Source: Thermosediminibacter oceani DSM 16646
GTDB lineage: Bacteria > Bacillota > Thermosediminibacteria > Thermosediminibacterales > Thermosediminibacteraceae
Reading direction: 5' to 3'
Assembly (NCBI RefSeq): GCF_000144645.1
Contig: NC_014377.1
Span: forward strand, 496,001 to 560,000
DNA length: 64,000 nt
Part shown: one piece after another, positions 1 to 64,000 of the stretch
Layout: every line of letters begins with the position of its first letter
Numbering within the stretch: the stretch's first letter is position 1
The notes under the pieces: generated by a model
What the model was told of the DNA's origin: nothing
The model's database searches: none
What the model saw: only the letters and a program-made list of their open reading frames with translations
Position numbers and translations under genes: made by a program

Positions 1-1
1 T

Positions 2-1135
2 AACAGTAAAAGTAAAGTTCTTTTCCTCGCCACAGTCTACACACATCTGGCTGCCTTCCATATTCCTTTTATGCGGCTTCTTCAAGAAAAAGGCTATGAG
101 GTACACGCAGCAGCTTCCCCGGATGACGGGGGAAAAGAAGAGGTAGAGGCTATAAGGGCAAGGTGCTGGGATATACCTTTTTCCCGCTCGCCCTATAGCC
201 TTAAAAACTGGCGTGCTTTAAGAGAATTAGACCATCTATTCGAGGCTCATCGCTTTGATCTTATCCATGTACATACTCCTGTTGCCGCTTTTTTGGGAAG
301 GTTTATGGCCAAAGCTAAATGCCAGGGCCCCGTGCTGTATACGGCCCATGGATTTCACTTTTACCGTGGTGTACCATTAAAAAACTGGCTCCTTTATTAT
401 CCGATGGAACGCTTGGCTTCCCACTGGACCGACGGGCTCATCGTGATAAATAGGGAAGATTTCGAAATCGCGCGCCGGTTCGGTTTTGAGCCGGGAAGGA
501 ACCTGTTTTATGTTCATGGTGTAGGAGTTAATCTTAGCTGTTATACGTCTCTGCCTTCTAAAGGACAATATATACGAGTGGACCTCGGACTTTCCCACTC
601 TGATATAATTATCACCTGTGTAGCAGAAATGACTCCCAATAAAAATCATATATTGATCTTAAAGGCATGGAAGAAGCTGGCGGCAAAATGTTCCCACTGT
701 CACCTCCTTCTAGTGGGAAAAGGAGAGCTAATGCCGGCTTTGAAGAAGAAGGTAAAGGAAGAAAAAATACCACGGGTGTATTTCCTGGGCTACCGCCGGG
801 ATGTGCCTCAGATCCTTCGGGAAAGTGATATTGTAACTCTAACCTCCAAGCGTGAAGGCCTTCCTAAGTCTATTATGGAAGCTATGGCTGCTGGAAAACC
901 GGTGGTGGCTACTAATGTTCGAGGCAGTCGCGATCTGGTGGAACACGGGAAAACGGGGTTTCTAGTGGATTTAGGTGATGATGAAGGTTTATTTTTCGCC
1001 CTTAAAAGTCTTATCGAAAACGGAGAATTACGCAAAACTATGGGCAAAGCCGGCCGTGAAAAAATTAAAGATTATTCTATGGACAGGGTTCTAAATGAGA
1101 TGGAGGCTATTTACATGCGTTATCTGGCATTGTAG
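2..1135 (+). CDS. GT4 family glycosyltransferase, EpsD-like (5' end outside window)
   Basis: Retaining glycosyltransferase that would add a sugar to a lipid-linked polysaccharide precursor at the inner face of the membrane. The frame is open to the window edge and reads FLATVYTHLAAFHIPFMRLL upstream of the first internal ATG (71), so the true start lies before base 1. The N-terminal Rossmann half has the HVHTP and TAHGFHFY segments usual in EpsD-type enzymes. The C-terminal GT-B half has the donor-site motif EGLPKSIMEAMAAG (E-x7-E) followed by GKPVVATNVRG. It is followed after 84 bp by a sugar-phosphate transferase, fitting an exopolysaccharide operon. Donor and acceptor sugars cannot be told from sequence. 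Confidence 0.88.
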   Translation, partial: NSKSKVLFLATVYTHLAAFHIPFMRLLQEKGYEVHAAASPDDGGKEEVEAIRARCWDIPFSRSPYSLKNWRALRELDHLFEAHRFDLIHVHTPVAAFLGRFMAKAKCQGPVLYTAHGFHFYRGVPLKNWLLYYPMERLASHWTDGLIVINREDFEIARRFGFEPGRNLFYVHGVGVNLSCYTSLPSKGQYIRVDLGLSHSDIIITCVAEMTPNKNHILILKAWKKLAAKCSHCHLLLVGKGELMPALKKKVKEEKIPRVYFLGYRRDVPQILRESDIVTLTSKREGLPKSIMEAMAAGKPVVATNVRGSRDLVEHGKTGFLVDLGDDEGLFFALKSLIENGELRKTMGKAGREKIKDYSMDRVLNEMEAIYMRYLAL

Positions 1136-1219
1136 GTGGCTACCCGATAAAATTGTTCGCAGTGAGAAAACTCTTTGAATTATTTTAATTAATAAGAGAA
1201 TATTAGGGGAGCTCCTCTG

Positions 1220-2620
1220 ATGAACGGGAAAACAAAAAAGAATTTAATTTCATTATTATTAGCGATACTAGATATATTTTTTATCAATTTGGGTTATTTA
1301 TTAATTTTTCATCTATGGAAAGGCAAATTTACAACCGAGAATATAGAGGCTTACATTACCGTCATCCCTGTAATTTCAATAACAGCTTTGATATTATTCA
1401 ACATATACGGTATATATAACATCGAGAGGAGAAACATAAGTGAACTTGCTGTTTCAAGTGTAATTGCGCTCTTTTTTTCCAATGTTATCGGTATGGCTTC
1501 AAGCTTTTTCCTTCGGAGCTTTGCATTTCCTAGGAGTGTTTTTATCGGTGGTTTTATATTACAAACTGTTTTTATCGTTACTTTAAGGTACATAGCAATA
1601 AATTTATACAAAAAGATACACGGCCCGGAGAGATTGCTCATAGTAGGACGAGAGGAAGATGCGAAGCAAATTATAAACAGCATTTCCAGAATAGACCACG
1701 GGTGGGTAGACTGCAGGTATGCAGTGCTGGAAAATGAAGCAAAAATGCTTGAATGGGCTATGAACCTGGCCGATACCATATTTTTAACGGCTGAGGCGGC
1801 TAAAAATTTAAAAAAAGAGATTGTGGACGCTTCGTTAAAAGGAAAGAAAATTGCTATCATTCCAGATTTATATGAAATACTAATGCCGAAAGCTAGACTT
1901 GTCACTTTCGATGATTTGCTGGTCTTTGAATTCCCTCACTGGAATGTAAGCAGAGGTCAACGGGTAATAAAAAGGGTGCTGGATTTTATCAGCGCATTTG
2001 TTGGACTGATTTTGTCTCTTCCGCTAATTATCATCATATCGATTCTTATTAAACTTACTTCCGAAGGCCCGATCTTATATATTCAAGAGCGAATAGGCCA
2101 GTATGGAAAGAAATTCAAACTTTATAAGTTCAGAACCATGATAAACAATGCTGAAAAACATACCGGTCCGGTAATGGCTGGCAAAGACGATCCGCGGCTG
2201 ACCCCCCTGGGCAAGATATTGCGGGCCCTGAGGTTTGATGAAATACCACAGCTGATAAACGTCCTAAAGGGTGACATGAGCCTCATAGGGCCGAGGCCCG
2301 AAAGGCCGGTTTTTGTCGAAAAATACTGCCAAATCAACCCTTACTATAACTATCGCCACTTGGTGAAGCCAGGGATAACAGGCTTGGCCCAGGTAATGGG
2401 GAGTTACGATACTTCCTTCGAGGATAAGCTTAGGTATGACCTATATTATATAAGCAATTATTCCCTTTTACTTGATTTAAAGATATTCTTCCTTACCTTA
2501 AAGACCATTTTGTTAGCGGAGGGGATTGTAAAGAAAAAAAATATCGACGTTGACGAACAGTGGCAGAATATGATAGTCCTCTGTAGCGATGAGTTGTCTT
2601 CCAGTAAGGAAAATAAATGA
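1220..2620 (+). CDS. Polyprenyl-phosphate sugar-1-phosphate transferase (initiating transferase)
   Basis: A 466-residue polyprenyl glycosylphosphotransferase that would load the first sugar-1-phosphate onto undecaprenyl phosphate. The N-terminal 130 residues contain about four hydrophobic helices. A nucleotide-binding-like middle (LLIVGREEDAKQII) follows. From about residue 250 comes the catalytic bacterial sugar transferase domain: a membrane re-entrant segment, then KLYKFRTM, RFDEIPQLINVLKGDMSLIG, PRPERP and KPGITGLAQV. Length and layout are normal for the family. It ends its operon: an intrinsic terminator lies 30 bp downstream. A second initiating transferase is encoded at 9065-10615, so this one probably belongs to a separate upstream polysaccharide cluster. 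Confidence 0.9.
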   Translation: MNGKTKKNLISLLLAILDIFFINLGYLLIFHLWKGKFTTENIEAYITVIPVISITALILFNIYGIYNIERRNISELAVSSVIALFFSNVIGMASSFFLRSFAFPRSVFIGGFILQTVFIVTLRYIAINLYKKIHGPERLLIVGREEDAKQIINSISRIDHGWVDCRYAVLENEAKMLEWAMNLADTIFLTAEAAKNLKKEIVDASLKGKKIAIIPDLYEILMPKARLVTFDDLLVFEFPHWNVSRGQRVIKRVLDFISAFVGLILSLPLIIIISILIKLTSEGPILYIQERIGQYGKKFKLYKFRTMINNAEKHTGPVMAGKDDPRLTPLGKILRALRFDEIPQLINVLKGDMSLIGPRPERPVFVEKYCQINPYYNYRHLVKPGITGLAQVMGSYDTSFEDKLRYDLYYISNYSLLLDLKIFFLTLKTILLAEGIVKKKNIDVDEQWQNMIVLCSDELSSSKENK

Positions 2621-2651
2621 AAATAAAGTGTTTAATACCGAGAATCTTAAA

Positions 2652-2680
2652 AAAATCCTGTTATTCAAACAGGATTTTTT
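2652..2680 (+). terminator. Intrinsic terminator after the first EPS operon
   Basis: A 9-bp stem, AAAATCCTG / CAGGATTTT with a 9-nt loop, runs straight into a T-run. It lies just downstream of the sugar transferase stop and separates it from the cpsB-led operon. Confidence 0.85.
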
Positions 2681-2853
2681 ATTACATAGATTTTATTATG
2701 AAATCTATTATTTGGTTAAAATTATAACTTATGGCAGGAAAAACTAATTTTATGTCGAATATACAAACAAAGACAAACATAGACATATATCATTATAAAA
2801 CATATATATATTGGGGGCGCGATAGGACGGGGTTAAAAAAGGAGGCAGAGTAA

Positions 2854-3660
2854 GTGATAGACTTACACGCCCATATATTACCTGGAATAGACGACGGCTC
2901 TCCGGACCTGGACACATCTTTAAAAATGGCAGAAATAGCTGCATCCGAAGGCATAAGAAAGATGGTGGCAACCCCCCATTTTATCACTAAAGAAAGGGAG
3001 TTGGAGAGAGAGCTCATCCTGGAAAAGGTGAAAGAACTCAACGACTTGTTCAGGGAAAAAGGCATCGACCTGGAGGTATACCCGGGGCAGGAGGTGTTCC
3101 TTTCCCCAGAGATACCGGAGCTGCTGGATGAGGGCAAGTTACTCACCCTTTTCGACGGCGGGAAGTATCTGCTGGTGGAACTGCCCATGATGAGCATACC
3201 CCCTTATTCATTGAATATTATTCATTCGGTTCACCTCAGGGGAGTAAAGGTTATCCTGGCCCACCCGGAGCGGAACCGGGAAATAATTGCAGATATCAAA
3301 AAACTCTGCGAATTTGTCAGGATAGGTACTCTGGTGCAGGTGAACTCCCTCAGCCTCATGGGTGTATTCGGCAGGGAATCCATGCGCACCGCCGAAAAAA
3401 TCTTAAAGGAGGGGCTGGCTCACATTATCGCCACCGATTGCCACACAGCCCGCTCTAGGGCTCCCAGGATGAAAAAAGCCCTGGCTGCACTTAGCGAAAA
3501 GGCTGCAAGCCTTTTATCGGTGGAAAATCCCCGCCTGGTTATGGAAGGAAAGCAAATAGAAGTACCTTTCGCTGGCTATAAAGCTGGCCATTTAGGCATC
3601 GCGAAAAAGCTGGCGCTTTTTTTCAGCGGTTTCAAGGTTGTTAAGGAAAGGGAGGTATAG
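2854..3660 (+). CDS. ywqE: Tyrosine-protein phosphatase of the PHP family (CpsB/YwqE type)
   Basis: A 268-residue metal-dependent PHP-fold phosphatase that removes phosphate from the tyrosine-rich tail of the capsule/EPS tyrosine kinase, here the one at 8298-9014. The N-terminus carries the metal-binding HAH motif (IDLHAHILPGIDDG, residues 5 and 7). Further ligand motifs are ATPHFI, AHPERN and ATDCHTARSR near residue 195. Length is typical. The GTG start is supported by AAAGGAGG 8-9 nt upstream. It leads the second polysaccharide operon and is followed without a gap by an SLH protein. The gene name is assigned by family resemblance. Confidence 0.93.
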   Translation: MIDLHAHILPGIDDGSPDLDTSLKMAEIAASEGIRKMVATPHFITKERELERELILEKVKELNDLFREKGIDLEVYPGQEVFLSPEIPELLDEGKLLTLFDGGKYLLVELPMMSIPPYSLNIIHSVHLRGVKVILAHPERNREIIADIKKLCEFVRIGTLVQVNSLSLMGVFGRESMRTAEKILKEGLAHIIATDCHTARSRAPRMKKALAALSEKAASLLSVENPRLVMEGKQIEVPFAGYKAGHLGIAKKLALFFSGFKVVKEREV

Positions 3661-3661
3661 G

Positions 3662-4729
3662 ATGGGTGGTTTGAAAAAATCGCGCATAGTGACAGTTTTT
3701 GCAATTTTCCTATTATGCCTTTCCTTGAATTATGCAAGACCCGCCGCTATCGAACTGGACGAAGGCCTGATCGACCTTGCCTTTGAAAAGTTAAAGACTC
3801 TCGACCCCACCGTGAAATCCGACGCTATAGACCTGCTGGAGATTTTTTTTAATAGCGAACAGGGCCTTGAAGACCTGAAGGATTCTCTGCCGGATATACT
3901 GGCCCTGGTGGTGGGGGAGAATTATCAAGATCTGCTCTCAAAACACGGTCTCAGCCTTGGGCGGCTGAAGTCTGACATAGACGACCTTAAAAAATGGAGT
4001 AAAGAGGACAGGCTGAAACTCCTGGATCTCATCGAAAAGGGCGACAAGGAGGGCGTAAAGGCCCTGGTTGAAAAATACGAGGGCAGCGACAACTCAGCTT
4101 CAGGAGGCGGCAGCCTCCCGGAACAGCCAATTCAAAACCAGCCGGTATTTCCAGAAATATCGATTAAATTCAACGATATCGAAAATCACTGGGCCAGGAC
4201 CTACATCGAATTCATAGCATCTAAAGGCATCATAAAAGGGAAGGCCGACGGATTATTCGCACCGGAAGACAGGGTGACCAGAGCTGAATTTACGGCAATG
4301 CTTGTTAGACTTCTCAAGCTGGAGGATGAGGGAACCGGTAAAGATCTACCCTTCACCGATGTAAAGCCGGACGACTGGTTTTACAGCATCGTAAAAGCAG
4401 CATACAACTCGGGCCTTGCAAGGGGCATAGGAAATAAATTCGATCCCAACAGCCTTATCACCAGGCAGGAAATGGCTGTACTCGTCACCCGCGCCGCATC
4501 GATTATGAACAAATCAGCTTTTGTAGACAGCGCGGAAGTAGAAAAAATCCTGTCCGCTTACAAAGACCGGGACAGGATATCCGACTGGGCCAAGACGGAA
4601 ATCGCGGTTGCCGTGAAACTTGGGTTGATCAGCGGAGTAAGTGCCGATATCCTGGTACCTGGCGATACCGCCACTCGCGCCCAGGCGGCGACTGTGATAT
4701 ATAACCTTTATAGACTCATATATGAATGA
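3662..4729 (+). CDS. Secreted S-layer-homology (SLH) domain protein, 355 aa
   Basis: A secreted protein expected to bind secondary cell-wall polymer. It has an N-terminal signal peptide (KKSRIVTVFAIFLLCLSLNY), then a charged helical region of about 120 residues, a short Ser/Gly/Pro linker, and three SLH repeats filling the C-terminal half (FNDIENHWARTYIE, FTDVKPDDWFYSI, YKDRDRISDWAKTE). TRAEF/TRQEM/TRAQA marks each repeat. The ATG at 3662 is preferred over the in-frame upstream codon at 3638 because GGGAGGT lies 6 nt before it and the longer form would place RKGRYR before the signal peptide. It probably links the glycan layer to the cell wall. Confidence 0.88.
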   Translation: MGGLKKSRIVTVFAIFLLCLSLNYARPAAIELDEGLIDLAFEKLKTLDPTVKSDAIDLLEIFFNSEQGLEDLKDSLPDILALVVGENYQDLLSKHGLSLGRLKSDIDDLKKWSKEDRLKLLDLIEKGDKEGVKALVEKYEGSDNSASGGGSLPEQPIQNQPVFPEISIKFNDIENHWARTYIEFIASKGIIKGKADGLFAPEDRVTRAEFTAMLVRLLKLEDEGTGKDLPFTDVKPDDWFYSIVKAAYNSGLARGIGNKFDPNSLITRQEMAVLVTRAASIMNKSAFVDSAEVEKILSAYKDRDRISDWAKTEIAVAVKLGLISGVSADILVPGDTATRAQAATVIYNLYRLIYE

Positions 4730-4826
4730 TAAAGAACTTTAGCGAGAAGGGGGGATATAGGGGCGGTAGTTGATCGATTTGTGTATTTTTTATCGTCATT
4801 GAGAAGAAAGGGGGCTTAAATTTTTT

Positions 4827-6944
4827 ATGAGAGGCTTAACTAGAAAGGCGATATCAATAGCCCTGGTTTTAATGATGCTCGTTGCGGCAATGCCCGCATG
4901 GGCCGAAACGGGGGATTTGACCGATGACCAGATTAACAGCCTAGCTTTCTCTGTTTTTTTGCGGAGCAAGCTGGAAGGCCTGAGTGTGGAGGAGATAAAA
5001 AAGTTAATCGACCTCATTGAGAAAATCGACCAGAAGGATATTATCGTAGATAAATTATTCGAAACCGCCCTTGACTCCAGGCTCAATGGGTACGGAATCA
5101 CCCGGGATTCCGTGACGGATTTCGCCAAAAGCTTAAGAGATGACAAATTTCAAAATAAATCCTGGAAAGAATGGACAAAAGAGATTGCCGAAAAGGTAAA
5201 AGAGCCGGGGATCAACAGCTTAACGCAGGATCAGATAAACTGGATAAAACACCTGGACAACGACATTTTTGATAAGAAATTCCCCGGATTAACAGCCCTT
5301 ATCAACACGAAATTCAACAATAAGTTCGACTTTATAAGGTTTAACCGTCAGGTCTTCGAAAAAGTAATAACGAAAAATATTGACATCTCCTACGAGGGAG
5401 GCAGATTTTCCGTTAGTTTTAAGGACAGCCTGAAGGATGACCTGAACCTTTACCTCAGCGGCCAGCCAGCGGCAGTCTCCGGTTATTTTAAAAAAGGCCA
5501 GAGTATAGTCCCGCTTAACGAGCAAGAAATAGAAGCGTTGGAAGATGTAATAACTGATATCATAACTGCTTTTAACGATAGCGAATTTACCACTAGTGAA
5601 AAAGACCTAATAGCAAAAGCACTGGAAAGCTTTGGCTTTGACGTAAAAGGATATCCCGTAACCCCTCCTGAACCGGGAGATGACGGTAGCAGTGGCGGCA
5701 CCGGTGGTGGCGGTGGCGGAGGAGGCGCTGCACCCAGCGAGCCCGAAATCGAAATCCCCAAAGACCAGAACAAACCGGTGGCAGTCATCGTACCCGCTGA
5801 TGCGGTTAAAGTTACCGTGGCCGACGGCAAAGCAGTTGTAACTTTCGATGAAAAGGCCGTCAGCGACCTCCTCAAGCTCCTCGATGAAGCGGTGAAAAAG
5901 GCCGAAGGCAAGAAGCTGGCCCTTATTATAGATCTCACCGGCAGCGAAAAAATAGGAGACAAAGCGACCGTCGAACTCCCCGCAAGCCTTGCAGCAAAAG
6001 CCTTCGAAAAAGGCGCAACCCTGACTGTCAACCTCAAGAAAATCGGCATAGACCTGCCCGCAGGTTCCGTGGAAGTGGGGAATAATGCTCTGAAGATCAA
6101 CGTCGAAGCAAAGGACGCAAAAAGTGCGCTGATGAACATCAAAGGCATAGAAAATATGAGACCGGTGGGTTCCGCCGTTGAAGCCAACGTGCTTTTGGGA
6201 GACAATCCGGCATCCTTCAAGAAGAAGGTAACTCTGCGCCTTTCAATAAAAGGCCTTACCACCAATATCGATAAACTGGGGATCTACTACCTCAACGAGA
6301 AAGAAGGCAGGGCCGAATTCAAAGGCGGCAAAGTAGATAAAGCCAGCGGTGAAATCAGGGCAAATCTAGCCCACCTCAGCACATACGTGCTCCTGGAATA
6401 TGATAGGACTTTCGGGGACATTAAGTCCCATTGGGCAAAGAACTACGTTGAGTCCATGGCGGCAAAACACGTGGTCGATGGCCGCACAGCGGACAAATTC
6501 GTGCCCAACGACAATGTGACCAGAGCTGAATTTGCCAAGCTCGTAGTAGGCGCCCTTGAACTGGACCTTGTCAAATACAAAGGCTCCTTCGAGGACGTAG
6601 CCTCCGGCGCCTGGTATGCCGACTACATACAGACGGCTTATGACAACGGCCTGATTACCGGTAGAGTCGAAGGCAAGGTATTTGACCCCAACGCTAAGAT
6701 AACCAGGCAGGAGATAATGGCGATCATAGGAAGGGCTCTTGCCCGAAAGCCCTCGAAAGATGCCGGCACGCTGCTTGCCCCGTTCAAGGACGCGGCAGAG
6801 ATAGCCGGTTACGCGAAAGAACATGTCGCGCTGCTGGTTGAAATGGGCATCGTCAGCGGCTATCCCGACGGTACCGTAAGGCCACAGGCTCACACAACCA
6901 GAGCCGAGGCAGTAAAGCTCATATACGGGCTTTACAACAACTGA
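4827..6944 (+). CDS. Large secreted SLH-domain protein, 705 aa
   Basis: A secreted wall-associated protein. The signal peptide (KAISIALVLMMLVAAMPAWA) is cleaved near residue 27. A helical region of about 250 residues follows, then a poly-glycine linker (GSSGGTGGGGGGGG, near residue 290). A beta-rich region of about 230 residues (VIVPADAVKVTVADGKAVV onwards) comes next and resembles modules placed before SLH domains in clostridial surface proteins. Three C-terminal SLH repeats begin FGDIKSHWAKNY, FEDVASGAWYADY and FKDAAEIAGYAKE. The helical N-terminus resembles the shorter SLH neighbour, so the two may be related by duplication and divergence. Specific function is unknown. Confidence 0.87.
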   Translation: MRGLTRKAISIALVLMMLVAAMPAWAETGDLTDDQINSLAFSVFLRSKLEGLSVEEIKKLIDLIEKIDQKDIIVDKLFETALDSRLNGYGITRDSVTDFAKSLRDDKFQNKSWKEWTKEIAEKVKEPGINSLTQDQINWIKHLDNDIFDKKFPGLTALINTKFNNKFDFIRFNRQVFEKVITKNIDISYEGGRFSVSFKDSLKDDLNLYLSGQPAAVSGYFKKGQSIVPLNEQEIEALEDVITDIITAFNDSEFTTSEKDLIAKALESFGFDVKGYPVTPPEPGDDGSSGGTGGGGGGGGAAPSEPEIEIPKDQNKPVAVIVPADAVKVTVADGKAVVTFDEKAVSDLLKLLDEAVKKAEGKKLALIIDLTGSEKIGDKATVELPASLAAKAFEKGATLTVNLKKIGIDLPAGSVEVGNNALKINVEAKDAKSALMNIKGIENMRPVGSAVEANVLLGDNPASFKKKVTLRLSIKGLTTNIDKLGIYYLNEKEGRAEFKGGKVDKASGEIRANLAHLSTYVLLEYDRTFGDIKSHWAKNYVESMAAKHVVDGRTADKFVPNDNVTRAEFAKLVVGALELDLVKYKGSFEDVASGAWYADYIQTAYDNGLITGRVEGKVFDPNAKITRQEIMAIIGRALARKPSKDAGTLLAPFKDAAEIAGYAKEHVALLVEMGIVSGYPDGTVRPQAHTTRAEAVKLIYGLYNN

Positions 6945-6951
6945 TAATATC

Positions 6952-6984
6952 CGGGGGTACTCGCCGGAGTGCCCCCGCCTTATT
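6952..6984 (+). terminator. GC-rich hairpin, probable attenuator or weak terminator
   Basis: An 11-bp stem (one G-U pair), CGGGGGTACTC / GAGTGCCCCCG with a GCCG loop, lies between the large SLH gene and the next gene. It is followed by CCTTATT rather than a clean T-run, so partial read-through into the downstream wzz and kinase genes is likely. Confidence 0.55.
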
Positions 6985-7002
6985 AAAATTAGGAGAATAA
7001 CG

Positions 7003-7566
7003 ATGGGGAAAGAAAAAGGGAAAATACCGTACAAAGCAATAATAATCACTCTGGCATTATTCCTAGCCTTAATAATATCAGCCTACCACATTCTTGTAAA
7101 TGAAGCGTTCGATCTAGTCTTTCCGGACCATCCCGGAGAGGTGTCCCAAAGCGGGGGACAAGCTCAGCCTCCTACTGACATAAAATCCCCTGATTTACCC
7201 AGGACGCCGGAGGTAGATGTTCACGAAACCGGATCTGAAGAAGGACAAACATCCCGAGGTACACCGCCGCCGAAATTCGAGAAACCCGAAAAACCTTTAG
7301 GTACTACCGCAGGAAAGGCTATAGAGGACATATCGATTGATGAAATTTCCGGGAATATAAGCTTTTCCGATAAGAGGCGGATACTGTGGCTGGTAGTCAG
7401 AAGGCTGACCAGTGATGACATAAAATACCTTCTAGGGCTTTTAAAGGGGGGATTGACGGAAAGCGAAAAAGAGGAAGCTAAAAAAATTGCTTTCAGTAGG
7501 TTTACCCCTGAAGAAATTCAGGAGATCCGGTCGCTGTACCATAAGTACAAACACCTTACCGAATAA
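7003..7566 (+). CDS. Small membrane-anchored protein of unknown function, 187 aa
   Basis: I do not recognise the family. A basic N-terminus precedes one membrane helix (AIIITLALFLALIISAY, about residues 12-30). An exported Pro/Ser/Glu-rich low-complexity linker of about 70 residues follows (PPTDIKSPDLPRTPEVD, PPPKFEKPEKP). The C-terminal 75 residues are charged and helical (SDKRRILWLVVRRLTSDDIK onward). GGAGAA lies just upstream of the ATG. It is encoded 19 bp before the wzz gene and behind two SLH genes, so a role in export or wall attachment of the polysaccharide is plausible but not shown. Confidence 0.72.
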   Translation: MGKEKGKIPYKAIIITLALFLALIISAYHILVNEAFDLVFPDHPGEVSQSGGQAQPPTDIKSPDLPRTPEVDVHETGSEEGQTSRGTPPPKFEKPEKPLGTTAGKAIEDISIDEISGNISFSDKRRILWLVVRRLTSDDIKYLLGLLKGGLTESEKEEAKKIAFSRFTPEEIQEIRSLYHKYKHLTE

Positions 7567-7584
7567 GAAACGGAGGAGGAAACG

Positions 7585-8298
7585 GTGGAAGAAATCAATA
7601 TCTACGAAGAAGAAATATCGCTGAGAGAAATTATCAGTGTCCTGAAGAAGAGACTTAGGCTCATCACCGTTGTAGTTGCCATCTGCATAATGGCAGCTGC
7701 TACCTACACCTTTTGGATTAAAAAACCCGTTTACGAATCTTATACGACTATTATGGTGGGAAAACCCGTTCAGAGGGTCCAGGATTCGAGCGCACCCATT
7801 ACTTATCAGGAGCTTCAGACCAACCGCCTACTGGTATCTACTTACGGTGAAATCGCCAAAAGCCGTTCAACGCTGGAAGAAGTACTACGGAGGCTTAATC
7901 TGAATACCACCTACGAGAAGCTGAAATCCCGTATTAAAGTGAACCTGGTGAAAAATACCGAAATAATAGAAATCAGGGTATCGGACCACGATCCGGTCAT
8001 GGCGGCCACCATAGCCAACGCGGTCTCTGAAAGCTTTTCAAGGCAAGTCATAAGGATAATGAACGTGGAAAATGTGCAGGTGATCGATGAAGCCATCCCC
8101 ATATACCAAAAAGTCCAACCCAAGCCTGTATTGAATCTTTCGCTTTCGCTTATTCTCGGTCTCATGATGGGAGTATTTTTCGCCTTTTTGCAGGAATCTT
8201 TTGATACCTCAATCAAATCACCGGAAGATGTGGCAAAATACCTGGGCCTGCCGGTAATAGGCTCTATACCTTACATTGAAAAAGGAGAGGTAGCTTAA
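7585..8298 (+). CDS. Wzz-type chain-length determinant / kinase adaptor (YveK, CpsC-like)
   Basis: A 237-residue polysaccharide co-polymerase subunit. It has a Wzz domain with a short cytoplasmic N-terminus (ISLREIISVLKKRLRLI), a first membrane helix at about residues 30-48, an extracytoplasmic region, and a second helix near 185-205 preceded by the Pro-rich QPKPVLNLSL segment. In Firmicutes such proteins activate a separately encoded tyrosine kinase, and that kinase follows with a TAATG overlap. The GTG start has GGAGGAGG upstream. It probably controls polymer length together with the Wzy protein at 17991-19415. Confidence 0.9.
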   Translation: MEEINIYEEEISLREIISVLKKRLRLITVVVAICIMAAATYTFWIKKPVYESYTTIMVGKPVQRVQDSSAPITYQELQTNRLLVSTYGEIAKSRSTLEEVLRRLNLNTTYEKLKSRIKVNLVKNTEIIEIRVSDHDPVMAATIANAVSESFSRQVIRIMNVENVQVIDEAIPIYQKVQPKPVLNLSLSLILGLMMGVFFAFLQESFDTSIKSPEDVAKYLGLPVIGSIPYIEKGEVA

Positions 8299-9014
8299 TG
8301 GAAGAAATGGATGCCCAATTATTCGTAATGGATGACCCGAAATCCGTGGTTTCGGAAGCATTCAGAGTGCTCAGGACAAACCTGCAGTTTTCAAGTATAG
8401 ATAGGCCTTTAAAGAAAGTGGTGGTAACCAGCAGCATCCCTCAGGAAGGGAAAAGCACCGTAATTGCAAACCTGGCGGTTTCGATTGCGAGTGCCGGGAG
8501 CAGGGTGCTCCTGGTGGATGCCGACCTTCGGAGGCCTAAACTTTACAAGTTATTCTTGCTGGAAAATTATAAAGGCCTGTCCAACCTTCTTGCGGAAGAT
8601 CTACCGCTGGATACGGTGGTAAATACCACAAAAGTGGAAAACCTCCACGTCATTACAAGCGGACCGGTACCTCCCAATCCGGCCGAAGTATTGGGTTCAG
8701 CTAAAATGAAGAACTTTCTTGACGAAGTGGCTTCGTTGTATGATATGGTCCTTATCGACGCTCCCCCGGTGAACAGTGTGGCCGATGCGGCGATTCTATC
8801 GACTTTGGTTGACGGAGTAATCCTGGTGGTGGAAGAGGGTTCAACCGAAAGGGAAGCCGCCGTTGCTGCAAAGCAGCAGTTGGATAAGGTAAATGCCAGG
8901 ATTTTGGGGGTAGTGCTCAATAAGGTCAAGCAACAGAAGGGTGGAGGATACTACTATTACTATTATTATTATGGCGAGGGTGATCATAAGCGAAAAAAGA
9001 AGAAGATTACGTAA
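8298..9014 (+). CDS. Bacterial tyrosine kinase (CpsD/CapB/YwqD family)
   Basis: A 238-residue cytoplasmic BY-kinase that autophosphorylates a C-terminal tyrosine cluster and regulates polysaccharide assembly. The Walker A motif is SIPQEGKSTVIANLA (about residue 50), Walker A' is LLVDADLRRPKL, and Walker B is MVLIDAPPV. The tail has eight consecutive tyrosines after GGG and then a Lys-rich end. It overlaps the wzz stop by one base, so the two are translationally coupled. The likely opposing phosphatase is the PHP protein at 2854-3660. Confidence 0.94.
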   Translation: MEEMDAQLFVMDDPKSVVSEAFRVLRTNLQFSSIDRPLKKVVVTSSIPQEGKSTVIANLAVSIASAGSRVLLVDADLRRPKLYKLFLLENYKGLSNLLAEDLPLDTVVNTTKVENLHVITSGPVPPNPAEVLGSAKMKNFLDEVASLYDMVLIDAPPVNSVADAAILSTLVDGVILVVEEGSTEREAAVAAKQQLDKVNARILGVVLNKVKQQKGGGYYYYYYYYGEGDHKRKKKKIT

Positions 9015-9064
9015 TTAACAAAAAACATAATATATGAGAATAGGGCTATGAGAAGGTGAAAGAA

Positions 9065-10615
9065 ATGAATAACAGCCAGGTGGAGATAAGAAAAACCGGC
9101 CGACAGATCGTAACTCAAAGTAATGAAGCCGCAATTGCTTTGAGGCCAGCCCCGACCCTTGACCTGGCTCACGCCTTCTGGGGGGCATTTGAAATAACTT
9201 TACTTGCGGCTATGGATTTTTTGGGGATTGCAACCAGCTTTATGCTTGCTCTCCTTATCAGGATTCGAACTTTACCGGCGCTTAGCCCGCTCTATTCTTC
9301 CATGGTTCCGGACAGGCTCATAAACAACTTCTGGTGGCTTACGGGGATCGTTCTCGGTATTCTGGCATTTGAAGGTTTATATACTGCGCGGTACCCTTTC
9401 TGGCGGGAATTACAGCGCCTGGTAAAAGGGATTACTCTAGCTTTTTTAGTAGTTTTTACCGTGATTTTCATGGCAAAATTGAGCAGTGAAGTATCGAGAA
9501 CGGTATTAACGCTTACATACTTATTCTGCCTTCTGATATTACCTTTTTGCCGGTATACCGGGAAAACTATTCTGTCCCGGCTCGGCCTGTGGCGCCGGAA
9601 AGTGGTGATTCTCGGTGCGGGTAAAACGGGCGAACTAGTAGCGAAAATTTTCAGCAGCGATTCGTACCTGGGATACGAAGTAGTCGGGTTCTTGGAAGAC
9701 GATCCCGGCAAAAAGCACAAAACTTTTGCAATTAAAAAAGACACCATACTAAAGGTCCTGGGAAATTTTAGCGATGCTCAGGAAGTAATGCAGCGCCTGG
9801 GGGTGCGCCACCTGGTGGTAGCTGCGCCTGGAATGCCCTCCCAGGAACTGGTGAAATTAGTAAACCGCCTGCAGCGGGAAGCCGCGTCCGTGCTTGTAAT
9901 TCCGGACCTCCTCGGCGTCCCGGTAAGCAGCGCCGAAATAGACTACTTCTTCGAAGAGCAAATGCTGGGCTTCCGTGTACGTAACAATCTATCAGATCCT
10001 GTTAATATGGTCCTCAAACGCACTTTTGACCTGGTAGTGGGCAGTATTGCTTTACTGGTAAGTGCGCCTATTATGGCTATAATAGCTCTTGCTATAAAAC
10101 TTGACTCGCCAGGCCCGGTGATCTTTGCACACAAAAGGATCGGCCGTTGGGGTAAGGAGTTTAAGTGCTATAAGTTTCGGACGATGTACCTGAACAACGA
10201 GGAAATTCTGCAGCGATATTTAGCGTCAAACCCTGCGGCAAAAGAAGAATGGGAGAAATACGCTAAGCTTAAAGGTTACGATCCTCGAGTTACCAGAGTT
10301 GGGCGTTTTCTGAGAAAGCTCAGCCTGGATGAACTGCCGCAAATATTCAATGTCCTTAAAGGCGAGATGAGTCTAGTTGGGCCACGACCCTATCTTCCGC
10401 GAGAAAGATTTCGCATGGATAATTTTGCGGAAACCATATTACTTGCCCGTCCAGGTATTACCGGTCTTTGGCAGATAAGTGGGAGAAACGAAATAGATTT
10501 TGAAGGCCGTCTGAACCTCGAATCCTGGTACGTGCGCAACTGGTCACTATGGCTTGATATCGTAATACTTATCCGCACTGTAGGTGTCGTGCTTGCAAGG
10601 CGAGGGGCGTATTGA
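9065..10615 (+). CDS. WbaP-like undecaprenyl-phosphate sugar phosphotransferase
   Basis: A 516-residue initiating transferase that would attach a hexose-1-phosphate, often galactose in the WbaP family, to undecaprenyl phosphate. It has about four N-terminal membrane helices (residues 35-165), a nucleotide-binding-like domain ([17 protein letters not shown]), then the catalytic C-terminal domain with [38 protein letters not shown] and [12 protein letters not shown]. The ATG at 9065 is preferred because AGAAGGTG lies 6 nt upstream; the in-frame GTG at 9056 overlaps that ribosome site. It is the second such transferase in the window and sits in the order expected for a Wzx/Wzy-type cluster. Confidence 0.92.
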
Positions 10616-10718
10616 TTTATAAATGAATATTGTCGCCATTCTTTAGCCGTTGCGCTATTTATACATTCAGCTTGGTTATTTTTATAAAACTTTCATGTAG
10701 GGAGTGTTAATTAGAAAA

Positions 10719-12077
10719 ATGCACATTACCATAATCGGAATCGGCTACGTAGGTCTTGCTGCGGCAGTAGCCTTTTCCTACCTGGATCATCATGTGGTAG
10801 GTATAGAAAAAGATCCCCAAAAACTGAGGCTGCTGCAAGAGAGTAAGAGTCCTATTTTCGAACCCGGAATAGAAGAACTGCTGGATAAAAGTAGGGAAAG
10901 GCTAAGTTTTACTAATGATACTGTTGGAGCGGTTGCAGATTCAGATGTAATAATGATTGCGGTGGGCACTCCTCCCAAAAAGAACGGAGAAGCAGACCTC
11001 TGCTATGTTGAAGAAGCAGCACGTCAAGCGGCCATGGGAATGGTCTCCGGTGGGACCTACGTAATAGTTATAAAATCAACTGTGCCTATTGGGACTAATA
11101 GAAGAGTTATGCATATAATAACTAAAACGCTGGCAGAGCGGGGAGTTAAAGCGAATGTTCACATTGCTTCCAACCCTGAATTTTTACGACAGGGAATGGC
11201 ATTAAAAGATATGCTGTACCCAGATCGCATTGTCGTAGGGGCAGAAACGGCGGAGGCAATAGAAACTTTACGAAACCTGTATAGGCCAATTTTAGAGCAA
11301 TCATTTGCTCCACCGTCATCATTACCACGCCCTGATGGATATTCTTTTCCTCCTTTGATTATAACCGATTTAACCAGCGCTGAAATGATAAAGTATGCAG
11401 CCAATGCTTTTTTGGCTCTGAAAATTAGCTTTATTAACGAAATTGCTGGGCTTTGCGAAAAAGTTGGGGCGGATATAAAAGAAGTAGCCCGGGGAATAGG
11501 CCTTGATCCCCGCATCGGTCCCCGTTTCTTGCAGGCCGGACTGGGATGGGGAGGTTCATGTTTCCCAAAAGACACCGCTGCTTTACTGGCGGTTGCCGCT
11601 GAGTACGGTTATACCATGCCCATTATTGAAGCGGCTCGAGCTGTCAACACTAGACAGCGCACTCTGATAGTGGAAAAGTTGCAGAGTGTGCTGAAAATCC
11701 TCCGTGGCCGGATCATAGGTATATTGGGCTTGGCATTCAAACCGGGAACAGACGATATTCGGGAATCTCCAGCTCTGGATCTTGTGCGAATTCTTATCGA
11801 GCGTGGGGCACATGTAAAAGTGCACGACCCTGTTGCTATGCCCAAAGCCAGATTGGTCTTGAAAGAGCTTCCGGTTGATTATGCGGCAGATCCTTACACC
11901 CTGGCTGAAGGATGTGATGCCATAATTCTGGCTACGGAGTGGGAAACATACCGGCAATTAAATCTAGCTCTTCTTGCAAAGCGGATGAACCAGCCAGTTC
12001 TTATAGACGGACGCAACTTTTTTGACCCAGAACAGGCTCGCCAGGCGGGGTTCATCTATATGGGAGTGGGGAGATGA
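10719..12077 (+). CDS. UDP-glucose/GDP-mannose dehydrogenase family protein
   Basis: A 452-residue NAD-dependent nucleotide-sugar dehydrogenase that oxidises C6 of a UDP-hexose to the uronic acid. The N-terminal Rossmann fold starts ITIIGIGYVGLAAAVAFSYL; NAD contacts include AVGTPP. The central domain has the catalytic-cysteine motif GLGWGGSCFPKDT. The C-terminal domain carries GLAFKPGTDDIRESPALDL. These match Ugd/TuaD-type enzymes, so the product is probably UDP-glucuronate, though UDP-ManNAc oxidation is not excluded. An in-frame GTG at 10704 would give a form 5 residues longer. Its stop overlaps the ATG of a decayed epimerase gene, indicating a former coupled pair. Confidence 0.92.
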   Translation: MHITIIGIGYVGLAAAVAFSYLDHHVVGIEKDPQKLRLLQESKSPIFEPGIEELLDKSRERLSFTNDTVGAVADSDVIMIAVGTPPKKNGEADLCYVEEAARQAAMGMVSGGTYVIVIKSTVPIGTNRRVMHIITKTLAERGVKANVHIASNPEFLRQGMALKDMLYPDRIVVGAETAEAIETLRNLYRPILEQSFAPPSSLPRPDGYSFPPLIITDLTSAEMIKYAANAFLALKISFINEIAGLCEKVGADIKEVARGIGLDPRIGPRFLQAGLGWGGSCFPKDTAALLAVAAEYGYTMPIIEAARAVNTRQRTLIVEKLQSVLKILRGRIIGILGLAFKPGTDDIRESPALDLVRILIERGAHVKVHDPVAMPKARLVLKELPVDYAADPYTLAEGCDAIILATEWETYRQLNLALLAKRMNQPVLIDGRNFFDPEQARQAGFIYMGVGR

Positions 12078-12450
12078 AACATGCACTGGTTACGAGTGGT
12101 CGGTTTTAATTGGAATTCATCTGGTGGAAACAGCTTCTAGCAAAAGATAAGCACTTTACAGTGGTGGATAATTTTGCTCCTTTTACACGTCAACTACCAA
12201 TAAAAAGAATATCTCGATTAGCAATAAACTAACTACTTTATTTTATGAGCAAATATCCGATAGAGATTTTCCTCCTCTGTCAGTGTTGCTATCAAGCGGC
12301 TTAGTTTTCTAAGATAGATAGATATGCAGGTATAATTACAGTTCGTTCCTGTCAAGCCAGGAGACTTACAGCAAACTCTTGTAGATATAAGTAATGCGCG
12401 CAGGATACTCGGCTATAAATCTTAAGCAACATACCTTCGGGGCTTAAATT
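12074..12450 (+). pseudogene. Decayed NAD-dependent sugar epimerase (GalE/WcaG type)
   Basis: The ATG overlaps the dehydrogenase stop and begins MKHALVT. After a stop the same frame resumes as LEFIWWKQLLAKDKHFTVVD followed by NF. That is the Rossmann start of an extended short-chain dehydrogenase (normally VTGGAGFIGSHLVEQLL...VVDNF), with the glycine motif ruined. About 200 bp later PGDLQQTLVDISNARRILGY appears, the typical C-terminal motif of such epimerases. Only about 370 bp of an expected 950 bp remain, with several stops and frame changes. The remaining bases up to 12604 show no gene. It probably once epimerised the UDP-uronate made by its neighbour. Confidence 0.85.
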
Positions 12451-12604
12451 TAAAATAAACAATGCATAATTGACTAGTTCTTCTTAGAGTGTGAAATGTA
12501 ACCTTGGTATCTGGCACATGTGAAAGTAATTTGGATTATGTATATCGTTAAGTAATAAAAGTAAGGTATTGTAAATTTTTATATATACTGTGAGGAGGTA
12601 AGTA

Positions 12605-13714
12605 GTGAAAGTTCTCCATATAGTATTAAAACCAAGATTTTCAGGAGCAGAAATACTAGTTAAAGACTTAGCCGTTACCCATAGTTCTCAAGGTATTGCA
12701 GTCGGGATAGCAGCTTTTAATCCACCAGAAGATGACTTTATGCCAATAATAGAGAATCTGTCAATTTCAGGCGTCAAATGTTTTTTACCTGTAAGCCCTT
12801 TAAAAAAGACTTCGCGTTTGCTTGCACTATGGAACTGGTTAGCTCAGTTTAGACCAGACATAATAGTTGCACATTCAGCAATTCCGGCACTTTATACAAG
12901 AATCGCGCTATTTAATCGGCAAATGCCAAAAGTTATCTCCGTGTTACACGCGGTTGATGACTACCGAGACTGGCGGCTAAGGTTACCTGAATACATTCTA
13001 AGGTGGAAGTCTGCTAGAGTGGTTGCTGTTTCTGATGAAAGTGCTCGGTACTATATTCGAAGGTTTCCAAAAGCTCATATAAAAATTATACCAAATGGAA
13101 TCCACATAAATCGCTTTATCCTTGCCGCCCAAAACCGTGCAAAACATCGTGAATATTTTGGACTAGCTGGTCATACTCAGATCGTTCTGCAAGTAGGGCG
13201 TATTACTCCGGTAAAACAACAGCACCTCAGCCTGGCAGCAATTATACCCATAATGCGGGAAAATCCAAATGTGGAACTTTGGTTTATTGGCCCGATTGAA
13301 GATAAAAGCTACTACAACGCTCTTTTAGATAAGGTAAGATCGTTCGAGATAGCAGAGAGAGTTCGTTTTTGGGGTGGGCAATCTAATTTAGAATTGTTTC
13401 TTGCGGTGTCTGATTTACTGTTAATGCCTTCGGTGCGGGAGGCTTCCAGTATTGCGTTTCTCGAGGCACTGGCCTCTGGGATTCCAGTAATCGCGTCGGA
13501 TATTCCGGCTTTTGCGTTTGCTGAAAAATACCCGGGTGTGTGGTTGGTTAGTCCTGAGAATACTCCAGAGTTTGGTGATCGGATCCAGTTGGCTTTGGCT
13601 GAAAAAATGCGACACGTACGCGATTTGAGCTCATACAGCTTTCAGCGTACTGCTGAGCAATATCTGTCCTTGTTCAAAGAGGTGCTGGATAATGAGAAGG
13701 GTTGTGTTGATTGA
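12605..13714 (+). CDS. GT4 family glycosyltransferase, 369 aa
   Basis: A cytoplasmic GT-B glycosyltransferase. The N-terminal acceptor domain begins MKVLHIVLKPRFSGAEILV. The donor domain carries VLQVGRITPVKQQ and the E-x7-E motif REASSIAFLEALASGIPVIA. The GTG start has GAGGAGGT 6 nt upstream. It leads a run of coupled glycosyltransferases: its end overlaps the next gene by 23 bp. A stretch of its middle (around 12860-12960) is echoed in a non-coding scrap at 17860-17985. The specific linkage cannot be predicted. Confidence 0.88.
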   Translation: MKVLHIVLKPRFSGAEILVKDLAVTHSSQGIAVGIAAFNPPEDDFMPIIENLSISGVKCFLPVSPLKKTSRLLALWNWLAQFRPDIIVAHSAIPALYTRIALFNRQMPKVISVLHAVDDYRDWRLRLPEYILRWKSARVVAVSDESARYYIRRFPKAHIKIIPNGIHINRFILAAQNRAKHREYFGLAGHTQIVLQVGRITPVKQQHLSLAAIIPIMRENPNVELWFIGPIEDKSYYNALLDKVRSFEIAERVRFWGGQSNLELFLAVSDLLLMPSVREASSIAFLEALASGIPVIASDIPAFAFAEKYPGVWLVSPENTPEFGDRIQLALAEKMRHVRDLSSYSFQRTAEQYLSLFKEVLDNEKGCVD

Positions 13715-14825
13715 TCCGTTTTCTACAGGGCACCATGTGAGCTATGCTCGAATTTTGGCTAAAGGGTTACGGAATAGAGGAAGCGAAGTAGTGGCCATTG
13801 GTGACCCTCAGTTGCTCAAGGGGCTTGGGAATTTGATAATTGAAGGGGTACCCTTAGAGTTACAGGGTAAAGGTGAGGCAATCATCCGAGAGTGGCAAAA
13901 ATTTCATTACATGCAAGTTGCCGTAAATTTTGCCCAAAAAATGAAACCAGACATTATTCACTTCCTTTATCTAGACCGTTTTGCGTTGGTGCTGGCAATG
14001 AGCGGGGTCTTAGGGATGCAGTATAGGGCCACATTACACTGGGGCTATATGCTTCCTGAGTTTTTGTCACGTCCTTTACAAAGGGTGCGAGCTGCTTTCG
14101 AAGTGAGGGCTTTGCGTCGGTTGGCTGCTCGGGGTTTTCGTATTATAGTGCATTCTCGCTGGTTACAGAAGTCATTAGCTGAGAGGGTGGGGCACCGTAC
14201 ATTTGATTTTGTGCCTTATCCGGTTGAGCCTCACGATTCAAGTGAGTCACGTCTAAGAGCACGTTTGTTGCGAGAAAGTCTTGGGCTGCCTAAAGGTTCG
14301 AGACTGGTGTTGGTCTTTGGAGGTACTCGTTACGATAAGGGAGTAGACTTAGCGGTTAAAGCGCTGATGCATTTGGATACGTATTGGCACTTACTCGTGG
14401 CGGGAAAATCAGAAAGCTTTGATGAAGTTACTTTGCTGGAACTAGCTCGTCGACATGGAGTCCGTGAACGGTTACATCTTCACCTTCAGTATATCCCCGA
14501 AGAAATTATTAATGATTTTTTCTTGGCAGCGGATGTTGTTCTGCTACCGTATCGTTCTATCTTTAGTGGACAAAGCGGACCTCTTACGCTTGCAGCTTCT
14601 CTAGGAATTCCCGTGGCAGCAGCAAGTGTTCCAGTGTTAGCGGAAACTGTAGAGCAATATAGGTTGGGAGTTCTATTTCCGCCAGAAGACATCTGTGGGA
14701 TGGCTCAAGCACTTCGAGTTTTGGAGGAGAAACAGATTTGCACTCTTCAATCAGAGTTTTGCCGAGATCATAGCCCCGATGCTTTTATTGAAGCCGTCAT
14801 GAAAAGCTATGTAAGCTCAGAATAG
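13692..14825 (+). CDS. GT4-like glycosyltransferase, 377 aa
   Basis: A probable glycosyltransferase with a GT-B fold. The N-terminus RRVVLIDPFSTGHHVSYAR is a glycine/histidine loop seen in GT4 enzymes acting on lipid-linked acceptors. The C-terminal half contains LVLVFGGTRYDKGVDLAVKA and LLPYRSIFSGQSGPLTLAA. The usual first glutamate of E-x7-E is not evident there: the motif reads SGQSGPLTLAASLG. It overlaps the preceding glycosyltransferase by 23 bp and is followed by another after 48 bp, so they are probably co-transcribed and act in sequence on one repeat unit. Substrate unknown. Confidence 0.84.
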   Translation: MRRVVLIDPFSTGHHVSYARILAKGLRNRGSEVVAIGDPQLLKGLGNLIIEGVPLELQGKGEAIIREWQKFHYMQVAVNFAQKMKPDIIHFLYLDRFALVLAMSGVLGMQYRATLHWGYMLPEFLSRPLQRVRAAFEVRALRRLAARGFRIIVHSRWLQKSLAERVGHRTFDFVPYPVEPHDSSESRLRARLLRESLGLPKGSRLVLVFGGTRYDKGVDLAVKALMHLDTYWHLLVAGKSESFDEVTLLELARRHGVRERLHLHLQYIPEEIINDFFLAADVVLLPYRSIFSGQSGPLTLAASLGIPVAAASVPVLAETVEQYRLGVLFPPEDICGMAQALRVLEEKQICTLQSEFCRDHSPDAFIEAVMKSYVSSE

Positions 14826-14873
14826 CATTTACCTGCTATGTAGGTAGTTATTGTCCAAAGGGGGTTAAGAACC

Positions 14874-16001
14874 TTGCGGGTTGCCCTTGTTACGAATATA
14901 GCCTCTCCATACCGCATTCCAGTTTGGGATGCGTTGGGTAAGGAAGTGGAAGATCTTCGTATTTTTCTATGTGCAGAAAACGAACCCAACCGGATATGGA
15001 AAATAAAGGATCTCGGTAGCTATGCTTTTGAATACCGTATTCTCCCTGGTAAACAATGGTATGTTCCCAGCCGTGATTGGGCTATTTACTTGAATCCTAC
15101 GCTATGGTGCGAACTCAATGAATACCGTCCTACGCACCTTATTGTATCAGGGTATGAGACACCCAGTTACCTTATGGCCATTGCCTATGCTAAGCTGCAT
15201 AGAGTTCGATTAGTAATCTGGTGGGGTAGCCATGCTCTCAGCAGCCGTTCCCGCCGCGGGCCAGTGGCTTGGGTGCGCAAGCACATCTTGCGGCTCGCAG
15301 ATGCCTATATTACCTATGGTACAAGAGCCACGGAATACTTGATCAATATGGGTATTCCCATAGAACGCATCGTGACGGGGACGAATACAGTTGATGTGGA
15401 GAGAGTGGCGGGCCTTGTAGAGTCATATCGGGTTGAAATGGGCCCGCGGATAGATAAACGCACCCGATTTCTGTATGTGGGGCAATTAATCGAGCGTAAA
15501 GGAGTAAGGCAGCTTCTTCGTGCTTTTCGTGCTTTACCAAAGGAGAGAGCTGAACTTATTATAGTGGGCTATGGCCCTCTTGAAGATGAACTGAAAATGT
15601 TTGCGAAGGATAATGGCATGGACAACATTATCTTTGCTGGAAGTACGCGAACACTGGAAGAAACGGCACGCTATTATGCTTGGGCGGATGTGTTGGTTAT
15701 GCCGTCTTTGATTGAGGTTTGGGGGTTAGTAGTCAATGAGGCTCTGGCGGCAGGGTTATGGGTTTTAGCCTCGAGGTACGCAGGTGCAACATTTGATCTT
15801 GTCGAAAGGGCACCGGTAGAGGTCGGCATTGCCTTTAATCCCATCGATGAGGAAGATTTTATTAGATCCCTCAATATGTCACTAAGCAATGCTCATCTTA
15901 GGCGCAGCAAAGAAATTTCAAAGTGGGGGATGATGCATTCGCCCAAACGTTACGCGCACTGTATTGTGAGTTGTTTATTTTTGTCAGAACAATTTTGCTA
16001 A
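14874..16001 (+). CDS. GT4 family glycosyltransferase, 375 aa
   Basis: A GT-B glycosyltransferase. The N-terminus VALVTNIASPYRIPVWDALG matches a GT4 subgroup common in polysaccharide clusters. The C-terminal donor half has FLYVGQLIERKGVRQLLRAF and PSLIEVWGLVVNEALAAG with an intact E-x7-E motif. The start is TTG, supported by AAAGGGGG 8-9 nt upstream. It is the third of a tandem run of transferases and is followed by a polymerase-like gene 31 bp later. Length is normal; substrate unknown. Confidence 0.88.
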   Translation: MRVALVTNIASPYRIPVWDALGKEVEDLRIFLCAENEPNRIWKIKDLGSYAFEYRILPGKQWYVPSRDWAIYLNPTLWCELNEYRPTHLIVSGYETPSYLMAIAYAKLHRVRLVIWWGSHALSSRSRRGPVAWVRKHILRLADAYITYGTRATEYLINMGIPIERIVTGTNTVDVERVAGLVESYRVEMGPRIDKRTRFLYVGQLIERKGVRQLLRAFRALPKERAELIIVGYGPLEDELKMFAKDNGMDNIIFAGSTRTLEETARYYAWADVLVMPSLIEVWGLVVNEALAAGLWVLASRYAGATFDLVERAPVEVGIAFNPIDEEDFIRSLNMSLSNAHLRRSKEISKWGMMHSPKRYAHCIVSCLFLSEQFC

Positions 16002-16032
16002 AATTACGCTAGGTGTGTTGGGGGAAAATTAG

Positions 16033-17655
16033 GTGTATGAGTTTATAATATTAGCCTTGACGATAGGCGGTGTTCTCATGCTTAGACCGTCAATATTTGG
16101 AGAAATGTATTCTGAATATGGATTAGGGATCATTACTGCAATCTTGATACTTGACCTTATAAAACATAGATTTGTTATACCAGGTAGGATCAAAAAGTAT
16201 TTGCCGTTTTTGTTTTGGTTTTCGTTTTTGTGGTTTTATATGCTGATTACTGCTTTGCTTTTTATATCATCAAATTTCGTTTTCGCGGTCAAAGCTTTTA
16301 TTCTTAACTTTATCACTGTGTGGGCTGTTGCTTTAATATTAGCGAGAGGTGAAAGAAATTACTTGTTCTTTCGATGGTTTGGAAGGATAATGGCAATCCT
16401 TGGATACTCTTCGTTGATAACTTTTGTTGTTAGTTTTTTCTACCCGCTGAATAATTTATATTTCGGACAAATAGTAACACCTTCATACCGTGCAGCTGGT
16501 CAAATATACTTTCCATTTACTATAAGGTACGGGAGATATACATTTGGAGACTTTGTTCTTCTAAGAGATCAAGGTGTATTTAGAGAACCAGGGATCCTTC
16601 AAGCATTTGCTAACTTTATGCTCGTTCGGGCACTTAATTTCAAAGAAAAATTCTGGGTGATACTCGGACTATTGATGCAATTGGTATTTACATTTTCAAC
16701 TGCGACCTTGTTCTTAACACCTATAACTCTTGGCTTATGGCATTTATTTATAAGTAATAATAGAAGAAAATACTGGAAATTTCGGCTAATCCTCTTTAGC
16801 CGATTCACTAGTGCATTTATGGGTGTTCTTTTAATTATTGTGGGAGCGATCGCATTCTTGCATTTTCCGGGTTTCGGATTTAGTGATAAACTCCTAACAC
16901 ACGAGACATCAATTTCGGATCGAGTAGACAACATGATTCAGGGTTTTGTTGCTGGCTTGGAGAAGCCCTTTGGAATTGGCCTTTATGGAGTTAACAGGTC
17001 TAACGCCGGCATTAACCTTGTGGCAGCTACCGAACAAATAGGAATCATTGGGTTTATTCTCGCTATTGGTGTTTATATTGTTAGTGTGTTATCCGCTCCT
17101 GCTCGTGCAAGGAAGAAATTTGCGATAATGATTATGCCGCTTTTTATCACAGCATTGGTAAGTCAACCCCTTCTAGATGCACCTTTTGATGGTTCCCCAA
17201 AAAACTGGCTATTAAGGAGAATACATTATTCACGAATCAAGTTCTACAGAGTTATAATTCAATATTACTATTGTAACGATAAAATAATTAAAGATCGTGG
17301 TTTAAAAGGAGTTTTAAAGAAAAAAATTATGGACCTCGTTAAACTTATTTTTAAGTTGTTTTCAAAGAAGATAACTATACAAAATATCCACAAAAGATTA
17401 GAGAACCTTCTTAGAAAATATGATTATTACAATTCCGATATTGTGTGCAACTATCTTGGAGCATGGGGTTCGAAAGAATTTATTCCAAGAAAATATGTTG
17501 GAGAAAAGAAAAAAATTGAATTCGAAGGATATAATTTTAGTAGCATTGAGGATCCAGTTGCATATTTAAGTAAGATTTACGGTGATTTTATGAAACTTCC
17601 TCCTATCGAAAAAAGAAAAAGTCATCATGCTTTTTCGTTTATAGAGTTAAATTAG
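16033..17655 (+). CDS. Wzy-like polymerase fused in frame to a LicD-like C-terminus (probable chimera)
   Basis: Residues 1 to about 375 form a multi-pass membrane protein resembling O-antigen polymerase/ligase families: about nine hydrophobic helices and a large loop around RDQGVFREPGILQAFANF. After SQPLLDAPFDGSP the protein becomes soluble and basic. The last 70 residues (EFEGYNFSSIEDPVAYLSKI, YGDFMKLPPIEKRKSHH) match the end of LicD-family phosphotransferases, which are separate soluble enzymes. I infer a deletion that joined a truncated wzy to the 3' end of a licD gene. The GC content is visibly lower than that of the flanking glycosyltransferases, suggesting transfer. It may be non-functional; a second, intact Wzy candidate is at 17991. 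Confidence 0.7.
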   Translation: MYEFIILALTIGGVLMLRPSIFGEMYSEYGLGIITAILILDLIKHRFVIPGRIKKYLPFLFWFSFLWFYMLITALLFISSNFVFAVKAFILNFITVWAVALILARGERNYLFFRWFGRIMAILGYSSLITFVVSFFYPLNNLYFGQIVTPSYRAAGQIYFPFTIRYGRYTFGDFVLLRDQGVFREPGILQAFANFMLVRALNFKEKFWVILGLLMQLVFTFSTATLFLTPITLGLWHLFISNNRRKYWKFRLILFSRFTSAFMGVLLIIVGAIAFLHFPGFGFSDKLLTHETSISDRVDNMIQGFVAGLEKPFGIGLYGVNRSNAGINLVAATEQIGIIGFILAIGVYIVSVLSAPARARKKFAIMIMPLFITALVSQPLLDAPFDGSPKNWLLRRIHYSRIKFYRVIIQYYYCNDKIIKDRGLKGVLKKKIMDLVKLIFKLFSKKITIQNIHKRLENLLRKYDYYNSDIVCNYLGAWGSKEFIPRKYVGEKKKIEFEGYNFSSIEDPVAYLSKIYGDFMKLPPIEKRKSHHAFSFIELN

Positions 17656-17854
17656 GCTGATAAAAAGAATTGGAAAATTAAACTGGCATAAAAGTGGCGG
17701 AAAATTTGTGTTATGTTGAGAGTAAAATATCGTTATTTATGGTATTATTGTTAATTTAATGAAAGATTTTTATCTTATAAATACTTGCATACATATACAA
17801 ATACTAACATAAACATGCATCACATGGTCATGGTAAAAAAACTTCCTTAACTCT

Positions 17855-17985
17855 CTTGAACTAGGTGGTTTTGGTATAAGCCCGACATAATAGTTTACAT
17901 TCAGCGAGCCATGCATTTTATGCAAGAATTGCGTTATTTAATTAGTAAATGTCAAAAGTTATCTAAGTTTTACACAGGAGCACGT
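17855..17985 (+). pseudogene. Glycosyltransferase fragment, decayed copy of the gene at 12605
   Basis: This stretch of the 335-bp gap between the two polymerase genes resembles bases 12850-12960. CCCGACATAATAGTTTACAT parallels ACCAGACATAATAGTTGCAC, and the AAATG(T/C)CAAAAGTTATCT segment is nearly shared. Translated it gives PDIIVYIQRAMHF against PDIIVAHSAIPALY in the intact protein. There is no start and no downstream half. The preceding bases 17656-17850 are AT-rich with no recognisable feature. Confidence 0.75.
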
Positions 17986-17990
17986 CAAAC

Positions 17991-19415
17991 ATGAACAAAA
18001 GAGTTAGCAATAATCAAAAATATTTTTGTTACACAAAAATATTTTGGTTAATTTTTGTGTTTAATTTATTGGCAATAATTCTTCCATTAAGCTTTATAAT
18101 AAATATTTCTGAATTCCGAATAAATTCTAATGGAATATTAACTTTATTCATTATTTGGTATAGCAGTGCGCGGTTGGCTATACTTAGTGCTAAGGGGCTA
18201 AAGCGTTTATTGAGCATGACTTTTTGGGTTTTCGTATATATCTGGCTTGGCATTTCACCATTATTTCAGGTAAGTGTGGGGAGAATGCCATGGCCTATAA
18301 CAACCTCCGAATACCATGTTACTTATGCTCTAATCATTTCCATTACCGGTTTGCTTTTTTATGACGTTGGAATGTTTCTGGCTGGTCACCTTATTAAAAC
18401 AAACAATACAAATTATACGCCAAAACTAATATTGGATGAACGCAAAATATTATTGTTTGCACCTATATCAATTGTTACTGCAGCAGTTATTATTGTGGCC
18501 TTTTTCGGTGGATTCGATATTTTTCTACTTGCACGGGCAGTCAGAAACGCTTATCTAAATGAATTATACTCGAAGTCACAGCTGCTGCTGTTAGATAATT
18601 TGTTAAGAGCTATTATTTTTGTATCTTTACAATCAGTTTTTGTTATCTGGATCCGTAGAACGAATAATTATCTCACTAAAAAAAACATACTTAAATTTAT
18701 ATTTCTTATTGTGTTAATTGTGTTAAATCTATATATCAACAATCCTATTTCAACAGCACGTTATAGATTTGGATTCGTTGTAATTAGTTTATTGTTTATT
18801 GGTTTAAAATGGAATGAGAAAACCTCGTTCCCATTGTGGACACTTATGATGATTACTTTTCTGCTCATCATATTCCCCTATGCGGATTTGTTTAGAAATA
18901 GAGCTGATGTTTCTCTAAAATCTCTTGAATTTCTACCCATTTATGAACATCTAGTGGGTAATGGCGATTATGATGCATTTCAACAACTCTCAAATACCGT
19001 GGCATATGTATCTAAGAAGGGAATAACATGGGGAAAACAATTGCTCGGGGTGATATTTTTTGCTATACCTCGAAATCTGTGGCCAAACAAGCCTTTGGGT
19101 TCAGGTGAGTTTATTGCACTTAACTCAGGGTATTACTATACTAATCTGTCTTGCCCATTGTGGGCAGAGGCTTATCTAAATGGAGGATTTATAGCTGTAA
19201 TAATTATTTTTACAGTGTATGGCATCCTTACTAAGAATATAGAACACCAATATCTAAGCCAGCAAAATGGTGCTTCCTTTCTCGATATATTTGTTCCCTT
19301 TTTTGCACCATATCAGATTTTTTTCCTTAGAGGCGATTTAATGTCTACATTTGCTTACCTAATTCCAAATATATTATTCATGCTGTTAGTAACAAAGATT
19401 AATTGTAAGCGGTGA
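17991..19415 (+). CDS. Wzy-type oligosaccharide repeat-unit polymerase
   Basis: A 474-residue integral membrane protein with about 11-12 hydrophobic helices. It would polymerise undecaprenyl-linked repeat units on the outer face of the membrane. The central loop (FRNRADVSLKSLEFLPIYEH, then IPRNLWPNKPLGSGEF) matches the pattern of Wzy proteins, in which RxxW/P and G(S/T)GE segments face the periplasm. Sequence identity in this family is always low, so assignment rests on topology, loop pattern and position. The gene is AT-rich compared with neighbours, typical of serotype-specific genes acquired by transfer. Confidence 0.8.
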   Translation: MNKRVSNNQKYFCYTKIFWLIFVFNLLAIILPLSFIINISEFRINSNGILTLFIIWYSSARLAILSAKGLKRLLSMTFWVFVYIWLGISPLFQVSVGRMPWPITTSEYHVTYALIISITGLLFYDVGMFLAGHLIKTNNTNYTPKLILDERKILLFAPISIVTAAVIIVAFFGGFDIFLLARAVRNAYLNELYSKSQLLLLDNLLRAIIFVSLQSVFVIWIRRTNNYLTKKNILKFIFLIVLIVLNLYINNPISTARYRFGFVVISLLFIGLKWNEKTSFPLWTLMMITFLLIIFPYADLFRNRADVSLKSLEFLPIYEHLVGNGDYDAFQQLSNTVAYVSKKGITWGKQLLGVIFFAIPRNLWPNKPLGSGEFIALNSGYYYTNLSCPLWAEAYLNGGFIAVIIIFTVYGILTKNIEHQYLSQQNGASFLDIFVPFFAPYQIFFLRGDLMSTFAYLIPNILFMLLVTKINCKR

Positions 19416-19440
19416 ACAACGATTTTGGAGGTAGAACTAA

Positions 19441-20619
19441 TTGAATATACTCTTGGTCCATAACCACTACAGACAGCCGGGTGGTGAAGATTCAGTATTT
19501 TTCTCCGAAAAGATGCTCCTTTCGGATCAGGGTCACAATGTGTTTTTTTATACCGCTAATAACGCCCAATTGGAGAAATTTAGCGCTGCTGGTATGATTC
19601 GAAATACTCTCTGGAATCAAAAAAGCTACTGGGATTTGCGATACCTTATAAGTAAACACAGTGTACAGGTGGCTCACTTCCATAACACCTTTCCTCTTAT
19701 TTCTCCATCTGCTTATTATGCAGCAAAATCTGAGAATATACCAGTGGTACAAACCCTGCACAATTACCGGCTGCTTTGTCCAAACGCTCTTTTCTTTCGT
19801 GCAGGACATGTTTGCGAGGACTGTCTGGGTCGGTTTGTTCCCTGGCCGGGGGTGCTACGCCGCTGTTACCGGGGAAGTATTGCAGCTTCAGGTGTAGTTG
19901 CTACCATGCTCACGTTTCATCGAGTTTTAGGAACCTGGAAACGTATGGTGGATGTCTACGTTGCCCTTACCGAGTTTGCTAGACAGAAATTCATTAAAGC
20001 TGGTTTTCCGGCAGAAAAAATTGTTGTGAAGCCTAATTTCGTTTATCCCGATCCAGGGGTTGGTGAGGGGAAGGCAGGATTTACTCTTTTTGTTGGGCGT
20101 CTTTCACCGGAGAAGGGGCTGGATACTTTACTTGTAGCTTGGGAGCGATTAGAAGGAAAATTGCCATTAAAAATAGTAGGAGATGGACCATTAGCCGGAA
20201 AAGTAATCGAGGCGACTCAACGGCTAATAGGTGTGGAATGGTTGGGGCGAAGATCAAGAGAAGAAGTATTGGCCCTTATGAAAGAGGCCAGTTTTCTAAT
20301 CTTTCCATCGATTTCGCATGAGGGCTTCCCCATGACTATTGTCGAGGCTTTTGCCGTAGGACTCCCGGTTCTCGCAAGTAATATTGGTAACATGTCGAAC
20401 CTGATCGATCCGGGTCGCACTGGTTTCCACTTCCGCGCTGGCGATTCAGAAGATTTGGCAGCAAAGGTAGAGTGGGCCTGGGCACATACTCGTCAATTGA
20501 TGGAGATGCGCCGAGAGGCTCGGGCGGAGTACGAGGCGAAGTACACGGCTGAGAAAAATTATGAGATGCTGATGAATATCTACCAACTGGCTATTTCACG
20601 GGCAAAGGGGCGAGGATAA
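19441..20619 (+). CDS. GT4 family glycosyltransferase, 392 aa
   Basis: A GT-B glycosyltransferase. The N-terminus is the characteristic NILLVHNHYRQPGGEDSVF, followed by AHFHNTFPLISPSAYYAA and LHNYRLLCPNALFF. A cysteine pair (CEDCLGR) follows, as in this subgroup. The donor half contains FVGRLSPEKGLDTLLVAW and PSISHEGFPMTIVEAFAVG with E-x7-E. The start is TTG after GGAGGT. It is about 25 bp downstream of wzy, probably the same operon. Sugar specificity unknown. Confidence 0.9.
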   Translation: MNILLVHNHYRQPGGEDSVFFSEKMLLSDQGHNVFFYTANNAQLEKFSAAGMIRNTLWNQKSYWDLRYLISKHSVQVAHFHNTFPLISPSAYYAAKSENIPVVQTLHNYRLLCPNALFFRAGHVCEDCLGRFVPWPGVLRRCYRGSIAASGVVATMLTFHRVLGTWKRMVDVYVALTEFARQKFIKAGFPAEKIVVKPNFVYPDPGVGEGKAGFTLFVGRLSPEKGLDTLLVAWERLEGKLPLKIVGDGPLAGKVIEATQRLIGVEWLGRRSREEVLALMKEASFLIFPSISHEGFPMTIVEAFAVGLPVLASNIGNMSNLIDPGRTGFHFRAGDSEDLAAKVEWAWAHTRQLMEMRREARAEYEAKYTAEKNYEMLMNIYQLAISRAKGRG

Positions 20620-20717
20620 TGGAGTACGGTTACATTTTACGAAGGCGTTGGATACCATTATTTTTTAAAACGTGACTAAACTTATTAGGATAGATAATTA
20701 AATGAATATTCGAGGAG

Positions 20718-21992
20718 ATGAGCGGTACTTTGGGTCTAAGGTTATTGATATATGGTATTAATTATACTCCTGAGCCCACCGGAACCGGCAAGTACACTGG
20801 TGAGATGGCGGCATGGCTGGCGGCTCGGGGACACCAAGTTGATGCAATAGTAGGACTGCCACACTACCCGTCTTGGGAAGTTGACCCTGCTTACCAGGAC
20901 AAAGGGTTTCACACAGAGATAATAGAAGGAGTACGAGTGTTGAGGGTTCCTCACTTTGTACCCTCACCGGAACGCATAGGAGCAATCGAACGCATTCGTT
21001 TGGAATCCAGCTTCTCTCTTAAGGCTCTGCGTTACTGGTTACTGTTTTTATTGCAGAACAACAGTTATGATGCCGTAATTGCAATCTGTCCACCTATGCA
21101 GGTGGGAGTCTACCCATGGTTGTACCGTCTTTTCAGAGGTGTGCCCTGGATATTTCACATACAGGACCTTCAGGTTGATGTAGCAGTGCGGCTGGGATTA
21201 CTAAACGGCAAATTGAGCAAGGTGTTATATACTGTTGAGAATTTCTTGTTACGACGCGCTACTAGAGTTTCCACTATTACAGAGGCTATGAGGCGTCGAA
21301 TTATTGCCAAAGGTGTTCCAGAAAAAAATACCTGGCTTTTTCCTAATTGGTCTGACATTACTTTTATTCGTCCTATGCCACGGAATAACGCCTTTCGTCA
21401 AGAACTTCGAGTGGCTGAGGATCAGATTTTATTCATGTATGCGGGAAATATGGGAGAAAAACAGGGATTGGAGTTGGTGCTCCAGGCAGCAGAACACCTA
21501 CGTTATTATTCTCAGCTTCGCTTTGTGCTAGTGGGAGCTGGGGTAGCAAAGCAACGTTTGGAGAAGATGGCGGAGGAGATGAAACTAACTAATGTGACAT
21601 TTCTGCCAGTGCAGCCTCTAGAGCGCCTTCCCGAAATGTTAGCAGCAGCAGACGTGCATTTGGTAGTCCAGAAAAGCGAGGCTGCGGATTTAGTTATGCC
21701 GTCGAAGCTAACTAATATTTTAGCAGCTGGGCGGCCTGTAGTGGCTACAGCTGACTCGGGCACGGCTCTTCATGATGTACTTACGAGTTACCAAGCAGGT
21801 ATAGTTACTCCTCCAGGAGACTTAAAAGCGTTTATAGATGCCTTGCAGCTTTTAGCAGAATCGGCAATCCTACGGGAGCAAATGGGACGTAATGCAAGAC
21901 TTTATGCGGAGCGTTACTTAGATAAGGAGCGGATCCTAAAAGATTTTGAGGACAAGCTCATTACCTTAGTGAGGGAGGTTAGGAAAAGATGA
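20718..21992 (+). CDS. WcaI-like GT4 glycosyltransferase
   Basis: A 424-residue glycosyltransferase resembling WcaI of colanic-acid clusters. N-terminal [20 protein letters not shown] and [15 protein letters not shown] are diagnostic of that group. The donor domain carries [20 protein letters not shown] and [20 protein letters not shown]. The ATG at 20718 overlaps its GAGGAG site, so the in-frame TTG at 20730 (giving [12 protein letters not shown]) may be the true start. WcaI-type enzymes are often encoded beside gmd and fcl and are proposed to use fucose; here the stop overlaps the gmd start, the same arrangement. Confidence 0.9.
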
Positions 21993-23041
21993 AAAAAGCG
22001 TTAATCACTGGAATCACAGGACAGGACGGTTCATACTTAACTGAATTTTTATTGAATAAAGGCTATGAAGTTCACGGTATCATACGCCGTGCCTCTACAT
22101 TCAACACCGACCGCATCGACCACATTTACCGTGATCCCCATGACCAGGAGGCGCGACTTTTTCTCCATTACGGCGATTTGACTGACGGCACGGGCTTGCG
22201 GCGTATTCTGGAGAAGGTGCAGCCCGACGAAGTATATAACCTGGCAGCCCAATCCCATGTCAAAGTTTCTTTCGAGCAGCCCGAGTACACTGCGGACGTA
22301 GTGGCAACGGGAACATTGCGCTTACTGGAGGCCCTCAGAGATTACATTAAGGTCTCCGGGCGAGAAGTACGGTTCTACCAGGCCGGTTCTTCGGAAATGT
22401 TCGGGGCCTCTCCTCCACCTCAAAATGAAAAAACACCTTTTTATCCCCGCAGCCCTTACGCTGTATCTAAGGTGGCAGCCTATTGGTACGCTGTGAACTA
22501 CCGCGAGGCCTATGGCATGTTCATCTGCAACGGCATTCTGTTTAACCATGAGTCGCCACGGAGGGGTGAAACCTTCGTTACCCGTAAGATCACCCGAGCG
22601 GCCACCAGGATCAAGCTAGGTTTGCAGGATAAGCTCTACCTAGGGAATCTTGATGCTAAAAGGGACTGGGGATATGCGGGAGACTATGTGGAAGCGATGT
22701 GGCTTATGCTCCAGCAGAATGAACCGGATGATTACGTGATTGCTACGGGGGAATCTCACTCAGTACGCGAATTTTTGGAAGAAGCCTTCGGTCTATTGGG
22801 ATTGGATTGGCGGCAGTACGTAGAAATCGATCCCCGCTATTTTCGCCCGACAGAAGTTGAGTTTCTCCTAGGAGATTCTACTAAAGCCCGACAGAAGCTT
22901 GGTTGGAAGCCTAAGGTTACATTTAAGGACCTTGTAAAAATGATGGTGGAACATGACCTTTTACTTGCGCATCAAGAAAAGACATTGAAGGACGCGGGTT
23001 ATGCAGTTGCACTAAGGGGTGTGGCAAGTGCTAATGCATAA
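21989..23041 (+). CDS. gmd: GDP-mannose 4,6-dehydratase
   Basis: Converts GDP-D-mannose to GDP-4-keto-6-deoxy-D-mannose, the first committed step to GDP-L-fucose. It is an extended short-chain dehydrogenase: NADP-binding [15 protein letters not shown], then [15 protein letters not shown], the AGSSEMFG segment with the catalytic Ser/Glu, and catalytic YAVSK near residue 157. [20 protein letters not shown] is strongly diagnostic of Gmd. The 350-residue length is normal. The ATG overlaps the stop of the WcaI-like gene by 4 bp, and the stop overlaps the start of fcl. Confidence 0.97.
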
Positions 23042-23963
23042 AGGAGCCAAAGTTTACGTGGCAGGGCACAAGGGACTGGTAGGTTCAGCTATTTTAAGAA
23101 AGCTTCAGGCAGAAGGTTATTCGAATATAGTTACCCGGACTCATCAGGAGTTAGACCTTACGAATCAGCAGGAAGTATACCGATTTTTCGAGACTGAGCG
23201 GCCAGAATACGTTTTCCTGGCTGCAGCTAAGGTAGGTGGGATTCTCGCTAACAGCACTTATCCAGCCGTTTTTATTCGCGAAAACTTACTAATCCAGACC
23301 AACATTATTGATGCAGCTTATCGTTACGGGGTTAAAAAGCTTCTCTTCCTTGGTTCTTCCTGTATTTATCCTAAATTTGCACCGCAGCCGATAAAGGAAG
23401 AGCACCTCCTTACCGGTGCCCTGGAGCCAACCAACGAGCCTTACGCCATAGCCAAAATAGTGGGTATAAAGATGTGCCAGGCCTATAACAAGCAGTACGG
23501 TACAAATTTTATCAGCGTGATGCCGACCAACCTTTACGGCCCGGGGGACAACTTTGACCTTGAAACCTCGCACGTTCTGCCGGCTTTGATCCGTAAGTTC
23601 CATGAGGCAAAAGTCGCCGGGGCGCCGCACGTCGTTGTCTGGGGTTCGGGCACCCCGCGCCGTGAGTTTCTACACGTGGATGACCTGGCCGATGCTTGCC
23701 TGTTTCTGATGAATAATTACGATTCTTCTGAAATTATAAACATTGGGGTTGGCAAAGACCTGACTATCGCGGAGCTTGCTAATTTGATTAAGGAGATAGT
23801 AGGGTATAAAGGCGAAATCGTATTTGATACAAGCAAACCTGATGGAACTCCGCGTAAGCTGCTTGATGTTAGCAAGTTATTCAATTTAGGCTGGAGGCCG
23901 CGAATTCGTCTGGAAGATGGGATTCGCTCCACGTACGAATGGTATATGCAAAATTACACTTAA
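23034..23963 (+). CDS. fcl: GDP-L-fucose synthase
   Basis: Epimerises and reduces the Gmd product to GDP-L-fucose using NADPH. The Rossmann motif is [16 protein letters not shown]; the serine motif is [15 protein letters not shown]; catalytic Tyr-Lys is in [15 protein letters not shown]; downstream FGPGDN-like [18 protein letters not shown] is typical. The ATG at 23034 (309 residues) is chosen over the GTG at 23019 because the family normally begins a few residues before the glycine motif; it overlaps the gmd stop by 8 bp. With gmd it implies fucose or a related 6-deoxyhexose in the surface polysaccharide. Confidence 0.96.
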
Positions 23964-24035
23964 TGAAGTTATGAATTAGGAACATTAATTTTAATTTCTG
24001 TGGAATATAAGAAAACTATAGGGCTTGATACCATA

Positions 24036-24056
24036 AATTTTAGTTTTACTAAAATT
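24036..24056. promoter_or_regulatory. Perfect 9-bp inverted repeat upstream of the dGTPase gene
   Basis: AATTTTAGT and ACTAAAATT flank a TTT centre, about 17 bp before the dGTPase start. The size and position suit an operator. A related TTTAGTA/TACTAAA pair lies upstream of the aldo/keto reductase gene at 26613-26636. The regulator is unknown. Confidence 0.4.
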
Positions 24057-24072
24057 ATAATTAGAAGGAGGT

Positions 24073-25410
24073 ATGTCGAATTATGGAGACGGGGTAGTCT
24101 TGCGTGGTGATGAGTTGATAGAATTTCTAGATAATCAGTTAGCTAATTATGCCGTGAAACATAAATATGGGAAAGAAGCAAGGTTATATCCAGAAAAGTA
24201 CGATCCCAATGATAATCGGAATCCTTTTCAACATGATAGAGACAGAATTATTCATTCAAGGGCATTTCGTCGCTTAAAAGGTAAAACTCAAGTCTTTACC
24301 GTTTCCCGGAATGATCATATTCGTACCCGTTTAAGCCACACACTAGAGGTAGCTCAACTTTCCCGTTCAGTTGCGAGGGCTTTGCGCCTTAATGAAGACC
24401 TGGCTGAAGCTATAGCCCTTGGACACGATCTTGGTCACCCACCTTTTGGGCATGCAGCTGAAGAAGAATTAAACGATATTTTACGTGGTAGAACAAAACT
24501 ATGGACTTGTGATATTGGCGGATTTAAGCACAATATAAATAGCCTTAAAATAGTGGATTATTTTGAACGTGCTTATGCCGAGTTTCCTGGTCTCAATCTT
24601 ACCCATTGGACGCGTGAGGGAATTTTAAAGCATACCGGTTTAAATGATAAAAAAGATGGTCTGCAAGTCCATGATCCAACAATTGATATGAGTAAACTAC
24701 GGCTAGAAGTTGGTGTACCCAGCTTCCTTGAGGGACAAATCGTTGCTGTTTGTGATGAACTTGCACAAGTTACGCACGATCTGGAAGATGCGGGACGGGC
24801 CGGCATAGTTCGTGACTTTAGTGAAGAGGCTTCACCCTGGTGTGAAATTGAGATCTTTAGTAAAGCTCTAGAAAGAGCTAGGCAGGAGCGATTTTATGAT
24901 GAAACCAATCTAAGAAGCAGGCTCATCAGGCATTTAATTAACCTGTTAATGGAAGATTTAATTTCTGCAACTGAAGAGCGTATAAAAAAATGTATTCTCG
25001 AGTGTGGGGAGGTTGATCCTGTTAAACAGCCCTTCAGCACTAAAATTGTTGATTTTAGTGCTGACGTGGCCAAGCAAGTTGAAAATCTGCAAAAGCTACT
25101 TAGAGAAACTGTTTATGCATCGTACGAAGTCTCGCGGGGAGATATCAAAGCACGCCTGTACATACAAAGTATATTTAAAGCTTATTATGATCATCCATCA
25201 CGTATGCCCGATTATGTTTACCGCAAATATAATGACGCGAAAGGGGCTTCAGAGAGCGAGGAACTCAAACGCTCAAATCTTGAAAAGTTTAAAGATAAGA
25301 TAAAAAATGATCCTATTTTTGTTCGGACTATAGTAGAGCATATAGCCGGTATGACCGACCAGTACCTTTTAAACGAATATCGACAATTATTTACCCCGGA
25401 GATTTGGTGA
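24073..25410 (+). CDS. dGTPase-like HD-domain triphosphohydrolase
   Basis: A 445-residue HD-superfamily protein related to deoxyguanosinetriphosphate triphosphohydrolase, which releases tripolyphosphate from dNTPs. The family signature is present: DRDRIIHSRAFRRLKGKTQV, then TRLSHTLEVAQLSRSVAR with the first metal His, GHDLGHPPFGHAAEEELN with HD, and a later Asp in CDELAQVTHDLEDA. The length is close to the usual 330-450. The ATG lies immediately after AAGGAGG, an unusually short spacing, so a downstream TTG (24100) could be used. Such enzymes can act in dNTP homeostasis or phage defence; its position near a CRISPR island is suggestive only. Confidence 0.88.
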   Translation: MSNYGDGVVLRGDELIEFLDNQLANYAVKHKYGKEARLYPEKYDPNDNRNPFQHDRDRIIHSRAFRRLKGKTQVFTVSRNDHIRTRLSHTLEVAQLSRSVARALRLNEDLAEAIALGHDLGHPPFGHAAEEELNDILRGRTKLWTCDIGGFKHNINSLKIVDYFERAYAEFPGLNLTHWTREGILKHTGLNDKKDGLQVHDPTIDMSKLRLEVGVPSFLEGQIVAVCDELAQVTHDLEDAGRAGIVRDFSEEASPWCEIEIFSKALERARQERFYDETNLRSRLIRHLINLLMEDLISATEERIKKCILECGEVDPVKQPFSTKIVDFSADVAKQVENLQKLLRETVYASYEVSRGDIKARLYIQSIFKAYYDHPSRMPDYVYRKYNDAKGASESEELKRSNLEKFKDKIKNDPIFVRTIVEHIAGMTDQYLLNEYRQLFTPEIW

Positions 25411-25474
25411 ATGCTCTATTAATTAAAAAATTGAAAGTCTACCTCAGTAGATCTTTTGCAAATAGATATAGAAT

Positions 25475-25500
25475 AGCCCGCATAAGAAGCGGGCTTTTGC
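25475..25500 (+). terminator. Intrinsic terminator after the dGTPase gene
   Basis: A 7-bp stem AGCCCGC / GCGGGCT with a 7-nt loop is followed by TTTGCTCTTT. It lies about 65 bp past the stop. Between it and 25629 no gene was recognised. Confidence 0.8.
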
Positions 25501-25629
25501 TCTTTAAGGAGTACATTTTTTCATTTCTTACTATTAAAGGCATAAGAAAAGAAAGAACGGTTTCCCAAGCTGAAGGTTGCGGATTCGTCAGTGTCGGAGA
25601 AAAGATCTTGTTGGTATTACAAAATTTCC

Positions 25630-26586
25630 TTATATCACTCTTATGGCAAACTCGGGGCATGAAGCCGTGCAGTAACCGCAGGTGAGGCATTTTTCCCTAT
25701 TTATATAAGCTTTATTTCTTTCTTCAGCGAATTCCATCGCGTAATTGGGGCACGCTGAAAGGCATGTCTTACATCCTTTGCAGAGGGAGTCTACGACGAT
25801 AAAGTTCTTTTGGTTTTTCCCAAGCACCGGTGATTTTTCCTCGTCATAGATTCCGTTAAAGTAATTTACGTTAAAATCCACTTCTTCCTTGCTCACCATG
25901 CCGACCGCGATAGAGTGGTAGCCTTTTAGATTCCTTGCAAAGTCCATGGATTTTTTGTACTCATTTAGCAGGACCCCTCCGCCGAGGACCTTCATAAGGA
26001 GGACGCCTTTTCCCCTGCTGCTTGATACTTCGATAGCTTTTTTCATGTCTTCTACACTTCCGCCAAGTATTCCCACACCTTTGTAATTTATGATTGGGAA
26101 TACCACATCTATATCGTCCCTCTGTGAAGCAAGCTCGACGACTTTTACATTGTGGGTGGAAATGCCGACCGCCTTTATGTATCCTTTGCTCTTATAGTCA
26201 AGAAGGCACTTTAAGGCTTCTTTTCTTACGTCAAAGACATCTTCTCCCACCCTTGCGGCATGCATGAAGAAAATATCAATGTAGTTTCTGTCGAGGGCTC
26301 TCAATGCCTCGTCGATGGCTTTTTCCATATCGCTGTAAGTCGATGCCGTGGATTTTGTGGAAATTACGGGATTTATCCCCGTCAGTTTTATTGCTTCCCT
26401 TATGGGTTCGTAGGTTTTGTACATCTGGGCCGTATCGATGAAGTTAATGCCTTTTTTTAACGCGTATGCCGTAACTTCAACGCATGAGTCAAGGTCCAAG
26501 TTTTTTTGAAGGGGCCCCATGGGAAGGGCTCCAAAACAAAGCTCTGTAACTTCTATGCCCGTCATGCCGAGAACGTTCTTTTTCAT
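25630..26586 (-). CDS. Aldo/keto reductase with C-terminal two-[4Fe-4S] ferredoxin domain
   Basis: A 318-residue oxidoreductase. The AKR barrel has catalytic Asp/Tyr in INFIDTAQMYKTYEPI, Lys in VISTKSTAS and His in IFFMHAARV. The last 60 residues hold two ferredoxin motifs, CKGCKTCLSACPNYAM and CLTCGYCTASCPEFAI, so electrons may pass to or from ferredoxin instead of, or as well as, NAD(P)H. Such fusions are common in anaerobic clostridia and archaea. The start is taken at MKKNVLGMTG because AAAGGTGGGGG sits 5 nt upstream; a GTG 4 codons earlier overlaps it. It is monocistronic; the substrate is unknown. Confidence 0.9.
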   Translation of the reverse strand: MKKNVLGMTGIEVTELCFGALPMGPLQKNLDLDSCVEVTAYALKKGINFIDTAQMYKTYEPIREAIKLTGINPVISTKSTASTYSDMEKAIDEALRALDRNYIDIFFMHAARVGEDVFDVRKEALKCLLDYKSKGYIKAVGISTHNVKVVELASQRDDIDVVFPIINYKGVGILGGSVEDMKKAIEVSSSRGKGVLLMKVLGGGVLLNEYKKSMDFARNLKGYHSIAVGMVSKEEVDFNVNYFNGIYDEEKSPVLGKNQKNFIVVDSLCKGCKTCLSACPNYAMEFAEERNKAYINREKCLTCGYCTASCPEFAIRVI

Positions 26587-26612
26587 AAAAACCCCCACCT
26601 TTAACGTAATAT

Positions 26613-26636
26613 TTTAGTAAATATATTTCTACTAAA
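26613..26636. promoter_or_regulatory. Inverted repeat upstream of the aldo/keto reductase gene
   Basis: TTTAGTA and TACTAAA arms are separated by 10 AT-rich bases, about 27 bp upstream of the reductase start. The half-site resembles that upstream of the dGTPase gene. A repressor site is plausible but unproven. Confidence 0.35.
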
Positions 26637-26719
26637 TTTTATATAACCCTTTTTATGGGGGAAATTATATTAAGCGATTGAGCATATCGGTATGAAAAGA
26701 GGTGCGGAAACGAAAATTT

Positions 26720-26890
26720 GTTGTCGACCTTCGGTAGTGCAAAAACTCCAGGGATCGACGATTATACTCAAAATTAAAATTAAAATCGTTTTTTGAAGGA
26801 TTTCTGAAGTTTGGTGTCGAAATTGTTTAAAAGAAATTCGATGCATTATTTTCAACGTAAATTTTTTTATGACTTATAAGGGATTGAAAC
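26720..26890 (+). CRISPR. Orphan, decayed CRISPR leader with one degenerate repeat
   Basis: Bases 26720-26762 match the distinctive leader hairpin region of the two real arrays: TTGTCGACCT, GTAGTGCAAAAACTCC, GATCGACGA, with mutations that spoil the pairing. AT-rich sequence related to those leaders follows (GAAATTGTTTAAAAGAAATT). At 26861-26890 comes one repeat-like unit whose last 15 bases, ATAAGGGATTGAAAC, are identical to the array 2 repeat while the first half is altered. No second repeat follows. The repeat-to-hairpin distance is 141 nt instead of 177. It is a relic of a third array of the same family. Confidence 0.82.
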
Positions 26891-26927
26891 TGAGGCCTCG
26901 CACTTATCTATAACAGGGTTAAAAGGA

Positions 26928-26953
26928 TTCACAATATAGAAATATATTGTGAA
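26928..26953. promoter_or_regulatory. Perfect 11-bp inverted repeat with GAAA loop
   Basis: TTCACAATATA and TATATTGTGAA flank GAAA, giving an uninterrupted 26-nt palindrome with a GNRA-type loop. It lies between the orphan CRISPR repeat and the glycerol dehydrogenase gene. It could be an operator, an RNA hairpin or an end of a lost mobile element. There is no T-run, so it is not a standard terminator. Confidence 0.5.
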
Positions 26954-26954
26954 A

Positions 26955-27030
26955 AACGAATATTTTGGCTCTTATACCCGCAGAGATTAGGGGGTGGGAA
27001 GTGACCGCGATATAATGATGAACATTCTGT
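26955..27030 (+). pseudogene. Scrap of an MNT nucleotidyltransferase gene
   Basis: ATTTTGGCTCTTATACCCGC, then AGAGATTAGGGGGTGGGAAG, then TGACCGCGATATAAT closely parallel 36941-36992, which encodes the catalytic FGSYARGDWGVGSDLDII of the nucleotidyltransferase at 36816. Stops interrupt the frame and neither end of the gene is present. It marks a lost HEPN/MNT module beside the lost CRISPR array. Confidence 0.75.
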
Positions 27031-27100
27031 CGAAGAGGATGCGATGAGAATACCTGTTCCTGGGGTTATCTTGATAAAATATTTGGGGGGGAGATTTACC

Positions 27101-28207
27101 GTGACAAGAGCAATTATAGGTCCCGGTAAATACGTTCAGGGAAACGGGGTTTTGAAAGATATTAAGGAACATACCATGAAACTGGGCCGCTCATTTTTCA
27201 TAATCGCCAGCGAAAATGGCATTAAAAGGACAAAGCCCGTGATAGAGGAAAGTTTTGCCGGGGAGAAAGTGGAACTGGTATTTGAACCCTTTAATGGTGA
27301 ATGTTCCGAAAATGAAATTGAAAGGCTTAAAGGTCTCGCCGAAAAAAATAATTCCCAGGTTATAGTGGGAATCGGAGGCGGAAAAGTTCTTGATACCGCT
27401 AAAGCCATAGCCTATTTTCTCAAGCTGCCGGTTGTGGTAGTTCCAACAGTAGCGTCCACGGACGCCCCGTGCAGTGCGCTTTCGGTAATATATACTGACG
27501 AAGGCGTATTCAGTAAGTATCTGATCCTGCCGCGAAATCCCGACGTGGTTATGGTGGATACGGGATTTATAGTCAAAGCTCCGGCTAGGTTGCTGGCAGC
27601 CGGAATGGGTGATGCTCTCGCCACATACTTTGAGGCAAGGGCGTGCTTCAGGTCCAACGCTACAACTCTGGCCGGCGGTAAAAGCACCAAAGCTGCGATG
27701 GCCCTCGCTGAACTGTGCTACAGGACTTTGCTGGAGGATGGCTTGAAGGCGAAGCTGGCCGTGGAGAACAACGCGTGCACTTTGGCTGTCGAAAACATTG
27801 TGGAGGCAAATACCTACCTGAGCGGCATAGGTTTCGAGAGCGGGGGACTTGCTGCCGCCCATGCCATCCATAACGGTTTTACGGTTCTCGAAGAGTGCCA
27901 CCACATGTATCACGGCGAAAAAGTAGCATTTGGCACCATTGTGCAGCTGGTGCTCGAAAACAGCCCGATGGAAGAACTGGAAGAAGTGGTTGGTTTTTGC
28001 CTGGATGTAGGGCTCCCCGTCACTCTGGAGGACCTGGGAATCAAGGAAGTAAAAGAGGCGGATATAAGAAAGGTCGCGGAAGCCTCCTGCGCCGAAGGCG
28101 AAACCATCCACAACATGCCTTTTAAAGTGACGCCGGAGGATGTATATAACGCCATATTGGGCGCCGACGCTCTTGGCAGAACTTTAAAGAATCAATATAT
28201 AAGATAG
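27101..28207 (+). CDS. gldA: Glycerol dehydrogenase (iron-containing alcohol dehydrogenase family)
   Basis: A 368-residue NAD-dependent enzyme oxidising glycerol to dihydroxyacetone. Features are IIGPGKYVQGNGVL at the start, the NAD-binding VGIGGGKVLDTAKAIAY, VPTVASTDAPCSALSVIY as in glycerol dehydrogenases, and metal ligands in GMGDALATYFEA (Asp), AAHAIHNGF (His) and HMYHGEKVAFG (His). The GTG at 27101 is chosen because GGGGGGAG lies 8 nt upstream; an in-frame ATG at 27044 would add 19 residues not seen in the family. It appears monocistronic, with a terminator about 130 bp downstream. Confidence 0.93.
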   Translation: MTRAIIGPGKYVQGNGVLKDIKEHTMKLGRSFFIIASENGIKRTKPVIEESFAGEKVELVFEPFNGECSENEIERLKGLAEKNNSQVIVGIGGGKVLDTAKAIAYFLKLPVVVVPTVASTDAPCSALSVIYTDEGVFSKYLILPRNPDVVMVDTGFIVKAPARLLAAGMGDALATYFEARACFRSNATTLAGGKSTKAAMALAELCYRTLLEDGLKAKLAVENNACTLAVENIVEANTYLSGIGFESGGLAAAHAIHNGFTVLEECHHMYHGEKVAFGTIVQLVLENSPMEELEEVVGFCLDVGLPVTLEDLGIKEVKEADIRKVAEASCAEGETIHNMPFKVTPEDVYNAILGADALGRTLKNQYIR

Positions 28208-28332
28208 TTCCGGTTGAAATAGAAAATAATTGCCTGAACTAGCCAAAGAGTGCTTAGCAAAAAACCGCTTTTAGGTTATGCGTGAAGTCCCCCTGTCAGG
28301 TAGACAGTGGAAATAATTAAAATTCTGCGTAA

Positions 28333-28364
28333 GGCACCAATCAAAAATGGTTGGTGCTTTCTTT
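28333..28364 (+). terminator. Hairpin downstream of gldA, probable terminator
   Basis: GCACCAA / TTGGTGC with a 10-nt loop is followed by TTTCTTT. It partly overlaps the start of an IS3 transposase scrap on the other strand, so it may have come with that element. Confidence 0.6.
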
Positions 28365-28490
28365 ATGCTGTATACCGGCAGGATAGTTGCGATACTCCAT
28401 TGGCGTCATGCATTTTAAACGTTTCTGGTATCTTTTTGTATTGTAGTAATCTATGTATTCCTCATAGTCATCGCCTTTTGCTCTTTTTAG
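28340..28490 (-). pseudogene. IS3-family transposase orfB scrap (C-terminal end)
   Basis: The complement reads YEEYIDYYNTKRYQKRLKCM followed by TPMEYRNYPAG. This is the characteristic end of the rve integrase domain of IS3-family orfB proteins. No DDE motifs, no orfA and no opposite end are present. It is not the same subgroup as the intact IS3 element at 47466. The remainder of 28208-28584 shows only the two hairpins listed. Confidence 0.75.
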
Positions 28491-28534
28491 CCTGCATATA
28501 CCGAAAATAGTAACCCGAATAAGGTAAAAAATAA

Positions 28535-28565
28535 GCCCGCATGGGCATTAACACCCATGGGGCGC
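28535..28565 (-). terminator. Terminator of the MATE transporter gene
   Basis: On the - strand a stem built from CCCATGGG/CCCATGCGGGC-type arms around a TGTTAAT loop is followed by TTATTTTTT. It lies 20-50 bp past the MATE stop codon. Confidence 0.75.
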
Positions 28566-28584
28566 TTTTAAGCAATTTTCTGTC

Positions 28585-29976
28585 CTATCGTACATCCTTT
28601 AGGAGTGCTTTTTCCTTCCAATTGCCTTTTTTGAAGAAAATGACGGTTATTATAGCTCCAAATACCCAGGCGATTAAAAGGGAAACGAATATTGACTCCG
28701 GCCTACCGTTAGGGTATTCTGCACTCCGCGTGAGATAGGCAATACCATAAGCAATGGGTACCCGCAGGAAAATTGTAGTTATCAATGAAAGCCACATAGG
28801 AGTCACAGTATCTCCTGCACCGCGCATGACTCCTGAAAGAACCTGTGTCACCGCCATCGCAATATACCCCACGGCAAGAATGCGCATCATTCGCATGCTT
28901 AAATCAACGAGCTCAGCTGTATCGGTAAAAATATTCATAAGGTATCTGCCAAAAATCAAGATGATTATTGTTATGACCGTTGAAACTCCCACTGCTATCG
29001 CCAAACCTTGACGTGTTCCCAGTTCTACTCTTTTCATCTTTTTTGCCCCAACATTTTGTCCTGCAAATGTGGTCATGGTTATGCCAAAAGTGAAATTTGG
29101 CATCATAGCAAACCCGTCTACCCGCATCACGATAACATTACATGCGATGATCATTTCCCCGAAGGTATTTGTGAGCGATTGTACGGTTATCATCGCAAGC
29201 GAGAATATGACCTGAGTCAAACCTGATGGCAGCCCCAATCTTAAAAGCTGTAGCACATATTCTTTTATAGGTTTCATCATATTTAAGTTAAAATCAAATA
29301 AATCATCCATCTTTTTAAGTTTAATTATACAAAGGACTGCCGAAACCGTCTGGGCAATTACAGTTGCCAATGCTACCCCGGGTACTCCCATATTTAAACC
29401 CGCGACAAACCATATGTCTAAAACCACATTAAGAGCGGTAGAAATGAGCAAAAATACCAGCGCGGAAAATGAATCTCCAAGCCCGCGCAAAATTCCCGAG
29501 AGTATATTAAAATATGAAAACCCCCAGTTGCCTACTAATAATATCAAAAGATAGTCTTCGCACCAATCTAAAATTGATTCCGGCGTGTTGATGAACACTA
29601 GCATCGGACGAATGGCAAACGGTGATATTACCATGATTAACGTCGATACTATAGCCGTGAGCGTTATGCATACACCAATAGATCGGGAAAGCCTTTCCCG
29701 GTCCTTTGCACCGAAATACTGGGCGACCATTATACTCGCTCCGCTAGCCACAGCCACGAAAAGTACAAGTAAAAAGTTAAGCACCGGGAAAGCGCTGCCG
29801 ACAGCAGCCAAAGCATTATCGCCCACATATCTGCCGATCACGATGGAGTCTACAGTATTATAAAGCTGTTGAGCGATGTTGCCGATCAACATCGGAATTG
29901 AAAATTCAACAATTCGTTTCCATGGCGTTCCCACAGTCATATCTTTCGGTGAAAAAAGATCCGCAAGCCTTGCCAT
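28585..29976 (-). CDS. MATE family efflux transporter
   Basis: A 463-residue, 12-helix membrane antiporter that exports drugs or metabolites using Na+ or H+. It has the two related six-helix halves of MATE proteins. N-terminal IVEFSIPMLIGNIAQQLYNT and VDSIVIGRYVGDNALAAVG are typical of the NorM/DinF-like clostridial group. The second half carries IIACNVIVMRVDGFAMMPN and GQNVGAKKMKRVELG. GAGGAG lies about 13 nt before the ATG. It is monocistronic with its own terminator. Although Wzx flippases share the superfamily, this sequence reads as MATE and is unlikely to be the missing flippase. Confidence 0.93.
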   Translation of the reverse strand: MARLADLFSPKDMTVGTPWKRIVEFSIPMLIGNIAQQLYNTVDSIVIGRYVGDNALAAVGSAFPVLNFLLVLFVAVASGASIMVAQYFGAKDRERLSRSIGVCITLTAIVSTLIMVISPFAIRPMLVFINTPESILDWCEDYLLILLVGNWGFSYFNILSGILRGLGDSFSALVFLLISTALNVVLDIWFVAGLNMGVPGVALATVIAQTVSAVLCIIKLKKMDDLFDFNLNMMKPIKEYVLQLLRLGLPSGLTQVIFSLAMITVQSLTNTFGEMIIACNVIVMRVDGFAMMPNFTFGITMTTFAGQNVGAKKMKRVELGTRQGLAIAVGVSTVITIIILIFGRYLMNIFTDTAELVDLSMRMMRILAVGYIAMAVTQVLSGVMRGAGDTVTPMWLSLITTIFLRVPIAYGIAYLTRSAEYPNGRPESIFVSLLIAWVFGAIITVIFFKKGNWKEKALLKDVR

Positions 29977-30268
29977 ATTTGTATTTCAACTCCTCTTTAA
30001 AGTGTGTTATCACTCATAATTTTATTTATGTATTACCTTTATTAAAAGATAGGTTTACAGCCGAAAATCCGTAAAATCAACCGAAGATATACTCTTTTCC
30101 AAGACTCTTTTTACCAATCTTACGTAAGGAGCTTACCTTAGTGTGGCCGAGGTCAAAACTTTCAACCTTTTTCATAGGTAAGGCAATCTACCCAGTTAAT
30201 TTAGATTATATCACGACTGCGGGAGAAAATTGTAATTTTTTGACGCGGTGCTGTCGCTATTGATTTTT
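29977..30268. other. Intergenic region before CRISPR leader 1
   Basis: No gene is recognised. Bases 30206-30225 contain TTATATCACGACTGCGGGAG, one of four related short motifs in the window (also near 26665, 36338 and 45182). The region must hold the divergent promoter of the MATE gene, but no convincing -35/-10 pair was picked out. Confidence 0.5.
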
Positions 30269-30445
30269 GTCGTCGACCTCCAATAGTGCAAAAACCCCCG
30301 GAGATCGACGACAAAAACAAAGTGCCATTAAATTCGCAATTTCTCTAGGATGAAGAGGATTTTTTTATTCTGTGTCGAATTAATTATAGAAAATTAATAA
30401 AATATTTTTCCAGCCAAAAGCTTAAATTATTTCTCATTTTAACGG
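30269..30445 (+). promoter_or_regulatory. CRISPR leader 1 with conserved hairpin
   Basis: Leader of array 1. It opens with an inverted repeat, GTCGTCGACCTCC / GGAGATCGACGAC (30269-30281 and 30300-30312), one mismatch in 13 bp. AT-rich sequence then runs to the first repeat. The same inverted repeat, its AATAGTGCAAAAACCCC-type loop and the 177-nt distance to the first repeat recur in leader 2. The array promoter and integration signals must lie here. Confidence 0.85.
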
Positions 30446-33211
30446 GTTTTTAGCTTACCTATGAGGGATTGAAACGGGGATCTTCCATGGCGTAAAATAA
30501 AAAATACTGAAGAGTTTTTAGCTTACCTATGAGGGATTGAAACCCCGTCCGTAGCAACCGGAATATACTTCAGTCGAATGTTTTTAGCTTACCTATGAGG
30601 GATTGAAACCAGGTATATCGAGCCCTGCAAAAGCGGCAGTGATCAGTTTTTAGCTTACCTATGAGGGATTGAAACAAACTGGAAAGCTCGTCTATTATCA
30701 CCATATCAAAAGTTTTTAGCTTACCTATGAGGGATTGAAACCGGCATCCGGATCAATCTCATCGAAGGTTACCGATACTGGGTTTTTAGCTTACCTATGA
30801 GGGATTGAAACATTGGATGCTGCGTATCCGCAGTCCACTCCGCTACGTTTTTAGCTTACCTATGAGGGATTGAAACATTCCGTGTTAGTAAGGTGTTTCT
30901 CGTATATCTCGTCGTTTTTAGCTTACCTATGAGGGATTGAAACCCAGCTTGGACGGCTCCTGGGTGCTGGACGGCACCGTTTTTAGCTTACCTATGAGGG
31001 ATTGAAACATTTAGTTACGGTGCGGACAAAGACACATTTTTTATGTTTTTAGCTTACCTATGAGGGATTGAAACATTAGTTCTCCGTCTACCGTTTCGAG
31101 GTCCCGAACTTCGTTTTTAGCTTACCTATGAGGGATTGAAACCCGAAAGAAAAAGATTGAGTGTAAATTAAATGAACTTGTTTTTAGCTTACCTATGAGG
31201 GATTGAAACAATATATTCCATATTAGACGCAAAAACCACCTTTCAGTTTTTAGCTTACCTATGAGGGATTGAAACTCTACCTGTTTAATCATTGATATAA
31301 CGGGAGCTACTCCGTTTTTAGCTTACCTATGAGGGATTGAAACTGCCACAATTGCCGGCTCAGTTTATCCTCTCTCTCGTTTTTAGCTTACCTATGAGGG
31401 ATTGAAACGGGTATCGTACACAGTTTTACTGTTCCGCCGTATATAGGTTTTTAGCTTACCTATGAGGGATTGAAACCATAGTCCGGGCCATAGCAGAGAC
31501 CACAAACTACGAGTTTTTAGCTTACCTATGAGGGATTGAAACTGCTTAAGGATAGGCTTAAAGAACTACGCAATAAAAAAGTTTTTAGCTTACCTATGAG
31601 GGATTGAAACTAGACAATTTATACGCGTCCTATGTTATAGCCTTCTGTGTTTTTAGCTTACCTATGAGGGATTGAAACATACGCCACATCACGCAAGAAT
31701 AAAAATCGAAAATAAGTTTTTAGCTTACCTATGAGGATTGAAACATATACTTCAGGCTATGGGGACAATGCCAACGACGTGGTTTTTAGCTTACCTATGA
31801 GGGATTGAAACTAGGCTTGTCCCTCCTACATAGATTCTTGTCTTTATTGTTTTTAGCTTACCTATGAGGGATTGAAACTCAGGCAAGAATATTCACCGCT
31901 AACCAAAGGATACTTCATGTTTTTAGCTTACCTATGAGGGATTGAAACGACCATCTATAACACTAAAACCTTGCTGGCTGCTATGTTTTTAGCTTACCTA
32001 TGAGGGATTGAAACGCGCCAAGAATCTCCGAAGTAGTGCGCCGTATTGGTCCTGTTTTTAGCTTACCTATGAGGGATTGAAACTTGGATGAGCCTATGAC
32101 TGTGGCTCATGCCAGGCTGAGTTTTTAGCTTACCTATGAGGGATTGAAACGCCCCTCCCATCAGATGGAACCGGTTCGTGCCGTTTGTTTTTAGCTTACC
32201 TATGAGGGATTGAAACATCTTCCGGTTCTTAATTTTGCCGTATCCACACCCGAGTTTTTAGCTTACCTATGAGGGATTGAAACTTCAACAGTAGTCTTTT
32301 TTCTGCCTCCACCAAACAAAGTTTTTAGCTTACCTATGAGGGATTGAAACCGCTCTCGACAACCGACACCAGCGTGACGCCCGTCCTGGTTTTTAGCTTA
32401 CCTATGAGGGATTGAAACGGCTATCCAATTGTCCCTCGCCAGGCAGGAAACCAAAAGTTTTTAGCTTACCTATGAGGGATTGAAACAAGCTACGTATAGA
32501 AATTACCTCGACTAAAATTATAGATGTTTTTAGCTTACCTATGAGGGATTGAAACTCTACTCCATCGCCAACAACATGGATCTGCCCGGTGAGTTTTTAG
32601 CTTACCTATGAGGGATTGAAACACCAATCGAACAATGACAAAAGGGAAATCCGGATCGGGTTTTTAGCTTACCTATGAGGGATTGAAACAGGAAAAAGCA
32701 ATTGAAATTTGCGACTTTATTAGGGAGGTTTTTAGCTTACCTATGAGGGATTGAAACTTATACAGTTTGTCATTACGACCGCACGCATAGGCGGCGTTTT
32801 TAGCTTACCTATGAGGGATTGAAACAAAAGGCCGACACTCTGGCACATAGCCAGAAATGTCGTTTTTAGCTTACCTATGAGGGATTGAAACTAGGAAAAG
32901 TCTTATTAGAAAAGGAGGCATAATATGGGTTTTTAGCTTACCTATGAGGGATTGAAACCCTAATAGATTATTTAGTATGTTTTTTATCTCTCCTGTTTTT
33001 AGCTTACCTATGAGGGATTGAAACGAGGTTTTCCGCCTTCGTTAAGGAGCTCCTGGAAGAGTTTTTAGCTTACCTATGAGGGATTGAAACTCGCCAAGGC
33101 CCATCTCCTCGAACGTGGGCTTCCACGTTTTTAGCTTACCTATGAGGGATTGAAACTGGCCCTGTCCCACACCTGTTCTTTTCGTGCGATCCATGTTTTT
33201 AGCTTACCTAT
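30446..33211 (+). CRISPR. CRISPR array 1: 41 full repeats plus one truncated repeat
   Basis: Direct 30-bp repeats beginning GTTTTTAGCTTACC and ending GAGGGATTGAAAC, with 41 unique spacers of about 35-40 bp. The ATTGAAAC end is typical of arrays processed by Cas6 in type I-B and type III systems. All repeats are identical except the one at 31716, which lacks one G. The final repeat (33195-33211) keeps only its first 17 bases and is joined to an IS110-family element. The spacer at 32892-32928 contains AAAAGGAGGCATAATATG, a ribosome site with a start codon, so it derives from a gene start. Orientation is set by the leader on the left. Confidence 0.98.
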
Positions 33212-34383
33212 CCTGAAAATAATGATCCCCAAAAAGGCAAAAAAAAACTAAGCCCATACATAATGTAAAAATATGGGATAAATCCTGAGCTTAATGTGCG
33301 TAATAACAAAACGCCTAAAAAGTTAAGACGCTACCGCTTCGACCGTAACCTTCAACCCTAAAGACTCAAGCTTCTTCAAAGACTGCCGGATGACCATATT
33401 GCGCCTTTTCTCTTCGTAAAAATTCGGACCTAATTCAATATAAGGTTGCCTTCGCTTGAGAATATGATAAACTATAGTTAGGATGCTGTTAGCTACCGCA
33501 ACCGCTGCTCGATTCGATCCTCTTCGAGCGGCGATGCGGTGGTATTGACTTGAAAGATAAGTATCTTTTGCTCTGGAGGCGGCCCGGGCAGCTTCTACAA
33601 GAGCGCTACGCAACTTCTTGTTTCCCTTTCGGGTCCTGGCGGACTTTCGTTTACCGGCGCTTTCATTCTGACCTGAACACAGCCCCGCCCATGAACACAA
33701 ATGAGCGGCGGAGGGGAACTGATCCATATTGGTTCCGATTTCAGCAATTATCTGTTCAGCAGTCCTTCTTCCCACTCCTGGAATCGTATCCAACAGTGCC
33801 AGGTCCTCTTCAAAAGGGAGCATTCGATTTTTAATTTCTTCATCCAATCTTTCTATTTCTTCATCGAGGTAATCAATATGTCTCAACTGTATTTCCAGCA
33901 TCTTTCTCTGGTGATAATTAATAAATCCTTTTAAAGCGCGCTTTAGATCTTCCTTTTTATTCTTTAACTTACCATGAGAAAGCTCTGCCAGGATTTCGGG
34001 GTCATCTACACCGCTGATGAGAGCTTCCAGTATAGCACGGCTGGACATGCCGTTAATATCGGAGACCACCGAAGACAGCTTGATATTGGCTCCTTCGAGC
34101 ACTTTCTGGATGCGGTTAAGTTCCCTTGAGCGCTCTTCAACAAGGCTGTGCCTGTAACGGACAAGTTCGCGAAGCTCCCTTTGCTCTCTGTCGGGGACGA
34201 AGCTGCCTTTTAAAAGGCCGTGGCGGAGTAGACTAGCAATCCATTCAGCATCCTTGACATCGGTTTTTCTGCCAGGCACATTTTTAATATGCTTTGCATT
34301 GACAAGGAGGATATTAATATTCTCAAGCTCCAGCAGGTTATAGATGGGCTTCCAGAAAGAACCGGTGCTTACTATCAAATAAA
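33212..34383 (-). mobile_element. Partial IS110-family element inserted in a CRISPR repeat (copy A)
   Basis: The boundary at 33211/33212 is defined by the broken repeat and starts CCTGAAAATAATGATCC; copy B at 49288 has the same junction. About 110 bp of non-coding end precede the transposase stop and include a stem CCCATA / TATGGG conserved in both copies. Homology to a transposase ends near 34383, in the middle of its N-terminal domain. The other element end, where IS110-group elements encode their bridge RNA, and the second half of the repeat are missing. It therefore looks immobile. Confidence 0.85.
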
Positions 34384-34393
34384 ATAGCCGCAA
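33323..34393 (-). pseudogene. IS110-family transposase, 5'-truncated (copy A)
   Basis: About 350 residues remain. The protein enters the DEDD/RuvC-like N-terminal domain at [15 protein letters not shown] and has [20 protein letters not shown], a coiled-coil middle and the C-terminal Transposase_20 domain (LLDTIPGVGRRTAEQIIAEI; NESAGKRKSARTRKGNKKLR with the presumed catalytic serine). The first 60-80 residues, which carry the first catalytic Asp, are gone; the apparent start MRLFYLIV comes from unrelated flanking DNA. So the recombinase should be inactive. Confidence 0.85.
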
Positions 34394-34468
34394 AAAAGGT
34401 GGGCTTTTTGCCTAACTCCTATATTTTCACCCCTGCAAATCAGGATAAGGTTGGGGATTTTACATTGA

Positions 34469-34492
34469 TAAAGTCGTTTCAAGAAATGACTT
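34469..34492 (+). other. Hairpin before the P1 peptidase ribosome site
   Basis: AAAGTC-TTTC and GAAA-GACTTT arms around a short loop, one mismatched pair inside, lie just upstream of GGGAGGGG. It may influence translation of the peptidase gene. The bases from 34394 show nothing else recognisable. Confidence 0.35.
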
Positions 34493-34519
34493 TGGGAGGG
34501 GATAAAGATTCGAAAGAGA

Positions 34520-35602
34520 ATGAGGGAATGGGGCCTTTCTATAGGCTTGCTGCCGCCGGGTCCCTTGAATGCGATAACCGACGTTGAAGGTGTTACAGTG
34601 GGGCATGTTACTTTAATTTCCGGTGAAGGCAGTCTTATCTCGGGAAAGGGACCCGTGCGGACGGGGGTAACCGCAATAGTCCCCCACTGCGGAAACATCT
34701 TTAAGGAAAAGCTAATCGCTTCCTGCTTTGTCGGCAATGGCTTCGGGAAATCCGCTGGCTTGGTACAGGTAAAAGAACTGGGGACGCTAGAGACGCCCAT
34801 CATCCTCACAAATACCCTATCCGTCGGGACCGCCGTTGACGCTTTGATCGAATACATGCTTTCTTCCAACGATGATATCGGAATTACTACTGGCACTGTA
34901 AATCCGGTGGTCCTGGAGTGTAACGACGGCCACCTCAATGACATCAGGGGAAGGCATGTAAAAAAGGAACATGTATTTTCGGCCATAAGCGGTGCAAAGA
35001 AAACGTTCGAAACGGGAAGCGTAGGTGCGGGGACCGGCATGATCTGCCACGGGTTTAAAGGCGGTATCGGCACTTCTTCTAGGCGGATTGAAATAGATGC
35101 GACAGCCTATACAGTCGGAGCTCTTTTGCTCACCAACTACGGGAGAATGGAGGACCTTATCTTCAACGGGAAAAATGTGGGCAGGATATTGAAGGAAGAA
35201 ATAAGGGGAAGGGAAAGGGTCGGAGAAAAAGACGAAGGCTCCTGCATAGTTGTAATTGCCACCGATGCTCCGCTCGACGCCCACGGCCTGGAGAGGGTGG
35301 CGAAAAGGGGAATCCTGGGTCTTGCGAGGACGGGGTCGTTTATGGGAAACGGAAGCGGGGATATTGCCGTTGCCTTTTCCACGGCCAACAGGATTTACCA
35401 TTACGGCAGGCCGGTAATTGAAGTTAACACAATTTCTCCCCATTCGGAGGATATAAACAAAATATTTCAGGCCGCGGTAGAAGCAGTTGAAGAGGCCGTA
35501 TGGGACTCCATGTTTACAGCGGAAAGAATAGTCGGAAGGGACTACCATGAGGCCCCGCTTTTGCCGGTGGAAAGATTTTTGGAGTTGGTGAGGGAAAGGT
35601 AA
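34520..35602 (+). CDS. P1 family (S58) aminopeptidase, DmpA-like
   Basis: A 360-residue Ntn-fold aminopeptidase that self-cleaves before a Ser/Gly-linked nucleophile and releases N-terminal or D-amino acids. Family motifs are PPGPLNAITDVEGVTVGHVT, VRTGVTAIVPH, NTLSVGTAVDALIEYM, GSVGAGTGMICHGFKGGIG, and a C-terminal region with FMGNGSGDIAVAFST. GSGDIAVAFST corresponds to the region of the self-cleavage nucleophile. GGGAGGGG is 18 nt before this ATG; a rare ATT/ATA start 9 nt upstream would fit the ribosome site better and add KIRKR. It stands alone between IS110 copy A and mazEF. Confidence 0.88.
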   Translation: MREWGLSIGLLPPGPLNAITDVEGVTVGHVTLISGEGSLISGKGPVRTGVTAIVPHCGNIFKEKLIASCFVGNGFGKSAGLVQVKELGTLETPIILTNTLSVGTAVDALIEYMLSSNDDIGITTGTVNPVVLECNDGHLNDIRGRHVKKEHVFSAISGAKKTFETGSVGAGTGMICHGFKGGIGTSSRRIEIDATAYTVGALLLTNYGRMEDLIFNGKNVGRILKEEIRGRERVGEKDEGSCIVVIATDAPLDAHGLERVAKRGILGLARTGSFMGNGSGDIAVAFSTANRIYHYGRPVIEVNTISPHSEDINKIFQAAVEAVEEAVWDSMFTAERIVGRDYHEAPLLPVERFLELVRER

Positions 35603-35658
35603 TACTTCTTAATAGTTTAGAGAAAAAGTTTTATAGGTGGCCTTTTTGTGGAATGCAC

Positions 35659-35988
35659 TCACGACAGAAAAGTATGAATCAGATCCAAGCACTCCGAAAC
35701 AATTTCATTGGATGCCCGTCCTACTATTTGAAGCTGCCGAGCGCGCCAATCTAAACTTTTGACCTGATCAGCTAAAATCACGCCTTGAACAGCCAAGCCT
35801 ACTGGTAATTCCACTTCAAACGGATAGCCTTTTTTTTGCCGGGTGATGGGGCAAAAAACCGCAAATCCTGTTAATTGATTAAATGGTTTCGGTGATAGAA
35901 CAATCCCCGGCCTTCTTCCTGCTTGTTCATGCCCTGATTGTGGATTGAAATTCACATAAACGAGATCCCCGCGATCCGGCGCTTGCAT
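35659..35988 (-). CDS. mazF: MazF-like mRNA interferase toxin
   Basis: A 109-residue sequence-specific endoribonuclease toxin of the MazF/PemK family. Motifs are RGDLVYVNFNPQSGHEQAGR with the usual RPGIVLS, then FAVFCPITRQKKGYPFEVEL, and GVILADQVKSLDWRAR near residue 70. The start overlaps the mazE stop by one base (TGATG), the usual coupling that keeps antitoxin in excess. Length is normal. It sits between the peptidase gene and a HEPN/MNT module, forming a small toxin-antitoxin cluster next to the cas operon. Confidence 0.93.
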   Translation of the reverse strand: MQAPDRGDLVYVNFNPQSGHEQAGRRPGIVLSPKPFNQLTGFAVFCPITRQKKGYPFEVELPVGLAVQGVILADQVKSLDWRARQLQIVGRASNEIVSECLDLIHTFLS

Positions 35989-36257
35989 CAGAACAATTCA
36001 TTCCCTTCTGTTCCAAAATCAATTTCAGCATGGCGATTTTCCGGCGTTATTTTGGCCAAAAGTTCTTCTAATGTCGGTTTTTTCTTTTTTGGGATCAACT
36101 TGATCGCCTGATTCTCAATAATCATTTCCATTTCTGAACCTTGGTGAATCCCAAGCCGTTCAGCAACCACGCTTGGAATACGGATCGCAAGGCTGTTTCC
36201 CCATTTTTGCACCTTTGCTGTCATAAGAGGCACCCCTTTTGGTTCGTTTAATTCCAT
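35988..36257 (-). CDS. mazE: MazE-like antitoxin (AbrB/SpoVT fold)
   Basis: An 89-residue antitoxin. The N-terminal swapped-hairpin DNA-binding domain reads TAKVQKWGNSLAIRIPSVVA, followed by RLGIHQGSEMEMIIENQAI. The acidic C-terminal tail (TPENRHAEIDFGTEGNE) would mask MazF. GAGGTGG lies before the ATG at 36257; an internal ATG 11 codons later also has AAGGGG. It is probably autoregulatory through the shared upstream region 36258-36460, which also serves the divergent HEPN/MNT operon. Confidence 0.92.
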   Translation of the reverse strand: MELNEPKGVPLMTAKVQKWGNSLAIRIPSVVAERLGIHQGSEMEMIIENQAIKLIPKKKKPTLEELLAKITPENRHAEIDFGTEGNELF

Positions 36258-36337
36258 TATACCACCTCACTTTTCTTTTGTATATACATAGTTTATACAT
36301 AAATTTAAAAAACGATTAATGCAGCCGCTTTTTTAAC

Positions 36338-36360
36338 ATATATCACGATTGCGTGATTTG
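36338..36360. promoter_or_regulatory. Inverted repeat between mazEF and HEPN/MNT
   Basis: ATCACG-ATTG-CGTGAT (36342-36357) is a perfect 6-bp inverted repeat in the 203-bp divergent intergenic region. It is a candidate operator for toxin-antitoxin autoregulation. A related TTATATCACGACTGCG occurs before CRISPR leader 1. Confidence 0.45.
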
Positions 36361-36469
36361 GAAAAACTTTAATATGTGCATATCTCGTTTATGTATAAAG
36401 AATAAAAGTTTACAGAATATCTGAAAATTGATATCATGGTAATCGAACACGATAAGAGGAGTGAGCTAC

Positions 36470-36862
36470 GTGCCAAATAGAGCTTTTGATCGGTTGAAAC
36501 AAGCGTTGAAAGACCTAAATCATGCGCAAGTATCTAGAAAAAACGGAGATCATGATTGGGCTTGTTTCGCCGCTCATCAGGCTGGGGAAAAAGCTGTTAA
36601 AGCTCTGCACCTTTATCTAGGCCAGGAAGCGTGGGGGCATGTGATAGCTAGACTTCTAAAAGATCTACCTGAGGGAATTTGCGTCAAGGAAGAACTTATA
36701 GAAAAAGCAAAAGTTCTTGATAATTTCTATATACCTGCAAGATATCCTGATAGTCATCCTGATGGAGCGCCTTTTGAACACTACGGTTCATTACAGAGCG
36801 GGGAGGCTATAAAATATGCCAGTGAGATCGTTGAATTCGTCCGTTCTCAAATGGCCGGATAA
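36470..36862 (+). CDS. HEPN-domain protein of a HEPN/MNT pair
   Basis: A 130-residue all-helical HEPN protein, the putative toxin partner of a minimal nucleotidyltransferase. Characteristic features are CFAAHQAGEKAVKALHLYLG in the second helix, the IPARYPDSHPDGAPFEHY segment after helix 3, and a final SGEAIKYASEIVEFVRSQM helix. The GTG at 36470 is chosen because AGAGGAG lies at good spacing; the GTG at 36461 overlaps it. It overlaps the nucleotidyltransferase gene by 47 bp. In known pairs the MNT partner AMPylates HEPN to neutralise it. Confidence 0.88.
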   Translation: MPNRAFDRLKQALKDLNHAQVSRKNGDHDWACFAAHQAGEKAVKALHLYLGQEAWGHVIARLLKDLPEGICVKEELIEKAKVLDNFYIPARYPDSHPDGAPFEHYGSLQSGEAIKYASEIVEFVRSQMAG

Positions 36863-37178
36863 GGAAACTGTTGTTTATTCGCTTTTGGAATGGGTTAAAG
36901 AGATCACCCAAAATAGAAATGACATCGTTAAAATCGGATATTTTGGTTCTTATGCCCGGGGAGATTGGGGGGTAGGAAGTGATCTCGATATAATAATCAT
37001 AGTAAAAAAATCGGACATTCCTTTCAATAACCGTTCTGCAGAATGGGATACAAAAGGCATACCCATTCCTGTGGATCTGTTGGTTTATACGGTAGAAGAG
37101 TATGAAAATATGAAAGCCATGAATTCGGGATTTAGTAAATCGATTGAAAAGGAAGTTGTATGGATTTATCCTTTATGA
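36816..37178 (+). CDS. MNT nucleotidyltransferase (antitoxin of HEPN/MNT)
   Basis: A 120-residue minimal nucleotidyltransferase. The catalytic signature is intact: GYFGSYARGDWGVGSDLDII, with the GS motif and the D-x-D metal ligands, then PVDLLVYTVEEYENM carrying the third acidic residue. It probably AMPylates the upstream HEPN protein. It overlaps the HEPN gene by 47 bp and ends the operon at a terminator. A decayed scrap of a close relative lies at 26955-27030, and a second complete pair is at 61517-62217. Confidence 0.9.
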   Translation: MPVRSLNSSVLKWPDKETVVYSLLEWVKEITQNRNDIVKIGYFGSYARGDWGVGSDLDIIIIVKKSDIPFNNRSAEWDTKGIPIPVDLLVYTVEEYENMKAMNSGFSKSIEKEVVWIYPL

Positions 37179-37265
37179 TAGCCCTAGGTTTATTTTTATT
37201 TCGAAAGGCTAGAAGAGCTTGGGTCATTTGTTGTATTTTTAATAAAGATTTTCACCAGACTAGAC

Positions 37266-37302
37266 AGGGCAAGGCATAAAACTTTGCCCTTTTTACTTTT
37301 TT
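37266..37302 (+). terminator. Intrinsic terminator between HEPN/MNT and the cas operon
   Basis: AGGGCAA / TTGCCCT with an 11-nt loop is followed by TTTTTACTTTTTT. It isolates the toxin-antitoxin module from the cas genes, so the cas operon must have its own promoter; TATAAT at 37340-37345 is a candidate -10 without a clear -35. Confidence 0.85.
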
Positions 37303-37389
37303 ATTAGATAAGAAGGAAATTTAAAATTTTTTGTTGAAATATAATACAAGCGTTTTGCAAGGTAAATTATTCCAAAGGAGGAAGGGGTA

Positions 37390-39756
37390 TTGGCGTTTTT
37401 ATTCAATGATTTTACCGCCGAAGAAAGAAATTTATTGCTCGCCGCCTTGCTCCACGATATAGGTAAATTCTGGCAGAGAACACAGGATGAACCGATGCGC
37501 CGTATTGTCAGCGAAAATTACAGGGCGTTCTATGAAGCAAGGAACCATAGCTCTCCGGGGCACCAGGATTGGAGTGCGTATTTTTGCGAAACCTTTGTGA
37601 AAATCCGGGAAGTAACGAACGCGGTAATAAACCATCACGGTCCTTCAGAAAGACTTCATTATTTTGTTAGTGCAGGAGATTGCCTTTCTGCCGGGGAAAG
37701 GTTAGATATCGCTGAGGAAAAAGGCGGGGAAATAAGGCAGCTGGTTTCGATCCTCTCCTGCATTGAACTTGATGGCCTACGGTCGAAAAAGGCTTATTAT
37801 AAAAAACTGGTCCCGCTTGGTGAATATTGCGTACCTGAAGAGGAGCCTTCGCCAAATCCGAAGCAAGGTTATAAAGAGTTGTGGGATGCTTTTATAAAAG
37901 CGTTTAATAGCATCCAAAATTTCGATGACCCCGTAGAGTTAACAAAACTTTACAGTATACTGGAAGAATATACATTCAATATACCTTCTGCCTACTACTA
38001 TTCCATGCCCGACATTTCCCTTTGGGCTCATCTTAAAACAGCAGCTGCTATAGCCTTTGCGCTTTACAGGGAATTGGAAGGAAAACCAAATCAGCATGTA
38101 ATAAGCAAGCTGGATAGTATAATAAGGCGTCCTTCTGCCGTGGAGGAAGACCTTTTTTGCCTGGTAAAAGGCGACATCTCGGGTATTCAGGACTTTGTCT
38201 ACGACACAAAAATGGATGGGGCTACAAAAGCTTTGAGGGGGAAATCCTTTTATTTGTCTTACCTCATGACGGTAATTCCCAAGTACATTTTGAAGAAAGA
38301 AAGGCTTCCTATAACTAACCTTCTTTACAGCGGTGGCGGACACTTTTACTTGATTATGCACGGAAGATTTTTGCAAAAATTAGATGAGTATCAAAAAGAA
38401 CTAGACGGCCTTTTTTTAGACGCCCACCACGGCGAGTTAGCTTTGCTGCTGAAGGGAGTTACGCTAAAGCCCGCGGATTTTAGAGTCAAAGACGGAAAGC
38501 TTCCGGAAAAATTTGAGGAACTGGGCAAGCTCCTTCAGGAGGAGAAAAACAGGAAGTTTTATAGCATATTAAAAGAAGACCAAAAAATGGTTTTCGGTCC
38601 CTTTAAAGAGAAGGGCGAGCCTTGCCCTCACTGCGGAAATCCGGTAAAAGAAGATGAATGCCCTTTCTGCAGAAGCTTTGAAAGGTTGGGCGAGAACTTA
38701 ATAAAGAAAAAATTCCTCGTAGAAGAATGGAAGGAAAAGAGCGAGAGGCAAAAGGGGAGTATTGAAAAAGTTGAAGACATATTCAAAAGATTGGGCGTTT
38801 CGGTAGAATTCACCGACGAGGCTTTAGAAAAAGACTACTCTTTTGCAGTAAAACGAGAAGAATGGGACTTTAAAAAATGCTGCGGCTACATGAAGATTCC
38901 GGTTGGGATGAAGCTAGACCAGAAAGGCAATATCATCACCTTCGATGAAATTTCGGATTCTGCTAAGGGAATAAAGGTATGGGGAGTGCTGCGGGGGGAT
39001 GTGGACAACCTAGGAAGAATTTTTAGGGAGGGCTTGGGGCAGAATCGCTCTTTTGCAAGGATTATGACTTTGTCCCAGGAAATGGCCCAGTTTTTCGGCC
39101 CGAGTTTGGAGCGTATGTTAAACCGTTTGGGCAGTTGCGATAAATCCCATAGTTACGAAAACTGTGCCGTCATTTATGCGGGCGGCGATGACTTTTTCCT
39201 GGTAGGCCCGTGGGATGCCATGCCCTATGTGGCGGAGGAGATAAAAAAAGAATTTTATAGATATACGGGGCACAACCCTGCGATAACAGTGTCCATGGCT
39301 TTTGATATTGCACCCGACAAAAAATTTCCTCTATACAGGGTCGCGCAAACCGCAGGCGAAAATCTGGAAAATGCGAAGCACTTCAAGGATCCAGTAAGAA
39401 AAAAAGAGAAAAATTGCTTTGCCTTTGCGGGTGTGCCTATCGGGTGGGAGGATTTTGATAAGTTTAAAGATGTTAAAGAAAAATTGTTCAAGGCATTGGA
39501 TGAATTAAAAGTGTCGCGGTCGCTGCTTGGGATTATTTACAGGGTTTGTAGGGAATATGAAGTTTCGGCTAACGAAGATGGAAAGATGTTCAGATCGTGG
39601 AGGCTCTTTTACTATGTCGCTCGCCTGAAAGAAAGAAACAAAAAGGCTGAAGACATATTGGATAAATTGATCTATTTATTGATTGAAAAGGGAAACAAGC
39701 TCTATAAATATGCCTTCCAATCGGCCCGGTGGGCGGAATTTGAGACAAGGAAATGA
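37390..39756 (+). CDS. csm1: Type III-A CRISPR Cas10/Csm1
   Basis: Large subunit of the Csm effector: target-activated DNase and cyclic oligoadenylate synthetase. It is 788 residues. The N-terminal HD nuclease motif is LLHDIGKFWQ (His22-Asp23). A zinc-ribbon CPHCGNPVKEDECPFC is at about 412-427. The Palm domain has the catalytic GGDDFFLV at 598-601, intact, so second-messenger production is expected; this fits the Csx1 and Csx3 genes downstream. The TTG start has AAAGGAGGAAGGGG upstream. It leads an operon of eight genes. A separate upstream Palm segment reads LVKGDISGIQDFVYD. Confidence 0.96.
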   Translation: MAFLFNDFTAEERNLLLAALLHDIGKFWQRTQDEPMRRIVSENYRAFYEARNHSSPGHQDWSAYFCETFVKIREVTNAVINHHGPSERLHYFVSAGDCLSAGERLDIAEEKGGEIRQLVSILSCIELDGLRSKKAYYKKLVPLGEYCVPEEEPSPNPKQGYKELWDAFIKAFNSIQNFDDPVELTKLYSILEEYTFNIPSAYYYSMPDISLWAHLKTAAAIAFALYRELEGKPNQHVISKLDSIIRRPSAVEEDLFCLVKGDISGIQDFVYDTKMDGATKALRGKSFYLSYLMTVIPKYILKKERLPITNLLYSGGGHFYLIMHGRFLQKLDEYQKELDGLFLDAHHGELALLLKGVTLKPADFRVKDGKLPEKFEELGKLLQEEKNRKFYSILKEDQKMVFGPFKEKGEPCPHCGNPVKEDECPFCRSFERLGENLIKKKFLVEEWKEKSERQKGSIEKVEDIFKRLGVSVEFTDEALEKDYSFAVKREEWDFKKCCGYMKIPVGMKLDQKGNIITFDEISDSAKGIKVWGVLRGDVDNLGRIFREGLGQNRSFARIMTLSQEMAQFFGPSLERMLNRLGSCDKSHSYENCAVIYAGGDDFFLVGPWDAMPYVAEEIKKEFYRYTGHNPAITVSMAFDIAPDKKFPLYRVAQTAGENLENAKHFKDPVRKKEKNCFAFAGVPIGWEDFDKFKDVKEKLFKALDELKVSRSLLGIIYRVCREYEVSANEDGKMFRSWRLFYYVARLKERNKKAEDILDKLIYLLIEKGNKLYKYAFQSARWAEFETRK

Positions 39757-39769
39757 GGAGGTTTTTTGA

Positions 39770-40192
39770 ATGGCTTGGGAGAGCAATAGAAAAGGGAAAT
39801 CCGATTCTTTCAATGACGTGAAAGAAATAGAAGAAAGGTTGCCTTCAGCCCTAGATAAAAATAAAGATCCAAATGGGGATGACTTCTTTTACTGCGCCGA
39901 GAAGACGGGAAAGCTGCTGGCTACAAAGCGCGTGAGCGTATCTCAAATAAGAAAAATTTTTAATAAAGCAAGAAGGATAAAATACGAAGAAAATGGGATT
40001 TTCGAGCTTAGGATGCTGAAAGCCGTAATTGCTTATACAGCGGGGAGATTCCCCGAAAACATGAAGGAGTTCAAGGGGATTTTTACAAAGGCCATCGAAA
40101 TTGCTGAAAAAAGCGAAGAAAATCTCAAGAGATTTAAGCAATTTTTCGAGGCGGTAGTCGCCTACCACAGATCTTACGGTGGAAGAGAATAA
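39770..40192 (+). CDS. csm2: Csm2, small subunit of type III-A complex
   Basis: A 140-residue helical protein that lines the inner filament of the Csm complex and helps hold the target RNA. The N-terminal 40 residues are charged and probably flexible. The helical core includes VSVSQIRKIFNKARRIKYEE and ELRMLKAVIAYTAGRFP, which match Csm2 family sequences. GAGGAGG precedes the ATG. The gene lies 13 bp after csm1 and directly abuts csm3. Length is typical (120-150). Confidence 0.9.
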   Translation: MAWESNRKGKSDSFNDVKEIEERLPSALDKNKDPNGDDFFYCAEKTGKLLATKRVSVSQIRKIFNKARRIKYEENGIFELRMLKAVIAYTAGRFPENMKEFKGIFTKAIEIAEKSEENLKRFKQFFEAVVAYHRSYGGRE

Positions 40193-40207
40193 ATGGAGGT
40201 GGATTTT

Positions 40208-41026
40208 GTGAAGGATTTAAAACTCGCCGGCAAATATATAATAACATCCGAAATTGTCGCACTAACGGGACTTCATATAGGGACTTCATCAAACACCCTT
40301 GAAATAGGCGGTGTGGACAATTCGGTAGTGAAAGATGCTTTAGGTAGGCCTTATATCCCGGGGAGTTCCTTAAAAGGCAAAATGAGGGCGTTACTGGAGT
40401 ATGCGGAAGGTCTGATTACCATGGTATATGTTGTACATAATGAAAGGAATGAATCTTCCAATACGCGTATTCACATGTGCAAAAAAGAAGATTGCGCCGT
40501 CTGCAATATTTTCGGCAGGAATCACGGCAAACACAAAGTTGTTGATGGGAATGATCCCCGGGGTTATAGGCCAGTAGATTTTACCGATGCCGTTACTCCC
40601 ACCAGGCTTATAGTTCGGGATGCGACGTTAATAAAAGAGAGCATCACAGAACAAATGAAGGAAAATATGGATTTTGAATGGACTGAGGTAAAATTTGAAA
40701 ACAACCTAGATAGGGTAACTTCTGCCGCTAATCCTCGCCAGACCGAAAGGGTTCCGGCAGGGGCCCGGTTTAAATCGGAGATGGTTTTAACCGTATTTCA
40801 AGGTGAAGGAACGAAATACATTGAAAAATTACTCGAAGCCATGCTGCTTTTGGAAGACGATTACCTAGGGGGTCAGGGCACGCGCGGGTACGGCCGCATA
40901 GCTTTTGAAAAAGTAAGTATAGCGTTTAGGAGTGTAGGATATTACGAAGGACGAGAAGAAGAACAGGTAATAGTCGAGAATTGTCCCAGCCTAAGGGAAG
41001 CCCTTGGGAAAATAAAGCGGGGATGA
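40208..41026 (+). CDS. csm3: Csm3, backbone RAMP of type III-A complex, target RNase
   Basis: A 272-residue Cas7-type RAMP that forms the crRNA-binding filament and cuts target RNA every 6 nt. GLHIGTSSNTLEIGGVDNSV contains the catalytic Asp in GGVDN; it is followed by YIPGSSLKGKMRALLEY and the C-terminal G-rich loop LGGQGTRGYGRIAFEKV. Cysteines near CKKEDCAVCNIFG form the usual zinc-binding insertion. The GTG at 40208 is preferred: GGAGGTGG is 5 nt upstream and the family starts here, whereas the ATG at 40193 would place the ribosome site inside the gene. Confidence 0.95.
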   Translation: MKDLKLAGKYIITSEIVALTGLHIGTSSNTLEIGGVDNSVVKDALGRPYIPGSSLKGKMRALLEYAEGLITMVYVVHNERNESSNTRIHMCKKEDCAVCNIFGRNHGKHKVVDGNDPRGYRPVDFTDAVTPTRLIVRDATLIKESITEQMKENMDFEWTEVKFENNLDRVTSAANPRQTERVPAGARFKSEMVLTVFQGEGTKYIEKLLEAMLLLEDDYLGGQGTRGYGRIAFEKVSIAFRSVGYYEGREEEQVIVENCPSLREALGKIKRG

Positions 41027-41032
41027 AAGCTT

Positions 41033-41992
41033 ATGGATTCTGGCGTGAAAAGATACAGGGTAAAACTTAAGTTCAAAGGACCCGTTCATTTCGGCTACAA
41101 AGAAAAGACCTATAATTTAACCGAAACTTTTGCCCATTCCGATACGCTTTTTAGCGGCATTGTCAACTGCTATTCCCTGCTTTACGGCAAAGCTGCCGCG
41201 GATAATCTTGTCGAAATGTTCTTCGATAATCCGCCTTTTAAAATATCTTCGGCATTTTTGTACGCGAATGACGAATTTTTTGTGCCAAGGCCCCTTAATA
41301 TGGACCTGACGCCCATTACCGGCGATTATAAAAAGGCAAAAAAGGTAAAATACGTTCCGTTAGATTTTATCCTCGCCAGGGATGGCGGCGGAAAAGCAAA
41401 TAAGGACTACAGAGTGGAACATGGCATCTTGGCGAGGAAGGATATGGATACTCCCTATGTAATCTCCGAAAGGCCAAGAGTGAAAATAGACCGCGGTGAT
41501 TTCAGCACCGAAATTTACTATGTGAGTGGCTGCTATTTTCGCGAAGGGGCAGGACTGTGGTTTTTCCTCGATATATACGATGATTCTGAAGAAGAAAAGG
41601 TCAAAGCAGCCATAAGGCTTTTGGGCGACGAGGGTATTGGTGGTGAAAGGACCTACGGTTTCGGAAGCTTTGAAGCCGGTATTGAAGAATATAATGAGAA
41701 GAAAGGAAACGGCTCTGGAGATTGGCTTTTGCTTTCCTTATATTACCCACGCATGGATGAAAAGGTAGCTGATATAATTAAAGCTTTTTCGCTTTTGGAG
41801 AGAGCCGGGTACTCATATTCTCCTTTTAATCAACAAGCGAGAAAGAAAAAAGTCAGAATGCTGGCGGAGGGTAGTGTTTTTAAGAAGGATGTTCAGGGGA
41901 TGGTGGTTGACGTTTCGCCAGGTGAGGATGTCGGTCATAAAATTTTAAAATATGGCCTTGCCTATACTGTGCCGATTTTTAACAGAAAGTGA
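41033..41992 (+). CDS. csm4: Csm4, 5'-tag-binding RAMP
   Basis: A 319-residue Cas5-like RAMP that caps the crRNA 5' tag and contacts Cas10. The N-terminal RRM starts YRVKLKFKGPVHFGYKEKTY, then AHSDTLFSGIVNCYSLLYG, which is typical of Csm4. The glycine-rich loop GGERTYGFGSFEAG lies near residue 205. The gene starts 6 bp after csm3 and ends 12 bp before csm5. Length is normal. Confidence 0.94.
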   Translation: MDSGVKRYRVKLKFKGPVHFGYKEKTYNLTETFAHSDTLFSGIVNCYSLLYGKAAADNLVEMFFDNPPFKISSAFLYANDEFFVPRPLNMDLTPITGDYKKAKKVKYVPLDFILARDGGGKANKDYRVEHGILARKDMDTPYVISERPRVKIDRGDFSTEIYYVSGCYFREGAGLWFFLDIYDDSEEEKVKAAIRLLGDEGIGGERTYGFGSFEAGIEEYNEKKGNGSGDWLLLSLYYPRMDEKVADIIKAFSLLERAGYSYSPFNQQARKKKVRMLAEGSVFKKDVQGMVVDVSPGEDVGHKILKYGLAYTVPIFNRK

Positions 41993-42004
41993 GGTGAAAA
42001 AATT

Positions 42005-43126
42005 TTGGAGAAACCTTTTCAGTATGAAGTAGAGATAATATCGCCTGTGAATATTGGGGATGGGAATCGTTATAGAGAATTTGAATACATTATTGAAGGT
42101 GACTCAATAGGTTTTATCGATGTGATAAAGCTTCTAAAATCCAATAAAGATAACACAAGTTTTATTGATTATTTTTATCGATCAATTGATTCTTTTCGCT
42201 TTAGCTGGCAGGATGCGTTAAAATACGCTCCTAAAATCGATATTAGCGAATTTATAAGCTATCAAGTTAAGCCTTGCGGTGCGTCACGCGTAAAAGGAGA
42301 TATAGTATCCTTTATTAAAACCACCGGATATCCTTATATACCGGGTTCAAGCTTGAAAGGCTCTTTCAGAACGGGACTTATGAGAGGCGTATGGCCTTCT
42401 ATAGAAGAGGAGTATAAAGCAAAATTAGATGATACCTTGCGGGAGAAAGATAAAAAGCTAAAAGAGATTGACGATTACCCAGAAGAAGAAACCTTTGGCA
42501 AACCTCATTATTCGCCCTTCAAGTTTGTGAGGTTTTCTGATTCTTCACTATTGCCGCTGGATGCCTTGGGAATTTATGAAATGAAGATTTTGAATATATG
42601 CCACGGGAAAGCAAAATGGTTTAAGAAAAATGAAAATGTAGAAGAAAGTGAAAATGCTACGGCTATTTATATTGAAGCGCTAAAACCCGGCATCAGAGCT
42701 GAAGGTTTTTTTGAAATAAAACAAAGAACCAAAAATGAAGAGATTTACCGTATAATCAAAAACGTGTGGATTTTGAAAAATGCTTTTAATGCAATAAGAA
42801 ATGACACGAAAAGGTACATAGAAGGCGAAAAGTATTTTTATAAAGAATACGGTTTGGACCAGGTGGCGAATTTTTATCAGAGGCTGGAAGAACTAAATGG
42901 GAAATTGGGGGAAAATGAGATATTACTCCAAATAGGTTTTGGAACCGGGTATCTTTCAAAGACTATAGGCTGTTTTCTTTCCGCAGAAGATTTAAAGAAG
43001 CTTTCAAAGCAAGGGGTGCGCATTTCAGATGCTAATTTATTCCCTAAAACGAGGCGTATAATTTTCGCAAACGGAAACCCCGATACTGTCCCGGGGTGGG
43101 TAAAAATTACTTTTAGAGAGGTTTAA
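42005..43126 (+). CDS. csm5: Csm5, 3'-end RAMP of type III-A complex
   Basis: A 373-residue RAMP placed at the 3' end of the crRNA filament and needed for crRNA maturation. YEVEIISPVNIGDGNRYREF and YPYIPGSSLKGSFRTGLMRG are the Csm5 signature; a C-terminal G-loop is LLQIGFGTGYLSKT. It has a TTG start, with GAGGTG 9-10 nt upstream overlapping the csm4 stop region. It is followed 5 bp later by cas6. Confidence 0.94.
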   Translation: MEKPFQYEVEIISPVNIGDGNRYREFEYIIEGDSIGFIDVIKLLKSNKDNTSFIDYFYRSIDSFRFSWQDALKYAPKIDISEFISYQVKPCGASRVKGDIVSFIKTTGYPYIPGSSLKGSFRTGLMRGVWPSIEEEYKAKLDDTLREKDKKLKEIDDYPEEETFGKPHYSPFKFVRFSDSSLLPLDALGIYEMKILNICHGKAKWFKKNENVEESENATAIYIEALKPGIRAEGFFEIKQRTKNEEIYRIIKNVWILKNAFNAIRNDTKRYIEGEKYFYKEYGLDQVANFYQRLEELNGKLGENEILLQIGFGTGYLSKTIGCFLSAEDLKKLSKQGVRISDANLFPKTRRIIFANGNPDTVPGWVKITFREV

Positions 43127-43131
43127 TAAAT

Positions 43132-43812
43132 GTGTTCAGGCTGAGGTTAGAAATATATTTTAAGAAAGACGCTTTCTTTTTTGATAGAGGATATAAAATT
43201 AATCTTTCTTCTTATTTTAGGGAAGTTATAAAAAACCAGTTTTTTGTTTTCTCCGATATAATCCCATCGAAAAAGAAACCGGCGAAGGATGGATTTTGGG
43301 CGTTAGATCGTGCGGCTTTGATTTTAAACACCGCTTTTCAGGAGCTTTTGCCCGATATTGCTTTAAAGATTATGAACACCCCAGTGGATTTCAGATACGG
43401 CAGACTTACATTTTCTAAAGCAATTTTCCAAAGGGTACCATTGGAGAGGACTGGGTATTTGTTGTCTCCGGTGGCGGTGGCACTGCCCGCAGGAGAAAAT
43501 TTATTGTGGGAAGAAAGGCCGGAGCGTTTCAGCGAAGCCTTAAGGCAGATGCTGGTAGATAAATACATTCGACTTTACGGCAGAAGGCCTTCTGACGACC
43601 GCTTTCTTTTTCGCTTCAGGGGAAGACCTGTAAAAGAGGAACTAGATTCTGGAGTCATTGCCTACCGGGGCAAATTTGAGATATTCAGTTCGGAAGAACT
43701 TGTAATGCTTTCCTATCTTTGTGGATTAGGGAGTTTTAATGCCATGGGATACGGAATGGCCTCCCCGGATTTATATTTGTGGAAAAAGCCGGAAACAATG
43801 GAGGGAATCTAG
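43132..43812 (+). CDS. cas6: Cas6 pre-crRNA endoribonuclease
   Basis: A 226-residue Cas6-family RNase that cuts within the CRISPR repeat to release crRNAs. The ferredoxin-like fold ends with the diagnostic glycine-rich loop CGLGSFNAMGYGMASP. N-terminal MFRLRLEIYFKKDAFF begins the first RRM. Repeats ending in ATTGAAAC would leave the 8-nt 5' tag used by type III complexes. The start is GTG. It is coupled between csm5 and csx1, so one operon should supply the crRNAs for both arrays. Confidence 0.92.
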   Translation: MFRLRLEIYFKKDAFFFDRGYKINLSSYFREVIKNQFFVFSDIIPSKKKPAKDGFWALDRAALILNTAFQELLPDIALKIMNTPVDFRYGRLTFSKAIFQRVPLERTGYLLSPVAVALPAGENLLWEERPERFSEALRQMLVDKYIRLYGRRPSDDRFLFRFRGRPVKEELDSGVIAYRGKFEIFSSEELVMLSYLCGLGSFNAMGYGMASPDLYLWKKPETMEGI

Positions 43813-45177
43813 ATGAATAGCTTAATATACCAAATCGGGAGATTGGATAGGAATATAATAAAAAAACAGAAATTCACAATAGAAGGGAAAACTAGATCTA
43901 AACAGCTTTCATCCTTTGCCCTAAAAGAGCATTTAAAAGAAAACGGCGAGCAAGCAAAAGTAATCCTAGTATATCCCGTAAGCCTGCCGTTTAACAGGAC
44001 TCTGGAAAACGCAAATTTTGGCGATTTTTCCAGGAGTTTAAAAGCTGTTTTAAGAAATCCGAAAGAAGAGTACCTGTCTAATCCGAAAAACTTTTTTTCG
44101 AATATGCCGTATTCTAGTGAAGTGGATGATTTTATCGTAATTCATTCAATCGGTGAATATGCCGGAATTAATTTTCAAGGTAAATTCAACGATATTGTAT
44201 TTGAAATCGCTCTTGATATGATAGAGAGATATAATGAAGAAATAGAAAGGATCTATGTGGATATTTCCAGTGGACTTAATATTTATGTTTCTGCGCTCCT
44301 GGAGGCGGTGAGGTTTTTCAGTATCTGGGCTACTTTGAAAAACTGGCTTCCCGAAGCCAAAAGGCCAGAAATATGGATCACTTTTTCTGATCCGATTTTG
44401 GACAATGAAGCGGCGGAATACCAACTTCATAGAGAAAAATTGGAATTCAAAGCCTTTTTCGCATCACCTATAAATAAAGAGGACATAAACAACGTCGCAA
44501 AGAAAATTTATGAAGATGACAGGTCAAAAAAGCGCAAACTTTCCTCATTGCTCGAGAACTTCCTTGTTATCTTTTCAGCGATTAAGAATAATATACCTCT
44601 TGCGGTTTATCTATTTGGATATGAGGATGGGGAAGTAATCGATGAAACTTCGAGGACATTAATAGAAGATATGAAAAAGAAGTTATATGACTCTTATGCC
44701 GCATCTCCCAATTTGGACAAGAACACCTATTCCAAAGGCCTTTTATCGCTTGCTTTTTATTCAGGTATAGCAGAAGTTTTTTGGCATTATCAGATTAAAA
44801 ATCACGATGAAGACGACGGAATAGACCTTGATGAATTAAAAAGGATATTTGATGACCTATATTCGTTATTTAGCTTAAAACCAAATAATGTTTTTCTTGG
44901 CAATGAGATATCAAATACAAAAAGGATAATGGGAAAAATTAATATAGAAGATTCAACATGGCATTTGCTTATAAAGTTCCATAACAAGGAATATGAGGGA
45001 AGGACGCCGGATAAAAGGAATTTCTTTGCTCACTCCGGTTTAGAGGGCCTGGTCACGGAAATGAAAAAAGAAAAAGACAAGTTTTTCGTTCGTTATACGA
45101 GAGAATATACGGATAAATCAGGCAACAAAAAGAGTGTTAAAAACCTAATAAGAGAGTGGCTGAAGGAAGAAGCTTAA
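43813..45177 (+). CDS. csx1: Csx1-family CARF-HEPN ribonuclease
   Basis: A 454-residue accessory RNase activated by cyclic oligoadenylate from Cas10. The N-terminal CARF domain has KVILVYPVSLPFNRTLEN and the ligand-loop segment ERIYVDISSGLNIYVSALLE. The C-terminal HEPN domain carries the R-x4-H catalytic motif in RNFFAHSGLEG near residue 400. Both are intact, so collateral RNA cleavage is expected upon target recognition. The ATG immediately follows the cas6 stop. It could alternatively be called Csm6; the extended CARF with DISSGLN favours Csx1. Confidence 0.92.
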   Translation: MNSLIYQIGRLDRNIIKKQKFTIEGKTRSKQLSSFALKEHLKENGEQAKVILVYPVSLPFNRTLENANFGDFSRSLKAVLRNPKEEYLSNPKNFFSNMPYSSEVDDFIVIHSIGEYAGINFQGKFNDIVFEIALDMIERYNEEIERIYVDISSGLNIYVSALLEAVRFFSIWATLKNWLPEAKRPEIWITFSDPILDNEAAEYQLHREKLEFKAFFASPINKEDINNVAKKIYEDDRSKKRKLSSLLENFLVIFSAIKNNIPLAVYLFGYEDGEVIDETSRTLIEDMKKKLYDSYAASPNLDKNTYSKGLLSLAFYSGIAEVFWHYQIKNHDEDDGIDLDELKRIFDDLYSLFSLKPNNVFLGNEISNTKRIMGKINIEDSTWHLLIKFHNKEYEGRTPDKRNFFAHSGLEGLVTEMKKEKDKFFVRYTREYTDKSGNKKSVKNLIREWLKEEA

Positions 45178-45216
45178 AGCGTTATATTACATAAGCGATT
45201 GCGAGGTTTGTAAGGA

Positions 45217-45501
45217 ATGGTCAAATTTGATACGGCTGAATACGGAAAATATACCATCCTACACTTTGAATTGGAAGGGCCTATAAACCCGGAGATCTTA
45301 AAAGACATATGCCCTCCCAAAGTAAACAGCACAAAAGGCCTGATAATAAGCGGACGTGGTCCTATATGGCTTTACTGCTATTTGGTCCATTACTACCACT
45401 TTACAGTTTTTATCGCTACCTTTGACCCAAGGTTGGGCGGAGCGGTTATAGTAGAATCTCATATTCCCGAGTTCAAACCAGGAAATGTTATTATGCTCTA
45501 A
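45217..45501 (+). CDS. csx3: Csx3 (Crn3) ring nuclease-like protein
   Basis: A 94-residue stand-alone Csx3. The family has a ferredoxin-like fold and Mn-dependent activity that degrades cyclic tetra-adenylate and so turns off the type III response. The signature block is present: KGLIISGRGPIWLYCYLVHY followed by YHFTVFIATFDPRLGGAVIV and ESH. Start context is AAGGA-ATG, modest. It lies 39 bp after csx1 and only 45 bp before leader 2, ending the cas operon. Pairing with Csx1 gives an activator/off-switch couple. Confidence 0.92.
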   Translation: MVKFDTAEYGKYTILHFELEGPINPEILKDICPPKVNSTKGLIISGRGPIWLYCYLVHYYHFTVFIATFDPRLGGAVIVESHIPEFKPGNVIML

Positions 45502-45545
45502 GAGGTTGATATGGAAAATCTTAAATAAGAATCGAATCAAGTTTT

Positions 45546-45722
45546 GTCGTCGACCTCCAATAGCGCAAAAACCCCTGGAGGTCGACGACAAAAGCAAAAT
45601 GTGCCTTAAATTGGAATTTCTCTTGGGGAAAGAGGATTTTTTAAGTAGGTGGCGAATTATTTATAGAAAATTGATAAAATCTTTTTTCGGCTTTAATCTT
45701 CAATTTTTTCTCTTTTTCACGG
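45546..45722 (+). promoter_or_regulatory. CRISPR leader 2 with perfect 13-bp hairpin
   Basis: GTCGTCGACCTCC (45546-45558) and GGAGGTCGACGAC (45577-45589) pair perfectly across an 18-nt loop containing AATAGCGCAAAAACCCC. The first repeat begins exactly 177 nt after the hairpin start, as in leader 1. Other shared blocks are GAGGATTTTTT and TATAGAAAATT(A/G)ATAAAAT. Csx3 ends 45 bp upstream. Confidence 0.85.
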
Positions 45723-47432
45723 GTTTTTAGCCTACCTATAAGGGATTGAAACAGATTTACTTGATATATATTCCCCTGCCTATCGCGGGTTTTTAGCCTA
45801 CCTATAAGGGATTGAAACTCGGCGAAATGACGAGAAAGCCCGCAAAAAAGTAGTCCTTCGGTTTTTAGCCTACCTATAAGGGATTGAAACGAGACATTTC
45901 TCGTATTTGCGTAGGTCTGGTTTTTCGGGTTTTTAGCCTACCTATAAGGGATTGAAACCTGATTGATTATTTAGGAGCCGAAGACACGGAATATAGTTTT
46001 TAGCCTACCTATAAGGGATTGAAACGGGACTCAACAGAATAACTTTATCAAACCTGATTATAGTTTTTAGCCTACCTATAAGGGATTGAAACATCCACAC
46101 GTTCGTAAAAATAATTCTGTATGCCATAGGTTTTTAGCCTACCTATAAGGGATTGAAACAATTCCGGCTGATCAGGTCTTTCTACATCTCCATCTCGTTT
46201 TTAGCCTACCTATAAGGGATTGAAACAAATTTATTTCCCCACTTTATCCGAAGAAACAAAAAGTTTTTAGCCTACCTATAAGGGATTGAAACTGCTGCCG
46301 CACATAGGACAATATCTTGCATTACTAGGTTTTTAGCCTACCTATAAGGGATTGAAACCACCGTAATCGATATAAATTCTCCACTTTATACCCAGGTTTT
46401 TAGCCTACCTATAAGGGATTGAAACTAGGTCTTATGGATAAGTTCGTTTTGTGTTGTGATAGTTTTTAGCCTACCTATAAGGGATTGAAACGTACTGTAG
46501 TCGACTGGGGCTGCCCTGTGGCCCTAGTGTTTTTAGCCTACCTATAAGGGATTGAAACTTTAGTTTTGACTTATAGGAATATGGAGAGATTAGAGTTTTT
46601 AGCCTACCTATAAGGGATTGAAACATTGATTTATTATTGGTATTTAAAGAAAATAGATGGTGTTTTTAGCCTACCTATAAGGGATTGAAACAAAAGCTCC
46701 CTTTCGGTAAGAAGATCCATGGAACCATGTTTTTAGCCTACCTATAAGGGATTGAAACTGGCATCCCGTTTACAAAAGTGAATAATCTTTTCGAGTTTTT
46801 AGCCTACCTATAAGGGATTGAAACACGAGGATCCCCTTCCAGGAATGGACATAAGCGAGGGTTTTTAGCCTACCTATAAGGGATTGAAACTTCAAACCCC
46901 ACCGCCGTGCTGCTTCTGCTGCTGTGATCGTTTTTAGCCTACCTATAAGGGATTGAAACGCGGTTACAATTACAAGCGTAAGACGCATTGAGCAAGGTTT
47001 TTAGCCTACCTATAAGGGATTGAAACTCCAGGGATCGGGTGCAGATATGGTGAAGCTAGCTTCTGTTTTTAGCCTACCTATAAGGGATTGAAACCTGCAA
47101 ACATCCTAGCTAAAAATGCAGGCGTAGACGGTTTTTAGCCTACCTATAAGGGATTGAAACTTGCCATTATTTTATATTTATCATTGCCATCAAAAACAGT
47201 TTTTAGCCTACCTATAAGGGATTGAAACGTGTTTGTGCTTTTATATGGTTACTAAAACATATAGGTATAGTTTTTAGCCTACCTATAAGGGATTGAAACC
47301 TAGATTGGTTAATGGGGGTTTCTGATGTTCGTAGCGTTTTTAGCCTACCTATAAGGGATTGAAACTCAGGAATAAGCTCAAGCGTCTTATTCCTGGTCCG
47401 GGGTTTTTAGCCTACCTATAAGGGATTGAAAC
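45723..47432 (+). CRISPR. CRISPR array 2, leader-proximal part: 26 repeats
   Basis: 30-bp repeats beginning GTTTTTAGCCTACC and ending TAAGGGATTGAAAC, with 25 complete spacers of about 36-42 bp and a 26th cut by an IS3-family element. The repeat differs from that of array 1 at three positions (GCCT for GCTT, TAAG for TGAG), so the same Cas6 probably processes both. No repeat in this part varies. Confidence 0.98.
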
Positions 47433-47523
47433 AACAATATGCTCGGAGTGTCAAGAAGAATATTTTGCCCCCTAATAGAATTGGAGAAAAAGTTTGATAA
47501 TGTTACAATGTTAATTAGGGGGT

Positions 47524-47841
47524 ATGAAATTGAAAAAGAAACGTTATGACCGAGAATTTAAGGAGCAAGTTGTAAGAGAATGCCAGGAAGTTGGTAATAT
47601 TGCGTTAGTGGCTAGAAGACATGGACTCTCCAAAAATACGGTATATAACTGGCTTCAAGCAACAAGAAAGAATGGTTCTGTTATCCCTCTGCCACGCGAT
47701 GTAAACCAAAGGCTTTTAGAGGCAGAAAATAGGCTAGAAAGTTTAGCTAGGGAGAATGACCAGCTAAAAAGACTTGTGGCGGAAAAAGAACTAGAACTGG
47801 CTATTTTAAGAGAATTACGGGATCGAGTAAACCCTCAGTAG
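47524..47841 (+). CDS. IS3-family transposase OrfA
   Basis: A 105-residue DNA-binding protein. The helix-turn-helix reads FKEQVVRECQEVGNIALVAR with HGLSKNTVYNWLQ. A leucine-zipper-like coiled coil (LLEAENRLESLARENDQLKR) follows. OrfB lies in the -1 frame and is open across the end of orfA, so a fused OrfAB transposase by -1 frameshifting is likely, perhaps at the GGAAAAAG run near 47779. Confidence 0.92.
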   Translation: MKLKKKRYDREFKEQVVRECQEVGNIALVARRHGLSKNTVYNWLQATRKNGSVIPLPRDVNQRLLEAENRLESLARENDQLKRLVAEKELELAILRELRDRVNPQ

Positions 47842-47870
47842 CCGACAAAGTCGCAATTGCCAAAAGGTGG

Positions 47871-48794
47871 GTGGCGAAAGGATATAGTCTCTACCTCGTT
47901 CTGGGCTTTGTCGGCCTTGCGCCATCCACCTTTTACGCATATGAAAGTAAAAAAGAACCGACTGTAACCGCTGATAACCAAGCTAAAGCTAAAGCGGGCA
48001 GGCCAAAAACGCAGTTTTCTTATACTCTGGATGGCAAGAAGGTTGCCGATGAGCAGATTAAAGAATGGCTATGTGAATTGGTTTGTCAAGATGGTTTTCC
48101 TTATGGCTATAAGAAGCTTACGGCAGCTTTAGTAGAGGACTATGGCCTTGTCATCAACCATAAAAAAGTTTACCGGCTATGTAAGGAACTGGATATTCTT
48201 AAGCCGCAAAGAATTTGTAAATCAAAGCATCCAAGGCGCCTAGCTCAACGCATTGAAGTAACCGGGCCTAACCAACTCTGGGAAATGGATGTAAAATACG
48301 GATACATACACGGAGAAGAAAGATTCTTTTTTCAGCTTTCGCTTATTGATGTATTTGATCGTTGTGTGATTGACTACCACTTAGGTTTAACCTGTACAGC
48401 CAAAGACGCCCGTAGGGTGCTGTGTAATGCCTTAAAGAAGCGTGGTATTAAACCAGGAATGCAAATGCCAAGGTTAAGAACGGATAATGGTCCTCAATTC
48501 ATTGCTAACCTTTTTGCTGCAGCCTGTCGGAAACTTGGCATCGTTCATGAACGAATACCGGTAAAAACCCCAAACTTAAATGCTCATATTGAAGCCTTCC
48601 ATTCAATTCTTGAAGATGAATGCTATAGCCGACATCAATTTGCAAGCTACGCGGAAGCCTATGAACAGATTGCTTGGTATATGGATTATTACAATAATCG
48701 CCGCCGTCATGGGAGTCTTAACAATATGGCTCCCCAAAAATATTATCAAGCTATTATAAGTAATTCTATAAAACCTAAATCTTTGGTAGCATAA
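47871..48794 (+). CDS. IS3-family transposase OrfB (DDE integrase)
   Basis: A 307-residue rve-type DDE recombinase. Catalytic residues are intact: Asp in QLWEMDVKYGYI, Asp in LRTDNGPQFIANL and, 35 residues on, Glu in NLNAHIEAFHSIL. A preceding HTH_21 region reads GYKKLTAALVEDYGLVINHK. The same frame is open upstream of this ATG into the end of orfA (SSKPSVADKVAIAKRW), consistent with production mainly as an OrfAB fusion. The C-terminal YYNNRRRHGSLNNMAP is typical. The element is probably still active. Confidence 0.92.
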   Translation: MAKGYSLYLVLGFVGLAPSTFYAYESKKEPTVTADNQAKAKAGRPKTQFSYTLDGKKVADEQIKEWLCELVCQDGFPYGYKKLTAALVEDYGLVINHKKVYRLCKELDILKPQRICKSKHPRRLAQRIEVTGPNQLWEMDVKYGYIHGEERFFFQLSLIDVFDRCVIDYHLGLTCTAKDARRVLCNALKKRGIKPGMQMPRLRTDNGPQFIANLFAAACRKLGIVHERIPVKTPNLNAHIEAFHSILEDECYSRHQFASYAEAYEQIAWYMDYYNNRRRHGSLNNMAPQKYYQAIISNSIKPKSLVA

Positions 48795-48818
48795 TCTCCA
48801 AAATTAGGGGGTCAAGGC

Positions 48819-49287
48819 GGATTGAAACACTGAAAAAGGGGCGGTGTTTTTGCCTATTCTATATAAAGTTTTTAGCCTACCTATAAGGGATTGAAACAGA
48901 TCGTAGCGGCGACAATAGCAAGAAACTGGTCGAGTTTTTAGCCTACCTATAAGGGATTGAAACATGGATAAGATTTATAGACTTCAGAATGGGGAAATTA
49001 CGTTTTTAGCCTACCTATAAGGGATTGAAACAGTCAATGGCTTTGGCTCTAGCAGAGCCTTTCTCTTCACGTTTTTAGCCTACCTATAAGGGATTGAAAC
49101 CGATATGGCGGTATCTCAAGTGGCAGAGGTTGCAATAGTTTTTAGCCCACCTATAAGGGATTGAAACATTGAATCCATATTCTTTTTTCGAGGGACAAAA
49201 TCGAAGTTTTTAGCCTACCTATAAGGGATTGAAACTATTCTCTTGCAGGGATATCGATTTGTGCCACATAGTTTTTAGCCTACCTAT
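48819..49287 (+). CRISPR. CRISPR array 2, distal part: 6 full repeats between two partial repeats
   Basis: It begins with the last 10 bases of a repeat (GGATTGAAAC) at the IS3 right end, then six full repeats from 48868, the one at 49138 with one change (GCCCACC). It ends with a repeat cut after 17 bases (49271-49287) and joined to an IS110-family end. Without its own leader, it can be transcribed only through the IS or from promoters within it. These are the oldest spacers of the array. Confidence 0.95.
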
Positions 49288-50069
49288 CCTGAAAATAATG
49301 ATCCGCAAAAAGGCAATAAAAAACTAAGCCCATACATAATGTAAAAATATGGGATAAATATGAAGCTATATATGCGTAATAACAAATCTCAAAAAAGTTA
49401 AGATACCATCGTTTCGACCGTAACCTTCAACCCTAAAGACTCAAGCTTCTTCAAAGACTGGCGGATGACCATATTGCGCCTTTTCTCTTCGTAAAAATTC
49501 GGACCTAATTCAATATAAGGTTGCTTACGCTTGAGAATATGATAAACTATAGTTAGGATGCTGTTAGCCACCGCAACCGCTGCTCGATTCGATCCTCTTC
49601 GAGCAGCGATGCGGTGGTATTGACTTGAAAGATAAGTATCTTTTGCTCTGGAGGCGGCCCGGGCAGCTTCTACAGGAGCGCTACGCAACTTCTTGTTTCC
49701 CTTTCGGGTCCTGGCGGACTTTCGTTTACCGGCGCTTTCATTCTGACCTGGACACAGCCCCGCCCATGAACACAAATGAGCGGCGGAAGGGAACTGTTCC
49801 ATATTGGTTCCGATTTCAGCAATTATCTGTTCGGCAGTCCTTCTTCCCACTCCGGGAATCGTATCCAGCAGTGCCAGGTCCTCTTCAAAAGGGAGCATTC
49901 GATTTTTAATTTCTTCGTCCAATCTTTCTATTTCTTCATCGAGGTAATCAATATGTTTTAGCTTTATTTCCAGCATCTTTCTCTGATGATCATTGATCAA
50001 CCCTTTTAAAGCGCGCTTTAGATCTTCCTTTTTATTCTTTAACTTACCATGAGAAAGCTCTGCCAGGGT
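49288..50069 (-). mobile_element. Partial IS110-family element inserted in a CRISPR repeat (copy B)
   Basis: The same left end as copy A (CCTGAAAATAATGATCC) is joined to the same base of the repeat, here the array 2 version. The two copies differ at scattered positions, especially in the non-coding 110 bp, so they are not a very recent duplication. Homology to copy A stops at about 50069 inside the transposase gene. The rest of the element and the 3' part of the repeat are missing. Confidence 0.85.
49398..50069 (-). pseudogene. IS110-family transposase, C-terminal two thirds (copy B)
   Basis: The frame runs from LAELSHGKLKNKKEDLKRAL through the coiled-coil region and a complete C-terminal Transposase_20 domain (IPGVGRRTAEQIIAEIGTNM; NESAGKRKSARTRKGNKK). 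The whole RuvC-like DEDD domain is lost. An ATG at 50000 could start a 200-residue protein, but it would lack the catalytic N-terminus. It is nearly identical to copy A over the shared part (IQLRHIDYL against IKLKHIDYL). Confidence 0.86.
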
Positions 50070-50095
50070 TCGCTTGAAAATTCGATGGCCAAAAA

Positions 50096-50144
50096 GGCAG
50101 GTTTCTTCTTCATAATTAACAGAAACCTGCCATTTATTATTTTA
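50096..50144. terminator. Bidirectional hairpin terminator
   Basis: GGCAGGTTTCT / AGAAACCTGCC, 11-bp perfect stem with a 14-nt loop. On the - strand it is followed at once by TTTTT; on the + strand by ATTTATTATTTT. It separates the CRISPR/IS region from the hydrogenase operon. Confidence 0.8.
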
Positions 50145-50220
50145 ATCCGCAAAAAACGAACATGGAAAACCGCCGGTGCTATTTTGACTAATATGTTGTC
50201 TAAAAGCATTCTGTCTAATG

Positions 50221-50250
50221 TTGACATATCTTGTACGTATTATGTATAAT
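50221..50250 (+). promoter_or_regulatory. Sigma-70 type promoter of the hydrogenase operon
   Basis: TTGACA (50221-50226) and TATAAT (50245-50250) are both exact consensus with an 18-bp spacer. The start site would be near 50257, leaving an 87-nt leader before hydC. Confidence 0.85.
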
Positions 50251-50305
50251 GTATATTGTTTTTGTATTTCAGATTCTATTTCACATTTATTATTTTTGTT
50301 AAATA

Positions 50306-50323
50306 TTGTGAAAAATTTAACGA
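50306..50323 (+). promoter_or_regulatory. Candidate Rex operator
   Basis: TTGTGAAAAATTTAACGA matches the published-type Rex pattern TTGTKAAnnnnTTMACAA with one mismatch. It lies downstream of the promoter and 20 bp before hydC. Rex represses fermentative and hydrogenase genes until NADH rises, which would suit an NADH-linked bifurcating hydrogenase. Confidence 0.6.
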
Positions 50324-50343
50324 AACATAGGAGGGAAGGGCTT

Positions 50344-50856
50344 ATGGCCACAGCCACGGGGCACGGAAGAAGTTTTCAAAGGGTCGATGAAATAATTGAA
50401 GCCCACGGCAGGAATCCCGTAAACATCATCAGCATTTTACAGGAAGTGCAGAACGAGTACAGGTACCTGCCTCAGGATGTTTTAAACTACATCGCCACTG
50501 CTATGAACATATCTCCTTCTAAGGTCTATGGTGTTGCGACCTTTTACGAAAACTTTTCTCTGGAGCCTAAAGGGAAGTATGTAATCCGTATTTGTGACGG
50601 CACTGCATGCCACGTAAAGAACTCCACTGCCCTTTTGAACGCTCTCACCAAGAAACTCGGTTTAAAAGAAGGACAGCGGACTACCGAGGACCTGCTTTTC
50701 ACTCTCGAGACGGTATCCTGTCTCGGAGCCTGCGGACTTGCTCCGGTTATGGTGGTAAACGAGGAGGTCCACGGTAAGGTGACTCCCGAAAAAGCCGAAG
50801 AGATAATCGACGAAATTATAAACAAGGAGAGGGGTCAAAATGATAAAGAGCGTTGA
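50344..50856 (+). CDS. hydC: Electron-bifurcating hydrogenase subunit HydC (NuoE-like)
   Basis: A 170-residue thioredoxin-like [2Fe-2S] protein of the NuoE/HndA family, small subunit of the NAD- and ferredoxin-linked [FeFe] hydrogenase. Cluster ligands are CDGTACH and SCLGACGLAP. The N-terminal helical bundle includes IISILQEVQNEYRYLPQDVL and VYGVATFYENF. The ATG at 50344 has AGGAGGG upstream; the frame is open further 5' but that part overlaps the promoter. The stop overlaps the hydB start by 17 bp. Confidence 0.94.
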   Translation: MATATGHGRSFQRVDEIIEAHGRNPVNIISILQEVQNEYRYLPQDVLNYIATAMNISPSKVYGVATFYENFSLEPKGKYVIRICDGTACHVKNSTALLNALTKKLGLKEGQRTTEDLLFTLETVSCLGACGLAPVMVVNEEVHGKVTPEKAEEIIDEIINKERGQNDKER

Positions 50857-52717
50857 AGAGCTCAATAAGCTGAAGGATGAGTGCAGTAAAGCCCTCGCCG
50901 GAGAGAAGATGAAGATATTGGTGTGCGCGGGGACCGGCTGCATATCCGGCGGGTCGCTGAAGGTATACGAAGCCATCAAAAAGCTTCTCGAGGAAAAAAA
51001 CCTTTACGTCGATATAGACCTGTACACCGAGGACAAAGAAGGGGTAAACGTTTCACCCAGCGGCTGCCACGGCTTTTGCCAGATGGGCCCCATCGTCAGG
51101 GTCGAACCCCAGGGTTATTTCTACGTGAAAGTAAAGGAAGAAGACGCTCAGGAGATAGTGGAGAAGACGGTGGAAAAGGGAGAGCCGGTCGAAAGGCTGC
51201 TTTATAAATCCCACGAAGACGGACAGGCCTTCATGACCGAAGATAGCATCCCCTTCTACGGCAAGCAGAGCAGGATCGTTCTGGAACATTGCGGTAAGAT
51301 CAACCCCGAAAATATTAAGGAATACATCGCTGCCGGGGGATATCAGGCTCTGGCCAAGGCCCTTCAGATGACCCCCGAAGAGATATGCCAGGTTATGCTG
51401 AAGGCGAAACTGAGAGGTAGGGGCGGTGCCGGATTCCCGGCAGGTATTAAATGGGATTCCGTGAGGAAACAGAAATCCGACGTGAAGTACGTGATTTGCA
51501 ACGGTGACGAAGGTGACCCCGGAGCATTTATGGACAGGAGCATCATGGAAGGCGACCCCCACAGAGTGATTGAGGGAATGATCATTGCCGGGTACGCTTC
51601 CGGAGCGACACAGGGGTACATCTACGTGAGAGCGGAGTATCCCCTGGCGGTCAGGAGGCTCAAGAAAGCAATAGAGCAGGCGAGAGAGTTCGGCCTTCTG
51701 GGCAAGAACATACTGGGCTCTGGTTTCGACTTCGACATAAAAATAAACATGGGTGCAGGAGCCTTCGTATGCGGTGAAGGTAGCGCTCTCATAGCATCCA
51801 TAGAAGGACAAAGAGGCATGCCCAAGACCCGGCCGCCAAGAACCGTTGAAAAGGGACTTTTCGGCAAGCCGACGGTGCTCAACAACGTTGAGACCTACGC
51901 CAACGTGCCTATGATAATTTTAAATGGTGCGGACTGGTACCTGAGCATCGGCACCGAGACCAGCCCCGGGACCAAAGCCTTCGCTCTGACAGGAAATATC
52001 GTGAATACAGGGCTTATCGAGGTGCCCATGGGGACGACCCTCAGGGAGGTAATCTACGAGATAGGCGGAGGTATACCCAACGGTAAGGAGCTCAAGGCTG
52101 TACAGATAGGTGGTCCTTCCGGCGGCTGCCTTACGAAAGAACACCTGGACCTACCCCTGGACTTCGATACGCTGGGCACCGTAGGGGCCATGATAGGTTC
52201 CGGCGGAATGGTAGTAATGGACGAGGATACCTGTATGGTGGAAGTGGCAAGGTTCTTCATGAGCTTCACCCAGCGTGAGTCCTGCGGCAAATGCGTCCCC
52301 TGCAGGGAAGGCACCAAGAGGATGCTGAAATTACTCGAAAAAATAACCAGCGGCAAAGGAACGGAAAAAGATTTAGAGCTTTTGGAAGAGCTGGCTGTAA
52401 CGGTGAAGGACGGCTCGCTGTGCGGTCTGGGCCAGACGGCTCCGAATCCGGTGCTTACGACCCTCAAGTACTTCAGGGATGAATACCTGGCCCACGTAAG
52501 GGAGAAAAGGTGCCCCGCAGGCGTCTGCCAGGCACTAAAGAGGTACGCAATAGACGCAACCGTCTGCAAAGGCTGCAGCAAGTGCTCCAGAGTATGCCCC
52601 GTCGGTGCCATTTCGGGTGAGATCAAAAAGCCCTTCACGATAAATCCTGACAAATGTATCAAATGCGGTGCCTGCGTAGAAGCGTGTCCTTTCAAAGCCG
52701 TAAAGGAGGGGAAATAA
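50840..52717 (+). CDS. hydB: Electron-bifurcating hydrogenase subunit HydB (NuoF-like, FMN/NAD)
   Basis: A 625-residue flavoprotein subunit that exchanges electrons with NAD(H). Domains in order: thioredoxin-like [2Fe-2S] (CAGTGCISGGS, SGCHGFCQMGP); NuoF core with GRGGAGFPAGIKWD for NADH and CNGDEGDPGAFMDR for FMN; the [4Fe-4S] motif SCGKCVPCREGTKRM; and two C-terminal ferredoxin clusters (CKGCSKCSRVCPVGAI, CIKCGACVEACPFKAV). This layout matches HydB of Thermotoga/Thermoanaerobacter-type complexes. AAGGAGAGGGG precedes the ATG. The hydA gene follows without a gap. Confidence 0.96.
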   Translation: MIKSVEELNKLKDECSKALAGEKMKILVCAGTGCISGGSLKVYEAIKKLLEEKNLYVDIDLYTEDKEGVNVSPSGCHGFCQMGPIVRVEPQGYFYVKVKEEDAQEIVEKTVEKGEPVERLLYKSHEDGQAFMTEDSIPFYGKQSRIVLEHCGKINPENIKEYIAAGGYQALAKALQMTPEEICQVMLKAKLRGRGGAGFPAGIKWDSVRKQKSDVKYVICNGDEGDPGAFMDRSIMEGDPHRVIEGMIIAGYASGATQGYIYVRAEYPLAVRRLKKAIEQAREFGLLGKNILGSGFDFDIKINMGAGAFVCGEGSALIASIEGQRGMPKTRPPRTVEKGLFGKPTVLNNVETYANVPMIILNGADWYLSIGTETSPGTKAFALTGNIVNTGLIEVPMGTTLREVIYEIGGGIPNGKELKAVQIGGPSGGCLTKEHLDLPLDFDTLGTVGAMIGSGGMVVMDEDTCMVEVARFFMSFTQRESCGKCVPCREGTKRMLKLLEKITSGKGTEKDLELLEELAVTVKDGSLCGLGQTAPNPVLTTLKYFRDEYLAHVREKRCPAGVCQALKRYAIDATVCKGCSKCSRVCPVGAISGEIKKPFTINPDKCIKCGACVEACPFKAVKEGK

Positions 52718-54418
52718 ATGAAGACGCTGAAGATAAACGGCAGAGAAGTCGCATTTTCCGATGAGAAAAACCTTCTGGAAGTTATAAGGAAGGCGGGCAT
52801 CGAGCTCCCCACCTTCTGCTACCATTCGGAACTCAGCACATACGGGGCGTGCAGAATGTGCCTCGTGGAAGATAAGAGGGGGAACCTGATTGCCGCCTGC
52901 AGCACCCCTCCCCGTGAAGGAATGGAAATCAAGACCCACACCAAGAGACTGCTGAAGCAGAGGAGAATGACCCTGGAGCTCATACTGGCGGAGCACGACA
53001 GGGACTGCACCACCTGTGGTAAAAACGGCGACTGCAAGCTAAGGAAGCTCTCTCACGACCTGGGCGTAGAAGAGATAAGGTTCGGAACGAAGGAAAATTA
53101 CCTGCCCATTGACGACAGCTCCGAGGCCATTGTAAGGAATCCGAACAAGTGCATACTCTGCGGCGACTGTGTGAGGATGTGCGAGGAAGTCCAGGGCATT
53201 GGAGTTATCGGTTTTGCGCACAGGGGAGCCAAGGCTGTCGTAACACCGGCTTTCAACAAAAATCTTTGTGAAGTGGAATGCGTAGACTGCGGACAGTGCT
53301 CTGCGGTATGCCCCACCGGCGCCATAGTGGTAAAATCCCATATTGATAAGGTATGGGACGCCCTGAACGACGACAATAAAGTCGTAATAGCCCAGATAGC
53401 CCCGGCAGTTAGGGTGGCCTTCGGTGAGGCCTTCGGCCTCAGGCCCGGAGAATCCACCGAATACCTGATCGTCTCGGCTCTAAAGGCCATGGGCTTCGAC
53501 ATGGTGTTCGACACCTGCTTTGCAGCGGACCTCACGGTCATCGAAGAGGGCCATGAATTCCTTGAGAGGCTGGAGAAGGGAGAAAACCTGCCCCTTTTCA
53601 CCTCCTGCTGCCCGGCCTGGGTAAAATTCGTGGAATTCAATTACCCCTCGTTCTTGAATAACCTGTCTTCCTGCCGTTCACCGCATCAGATGTTCGGCTC
53701 CTTTACAAAGAACTACTATGCTAAGGAGCTGGGCGTTTCAAGGGAAAATGTTTACGTGGTATCGATAATGCCCTGCACCGCCAAGAAGGCGGAAGCGGCC
53801 AGGGAAGAGCTGGGAGTGGACGGCAACCCGGATGTGGATGCAGTGCTCACAACCCGGGAACTCATCAGAATGGTGAGAGAAGCCGGCATCGTGTTTAAAG
53901 ATCTGAAGGAAGAACCCTTTGACATGCCCTTCGGATTCTCCACCGGCGGAGGTATTATCTTCGGCGCAACAGGCGGTGTGGCCGAAGCCGTGGTGAGAAC
54001 GCTGGACGGCGGGCACAGGCGCTTCGAACAGGTAAGAGGTAGTGAAGGTCTGAAAGAAGCGACGATAGTGAAGGACGGTAAAGAGATCAGAGTCGCGGTA
54101 GTTCACGGCCTGAAAAACGCCAGGGAACTTCTGGAAAAGATAAAGAGCGGCAGTGTGAAGTACGACATGGTCGAGGTTATGGCATGTCCGGGAGGCTGCG
54201 TCGGCGGTGCTGGACAGCCGTCACCTGCAAGCACCGGAGTAAGGGAAGAGAGGGCGAAAGGCCTCTACAACATCGACAACAGGATGCAGCTTGCACGGTC
54301 TGATGAAAACCCCATGATAAAAATGCTCTACGAGAAATGGCTTGGCAGCCCGGGTTCAGAGGTTGCCCACAAATACCTCCATACCCATTACAGGCCGAGA
54401 CGCCGGACCGAAGTTTAA
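52718..54418 (+). CDS. hydA: [FeFe] hydrogenase catalytic subunit HydA
   Basis: A 566-residue subunit that makes or oxidises H2. The N-terminal plant-type [2Fe-2S] domain has FCYHSELSTYGACRMCLVED. The His-ligated cluster is HDRDCTTCGKNGDCKL. Two [4Fe-4S] motifs follow (CILCGDCVRMCEE; CVDCGQCSAVCPTGA). The H-cluster domain carries all three signatures: FTSCCPAWVKF, MPCTAKKAEAAR and ACPGGCVGGAGQP. It is shorter than Thermotoga HydA, with no extra C-terminal [2Fe-2S] domain. With HydB and HydC it forms a complex coupling NADH and reduced ferredoxin to H2. Maturases HydEFG are not in the window. Confidence 0.97.
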   Translation: MKTLKINGREVAFSDEKNLLEVIRKAGIELPTFCYHSELSTYGACRMCLVEDKRGNLIAACSTPPREGMEIKTHTKRLLKQRRMTLELILAEHDRDCTTCGKNGDCKLRKLSHDLGVEEIRFGTKENYLPIDDSSEAIVRNPNKCILCGDCVRMCEEVQGIGVIGFAHRGAKAVVTPAFNKNLCEVECVDCGQCSAVCPTGAIVVKSHIDKVWDALNDDNKVVIAQIAPAVRVAFGEAFGLRPGESTEYLIVSALKAMGFDMVFDTCFAADLTVIEEGHEFLERLEKGENLPLFTSCCPAWVKFVEFNYPSFLNNLSSCRSPHQMFGSFTKNYYAKELGVSRENVYVVSIMPCTAKKAEAAREELGVDGNPDVDAVLTTRELIRMVREAGIVFKDLKEEPFDMPFGFSTGGGIIFGATGGVAEAVVRTLDGGHRRFEQVRGSEGLKEATIVKDGKEIRVAVVHGLKNARELLEKIKSGSVKYDMVEVMACPGGCVGGAGQPSPASTGVREERAKGLYNIDNRMQLARSDENPMIKMLYEKWLGSPGSEVAHKYLHTHYRPRRRTEV

Positions 54419-54421
54419 ATG

Positions 54422-54460
54422 AAAAAGAGACGACACCGAAAAGGGTCGTCTCTTTTTCTT
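54422..54460 (+). terminator. Strong intrinsic terminator of the hyd operon
   Basis: AAAAAGAGACGAC / GTCGTCTCTTTTT, a 13-bp perfect stem with a 10-nt loop and T-run, starts 3 bp after the hydA stop. Confidence 0.95.
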
Positions 54461-54490
54461 TACCGAGTGACAGGTTTGAGGGAATAAGCC

Positions 54491-54874
54491 TTATCGTGAA
54501 ATTTTATTCTTATAATCCGCAATTGCATCGTGAAGAGCATCGGCTGCGATGTTTGAACAATTTAACTTTTGGGGCGGGAGGCCGCCCAGGGCCTCGGCTA
54601 CCTGATCGTTTGTTATCTTAAGAGCTTCATCGAGGGTTTTGCCTTTTGCCAGTACTGTGAGCATACTGCTTGCCGCAATGGCCGCACCGCAGCCGAAGGT
54701 TTTGAATTTAATGTCATCGATAATGCCATCTTTTACCTTAATATATATTGTTATTGAATCGCCGTCCACCGGATTTCCCGCATGGCCTATTCCATCGGCA
54801 TCGGGGATTTCCCCGGCGTTTCTCGGATTGGAGAAATGGTCCAGCACCTTTTCGTTATACAATTCTACGCTCAC
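54491..54874 (-). CDS. NifU/IscU-like Fe-S scaffold protein lacking the first conserved Cys
   Basis: A 127-residue U-type scaffold for Fe-S cluster assembly. The fold markers are EKVLDHFSNPRNAGEIPDAD, TFGCGAAIAASSMLT and LNCSNIAADALHDAI, giving two of the three cluster cysteines. The first, normally in GNPVCGD, is Asp here: GNPVDGDSITIYI. The codon is GAC, clearly not a read error of a Cys codon by one base. An Asp could still ligate a cluster, or this may be a distinct subfamily. The GTG start has only a weak site. It follows the mannosidase gene on the same strand by 34 bp and may be co-transcribed. No NifS-like gene is adjacent. Confidence 0.88.
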   Translation of the reverse strand: MSVELYNEKVLDHFSNPRNAGEIPDADGIGHAGNPVDGDSITIYIKVKDGIIDDIKFKTFGCGAAIAASSMLTVLAKGKTLDEALKITNDQVAEALGGLPPQKLNCSNIAADALHDAIADYKNKISR

Positions 54875-54908
54875 CCTTTCTGTTGTGGTATCAGAATCTG
54901 CTGCTTAG

Positions 54909-57539
54909 CTATCTTCCAAGACTCAGGGAGATTATCTCATTTTCATTTAACAGGGGAATGTTTATTTTATTCTCGACAAAACTTACCTTATTATTATTCT
55001 TTATCTTTTCTTCTTTGAGGTCAAGAATGTCTACCGCGTTGAACCTGTCATCCAGTTTCAAAACTATATTTCTCAGGGGCAAGTCCGTGCCGTTATATAT
55101 TCTCAGGACAACTGCGGGGCCGTGTTCGCTTTTTTTAATGCTGCTTTCAATTATACCCTTGTTTTCGGTTTTAATAAAGTACAATTCATCATTTAATTCG
55201 CCTTGGGTTTCATTCAAGGGCATAAAACTCAAAAGCGGCGTTATATAGCTATGGGCGCTTTCTATGATGTCGCCTGCTATATAATCTCCTTTGTGGGGAA
55301 CGATGGAGTATTCTACCTCATGCACACCGAGCAGCTGTGAGTCGGGCACTGCGATGTGGAGTCCCGAGCGCCTGCCGGGCCTGTACCGGAGGTCATTCTT
55401 ACCCATGTAATCGGTGCCGCTCAAAAGGGTAAGTGCTATGATGGGTTTATCCTTATTTAATATCTCATACTGCGGAAGTCCCTTATTCAAGATAGCCAGG
55501 CCGTACTGCCCGTCCGACACATCTACAAAAGACCTCTGGGGATATACGGGGTAATACCTTTCTTCCCAGCCTTCTTTATCCCAGCATTCCTGTTCCTTTA
55601 AGAAGTTGTCCCGCTTCAACACGCCAAACTGCTGCTCGGCTATATGGGTGTGAGCTTCTACATTTCCATCAAAGAGGACCCTTATCCTGTGGTTTTTCGC
55701 CCTGTTGTCAATCACAGTCTTTATATCCACCCTCTTTATACCCCTGTAAAGGGTGACAAAACAATCCACAGGGCAGGGACAGGTTTTTTCCGCCCTTTTC
55801 ATACTATCGGTATCCATGGGCACGTTTAGTATATGAGAAATCCTGATTCTTGCAAATAAGGGGCCGTTTTCTACAAGCGCAATTTCCGGCCTCGAGCCCC
55901 GGGTTGTGATCACCACATCCTCTTTTGGCGGGGAAAAGTCGTACTCGTCACCGGCATTTCCGCTTTCTTCGAATATATTAAGGCCTCTATATGTTTTCGC
56001 CGTCTCTTTATCAGTTATGCACAAAGACCCGTCATCTTCCACCGATACCCTGTAGAATTCATTTTCCAAGATATTGCCGGCGCCAATAAAGCCCGTGTAC
56101 CGATTACTTTTGGCGTGTTCCTTTACATAGTATGTCCTGTACCCGAATCCATCCAGTTCTGCAATAAATACTAGCTTTATCTCTTTCACCCAGCGGTCGG
56201 GGTTTTTCACGCCTATTTCTATCTCTTTCTCGGCCAGGTTTACATCCTTTACGGACATTATCTGATACGGTATTTTTCTTCCTTCGTTATCCGTCAGCGA
56301 GAATTCCTCGGTATCGAGATATATTGTAGCTTCTACCGGTTCCTTCCTCTTGCGCATAAGTGTATTGAAAACAATGAGGGGCTTGCCCATTTCCTTTTTG
56401 TACGCAATGTCTCCCGATATTTCACTTATCTTTTCATTCAGCAGGGTGTGTCCTATCTGTTTTGCAAATTCGAACCTTATCTTCATTTCCCTGTGGGTGT
56501 CATCGGTGCATACGGTGCATATAGAGTCATGGGCGTGGTTCTGTATTATATACTTCCAGCCTCTGTTTATTATGTCGTTGTCGTATTTATGGCCCAGGAT
56601 GTAGGCCATAGTGGATATCGGCTCCAAATACCTTTCATATAGAAGCTGAGTATTGAAGTTGTCCCTTTTTATATCAAGTCTCGTGCCGCCGATACTCACA
56701 TGCACCCTCATGGACTTGCCCTTTCTGAATTCACCTTTCAGTACCTTGAGGGAGGGCTCTTCGCTTTTCACTTTTTCGATATAATCCTCTATGCTGCACT
56801 GGATCAGCCTTATATCTTTTCCGTTTTCTTTATAATACGAATTCAGCTCTTTTATTATTTCGGGTATATCGTGGTCGGCAAATCTCTGGTCAAAGCCGCA
56901 CATTAAAAGTATGTTATTTGTTGCGGCTTTGGAAGCTAATTTTTTCAAATTCTCCTCAACAGTCTCGAAGCTCATAGCCATATTTTTTGAAAGTGACGCA
57001 CCGTTGCCGTATCCGAGCGGAAGGTGTACGGCAAATACCCTGCTGCCGTCCGGGGACTCCCATAAAAACTCGGTTTTGTCCAGGTCCTCATCGGTAACCC
57101 CCCTCCAGAAGACGGCGCTGTCTATGCCGAATCCCTTCAGCAACTGGGGTATGCAGGCGGCCTGGCCGAAAGAATCTGGGAGGTAGCCCACCTTCATAAC
57201 CCTGCCGAAATCCTTGCCTATTTCATGCCCTATTAAAAGATTCCTTATTAATGACTCGCCGCTTACCAGAAACTCATCGGGCTGGACGTACCAGGGGCCT
57301 ATTACGAGTCTCCCGGCCTTTACCAGCCTTCTTATCCTTTCTTTCATATATGGCTTTACGTCAAGATAGTCTTCCAGGACCACCGTCTGCCCGTCCAGAA
57401 GAAAAGATGTATAGTTTTCATCCCTTTCGAGGAGATCTATTAGATCGTCCATGAACTCAACCAGTTTTACCCTGTATTCATGAAAGGTCTTATGCCATTC
57501 TCTGTCCCAGTGGGTATGACATACCACATACAGATTCAT
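54909..57539 (-). CDS. mngB: GH38 alpha-mannosidase, MngB-like
   Basis: An 876-residue cytoplasmic glycoside hydrolase family 38 enzyme. The N-terminal catalytic domain has the metal motif VCHTHWDREWHKTF, GPWYVQPDEFLVSGESLIR, and YLPDSFGQAACIPQ with the nucleophile Asp. HIS-rich NHAHDSICTVCTDD is also typical. The beta-rich C-terminal half is complete. In Escherichia coli MngB cleaves 2-O-mannosyl-6-phospho-D-glycerate delivered by a PTS; here the gene follows a fructose-type PTS, so the same pathway is inferred. GGGAGGGG precedes the ATG. A hairpin between EIIC and this gene may lower its expression. Confidence 0.9.
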   Translation of the reverse strand: MNLYVVCHTHWDREWHKTFHEYRVKLVEFMDDLIDLLERDENYTSFLLDGQTVVLEDYLDVKPYMKERIRRLVKAGRLVIGPWYVQPDEFLVSGESLIRNLLIGHEIGKDFGRVMKVGYLPDSFGQAACIPQLLKGFGIDSAVFWRGVTDEDLDKTEFLWESPDGSRVFAVHLPLGYGNGASLSKNMAMSFETVEENLKKLASKAATNNILLMCGFDQRFADHDIPEIIKELNSYYKENGKDIRLIQCSIEDYIEKVKSEEPSLKVLKGEFRKGKSMRVHVSIGGTRLDIKRDNFNTQLLYERYLEPISTMAYILGHKYDNDIINRGWKYIIQNHAHDSICTVCTDDTHREMKIRFEFAKQIGHTLLNEKISEISGDIAYKKEMGKPLIVFNTLMRKRKEPVEATIYLDTEEFSLTDNEGRKIPYQIMSVKDVNLAEKEIEIGVKNPDRWVKEIKLVFIAELDGFGYRTYYVKEHAKSNRYTGFIGAGNILENEFYRVSVEDDGSLCITDKETAKTYRGLNIFEESGNAGDEYDFSPPKEDVVITTRGSRPEIALVENGPLFARIRISHILNVPMDTDSMKRAEKTCPCPVDCFVTLYRGIKRVDIKTVIDNRAKNHRIRVLFDGNVEAHTHIAEQQFGVLKRDNFLKEQECWDKEGWEERYYPVYPQRSFVDVSDGQYGLAILNKGLPQYEILNKDKPIIALTLLSGTDYMGKNDLRYRPGRRSGLHIAVPDSQLLGVHEVEYSIVPHKGDYIAGDIIESAHSYITPLLSFMPLNETQGELNDELYFIKTENKGIIESSIKKSEHGPAVVLRIYNGTDLPLRNIVLKLDDRFNAVDILDLKEEKIKNNNKVSFVENKINIPLLNENEIISLSLGR

Positions 57540-57557
57540 TTAAAACCCCTCCCAAAA

Positions 57558-57584
57558 GCAAAAAGGGCATTGAGCCCTTTTTGC
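57558..57584 (-). terminator. Symmetric hairpin between EIIC and mannosidase genes
   Basis: GCAAAAAGGGC / GCCCTTTTTGC, 11-bp perfect stem with a 5-nt loop. On the - strand it is followed by only TTTTGGG, then the ribosome site of the mannosidase gene, so it is best read as an attenuator or processing site. Confidence 0.65.
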
Positions 57585-57590
57585 ATGTTT

Positions 57591-58622
57591 TTATTCTAAA
57601 TTCAATCCTTCAAAATTATTTTCTTCTTCAGTGACCTCTTTCTTTAATGCTACGGTTATAAGTGCAGTTACTATTATAGCAGCGGCGAATCCAATTACGA
57701 ACATCAAAGGTTTTATGAAGAAAGGTATCACGAATACCCCGCCGCTCGGCACCGGTGCCTGAGCGCCCAGCAGCAGTGCCACCGCACCGCCGAAGCCGGA
57801 GCCGATCACCAGGGATGGGATTACCCTCAAGGGGTCGGCTGCAGCATAAGGTATAGCTCCTTCCGTAATACCCGTAGCTCCCATTATGGCCGCCGGTATG
57901 GCGTTTTTCCTTTCGACTTCGGTAAACTTTTTGGGAGCAAGGTAGGTTGCCAGAGCCAGGCCCATGGGCGGTGCCATTATCCCAACCCAGCATGCTGCCA
58001 TCGGGGCATAGACCCCCTGGCTGAGCATGCCTGCGGAAAATGCGAATGCTATCTTGTTAACCGGGCCTCCCATGTCAAACGCCATCATAGCAGCTATTAT
58101 GAAGCCTAGCAGGGCCGCATTGGCGCCGGTCATGGAATTCAGCCATGCCTCCAGAGTCTTCGATAGTGCACTAATCGGCTGACCTATAATTAGCATGAGG
58201 CCTGCAACTATACCCACACCGAAAAACGGGATAATTATTATGGGCTTTAAAGGTGCAATATACGGATGCAATGGAATCCTTTTCAGTTGATTTACAACCC
58301 ATCCTGCAATAAAACCTGCTACGATACCGCCTAAGAAGCCTGCACCGATCTTATTGGCTATGAGGCCGCCTACAATACCCGGAGCGATACCAGGCCTGTC
58401 CGCCATCGAATACGCCATGTATCCCGCCATGATAGGAACCATCATTTGAAAGGCGGTAACTCCCAAGTCCACCAGTGTCTTGGACATACCCGGGATTACC
58501 TTGCCACCACCTATGAGTATTCCTATGGTGAGCAAGAGACCACCCGAAACCACGAAGGGGATCATGTAGGAAACCCCGGTCATAAGATGCCTTCTTGCAT
58601 TTTCCCATATTTTGTTGTTCAT
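57591..58622 (-). CDS. PTS fructose-family EIIC component
   Basis: A 343-residue membrane permease of the fructose/mannosylglycerate PTS group, with about nine helices. It contains RRHLMTGVSYMIPFVVSGGL, PIMAGYMAYSMADRPGIAPG, GFLGGIVAGFIAGWV, MAFDMGGPVNKIAFAFSAG and AIMGATGITEGAIPYAAADP, which are signature segments of fructose-type EIIC. It transports and, with EIIB, phosphorylates the sugar. GAGGAGGT lies before the ATG. In the related E. coli MngA the three domains are one protein; here they are separate genes. Confidence 0.94.
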   Translation of the reverse strand: MNNKIWENARRHLMTGVSYMIPFVVSGGLLLTIGILIGGGKVIPGMSKTLVDLGVTAFQMMVPIMAGYMAYSMADRPGIAPGIVGGLIANKIGAGFLGGIVAGFIAGWVVNQLKRIPLHPYIAPLKPIIIIPFFGVGIVAGLMLIIGQPISALSKTLEAWLNSMTGANAALLGFIIAAMMAFDMGGPVNKIAFAFSAGMLSQGVYAPMAACWVGIMAPPMGLALATYLAPKKFTEVERKNAIPAAIMGATGITEGAIPYAAADPLRVIPSLVIGSGFGGAVALLLGAQAPVPSGGVFVIPFFIKPLMFVIGFAAAIIVTALITVALKKEVTEEENNFEGLNLE

Positions 58623-58643
58623 ATCTTTGACCTCCTCATTTTA

Positions 58644-58955
58644 TTATTTGCTTATTAAACTCATGGCTTTTTTAATAATGGCATCCGCATCTTTTATGGC
58701 TTCCGATACCGGCACCTGTATTACCGGTTTGTTTTTAAACCTTTCGGGCTTGGCTATGGCCGTCTCTATAGCCAAAATTACGGCGTCTGCTTCTCTTGCC
58801 TCTTTTTCGGTTATTTCATTTTCTATGCCCAGGGCGCCCTGGGTCTCTATCTTGATCTGGGCTCCGTTGGCTTTAGCCGCTTTTTTCAGAGCCGTAGCCG
58901 CCATATAGGTGTGCGCCACACCTGAAGGACATGCAGTAACAGCAACAATTTTCAT
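58644..58955 (-). CDS. PTS fructose-family EIIB component
   Basis: A 103-residue phosphocarrier that passes phosphate from EIIA to the incoming sugar. The phosphorylated cysteine is in AVTACPSGVAHTYMAA (Cys9); a second marker is IKIETQGALGIENEIT. The start overlaps the EIIA stop by 4 bp (ATGA). Length is normal. Confidence 0.95.
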   Translation of the reverse strand: MKIVAVTACPSGVAHTYMAATALKKAAKANGAQIKIETQGALGIENEITEKEAREADAVILAIETAIAKPERFKNKPVIQVPVSEAIKDADAIIKKAMSLISK

Positions 58956-59422
58956 TTTAAATCATCCTCCTTTACGAAACCCATTATATTGAGTACTTCT
59001 TCTTTATCACTGGCCTTAAAGAGCTTTTCTCTGAAATCCTCTTCCATCAGCATCGAGGCTATGCCGGACAGCAGTTTTAAATGTATATTTTCACCCCCGT
59101 CTTTGGGCACTGCCAGCAAAAATACCAGGCTTACCGGTTTGCCATCCAGAGAGTCCCAGTCTACCGGCTCTTTTAGCTTTGCTATGGCTACTGAGGTATT
59201 TATTACGCTGCCGGACCTGCCGTGAGGTATGGCTATCCCCATCCCGACACCGGTTGTACCTATTCGTTCCCTTTCAAACACGTCCTTTACGAAGGCCTCT
59301 TTTGATGTTATGGCACCGCTCTTAAACAGCATGTCGGCCATTTCGTTTATAACTTCTTCTTTTGTCTTTGCCCCCATATTAAGCTCAATAAGTTCTCTTT
59401 TTAGTATGTCTTTAATTATCAT
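58952..59422 (-). CDS. PTS fructose-family EIIA component
   Basis: A 156-residue EIIA of the fructose/mannitol group, phosphorylated by HPr on the His of GMGIAIPHGRSGSVINTSVA. The remaining markers are VDWDSLDGKPVSLVFLLAVP and KDGGENIHLKLLSGIASML. The ATG at 59422 (MIIKDILKRELI) is chosen because GGGAGAGG lies just upstream, within the end of the regulator gene; it overlaps that gene by 11 bp. An earlier in-frame codon at 59452 would add 10 untypical residues. Confidence 0.94.
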   Translation of the reverse strand: MIIKDILKRELIELNMGAKTKEEVINEMADMLFKSGAITSKEAFVKDVFERERIGTTGVGMGIAIPHGRSGSVINTSVAIAKLKEPVDWDSLDGKPVSLVFLLAVPKDGGENIHLKLLSGIASMLMEEDFREKLFKASDKEEVLNIMGFVKEDDLK

Positions 59423-61379
59423 ATCTACCTCTCCCTTTGAGTATCCTGGCAAACTCGTTAAAATCCCTTGCTTTAATCAGCTTTGCAACCAAAGATGGGT
59501 CATCCACGACGTCATATAACGCTTCGAATATATGCTGGAATTCCCGGTCGCTCAATTTTTCCAGCGCTATCATAAAGATGAGCTGGGCCTGGCTGCTCCC
59601 CCATTTTATCGGCTTTTCCAAAATTCCTACAGCTATATGTGAACCTATAGCATGTCCCAGCATGGCATGGGGGATAGCTACAAGGTTTCCAATGCCGGTA
59701 GAAGATATTTTTTCTCTTTGCTTGGCAGACTCTTTAAACCCTTTGGTGACATACCCCTTTTGATAAAGGCTGTCACTCATCTTATCAATAACCTCAAAGC
59801 AATCGCTTGCACTTATGCCTTTGAAAAACAGGTCCTCTTTCATGAACTTTAAAAGTATGCTTCTGTCGACATCTTCATCTTCGGACAAGATAACTGCTTT
59901 CAGCCTTCTCAGGTCATTTTTATTTAGCAGCGGGCTGATTTCTATTACGGGTATATCCATATTTTCTAAAGGTACGGTGCTCAGTATAAAGTCCGGTCTT
60001 TGCTTTATAATCTCCGAACTTTTAAAGGCAGGGTATACCCCCGTAATGGTTATATTCGGAAATGTTTTCCTTATCCTTGTGGCAAGTAACTGCGCCGTTC
60101 CCATTCCCGAAGCGCATACCACCGCTACCCTTTTTATCTGGTTACTTTCCCTGTAATTTCCTCTCTCTATGGCTGCACCGAAATATACGGCGATATAGCC
60201 CATCTCGTTTTCATCGACCTTTATTTTATAGACATCTTCCAGCACCCTGGAAGCTACCACAGCCAGCTCGAAGGCCTGCGGATACTCTTCCTTTATCTCC
60301 TTTAGAAGGGGATTTTTAAGATTCATCCCGTATTTTATTCTTGTGATGGTAGGTTTAAGGTGCAGGGCCAGGCCGTATATAAGCTCGTCGTCCGCGGTGA
60401 AATCAATCCCGTATACCCTTTTTACCTCTTCAATCATTCTGGTTGCAACCCGGTAGATTTCCTCACCTACGGCCTTTTTTATTTTTTCTTTGGATAGCGA
60501 GCCATCCTCAAGGACCTTGGTGCCCATAAGGTGCATTGTTATATAACCTATCTCAGCCTCGGGTATGGATATGTTAAATTTGCTTTCAAGGCTTTTAACC
60601 ATGTCGGCGGCAACAGAGTATTCCATCTTGTCCTTGAGATTAGTTATTTCTCCGGGTGGGAGCTCGATACTCTTGGATTCCCTTATCCTCTTTACAGCAA
60701 TTGCGATGTGAATTATTAGATTGGTGTAGGCTACATCGGATAGCTTGAACGGGATCCTTTCCAGTACCTCATCTATGACATCCTTTATTACCTCAATATC
60801 CACATCCTTTACAATATCGCCGATGTCCGGCAAATCGACCGCAAAGACCTTTTCATCCTTTAAACTCCTCAGGTGGTCGGACATGGCAAAGCGCAAATCC
60901 ATTTCGCTTCCCTGGAGCTTCATGCCGTAATTCGGCTTTTTGAAAATCTTGATATTATGGCTTGAAAACCATTCCTCCACTTTTTCCATATCTTTTTCAA
61001 CTGTTGACTTGCTCACATACAGTTCATCCGCGAGAGACTCCAGCGTAATAAAGCCATCGGCGGCAAGCAGTTTCCCCCTGATGTACCTTACCCTGTCTTC
61101 GGGAAGGGTGGGCACTATATACCCCTGGCTTTCCTTCATTATCTCTCTCAATATTCCGGAGAGTTTTTCCTCGTCGTCATATTCGAGGGAATATCCGACT
61201 CCCGGCGAAGAAATGATCTTTATACCACTTTCTTTTAATTGTTCATTAATGATCTTTATATCGCTTCTTATGGTCCTCGAGGATACACCAAGTACTCCTG
61301 CAAGGTACTCTCCGGTGACCGGTCCCTTTGATATCAAGAGTTCTTCTATGATCTTCTTCTTGCGCGCATCAAGATCCAA
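59412..61379 (-). CDS. PRD-containing transcriptional regulator with PTS EIIB and EIIA domains
   Basis: A 655-residue activator of the BglG/MtlR/ManR class whose activity is set by PTS phosphorylation. Order: N-terminal HTH (GEYLAGVLGVSSRTIRSDIK), second HTH (LADELYVSKSTVEKDMEKV), PRD1 and PRD2 (conserved His in NLIIHIAIAVKRI, GYITMHLMGTK, GLALHLKPTITRI, GYIAVYFGAAIER), an EIIB-like domain (VVCASGMGTAQLLATRI) and a C-terminal EIIA-like domain (GNLVAIPHAMLGHAIGS). It is the first gene of the PTS-mannosidase operon and probably controls it. The TTG start has AGAGGTGA upstream. Confidence 0.94.
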   Translation of the reverse strand: MDLDARKKKIIEELLISKGPVTGEYLAGVLGVSSRTIRSDIKIINEQLKESGIKIISSPGVGYSLEYDDEEKLSGILREIMKESQGYIVPTLPEDRVRYIRGKLLAADGFITLESLADELYVSKSTVEKDMEKVEEWFSSHNIKIFKKPNYGMKLQGSEMDLRFAMSDHLRSLKDEKVFAVDLPDIGDIVKDVDIEVIKDVIDEVLERIPFKLSDVAYTNLIIHIAIAVKRIRESKSIELPPGEITNLKDKMEYSVAADMVKSLESKFNISIPEAEIGYITMHLMGTKVLEDGSLSKEKIKKAVGEEIYRVATRMIEEVKRVYGIDFTADDELIYGLALHLKPTITRIKYGMNLKNPLLKEIKEEYPQAFELAVVASRVLEDVYKIKVDENEMGYIAVYFGAAIERGNYRESNQIKRVAVVCASGMGTAQLLATRIRKTFPNITITGVYPAFKSSEIIKQRPDFILSTVPLENMDIPVIEISPLLNKNDLRRLKAVILSEDEDVDRSILLKFMKEDLFFKGISASDCFEVIDKMSDSLYQKGYVTKGFKESAKQREKISSTGIGNLVAIPHAMLGHAIGSHIAVGILEKPIKWGSSQAQLIFMIALEKLSDREFQHIFEALYDVVDDPSLVAKLIKARDFNEFARILKGRGRYDN

Positions 61380-61404
61380 ATTTGTTTCACCTCTTTCGAC
61401 TTTG

Positions 61405-61410
61405 ATTATA
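61405..61410 (-). promoter_or_regulatory. Possible -10 box of the PTS operon
   Basis: TATAAT on the - strand, about 26 bp before the regulator start. No good -35 hexamer is visible, which is consistent with an activator-dependent promoter, but the call is weak. Confidence 0.35.
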
Positions 61411-61473
61411 ATGCATAATTTAGTATATTAAAATTTATCTATTTTCCTCATCGGATGCGGAAATAGTAAACAA

Positions 61474-61518
61474 AAAAGACATCCTGCAGCGCGGACTTTC
61501 CGCGGTAGGATGTCTTTT
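61474..61518 (-). terminator. Terminator after the second HEPN/MNT pair
   Basis: AAAAGACATCCT / AGGATGTCTTTT, 12-bp outer stem with an inner CGCGG / CCGCG stem. On the - strand it overlaps the MNT stop codon and is followed by TTTTTTG. Confidence 0.85.
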
Positions 61519-61846
61519 AAGCTGGCGTGATTTCAATTCCCGTCTTTATTATTTCCGATACAAAACTTATTTTATTTGCCAATTCCTCAAATTCTTCAGG
61601 TGTGTATCCCAATAGATCTGCGCCAATGTCGTAATTCCAGCACTTATAGAGTAATTCCAGCCGTTCAAAGAAGCTCATTTTTCCGAAGTCTTCAGAGACT
61701 ATTGCTAGGTTGACATCGCTGGATTTTAGCGCTTCATCTCTTGCATACGATCCAAATAAGATGACTTTGTTTATTTTAATATACTTTCCGAGATTGCATA
61801 TATAGTCTCTTACAATCTTCATTATTTCATCTTTTGTCTTAACCAT
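61517..61846 (-). CDS. MNT nucleotidyltransferase with altered D-x-D (second HEPN/MNT pair)
   Basis: A 109-residue minimal nucleotidyltransferase. The GS motif is present in KVILFGSYARDEALKSSDVN, but the second metal Asp is Asn (S-D-V-N-L in place of S-D-x-D-L). The third acidic position may be the Asp of YDIGADLLGYTPEEF. The substitution may impair AMP transfer; it could still bind the HEPN partner. It overlaps the HEPN gene by 25 bp and is the second gene of the pair. Confidence 0.85.
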   Translation of the reverse strand: MVKTKDEIMKIVRDYICNLGKYIKINKVILFGSYARDEALKSSDVNLAIVSEDFGKMSFFERLELLYKCWNYDIGADLLGYTPEEFEELANKISFVSEIIKTGIEITPA

Positions 61847-62217
61847 TGCAATACCCTCTCGGTTTCTTTTAAAAACTCCCGAGCGATTTGATCGTTATAC
61901 ATTTTATGACTGGGTCCTCCGGCGGCATCCGGGGATCTTGAAACCATATAATGCGGGTTTAACTTTAATATTATAGTTTGCATTTCTTTCTCGGGGTTTT
62001 GATCGATCATTTCCAGCAAAGTAATCAAGTTATGAGTTTTCGGCGGGAACTCCTTATGTAAAAAAATTATGAGCGCCTTTAAAAGTTTTTCAACCGCCTG
62101 ATGGCACATAAAGATGCAATAATTGTATCTTCCGGCTTTAAACATAGCTTTTGCGGTTTCAAAGTCGTATTCGGAACTTTCTACCCAATCTAAGACTTCC
62201 TGGCGCAATAAAAACAA
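61822..62217 (-). CDS. HEPN-domain protein (second HEPN/MNT pair)
   Basis: A 131-residue helical HEPN protein. CIFMCHQAVEKLLKALIIFL is the typical second helix, HKEFPPKTHNLITLLEMI follows, and the SRSPDAAGGPSHKMYND segment matches the usual (A/S)RYPD region. It is the first gene of a two-gene operon with MNT. It differs clearly from the HEPN at 36470, so the pairs were acquired separately. Confidence 0.88.
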   Translation of the reverse strand: MFLLRQEVLDWVESSEYDFETAKAMFKAGRYNYCIFMCHQAVEKLLKALIIFLHKEFPPKTHNLITLLEMIDQNPEKEMQTIILKLNPHYMVSRSPDAAGGPSHKMYNDQIAREFLKETERVLQWLRQKMK

Positions 62218-62298
62218 CCCCTATTAATTATAATCCATTCTTATTATATCATAAAATCGTAAAAAACTTATTGGCGAGTTAAATCTTAAGTTACTAAG

Positions 62299-63573
62299 TC
62301 ATCTAAGAAAAGCAACGGGTACCACTGTATTTCTAAGTAATTCCCATTCATCCTTCGAAATCAGTCCCAGCCTCCAGAGAGCGATACCCGCCAACCGGTG
62401 TCGCTTTGCAATACCTATTTTTGCGATCATGCTTTGTGCAGTCTCGTTGGGTATGGAAATACCGAGTATTAATTTGCCGGGTGGAACTTCGGCTTTAGCT
62501 TTCTCTACTGCCTGAAGTACCAGATTCACCGGCTCCGGAGAGGTTCCGTAGTCGTACGCCATTATTATGATACGGTCCGCGATCTCACCCAGGGCTCTGT
62601 AATCATACCCTTTATAGGCGCTGTTTGGAGCGTGCAGGGTCAGGGTAAGGGTTTTCGAGGGATCAAGCCTTTCGGAAAGTATCCGGACAAAGTAGGTAAA
62701 GTTTTGTCGGGTCTGCAAAAGGACCTCCTGGCTTTCATTGAGGCCCAGGCCTTCCAAATCCAGGTTGACCCCTGAATAAAGTTTTGACTCCTCGGCGATG
62801 GCTGCTGCCAGCTTTTCCATGGCCTCTTTTGAAGAAAAAAGGCCAGTTATGTCCCCACCGCTATCGGTGGCGTGGATTACCATTTCCGTTCGCAGGTTAT
62901 AAAGCGATGCGGCTTGCAGCACGTTTTCCCAGCCGGGAGGCCTTTGCCATCCCGTGGTGCTCATAGTAAGAAGGTTCCCGTTTTTGTCCAGGCTGTACCA
63001 GCCGAGAGCCAGCTCGTTTATCGCACCCGTATTTCCGGCTGAGTGTTCCGGATAGGGTTTGCCAAAAAGGTTGGTCCAGCTGCTGGTTTTGCTGTCGCCT
63101 AGGGCGTAAAACCCGATAACCGTCATTTCTTTAGGACCGGAAGTAATTTTTACCGTGGATGCGGCAGCATCCCATTCTACTTTACATCCGAAGGCTTCGC
63201 TGAAAAAGCGAAGGGGTATTAGCGTCCTTCCGTTTACAATCAGCGGCGGAACGTCCAGTTTAACGGGTGTGTTGTTCCGGTAGGCTGTCTTATCGCCTAT
63301 ACGAAGGCGAAGGTTTATATGGCCATCGCTGGCGGTAATCGTCTTTGTTTTTTGGTTCCAGACCACCGGAACGTTTAGAGCTTCGGATATGGCGCGGAAG
63401 GGGACCAGGGTGCGCCCATCTTTGATAATCGGAGAAACGTCAAAATATACCGGCAGCCCATCGATCAGGACCGAGATGCCTTTTTCCTGGGCTAAAGCCG
63501 GTGTGCTGATGCTTCCGGTCAGGGTTTCAAACAGTAAAAGGGTTAGAAAAAGCAGGCGCATTAGTTTTTGCAA
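62299..63573 (-). CDS. Secreted GH18-like protein with copper-amine-oxidase-N type repeats
   Basis: A 424-residue exported protein. A signal peptide (MRLLFLTLLLFETLTGSIST) is followed by two copies of a stalk domain (VSPIIKDGRTLVPFRAISEA and VPPLIVNGRTLIPLRFFSEA, about residues 45-150). A glycoside hydrolase 18-like barrel then begins at TVIGFYALGD, as in YaaH/YdhD spore and wall hydrolases. The catalytic-site strand reads YSGVNLDLEGL: the acid Glu and the Asp two before it are present, but the first Asp of the usual DG-x-N-x-D-x-E is Ser. It probably acts on or binds peptidoglycan. The TTG start could alternatively be the ATG four codons on. Confidence 0.87.
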   Translation of the reverse strand: MQKLMRLLFLTLLLFETLTGSISTPALAQEKGISVLIDGLPVYFDVSPIIKDGRTLVPFRAISEALNVPVVWNQKTKTITASDGHINLRLRIGDKTAYRNNTPVKLDVPPLIVNGRTLIPLRFFSEAFGCKVEWDAAASTVKITSGPKEMTVIGFYALGDSKTSSWTNLFGKPYPEHSAGNTGAINELALGWYSLDKNGNLLTMSTTGWQRPPGWENVLQAASLYNLRTEMVIHATDSGGDITGLFSSKEAMEKLAAAIAEESKLYSGVNLDLEGLGLNESQEVLLQTRQNFTYFVRILSERLDPSKTLTLTLHAPNSAYKGYDYRALGEIADRIIIMAYDYGTSPEPVNLVLQAVEKAKAEVPPGKLILGISIPNETAQSMIAKIGIAKRHRLAGIALWRLGLISKDEWELLRNTVVPVAFLR

Positions 63574-63756
63574 TTTAAGCCCCCCAATATGTTCTTTTTT
63601 CTAGGTTACGTCCTGTCTGTGAATTCATAAAAATTCTATCAAAGTGAGCAGCTGAATACAAGTCCATGAAAAACTCGGCAGGAATTTTAAAAATATTATA
63701 GAATTAAGTATCTAAATTTAAAATTTATAAAACAAGTAAAAAAGAGGGTGTCCACC

Positions 63757-64000
63757 TTGACCAGATACATGCTGAAGGACGTTATCGACAAGGAAAAACT
63801 CGAAGAAATACTGAAAAAATTTTCGGAAGCCACCGGCCTTGCTGCAATTATTGCCGACAGGAGCGGTGTGAATATCACAGAACCGAGCAATTTTACGAAG
63901 CACTGTAATCTGGTAAGAAGCACCGAAAAAGGGAGAAAATACTGCTATTTCTCCGACGCAAAACTCGGCCGGCTGTCTTTAAAAAAAGGGGGACCGGCCA
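63757..64000 (+). CDS. PocR-domain sensory protein (3' end outside window)
   Basis: The 81 residues visible form the start of a PocR ligand-binding domain: VIDKEKLEEILKKFSEATGL, AAIIADRSGVNITEP, then KHCNLVRSTEKGRKYCYFSD with the conserved cysteines. Such domains precede histidine kinase, AraC or methyl-accepting modules in anaerobes; the rest lies beyond the window. The TTG start has AGAGGGTG 6 nt upstream; an in-frame GTG at 63748 overlaps that site. The preceding 180 bp (63574-63756), a divergent intergenic region, shows no other feature. Confidence 0.8.
   Translation, partial: MTRYMLKDVIDKEKLEEILKKFSEATGLAAIIADRSGVNITEPSNFTKHCNLVRSTEKGRKYCYFSDAKLGRLSLKKGGPA

Follow-up and report, generated by a model that had tools for sequence, protein, structure and literature searches.

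The window analysed here, a stretch of 64,000 nucleotides from Thermosediminibacter oceani DSM 16646, contains two CRISPR arrays whose leaders both carry a long inverted repeat at their upstream edge, and the question raised by this locus is what an element so far from the first repeat does for the array that follows it. The initial annotation had reported the inverted repeat in both leaders, with near-identical loops, and a first repeat that starts 177 nt after the first base of the hairpin. These observations were borne out. The arms are 18 nt long in both hairpins, with complementarity of 94% for array 1 (GTCGTCGACCTCC...GGAGATCGACGAC) and 100% for array 2; the loops read AATAGTGCAAAAACCCCC and AATAGCGCAAAAACCCCT, respectively, and the first repeats begin at 30446 and 45723. 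Both count among the strongest inverted repeats present in the 64-kb window. DNA folding gave z scores of -7.4 for the array 1 hairpin and -8.0 for that of array 2, with no shuffle folding equally well, and RNA folding gave z scores of about -8.3. The rest of the leader had been described as less conserved; this is a mild effect for the window pair (82% identity over 211 nt) and a strong one across relatives. Coordinates of the features are collected in Table 1.

Table 1. Leader hairpins, CRISPR arrays and associated features of the window
Feature	Coordinates	Strand	Remarks
Leader hairpin, array 1	30269..30312	+	44 nt; flanking T5/A5 extends pairing to 30264-30317
Rest of leader 1	30313..30445	+	Holds AGAGGATTTTTT and AT-rich promoter-like stretches; ends at first repeat
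CRISPR array 1 (GTTTTTAGCTTACCTATGAGGGATTGAAAC)	30446..33211	+	Last repeat truncated at 33195-33211, where IS110-associated stretch starts
Type III-A csm genes, cas6, csx1, csx3	37390..45501	+	Between the arrays; without cas1
Leader hairpin, array 2	45546..45589	+	44 nt, stem perfectly paired; extended arms 45542-45593
Rest of leader 2	45590..45722	+	
CRISPR array 2 (GTTTTTAGCCTACCTATAAGGGATTGAAAC)	45723..49287	+	Insertion around 47440-48860; last repeat truncated at 49271-49287
Decayed hairpin copy	26720..26763	+	Arms mutated; folding no better than shuffles
Lone degenerate repeat	26861..26890	+	141 nt 3' of decayed hairpin; relic of array

The genome, a single contig of 2,280,035 bp, was searched for further copies of the hairpin. 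Two additional intact copies were found outside the window, at 73288 and 1643775, each located 177 nt before an array. Thus, all four intact copies in the genome precede arrays, and no copy was found away from arrays at up to 2 mismatches. The decayed copy (DNA folding z of -0.4) and the degenerate repeat that follows it form a relic CRISPR locus spanning 26720-26890. The arrays adjoining the hairpins carry 30-nt repeats of the ATTGAAAC type, in keeping with membership among the Cas1b leaders discussed below. No family in Rfam 15 matched the hairpin at the gathering score, the sole matches being CRISPR-DR2 repeats; viral contigs gave no match to the element, and a literature search by arm sequences returned nothing relevant.

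Several other features of the window were noted. The last repeat of each array breaks off at one and the same base (..TACCTAT), and the sequence that comes next is nearly identical in the two cases (33195-33320 and 49271-49396; 33323-34393 and 49398-50000). The ORF after array 1 encodes an IS110-family (RNA-guided) transposase. It seems that in each array an IS110 element inserted into a CRISPR repeat, or that the array end was copied along with it. Array 2 is interrupted at 47440-48860 by a two-gene insertion of about 1.4 kb, IS3-like by eye, beyond which the array resumes. Two gene pairs, one MazE/MazF-like and the other HEPN / nucleotidyltransferase, occupy the region from array 1 to the csm genes (35659-37178).

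The element was searched for at several taxonomic breadths. Within the taxonomic class, the element was present in 22 of 26 genomes (up to 2 mismatches) and the repeat in 22 of 26, with both found in 20. In an even sample of 119 genomes from the phylum, 24 carried the element at up to 3 mismatches, although one or more of the single matches is probably fortuitous; a reversed control pattern gave zero matches in the same 119 genomes. A scan of 84,980 species was done with a half-motif pattern consisting of the left arm and loop motif only, leaving the right arm unconstrained. At least 120 loci matched this pattern, and the matches listed include Geobacillus, Anoxybacillus, Aeribacillus, Paenibacillus, Clostridium, Thermoanaerobacter, Caloramator, Caldicoprobacter, Caldatribacterium, a Chloroflexota bin and others. 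Among the matches listed, the free right arm was located at exactly +36 in 117 of 123, as expected of a protein site, and three of the 123 had neither right arm nor array, which is roughly the chance expectation. When 145 elements were examined for a neighbouring array, 122 had a repeat within 330 bp and 12 were cut by a contig end. One hairpin copy without an array of its own (L166:538-581; G022:C1:2966837) lies about 50 bp from the end of an array with an unrelated repeat, CTTCTTATCCTGTATAGTTGGAATTTGAAC. The L281 leader may hold a diverged version: its arms differ, but the ends pair (TATGTCA...TGACATA) and it has the loop motif TAGTGCCAAAA.

The consensus is T-GTCGTCGACCYCC-RRTARTGCAAAAACCCC-GGRGRTCGACGAC-A, a nearly invariant element of rigid 44-nt geometry, and in 85 independent leaders conservation begins at position 0 and ends at 45. 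Information content is high over the arms and the loop motif; the conservation of the left arm and loop is partly imposed by the search pattern, of which the right arm and positions 29-35 are free. Outside the element the leaders have almost no information in common; the exceptions are a GG just ahead of the repeat and weakly conserved positions around -19, -8 and -4. Pair 9-36 is a C.A mismatch in 97 of 143 elements, a pattern of two half-sites that vary at one position, not of a stem optimised for pairing. Changes in both arms were seen in some relatives (GTTGTCGACC...GTCGACAAC in L251; TTCGTCGACC...GGTCGACGAA in L268 and L274), and in others the inner arm changes are uncompensated. Pairing of the flanks beyond the core averaged 2.09 bp, against 1.23 bp expected when right flanks were reshuffled among leaders, a procedure that leaves some relatedness between them; the corresponding values for leaders without a U-tract were 1.76 and 1.32 bp. 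This excess points to genuine intrastrand hairpin formation by some members of the family at least.

The distance from hairpin to first repeat is fixed within clades. It is 140-144 nt (mode about 141) in Paenibacillus, Clostridium and Caloramator, 163-170 nt (mode about 167) in the Geobacillus group, Caldatribacterium and others, and 175-179 nt (mode about 177) in relatives of Thermosediminibacter and Tepidanaerobacter; a further cluster lies at 187-190 nt (mode about 188), and few distances fall between clusters. The overall range is 55-205 nt, the hairpin being flipped and nearer to the repeat in some loci of the neighbouring Cas1 subclade described below. The initial annotation had described the 177-nt spacing for both arrays, and had named as refutation the absence of the inverted repeat or of the fixed spacing in other leaders of the repeat family. 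The inverted repeat is indeed present there, and close relatives keep the spacing (175-177 nt); across the family, however, it is constant only within clades. A universal 177-nt rule was therefore rejected, the clades differing at about 141, 164-168, 177 and 188 nt, and 177 nt is best regarded as a clade value. The modes of about 166, 177 and 188 nt differ by 11, but the best-fitting period is 11.5-12 rather than 10.5 and the clades are not independent, so that helical phasing is not claimed.

The sole Cas1 of the genome is a Cas1b (C1:72017; TIGR03641, 467 bits against a cut-off of 304) located beside the leader copy at C1:73288. It belongs to a type I-B operon with cas6, cas7, cas5, cas3, cas4 and cas2; Cas4 and Cas2 are encoded directly upstream of this leader copy, whose hairpin starts 5 nt past the cas2 stop codon. 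Thus, one Cas1b accompanies four intact leaders that share the element and stand with different effectors, III-A in the window and I-B at 72 kb. A survey was done in which loci were picked by Cas1 and not by hairpin, and were scored only where an array was adjacent. The element was found within 260 bp of the first repeat in 19 of 19 loci of the Cas1 clade of this genome, the clade being cut at a phmmer score of at least 390 to the genome's Cas1, a value chosen after the first table had been seen, and 17 further clade loci with no array in the fetched stretch being left out of the count. It was present in three of nine loci of a neighbouring Cas1 subclade, in 0 of 27 other Cas1 loci with an adjacent array (mostly with type I-C-like repeats), and in 0 of 110 coding-DNA controls. 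Two of the three positives in the neighbouring subclade (L262 and L272) have the loop reversed. Such flipped hairpins, which also occur at L047, a Bacteroidetes bin from the pattern scan with the hairpin between cas2 and the array, are separated by 55-77 bp from arrays whose repeats are of another type (..AACCATTGTGGGATGGAAAC and similar). A quick tree of 111 Cas1 sequences agrees with the clade as cut: every row with a hairpin fell outside the I-C-like side, all 37 I-C-like rows were without it, and label changes were far below those of shuffles; a 14-row subclade without forward hairpins formed a single branch (SH-aLRT 98). The element thus tracks one Cas1 clade, that of type I-B Cas1b, and not the effector. 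It should be noted that the element persists in some genomes (e.g. G011, G020 and G056) in which no Cas1 was detected. Genome G013, in which no Cas1 was found, has a 51-repeat array without the hairpin and with a different upstream region, intron-like by eye. Since Cas1, the repeat and the leader are passed on together as one module, their co-segregation is no proof of contact.

Transcription signals around the element bear on two further explanations. Promoter-like pairs scoring at least 9 of 12 were sought in 50 independent leaders, with expectations from shuffles. Pairs resembling the consensus were found between hairpin and array in 23 leaders (12.4 expected), and upstream of the hairpin in 12 (4.0 expected), including the Paenibacillus group. 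In Caloramator, TTGACA-17-TATAAT lies between element and array, with a start about 7 nt before the repeat. Thus, a strong promoter often places the element upstream of the transcription start, whereas the good promoter just upstream of it in Paenibacillus would have it transcribed. An operator, at which an inverted-repeat-binding regulator (e.g. a CARF-type or other dimer) would control the pre-crRNA promoter from the upstream edge of the leader, agrees with the promoters downstream of the element in many leaders and with the two inverted half-sites at rigid spacing, typical of a dimer site. We consider it unlikely, because the distance to the best promoter varies widely among clades, with the Paenibacillus promoter lying on the other side, because the distribution follows Cas1 rather than effector, and because the intact copies of this genome are confined to arrays. 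An RNA element appears rather doubtful; the hairpin would then form a structured region in the 5' part of the leader transcript, or would separate the array from cas2 as an insulator or intrinsic terminator. The strong folds (z about -8), the flank pairing that exceeds expectation even in leaders without a U-tract, the position just past cas2 in the cas1-associated locus of this genome and the Paenibacillus promoter all speak for it, as does the better folding of the minus-strand RNA in 54 of 85 leaders, a strand comparison with few independent changes behind it (wobble pairs, MFE). A U-tract follows the stem in 22 of 85 independent leaders, but not in the other 63, and the window copies have no U-tract, their T5...A5 flanks being of the wrong polarity for a terminator on both strands. 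Moreover, a terminator needs no invariant stem and loop sequence, the frequent C.A pair and the rigid loop length speak against an RNA role, and the element is kept at arrays far from cas genes. The terminator-like RNA proposed initially is therefore disfavoured as a general function, and an intrinsic (Rho-independent) terminator, which calls for a U-tract behind a GC-rich stem, a combination not seen in the window, was rejected in that role.

A purely structural DNA site was also considered, in which the arms would extrude as a cruciform under supercoiling and Cas1 or a host DNA-bending protein would recognise the junction or hairpin rather than the duplex. The Cas1 of S. islandicus prefers stem-loop DNA (PMC9456107), and the excess flank pairing includes mixed-sequence cases such as AACGAT/ATCGTT. 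Recognition of structure alone would not require arms and loop of nearly invariant sequence, however. In addition, loops of 16-18 nt make cruciform extrusion of short arms costly, and we regard this explanation as improbable. That the element is a passive remnant without function, carried along with duplicated leaders, is hardly credible: leaders within one genome are indeed copies of each other, but it is chiefly the element that has been retained across many families, the remaining leader sequence having become too divergent to align.

The reading we prefer, at about an even chance, is that the adaptation module of Cas1b (type I-B) uses the element as a docking or recognition site at the distal end of the leader. 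Three roles had originally been offered for the hairpin, and they fared differently: an anchoring site for the integration machinery has the best support, since the element goes with the Cas1 clade and serves arrays beside different effectors; a site for a DNA-bending protein is possible, given the rigid spacing and the central A-tract; the terminator is the role that lost ground. A site for the adaptation machinery is further favoured by the rigid, duplex-like geometry and by the position at the outer edge of the leader, often upstream of the likely promoter; the decay of the element along with a dead array (26720), the hairpin-less array of G013 and the precedent of the Csa3a site in Sulfolobus islandicus (PMC9456107) were counted in its favour. 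Weighing against it are the excess of flank pairing, the promoter upstream of the element in the Paenibacillus group and the genomes that have the element but no detected Cas1. We infer that the element acts as DNA. The Cas1-Cas2(-Cas4) complex, or an adaptation-specific partner, would recognise a pair of inverted half-sites (TGTCGTCGA-Y-C...) set rigidly apart on either side of the conserved A-tract loop (TRRTGCAAAAA). The 100-150 bp between element and repeat would be folded back, and the complex would reach the leader-repeat junction and insert the new spacer there. Possible, in a tentative vein, is a hairpin-forming, sequence-specific docking site, read extruded or in either orientation, that would guide the Cas1b integrase to arrays at a distance of 55-205 bp, dispensing with the IHF-type architecture of types I-E and I-F, and would define which arrays that integrase writes, whatever their effector. 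In general, the element probably helps to decide where cells write new immune memories.

In the literature searched, little is known of the way in which the type I-B systems of Gram-positive bacteria locate their arrays, and a 44-bp element that tracks a Cas1 clade is a directly testable target. The element can also serve as a marker of array orientation and of which orphan or type III arrays an I-B integrase serves in trans, and it lets leaders be recognised where repeats differ. Buyukyoruk et al. 2025 (doi 10.1089/crispr.2024.0093) is reportedly a survey and catalogue of CRISPR leader motifs; this work may already contain the 44-nt motif, and novelty is provisional.

Among systems already described, the closest likeness is to the type I-A leaders of Sulfolobus islandicus, in which a leader-distal motif (-143 to -94) is bound by Csa3a and is needed for efficient adaptation (PMC9456107). 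That site, like the present element, lies far upstream in the leader and is separate from the leader-repeat junction; the effect on acquisition is that of the Csa3a site, which is archaeal and bound by a CARF regulator, whereas the present element is linked to a bacterial Cas1b. Type I-F leaders contain IHF sites as well as inverted-repeat motifs (PMC12259127 and references therein), and their motifs are recognised by Cas1-Cas2 on DNA folded by the bending protein. The likeness there is in the leader motif, but the present element is a different 44-bp sequence and belongs to Cas1b systems. A conserved hairpin involving the CRISPR leader is likewise known from type VI (PMC13187072); in that case the first repeat is the pairing partner of the leader RNA, whereas the hairpin described here pairs within itself, at a distance of 55-205 nt from the repeat.
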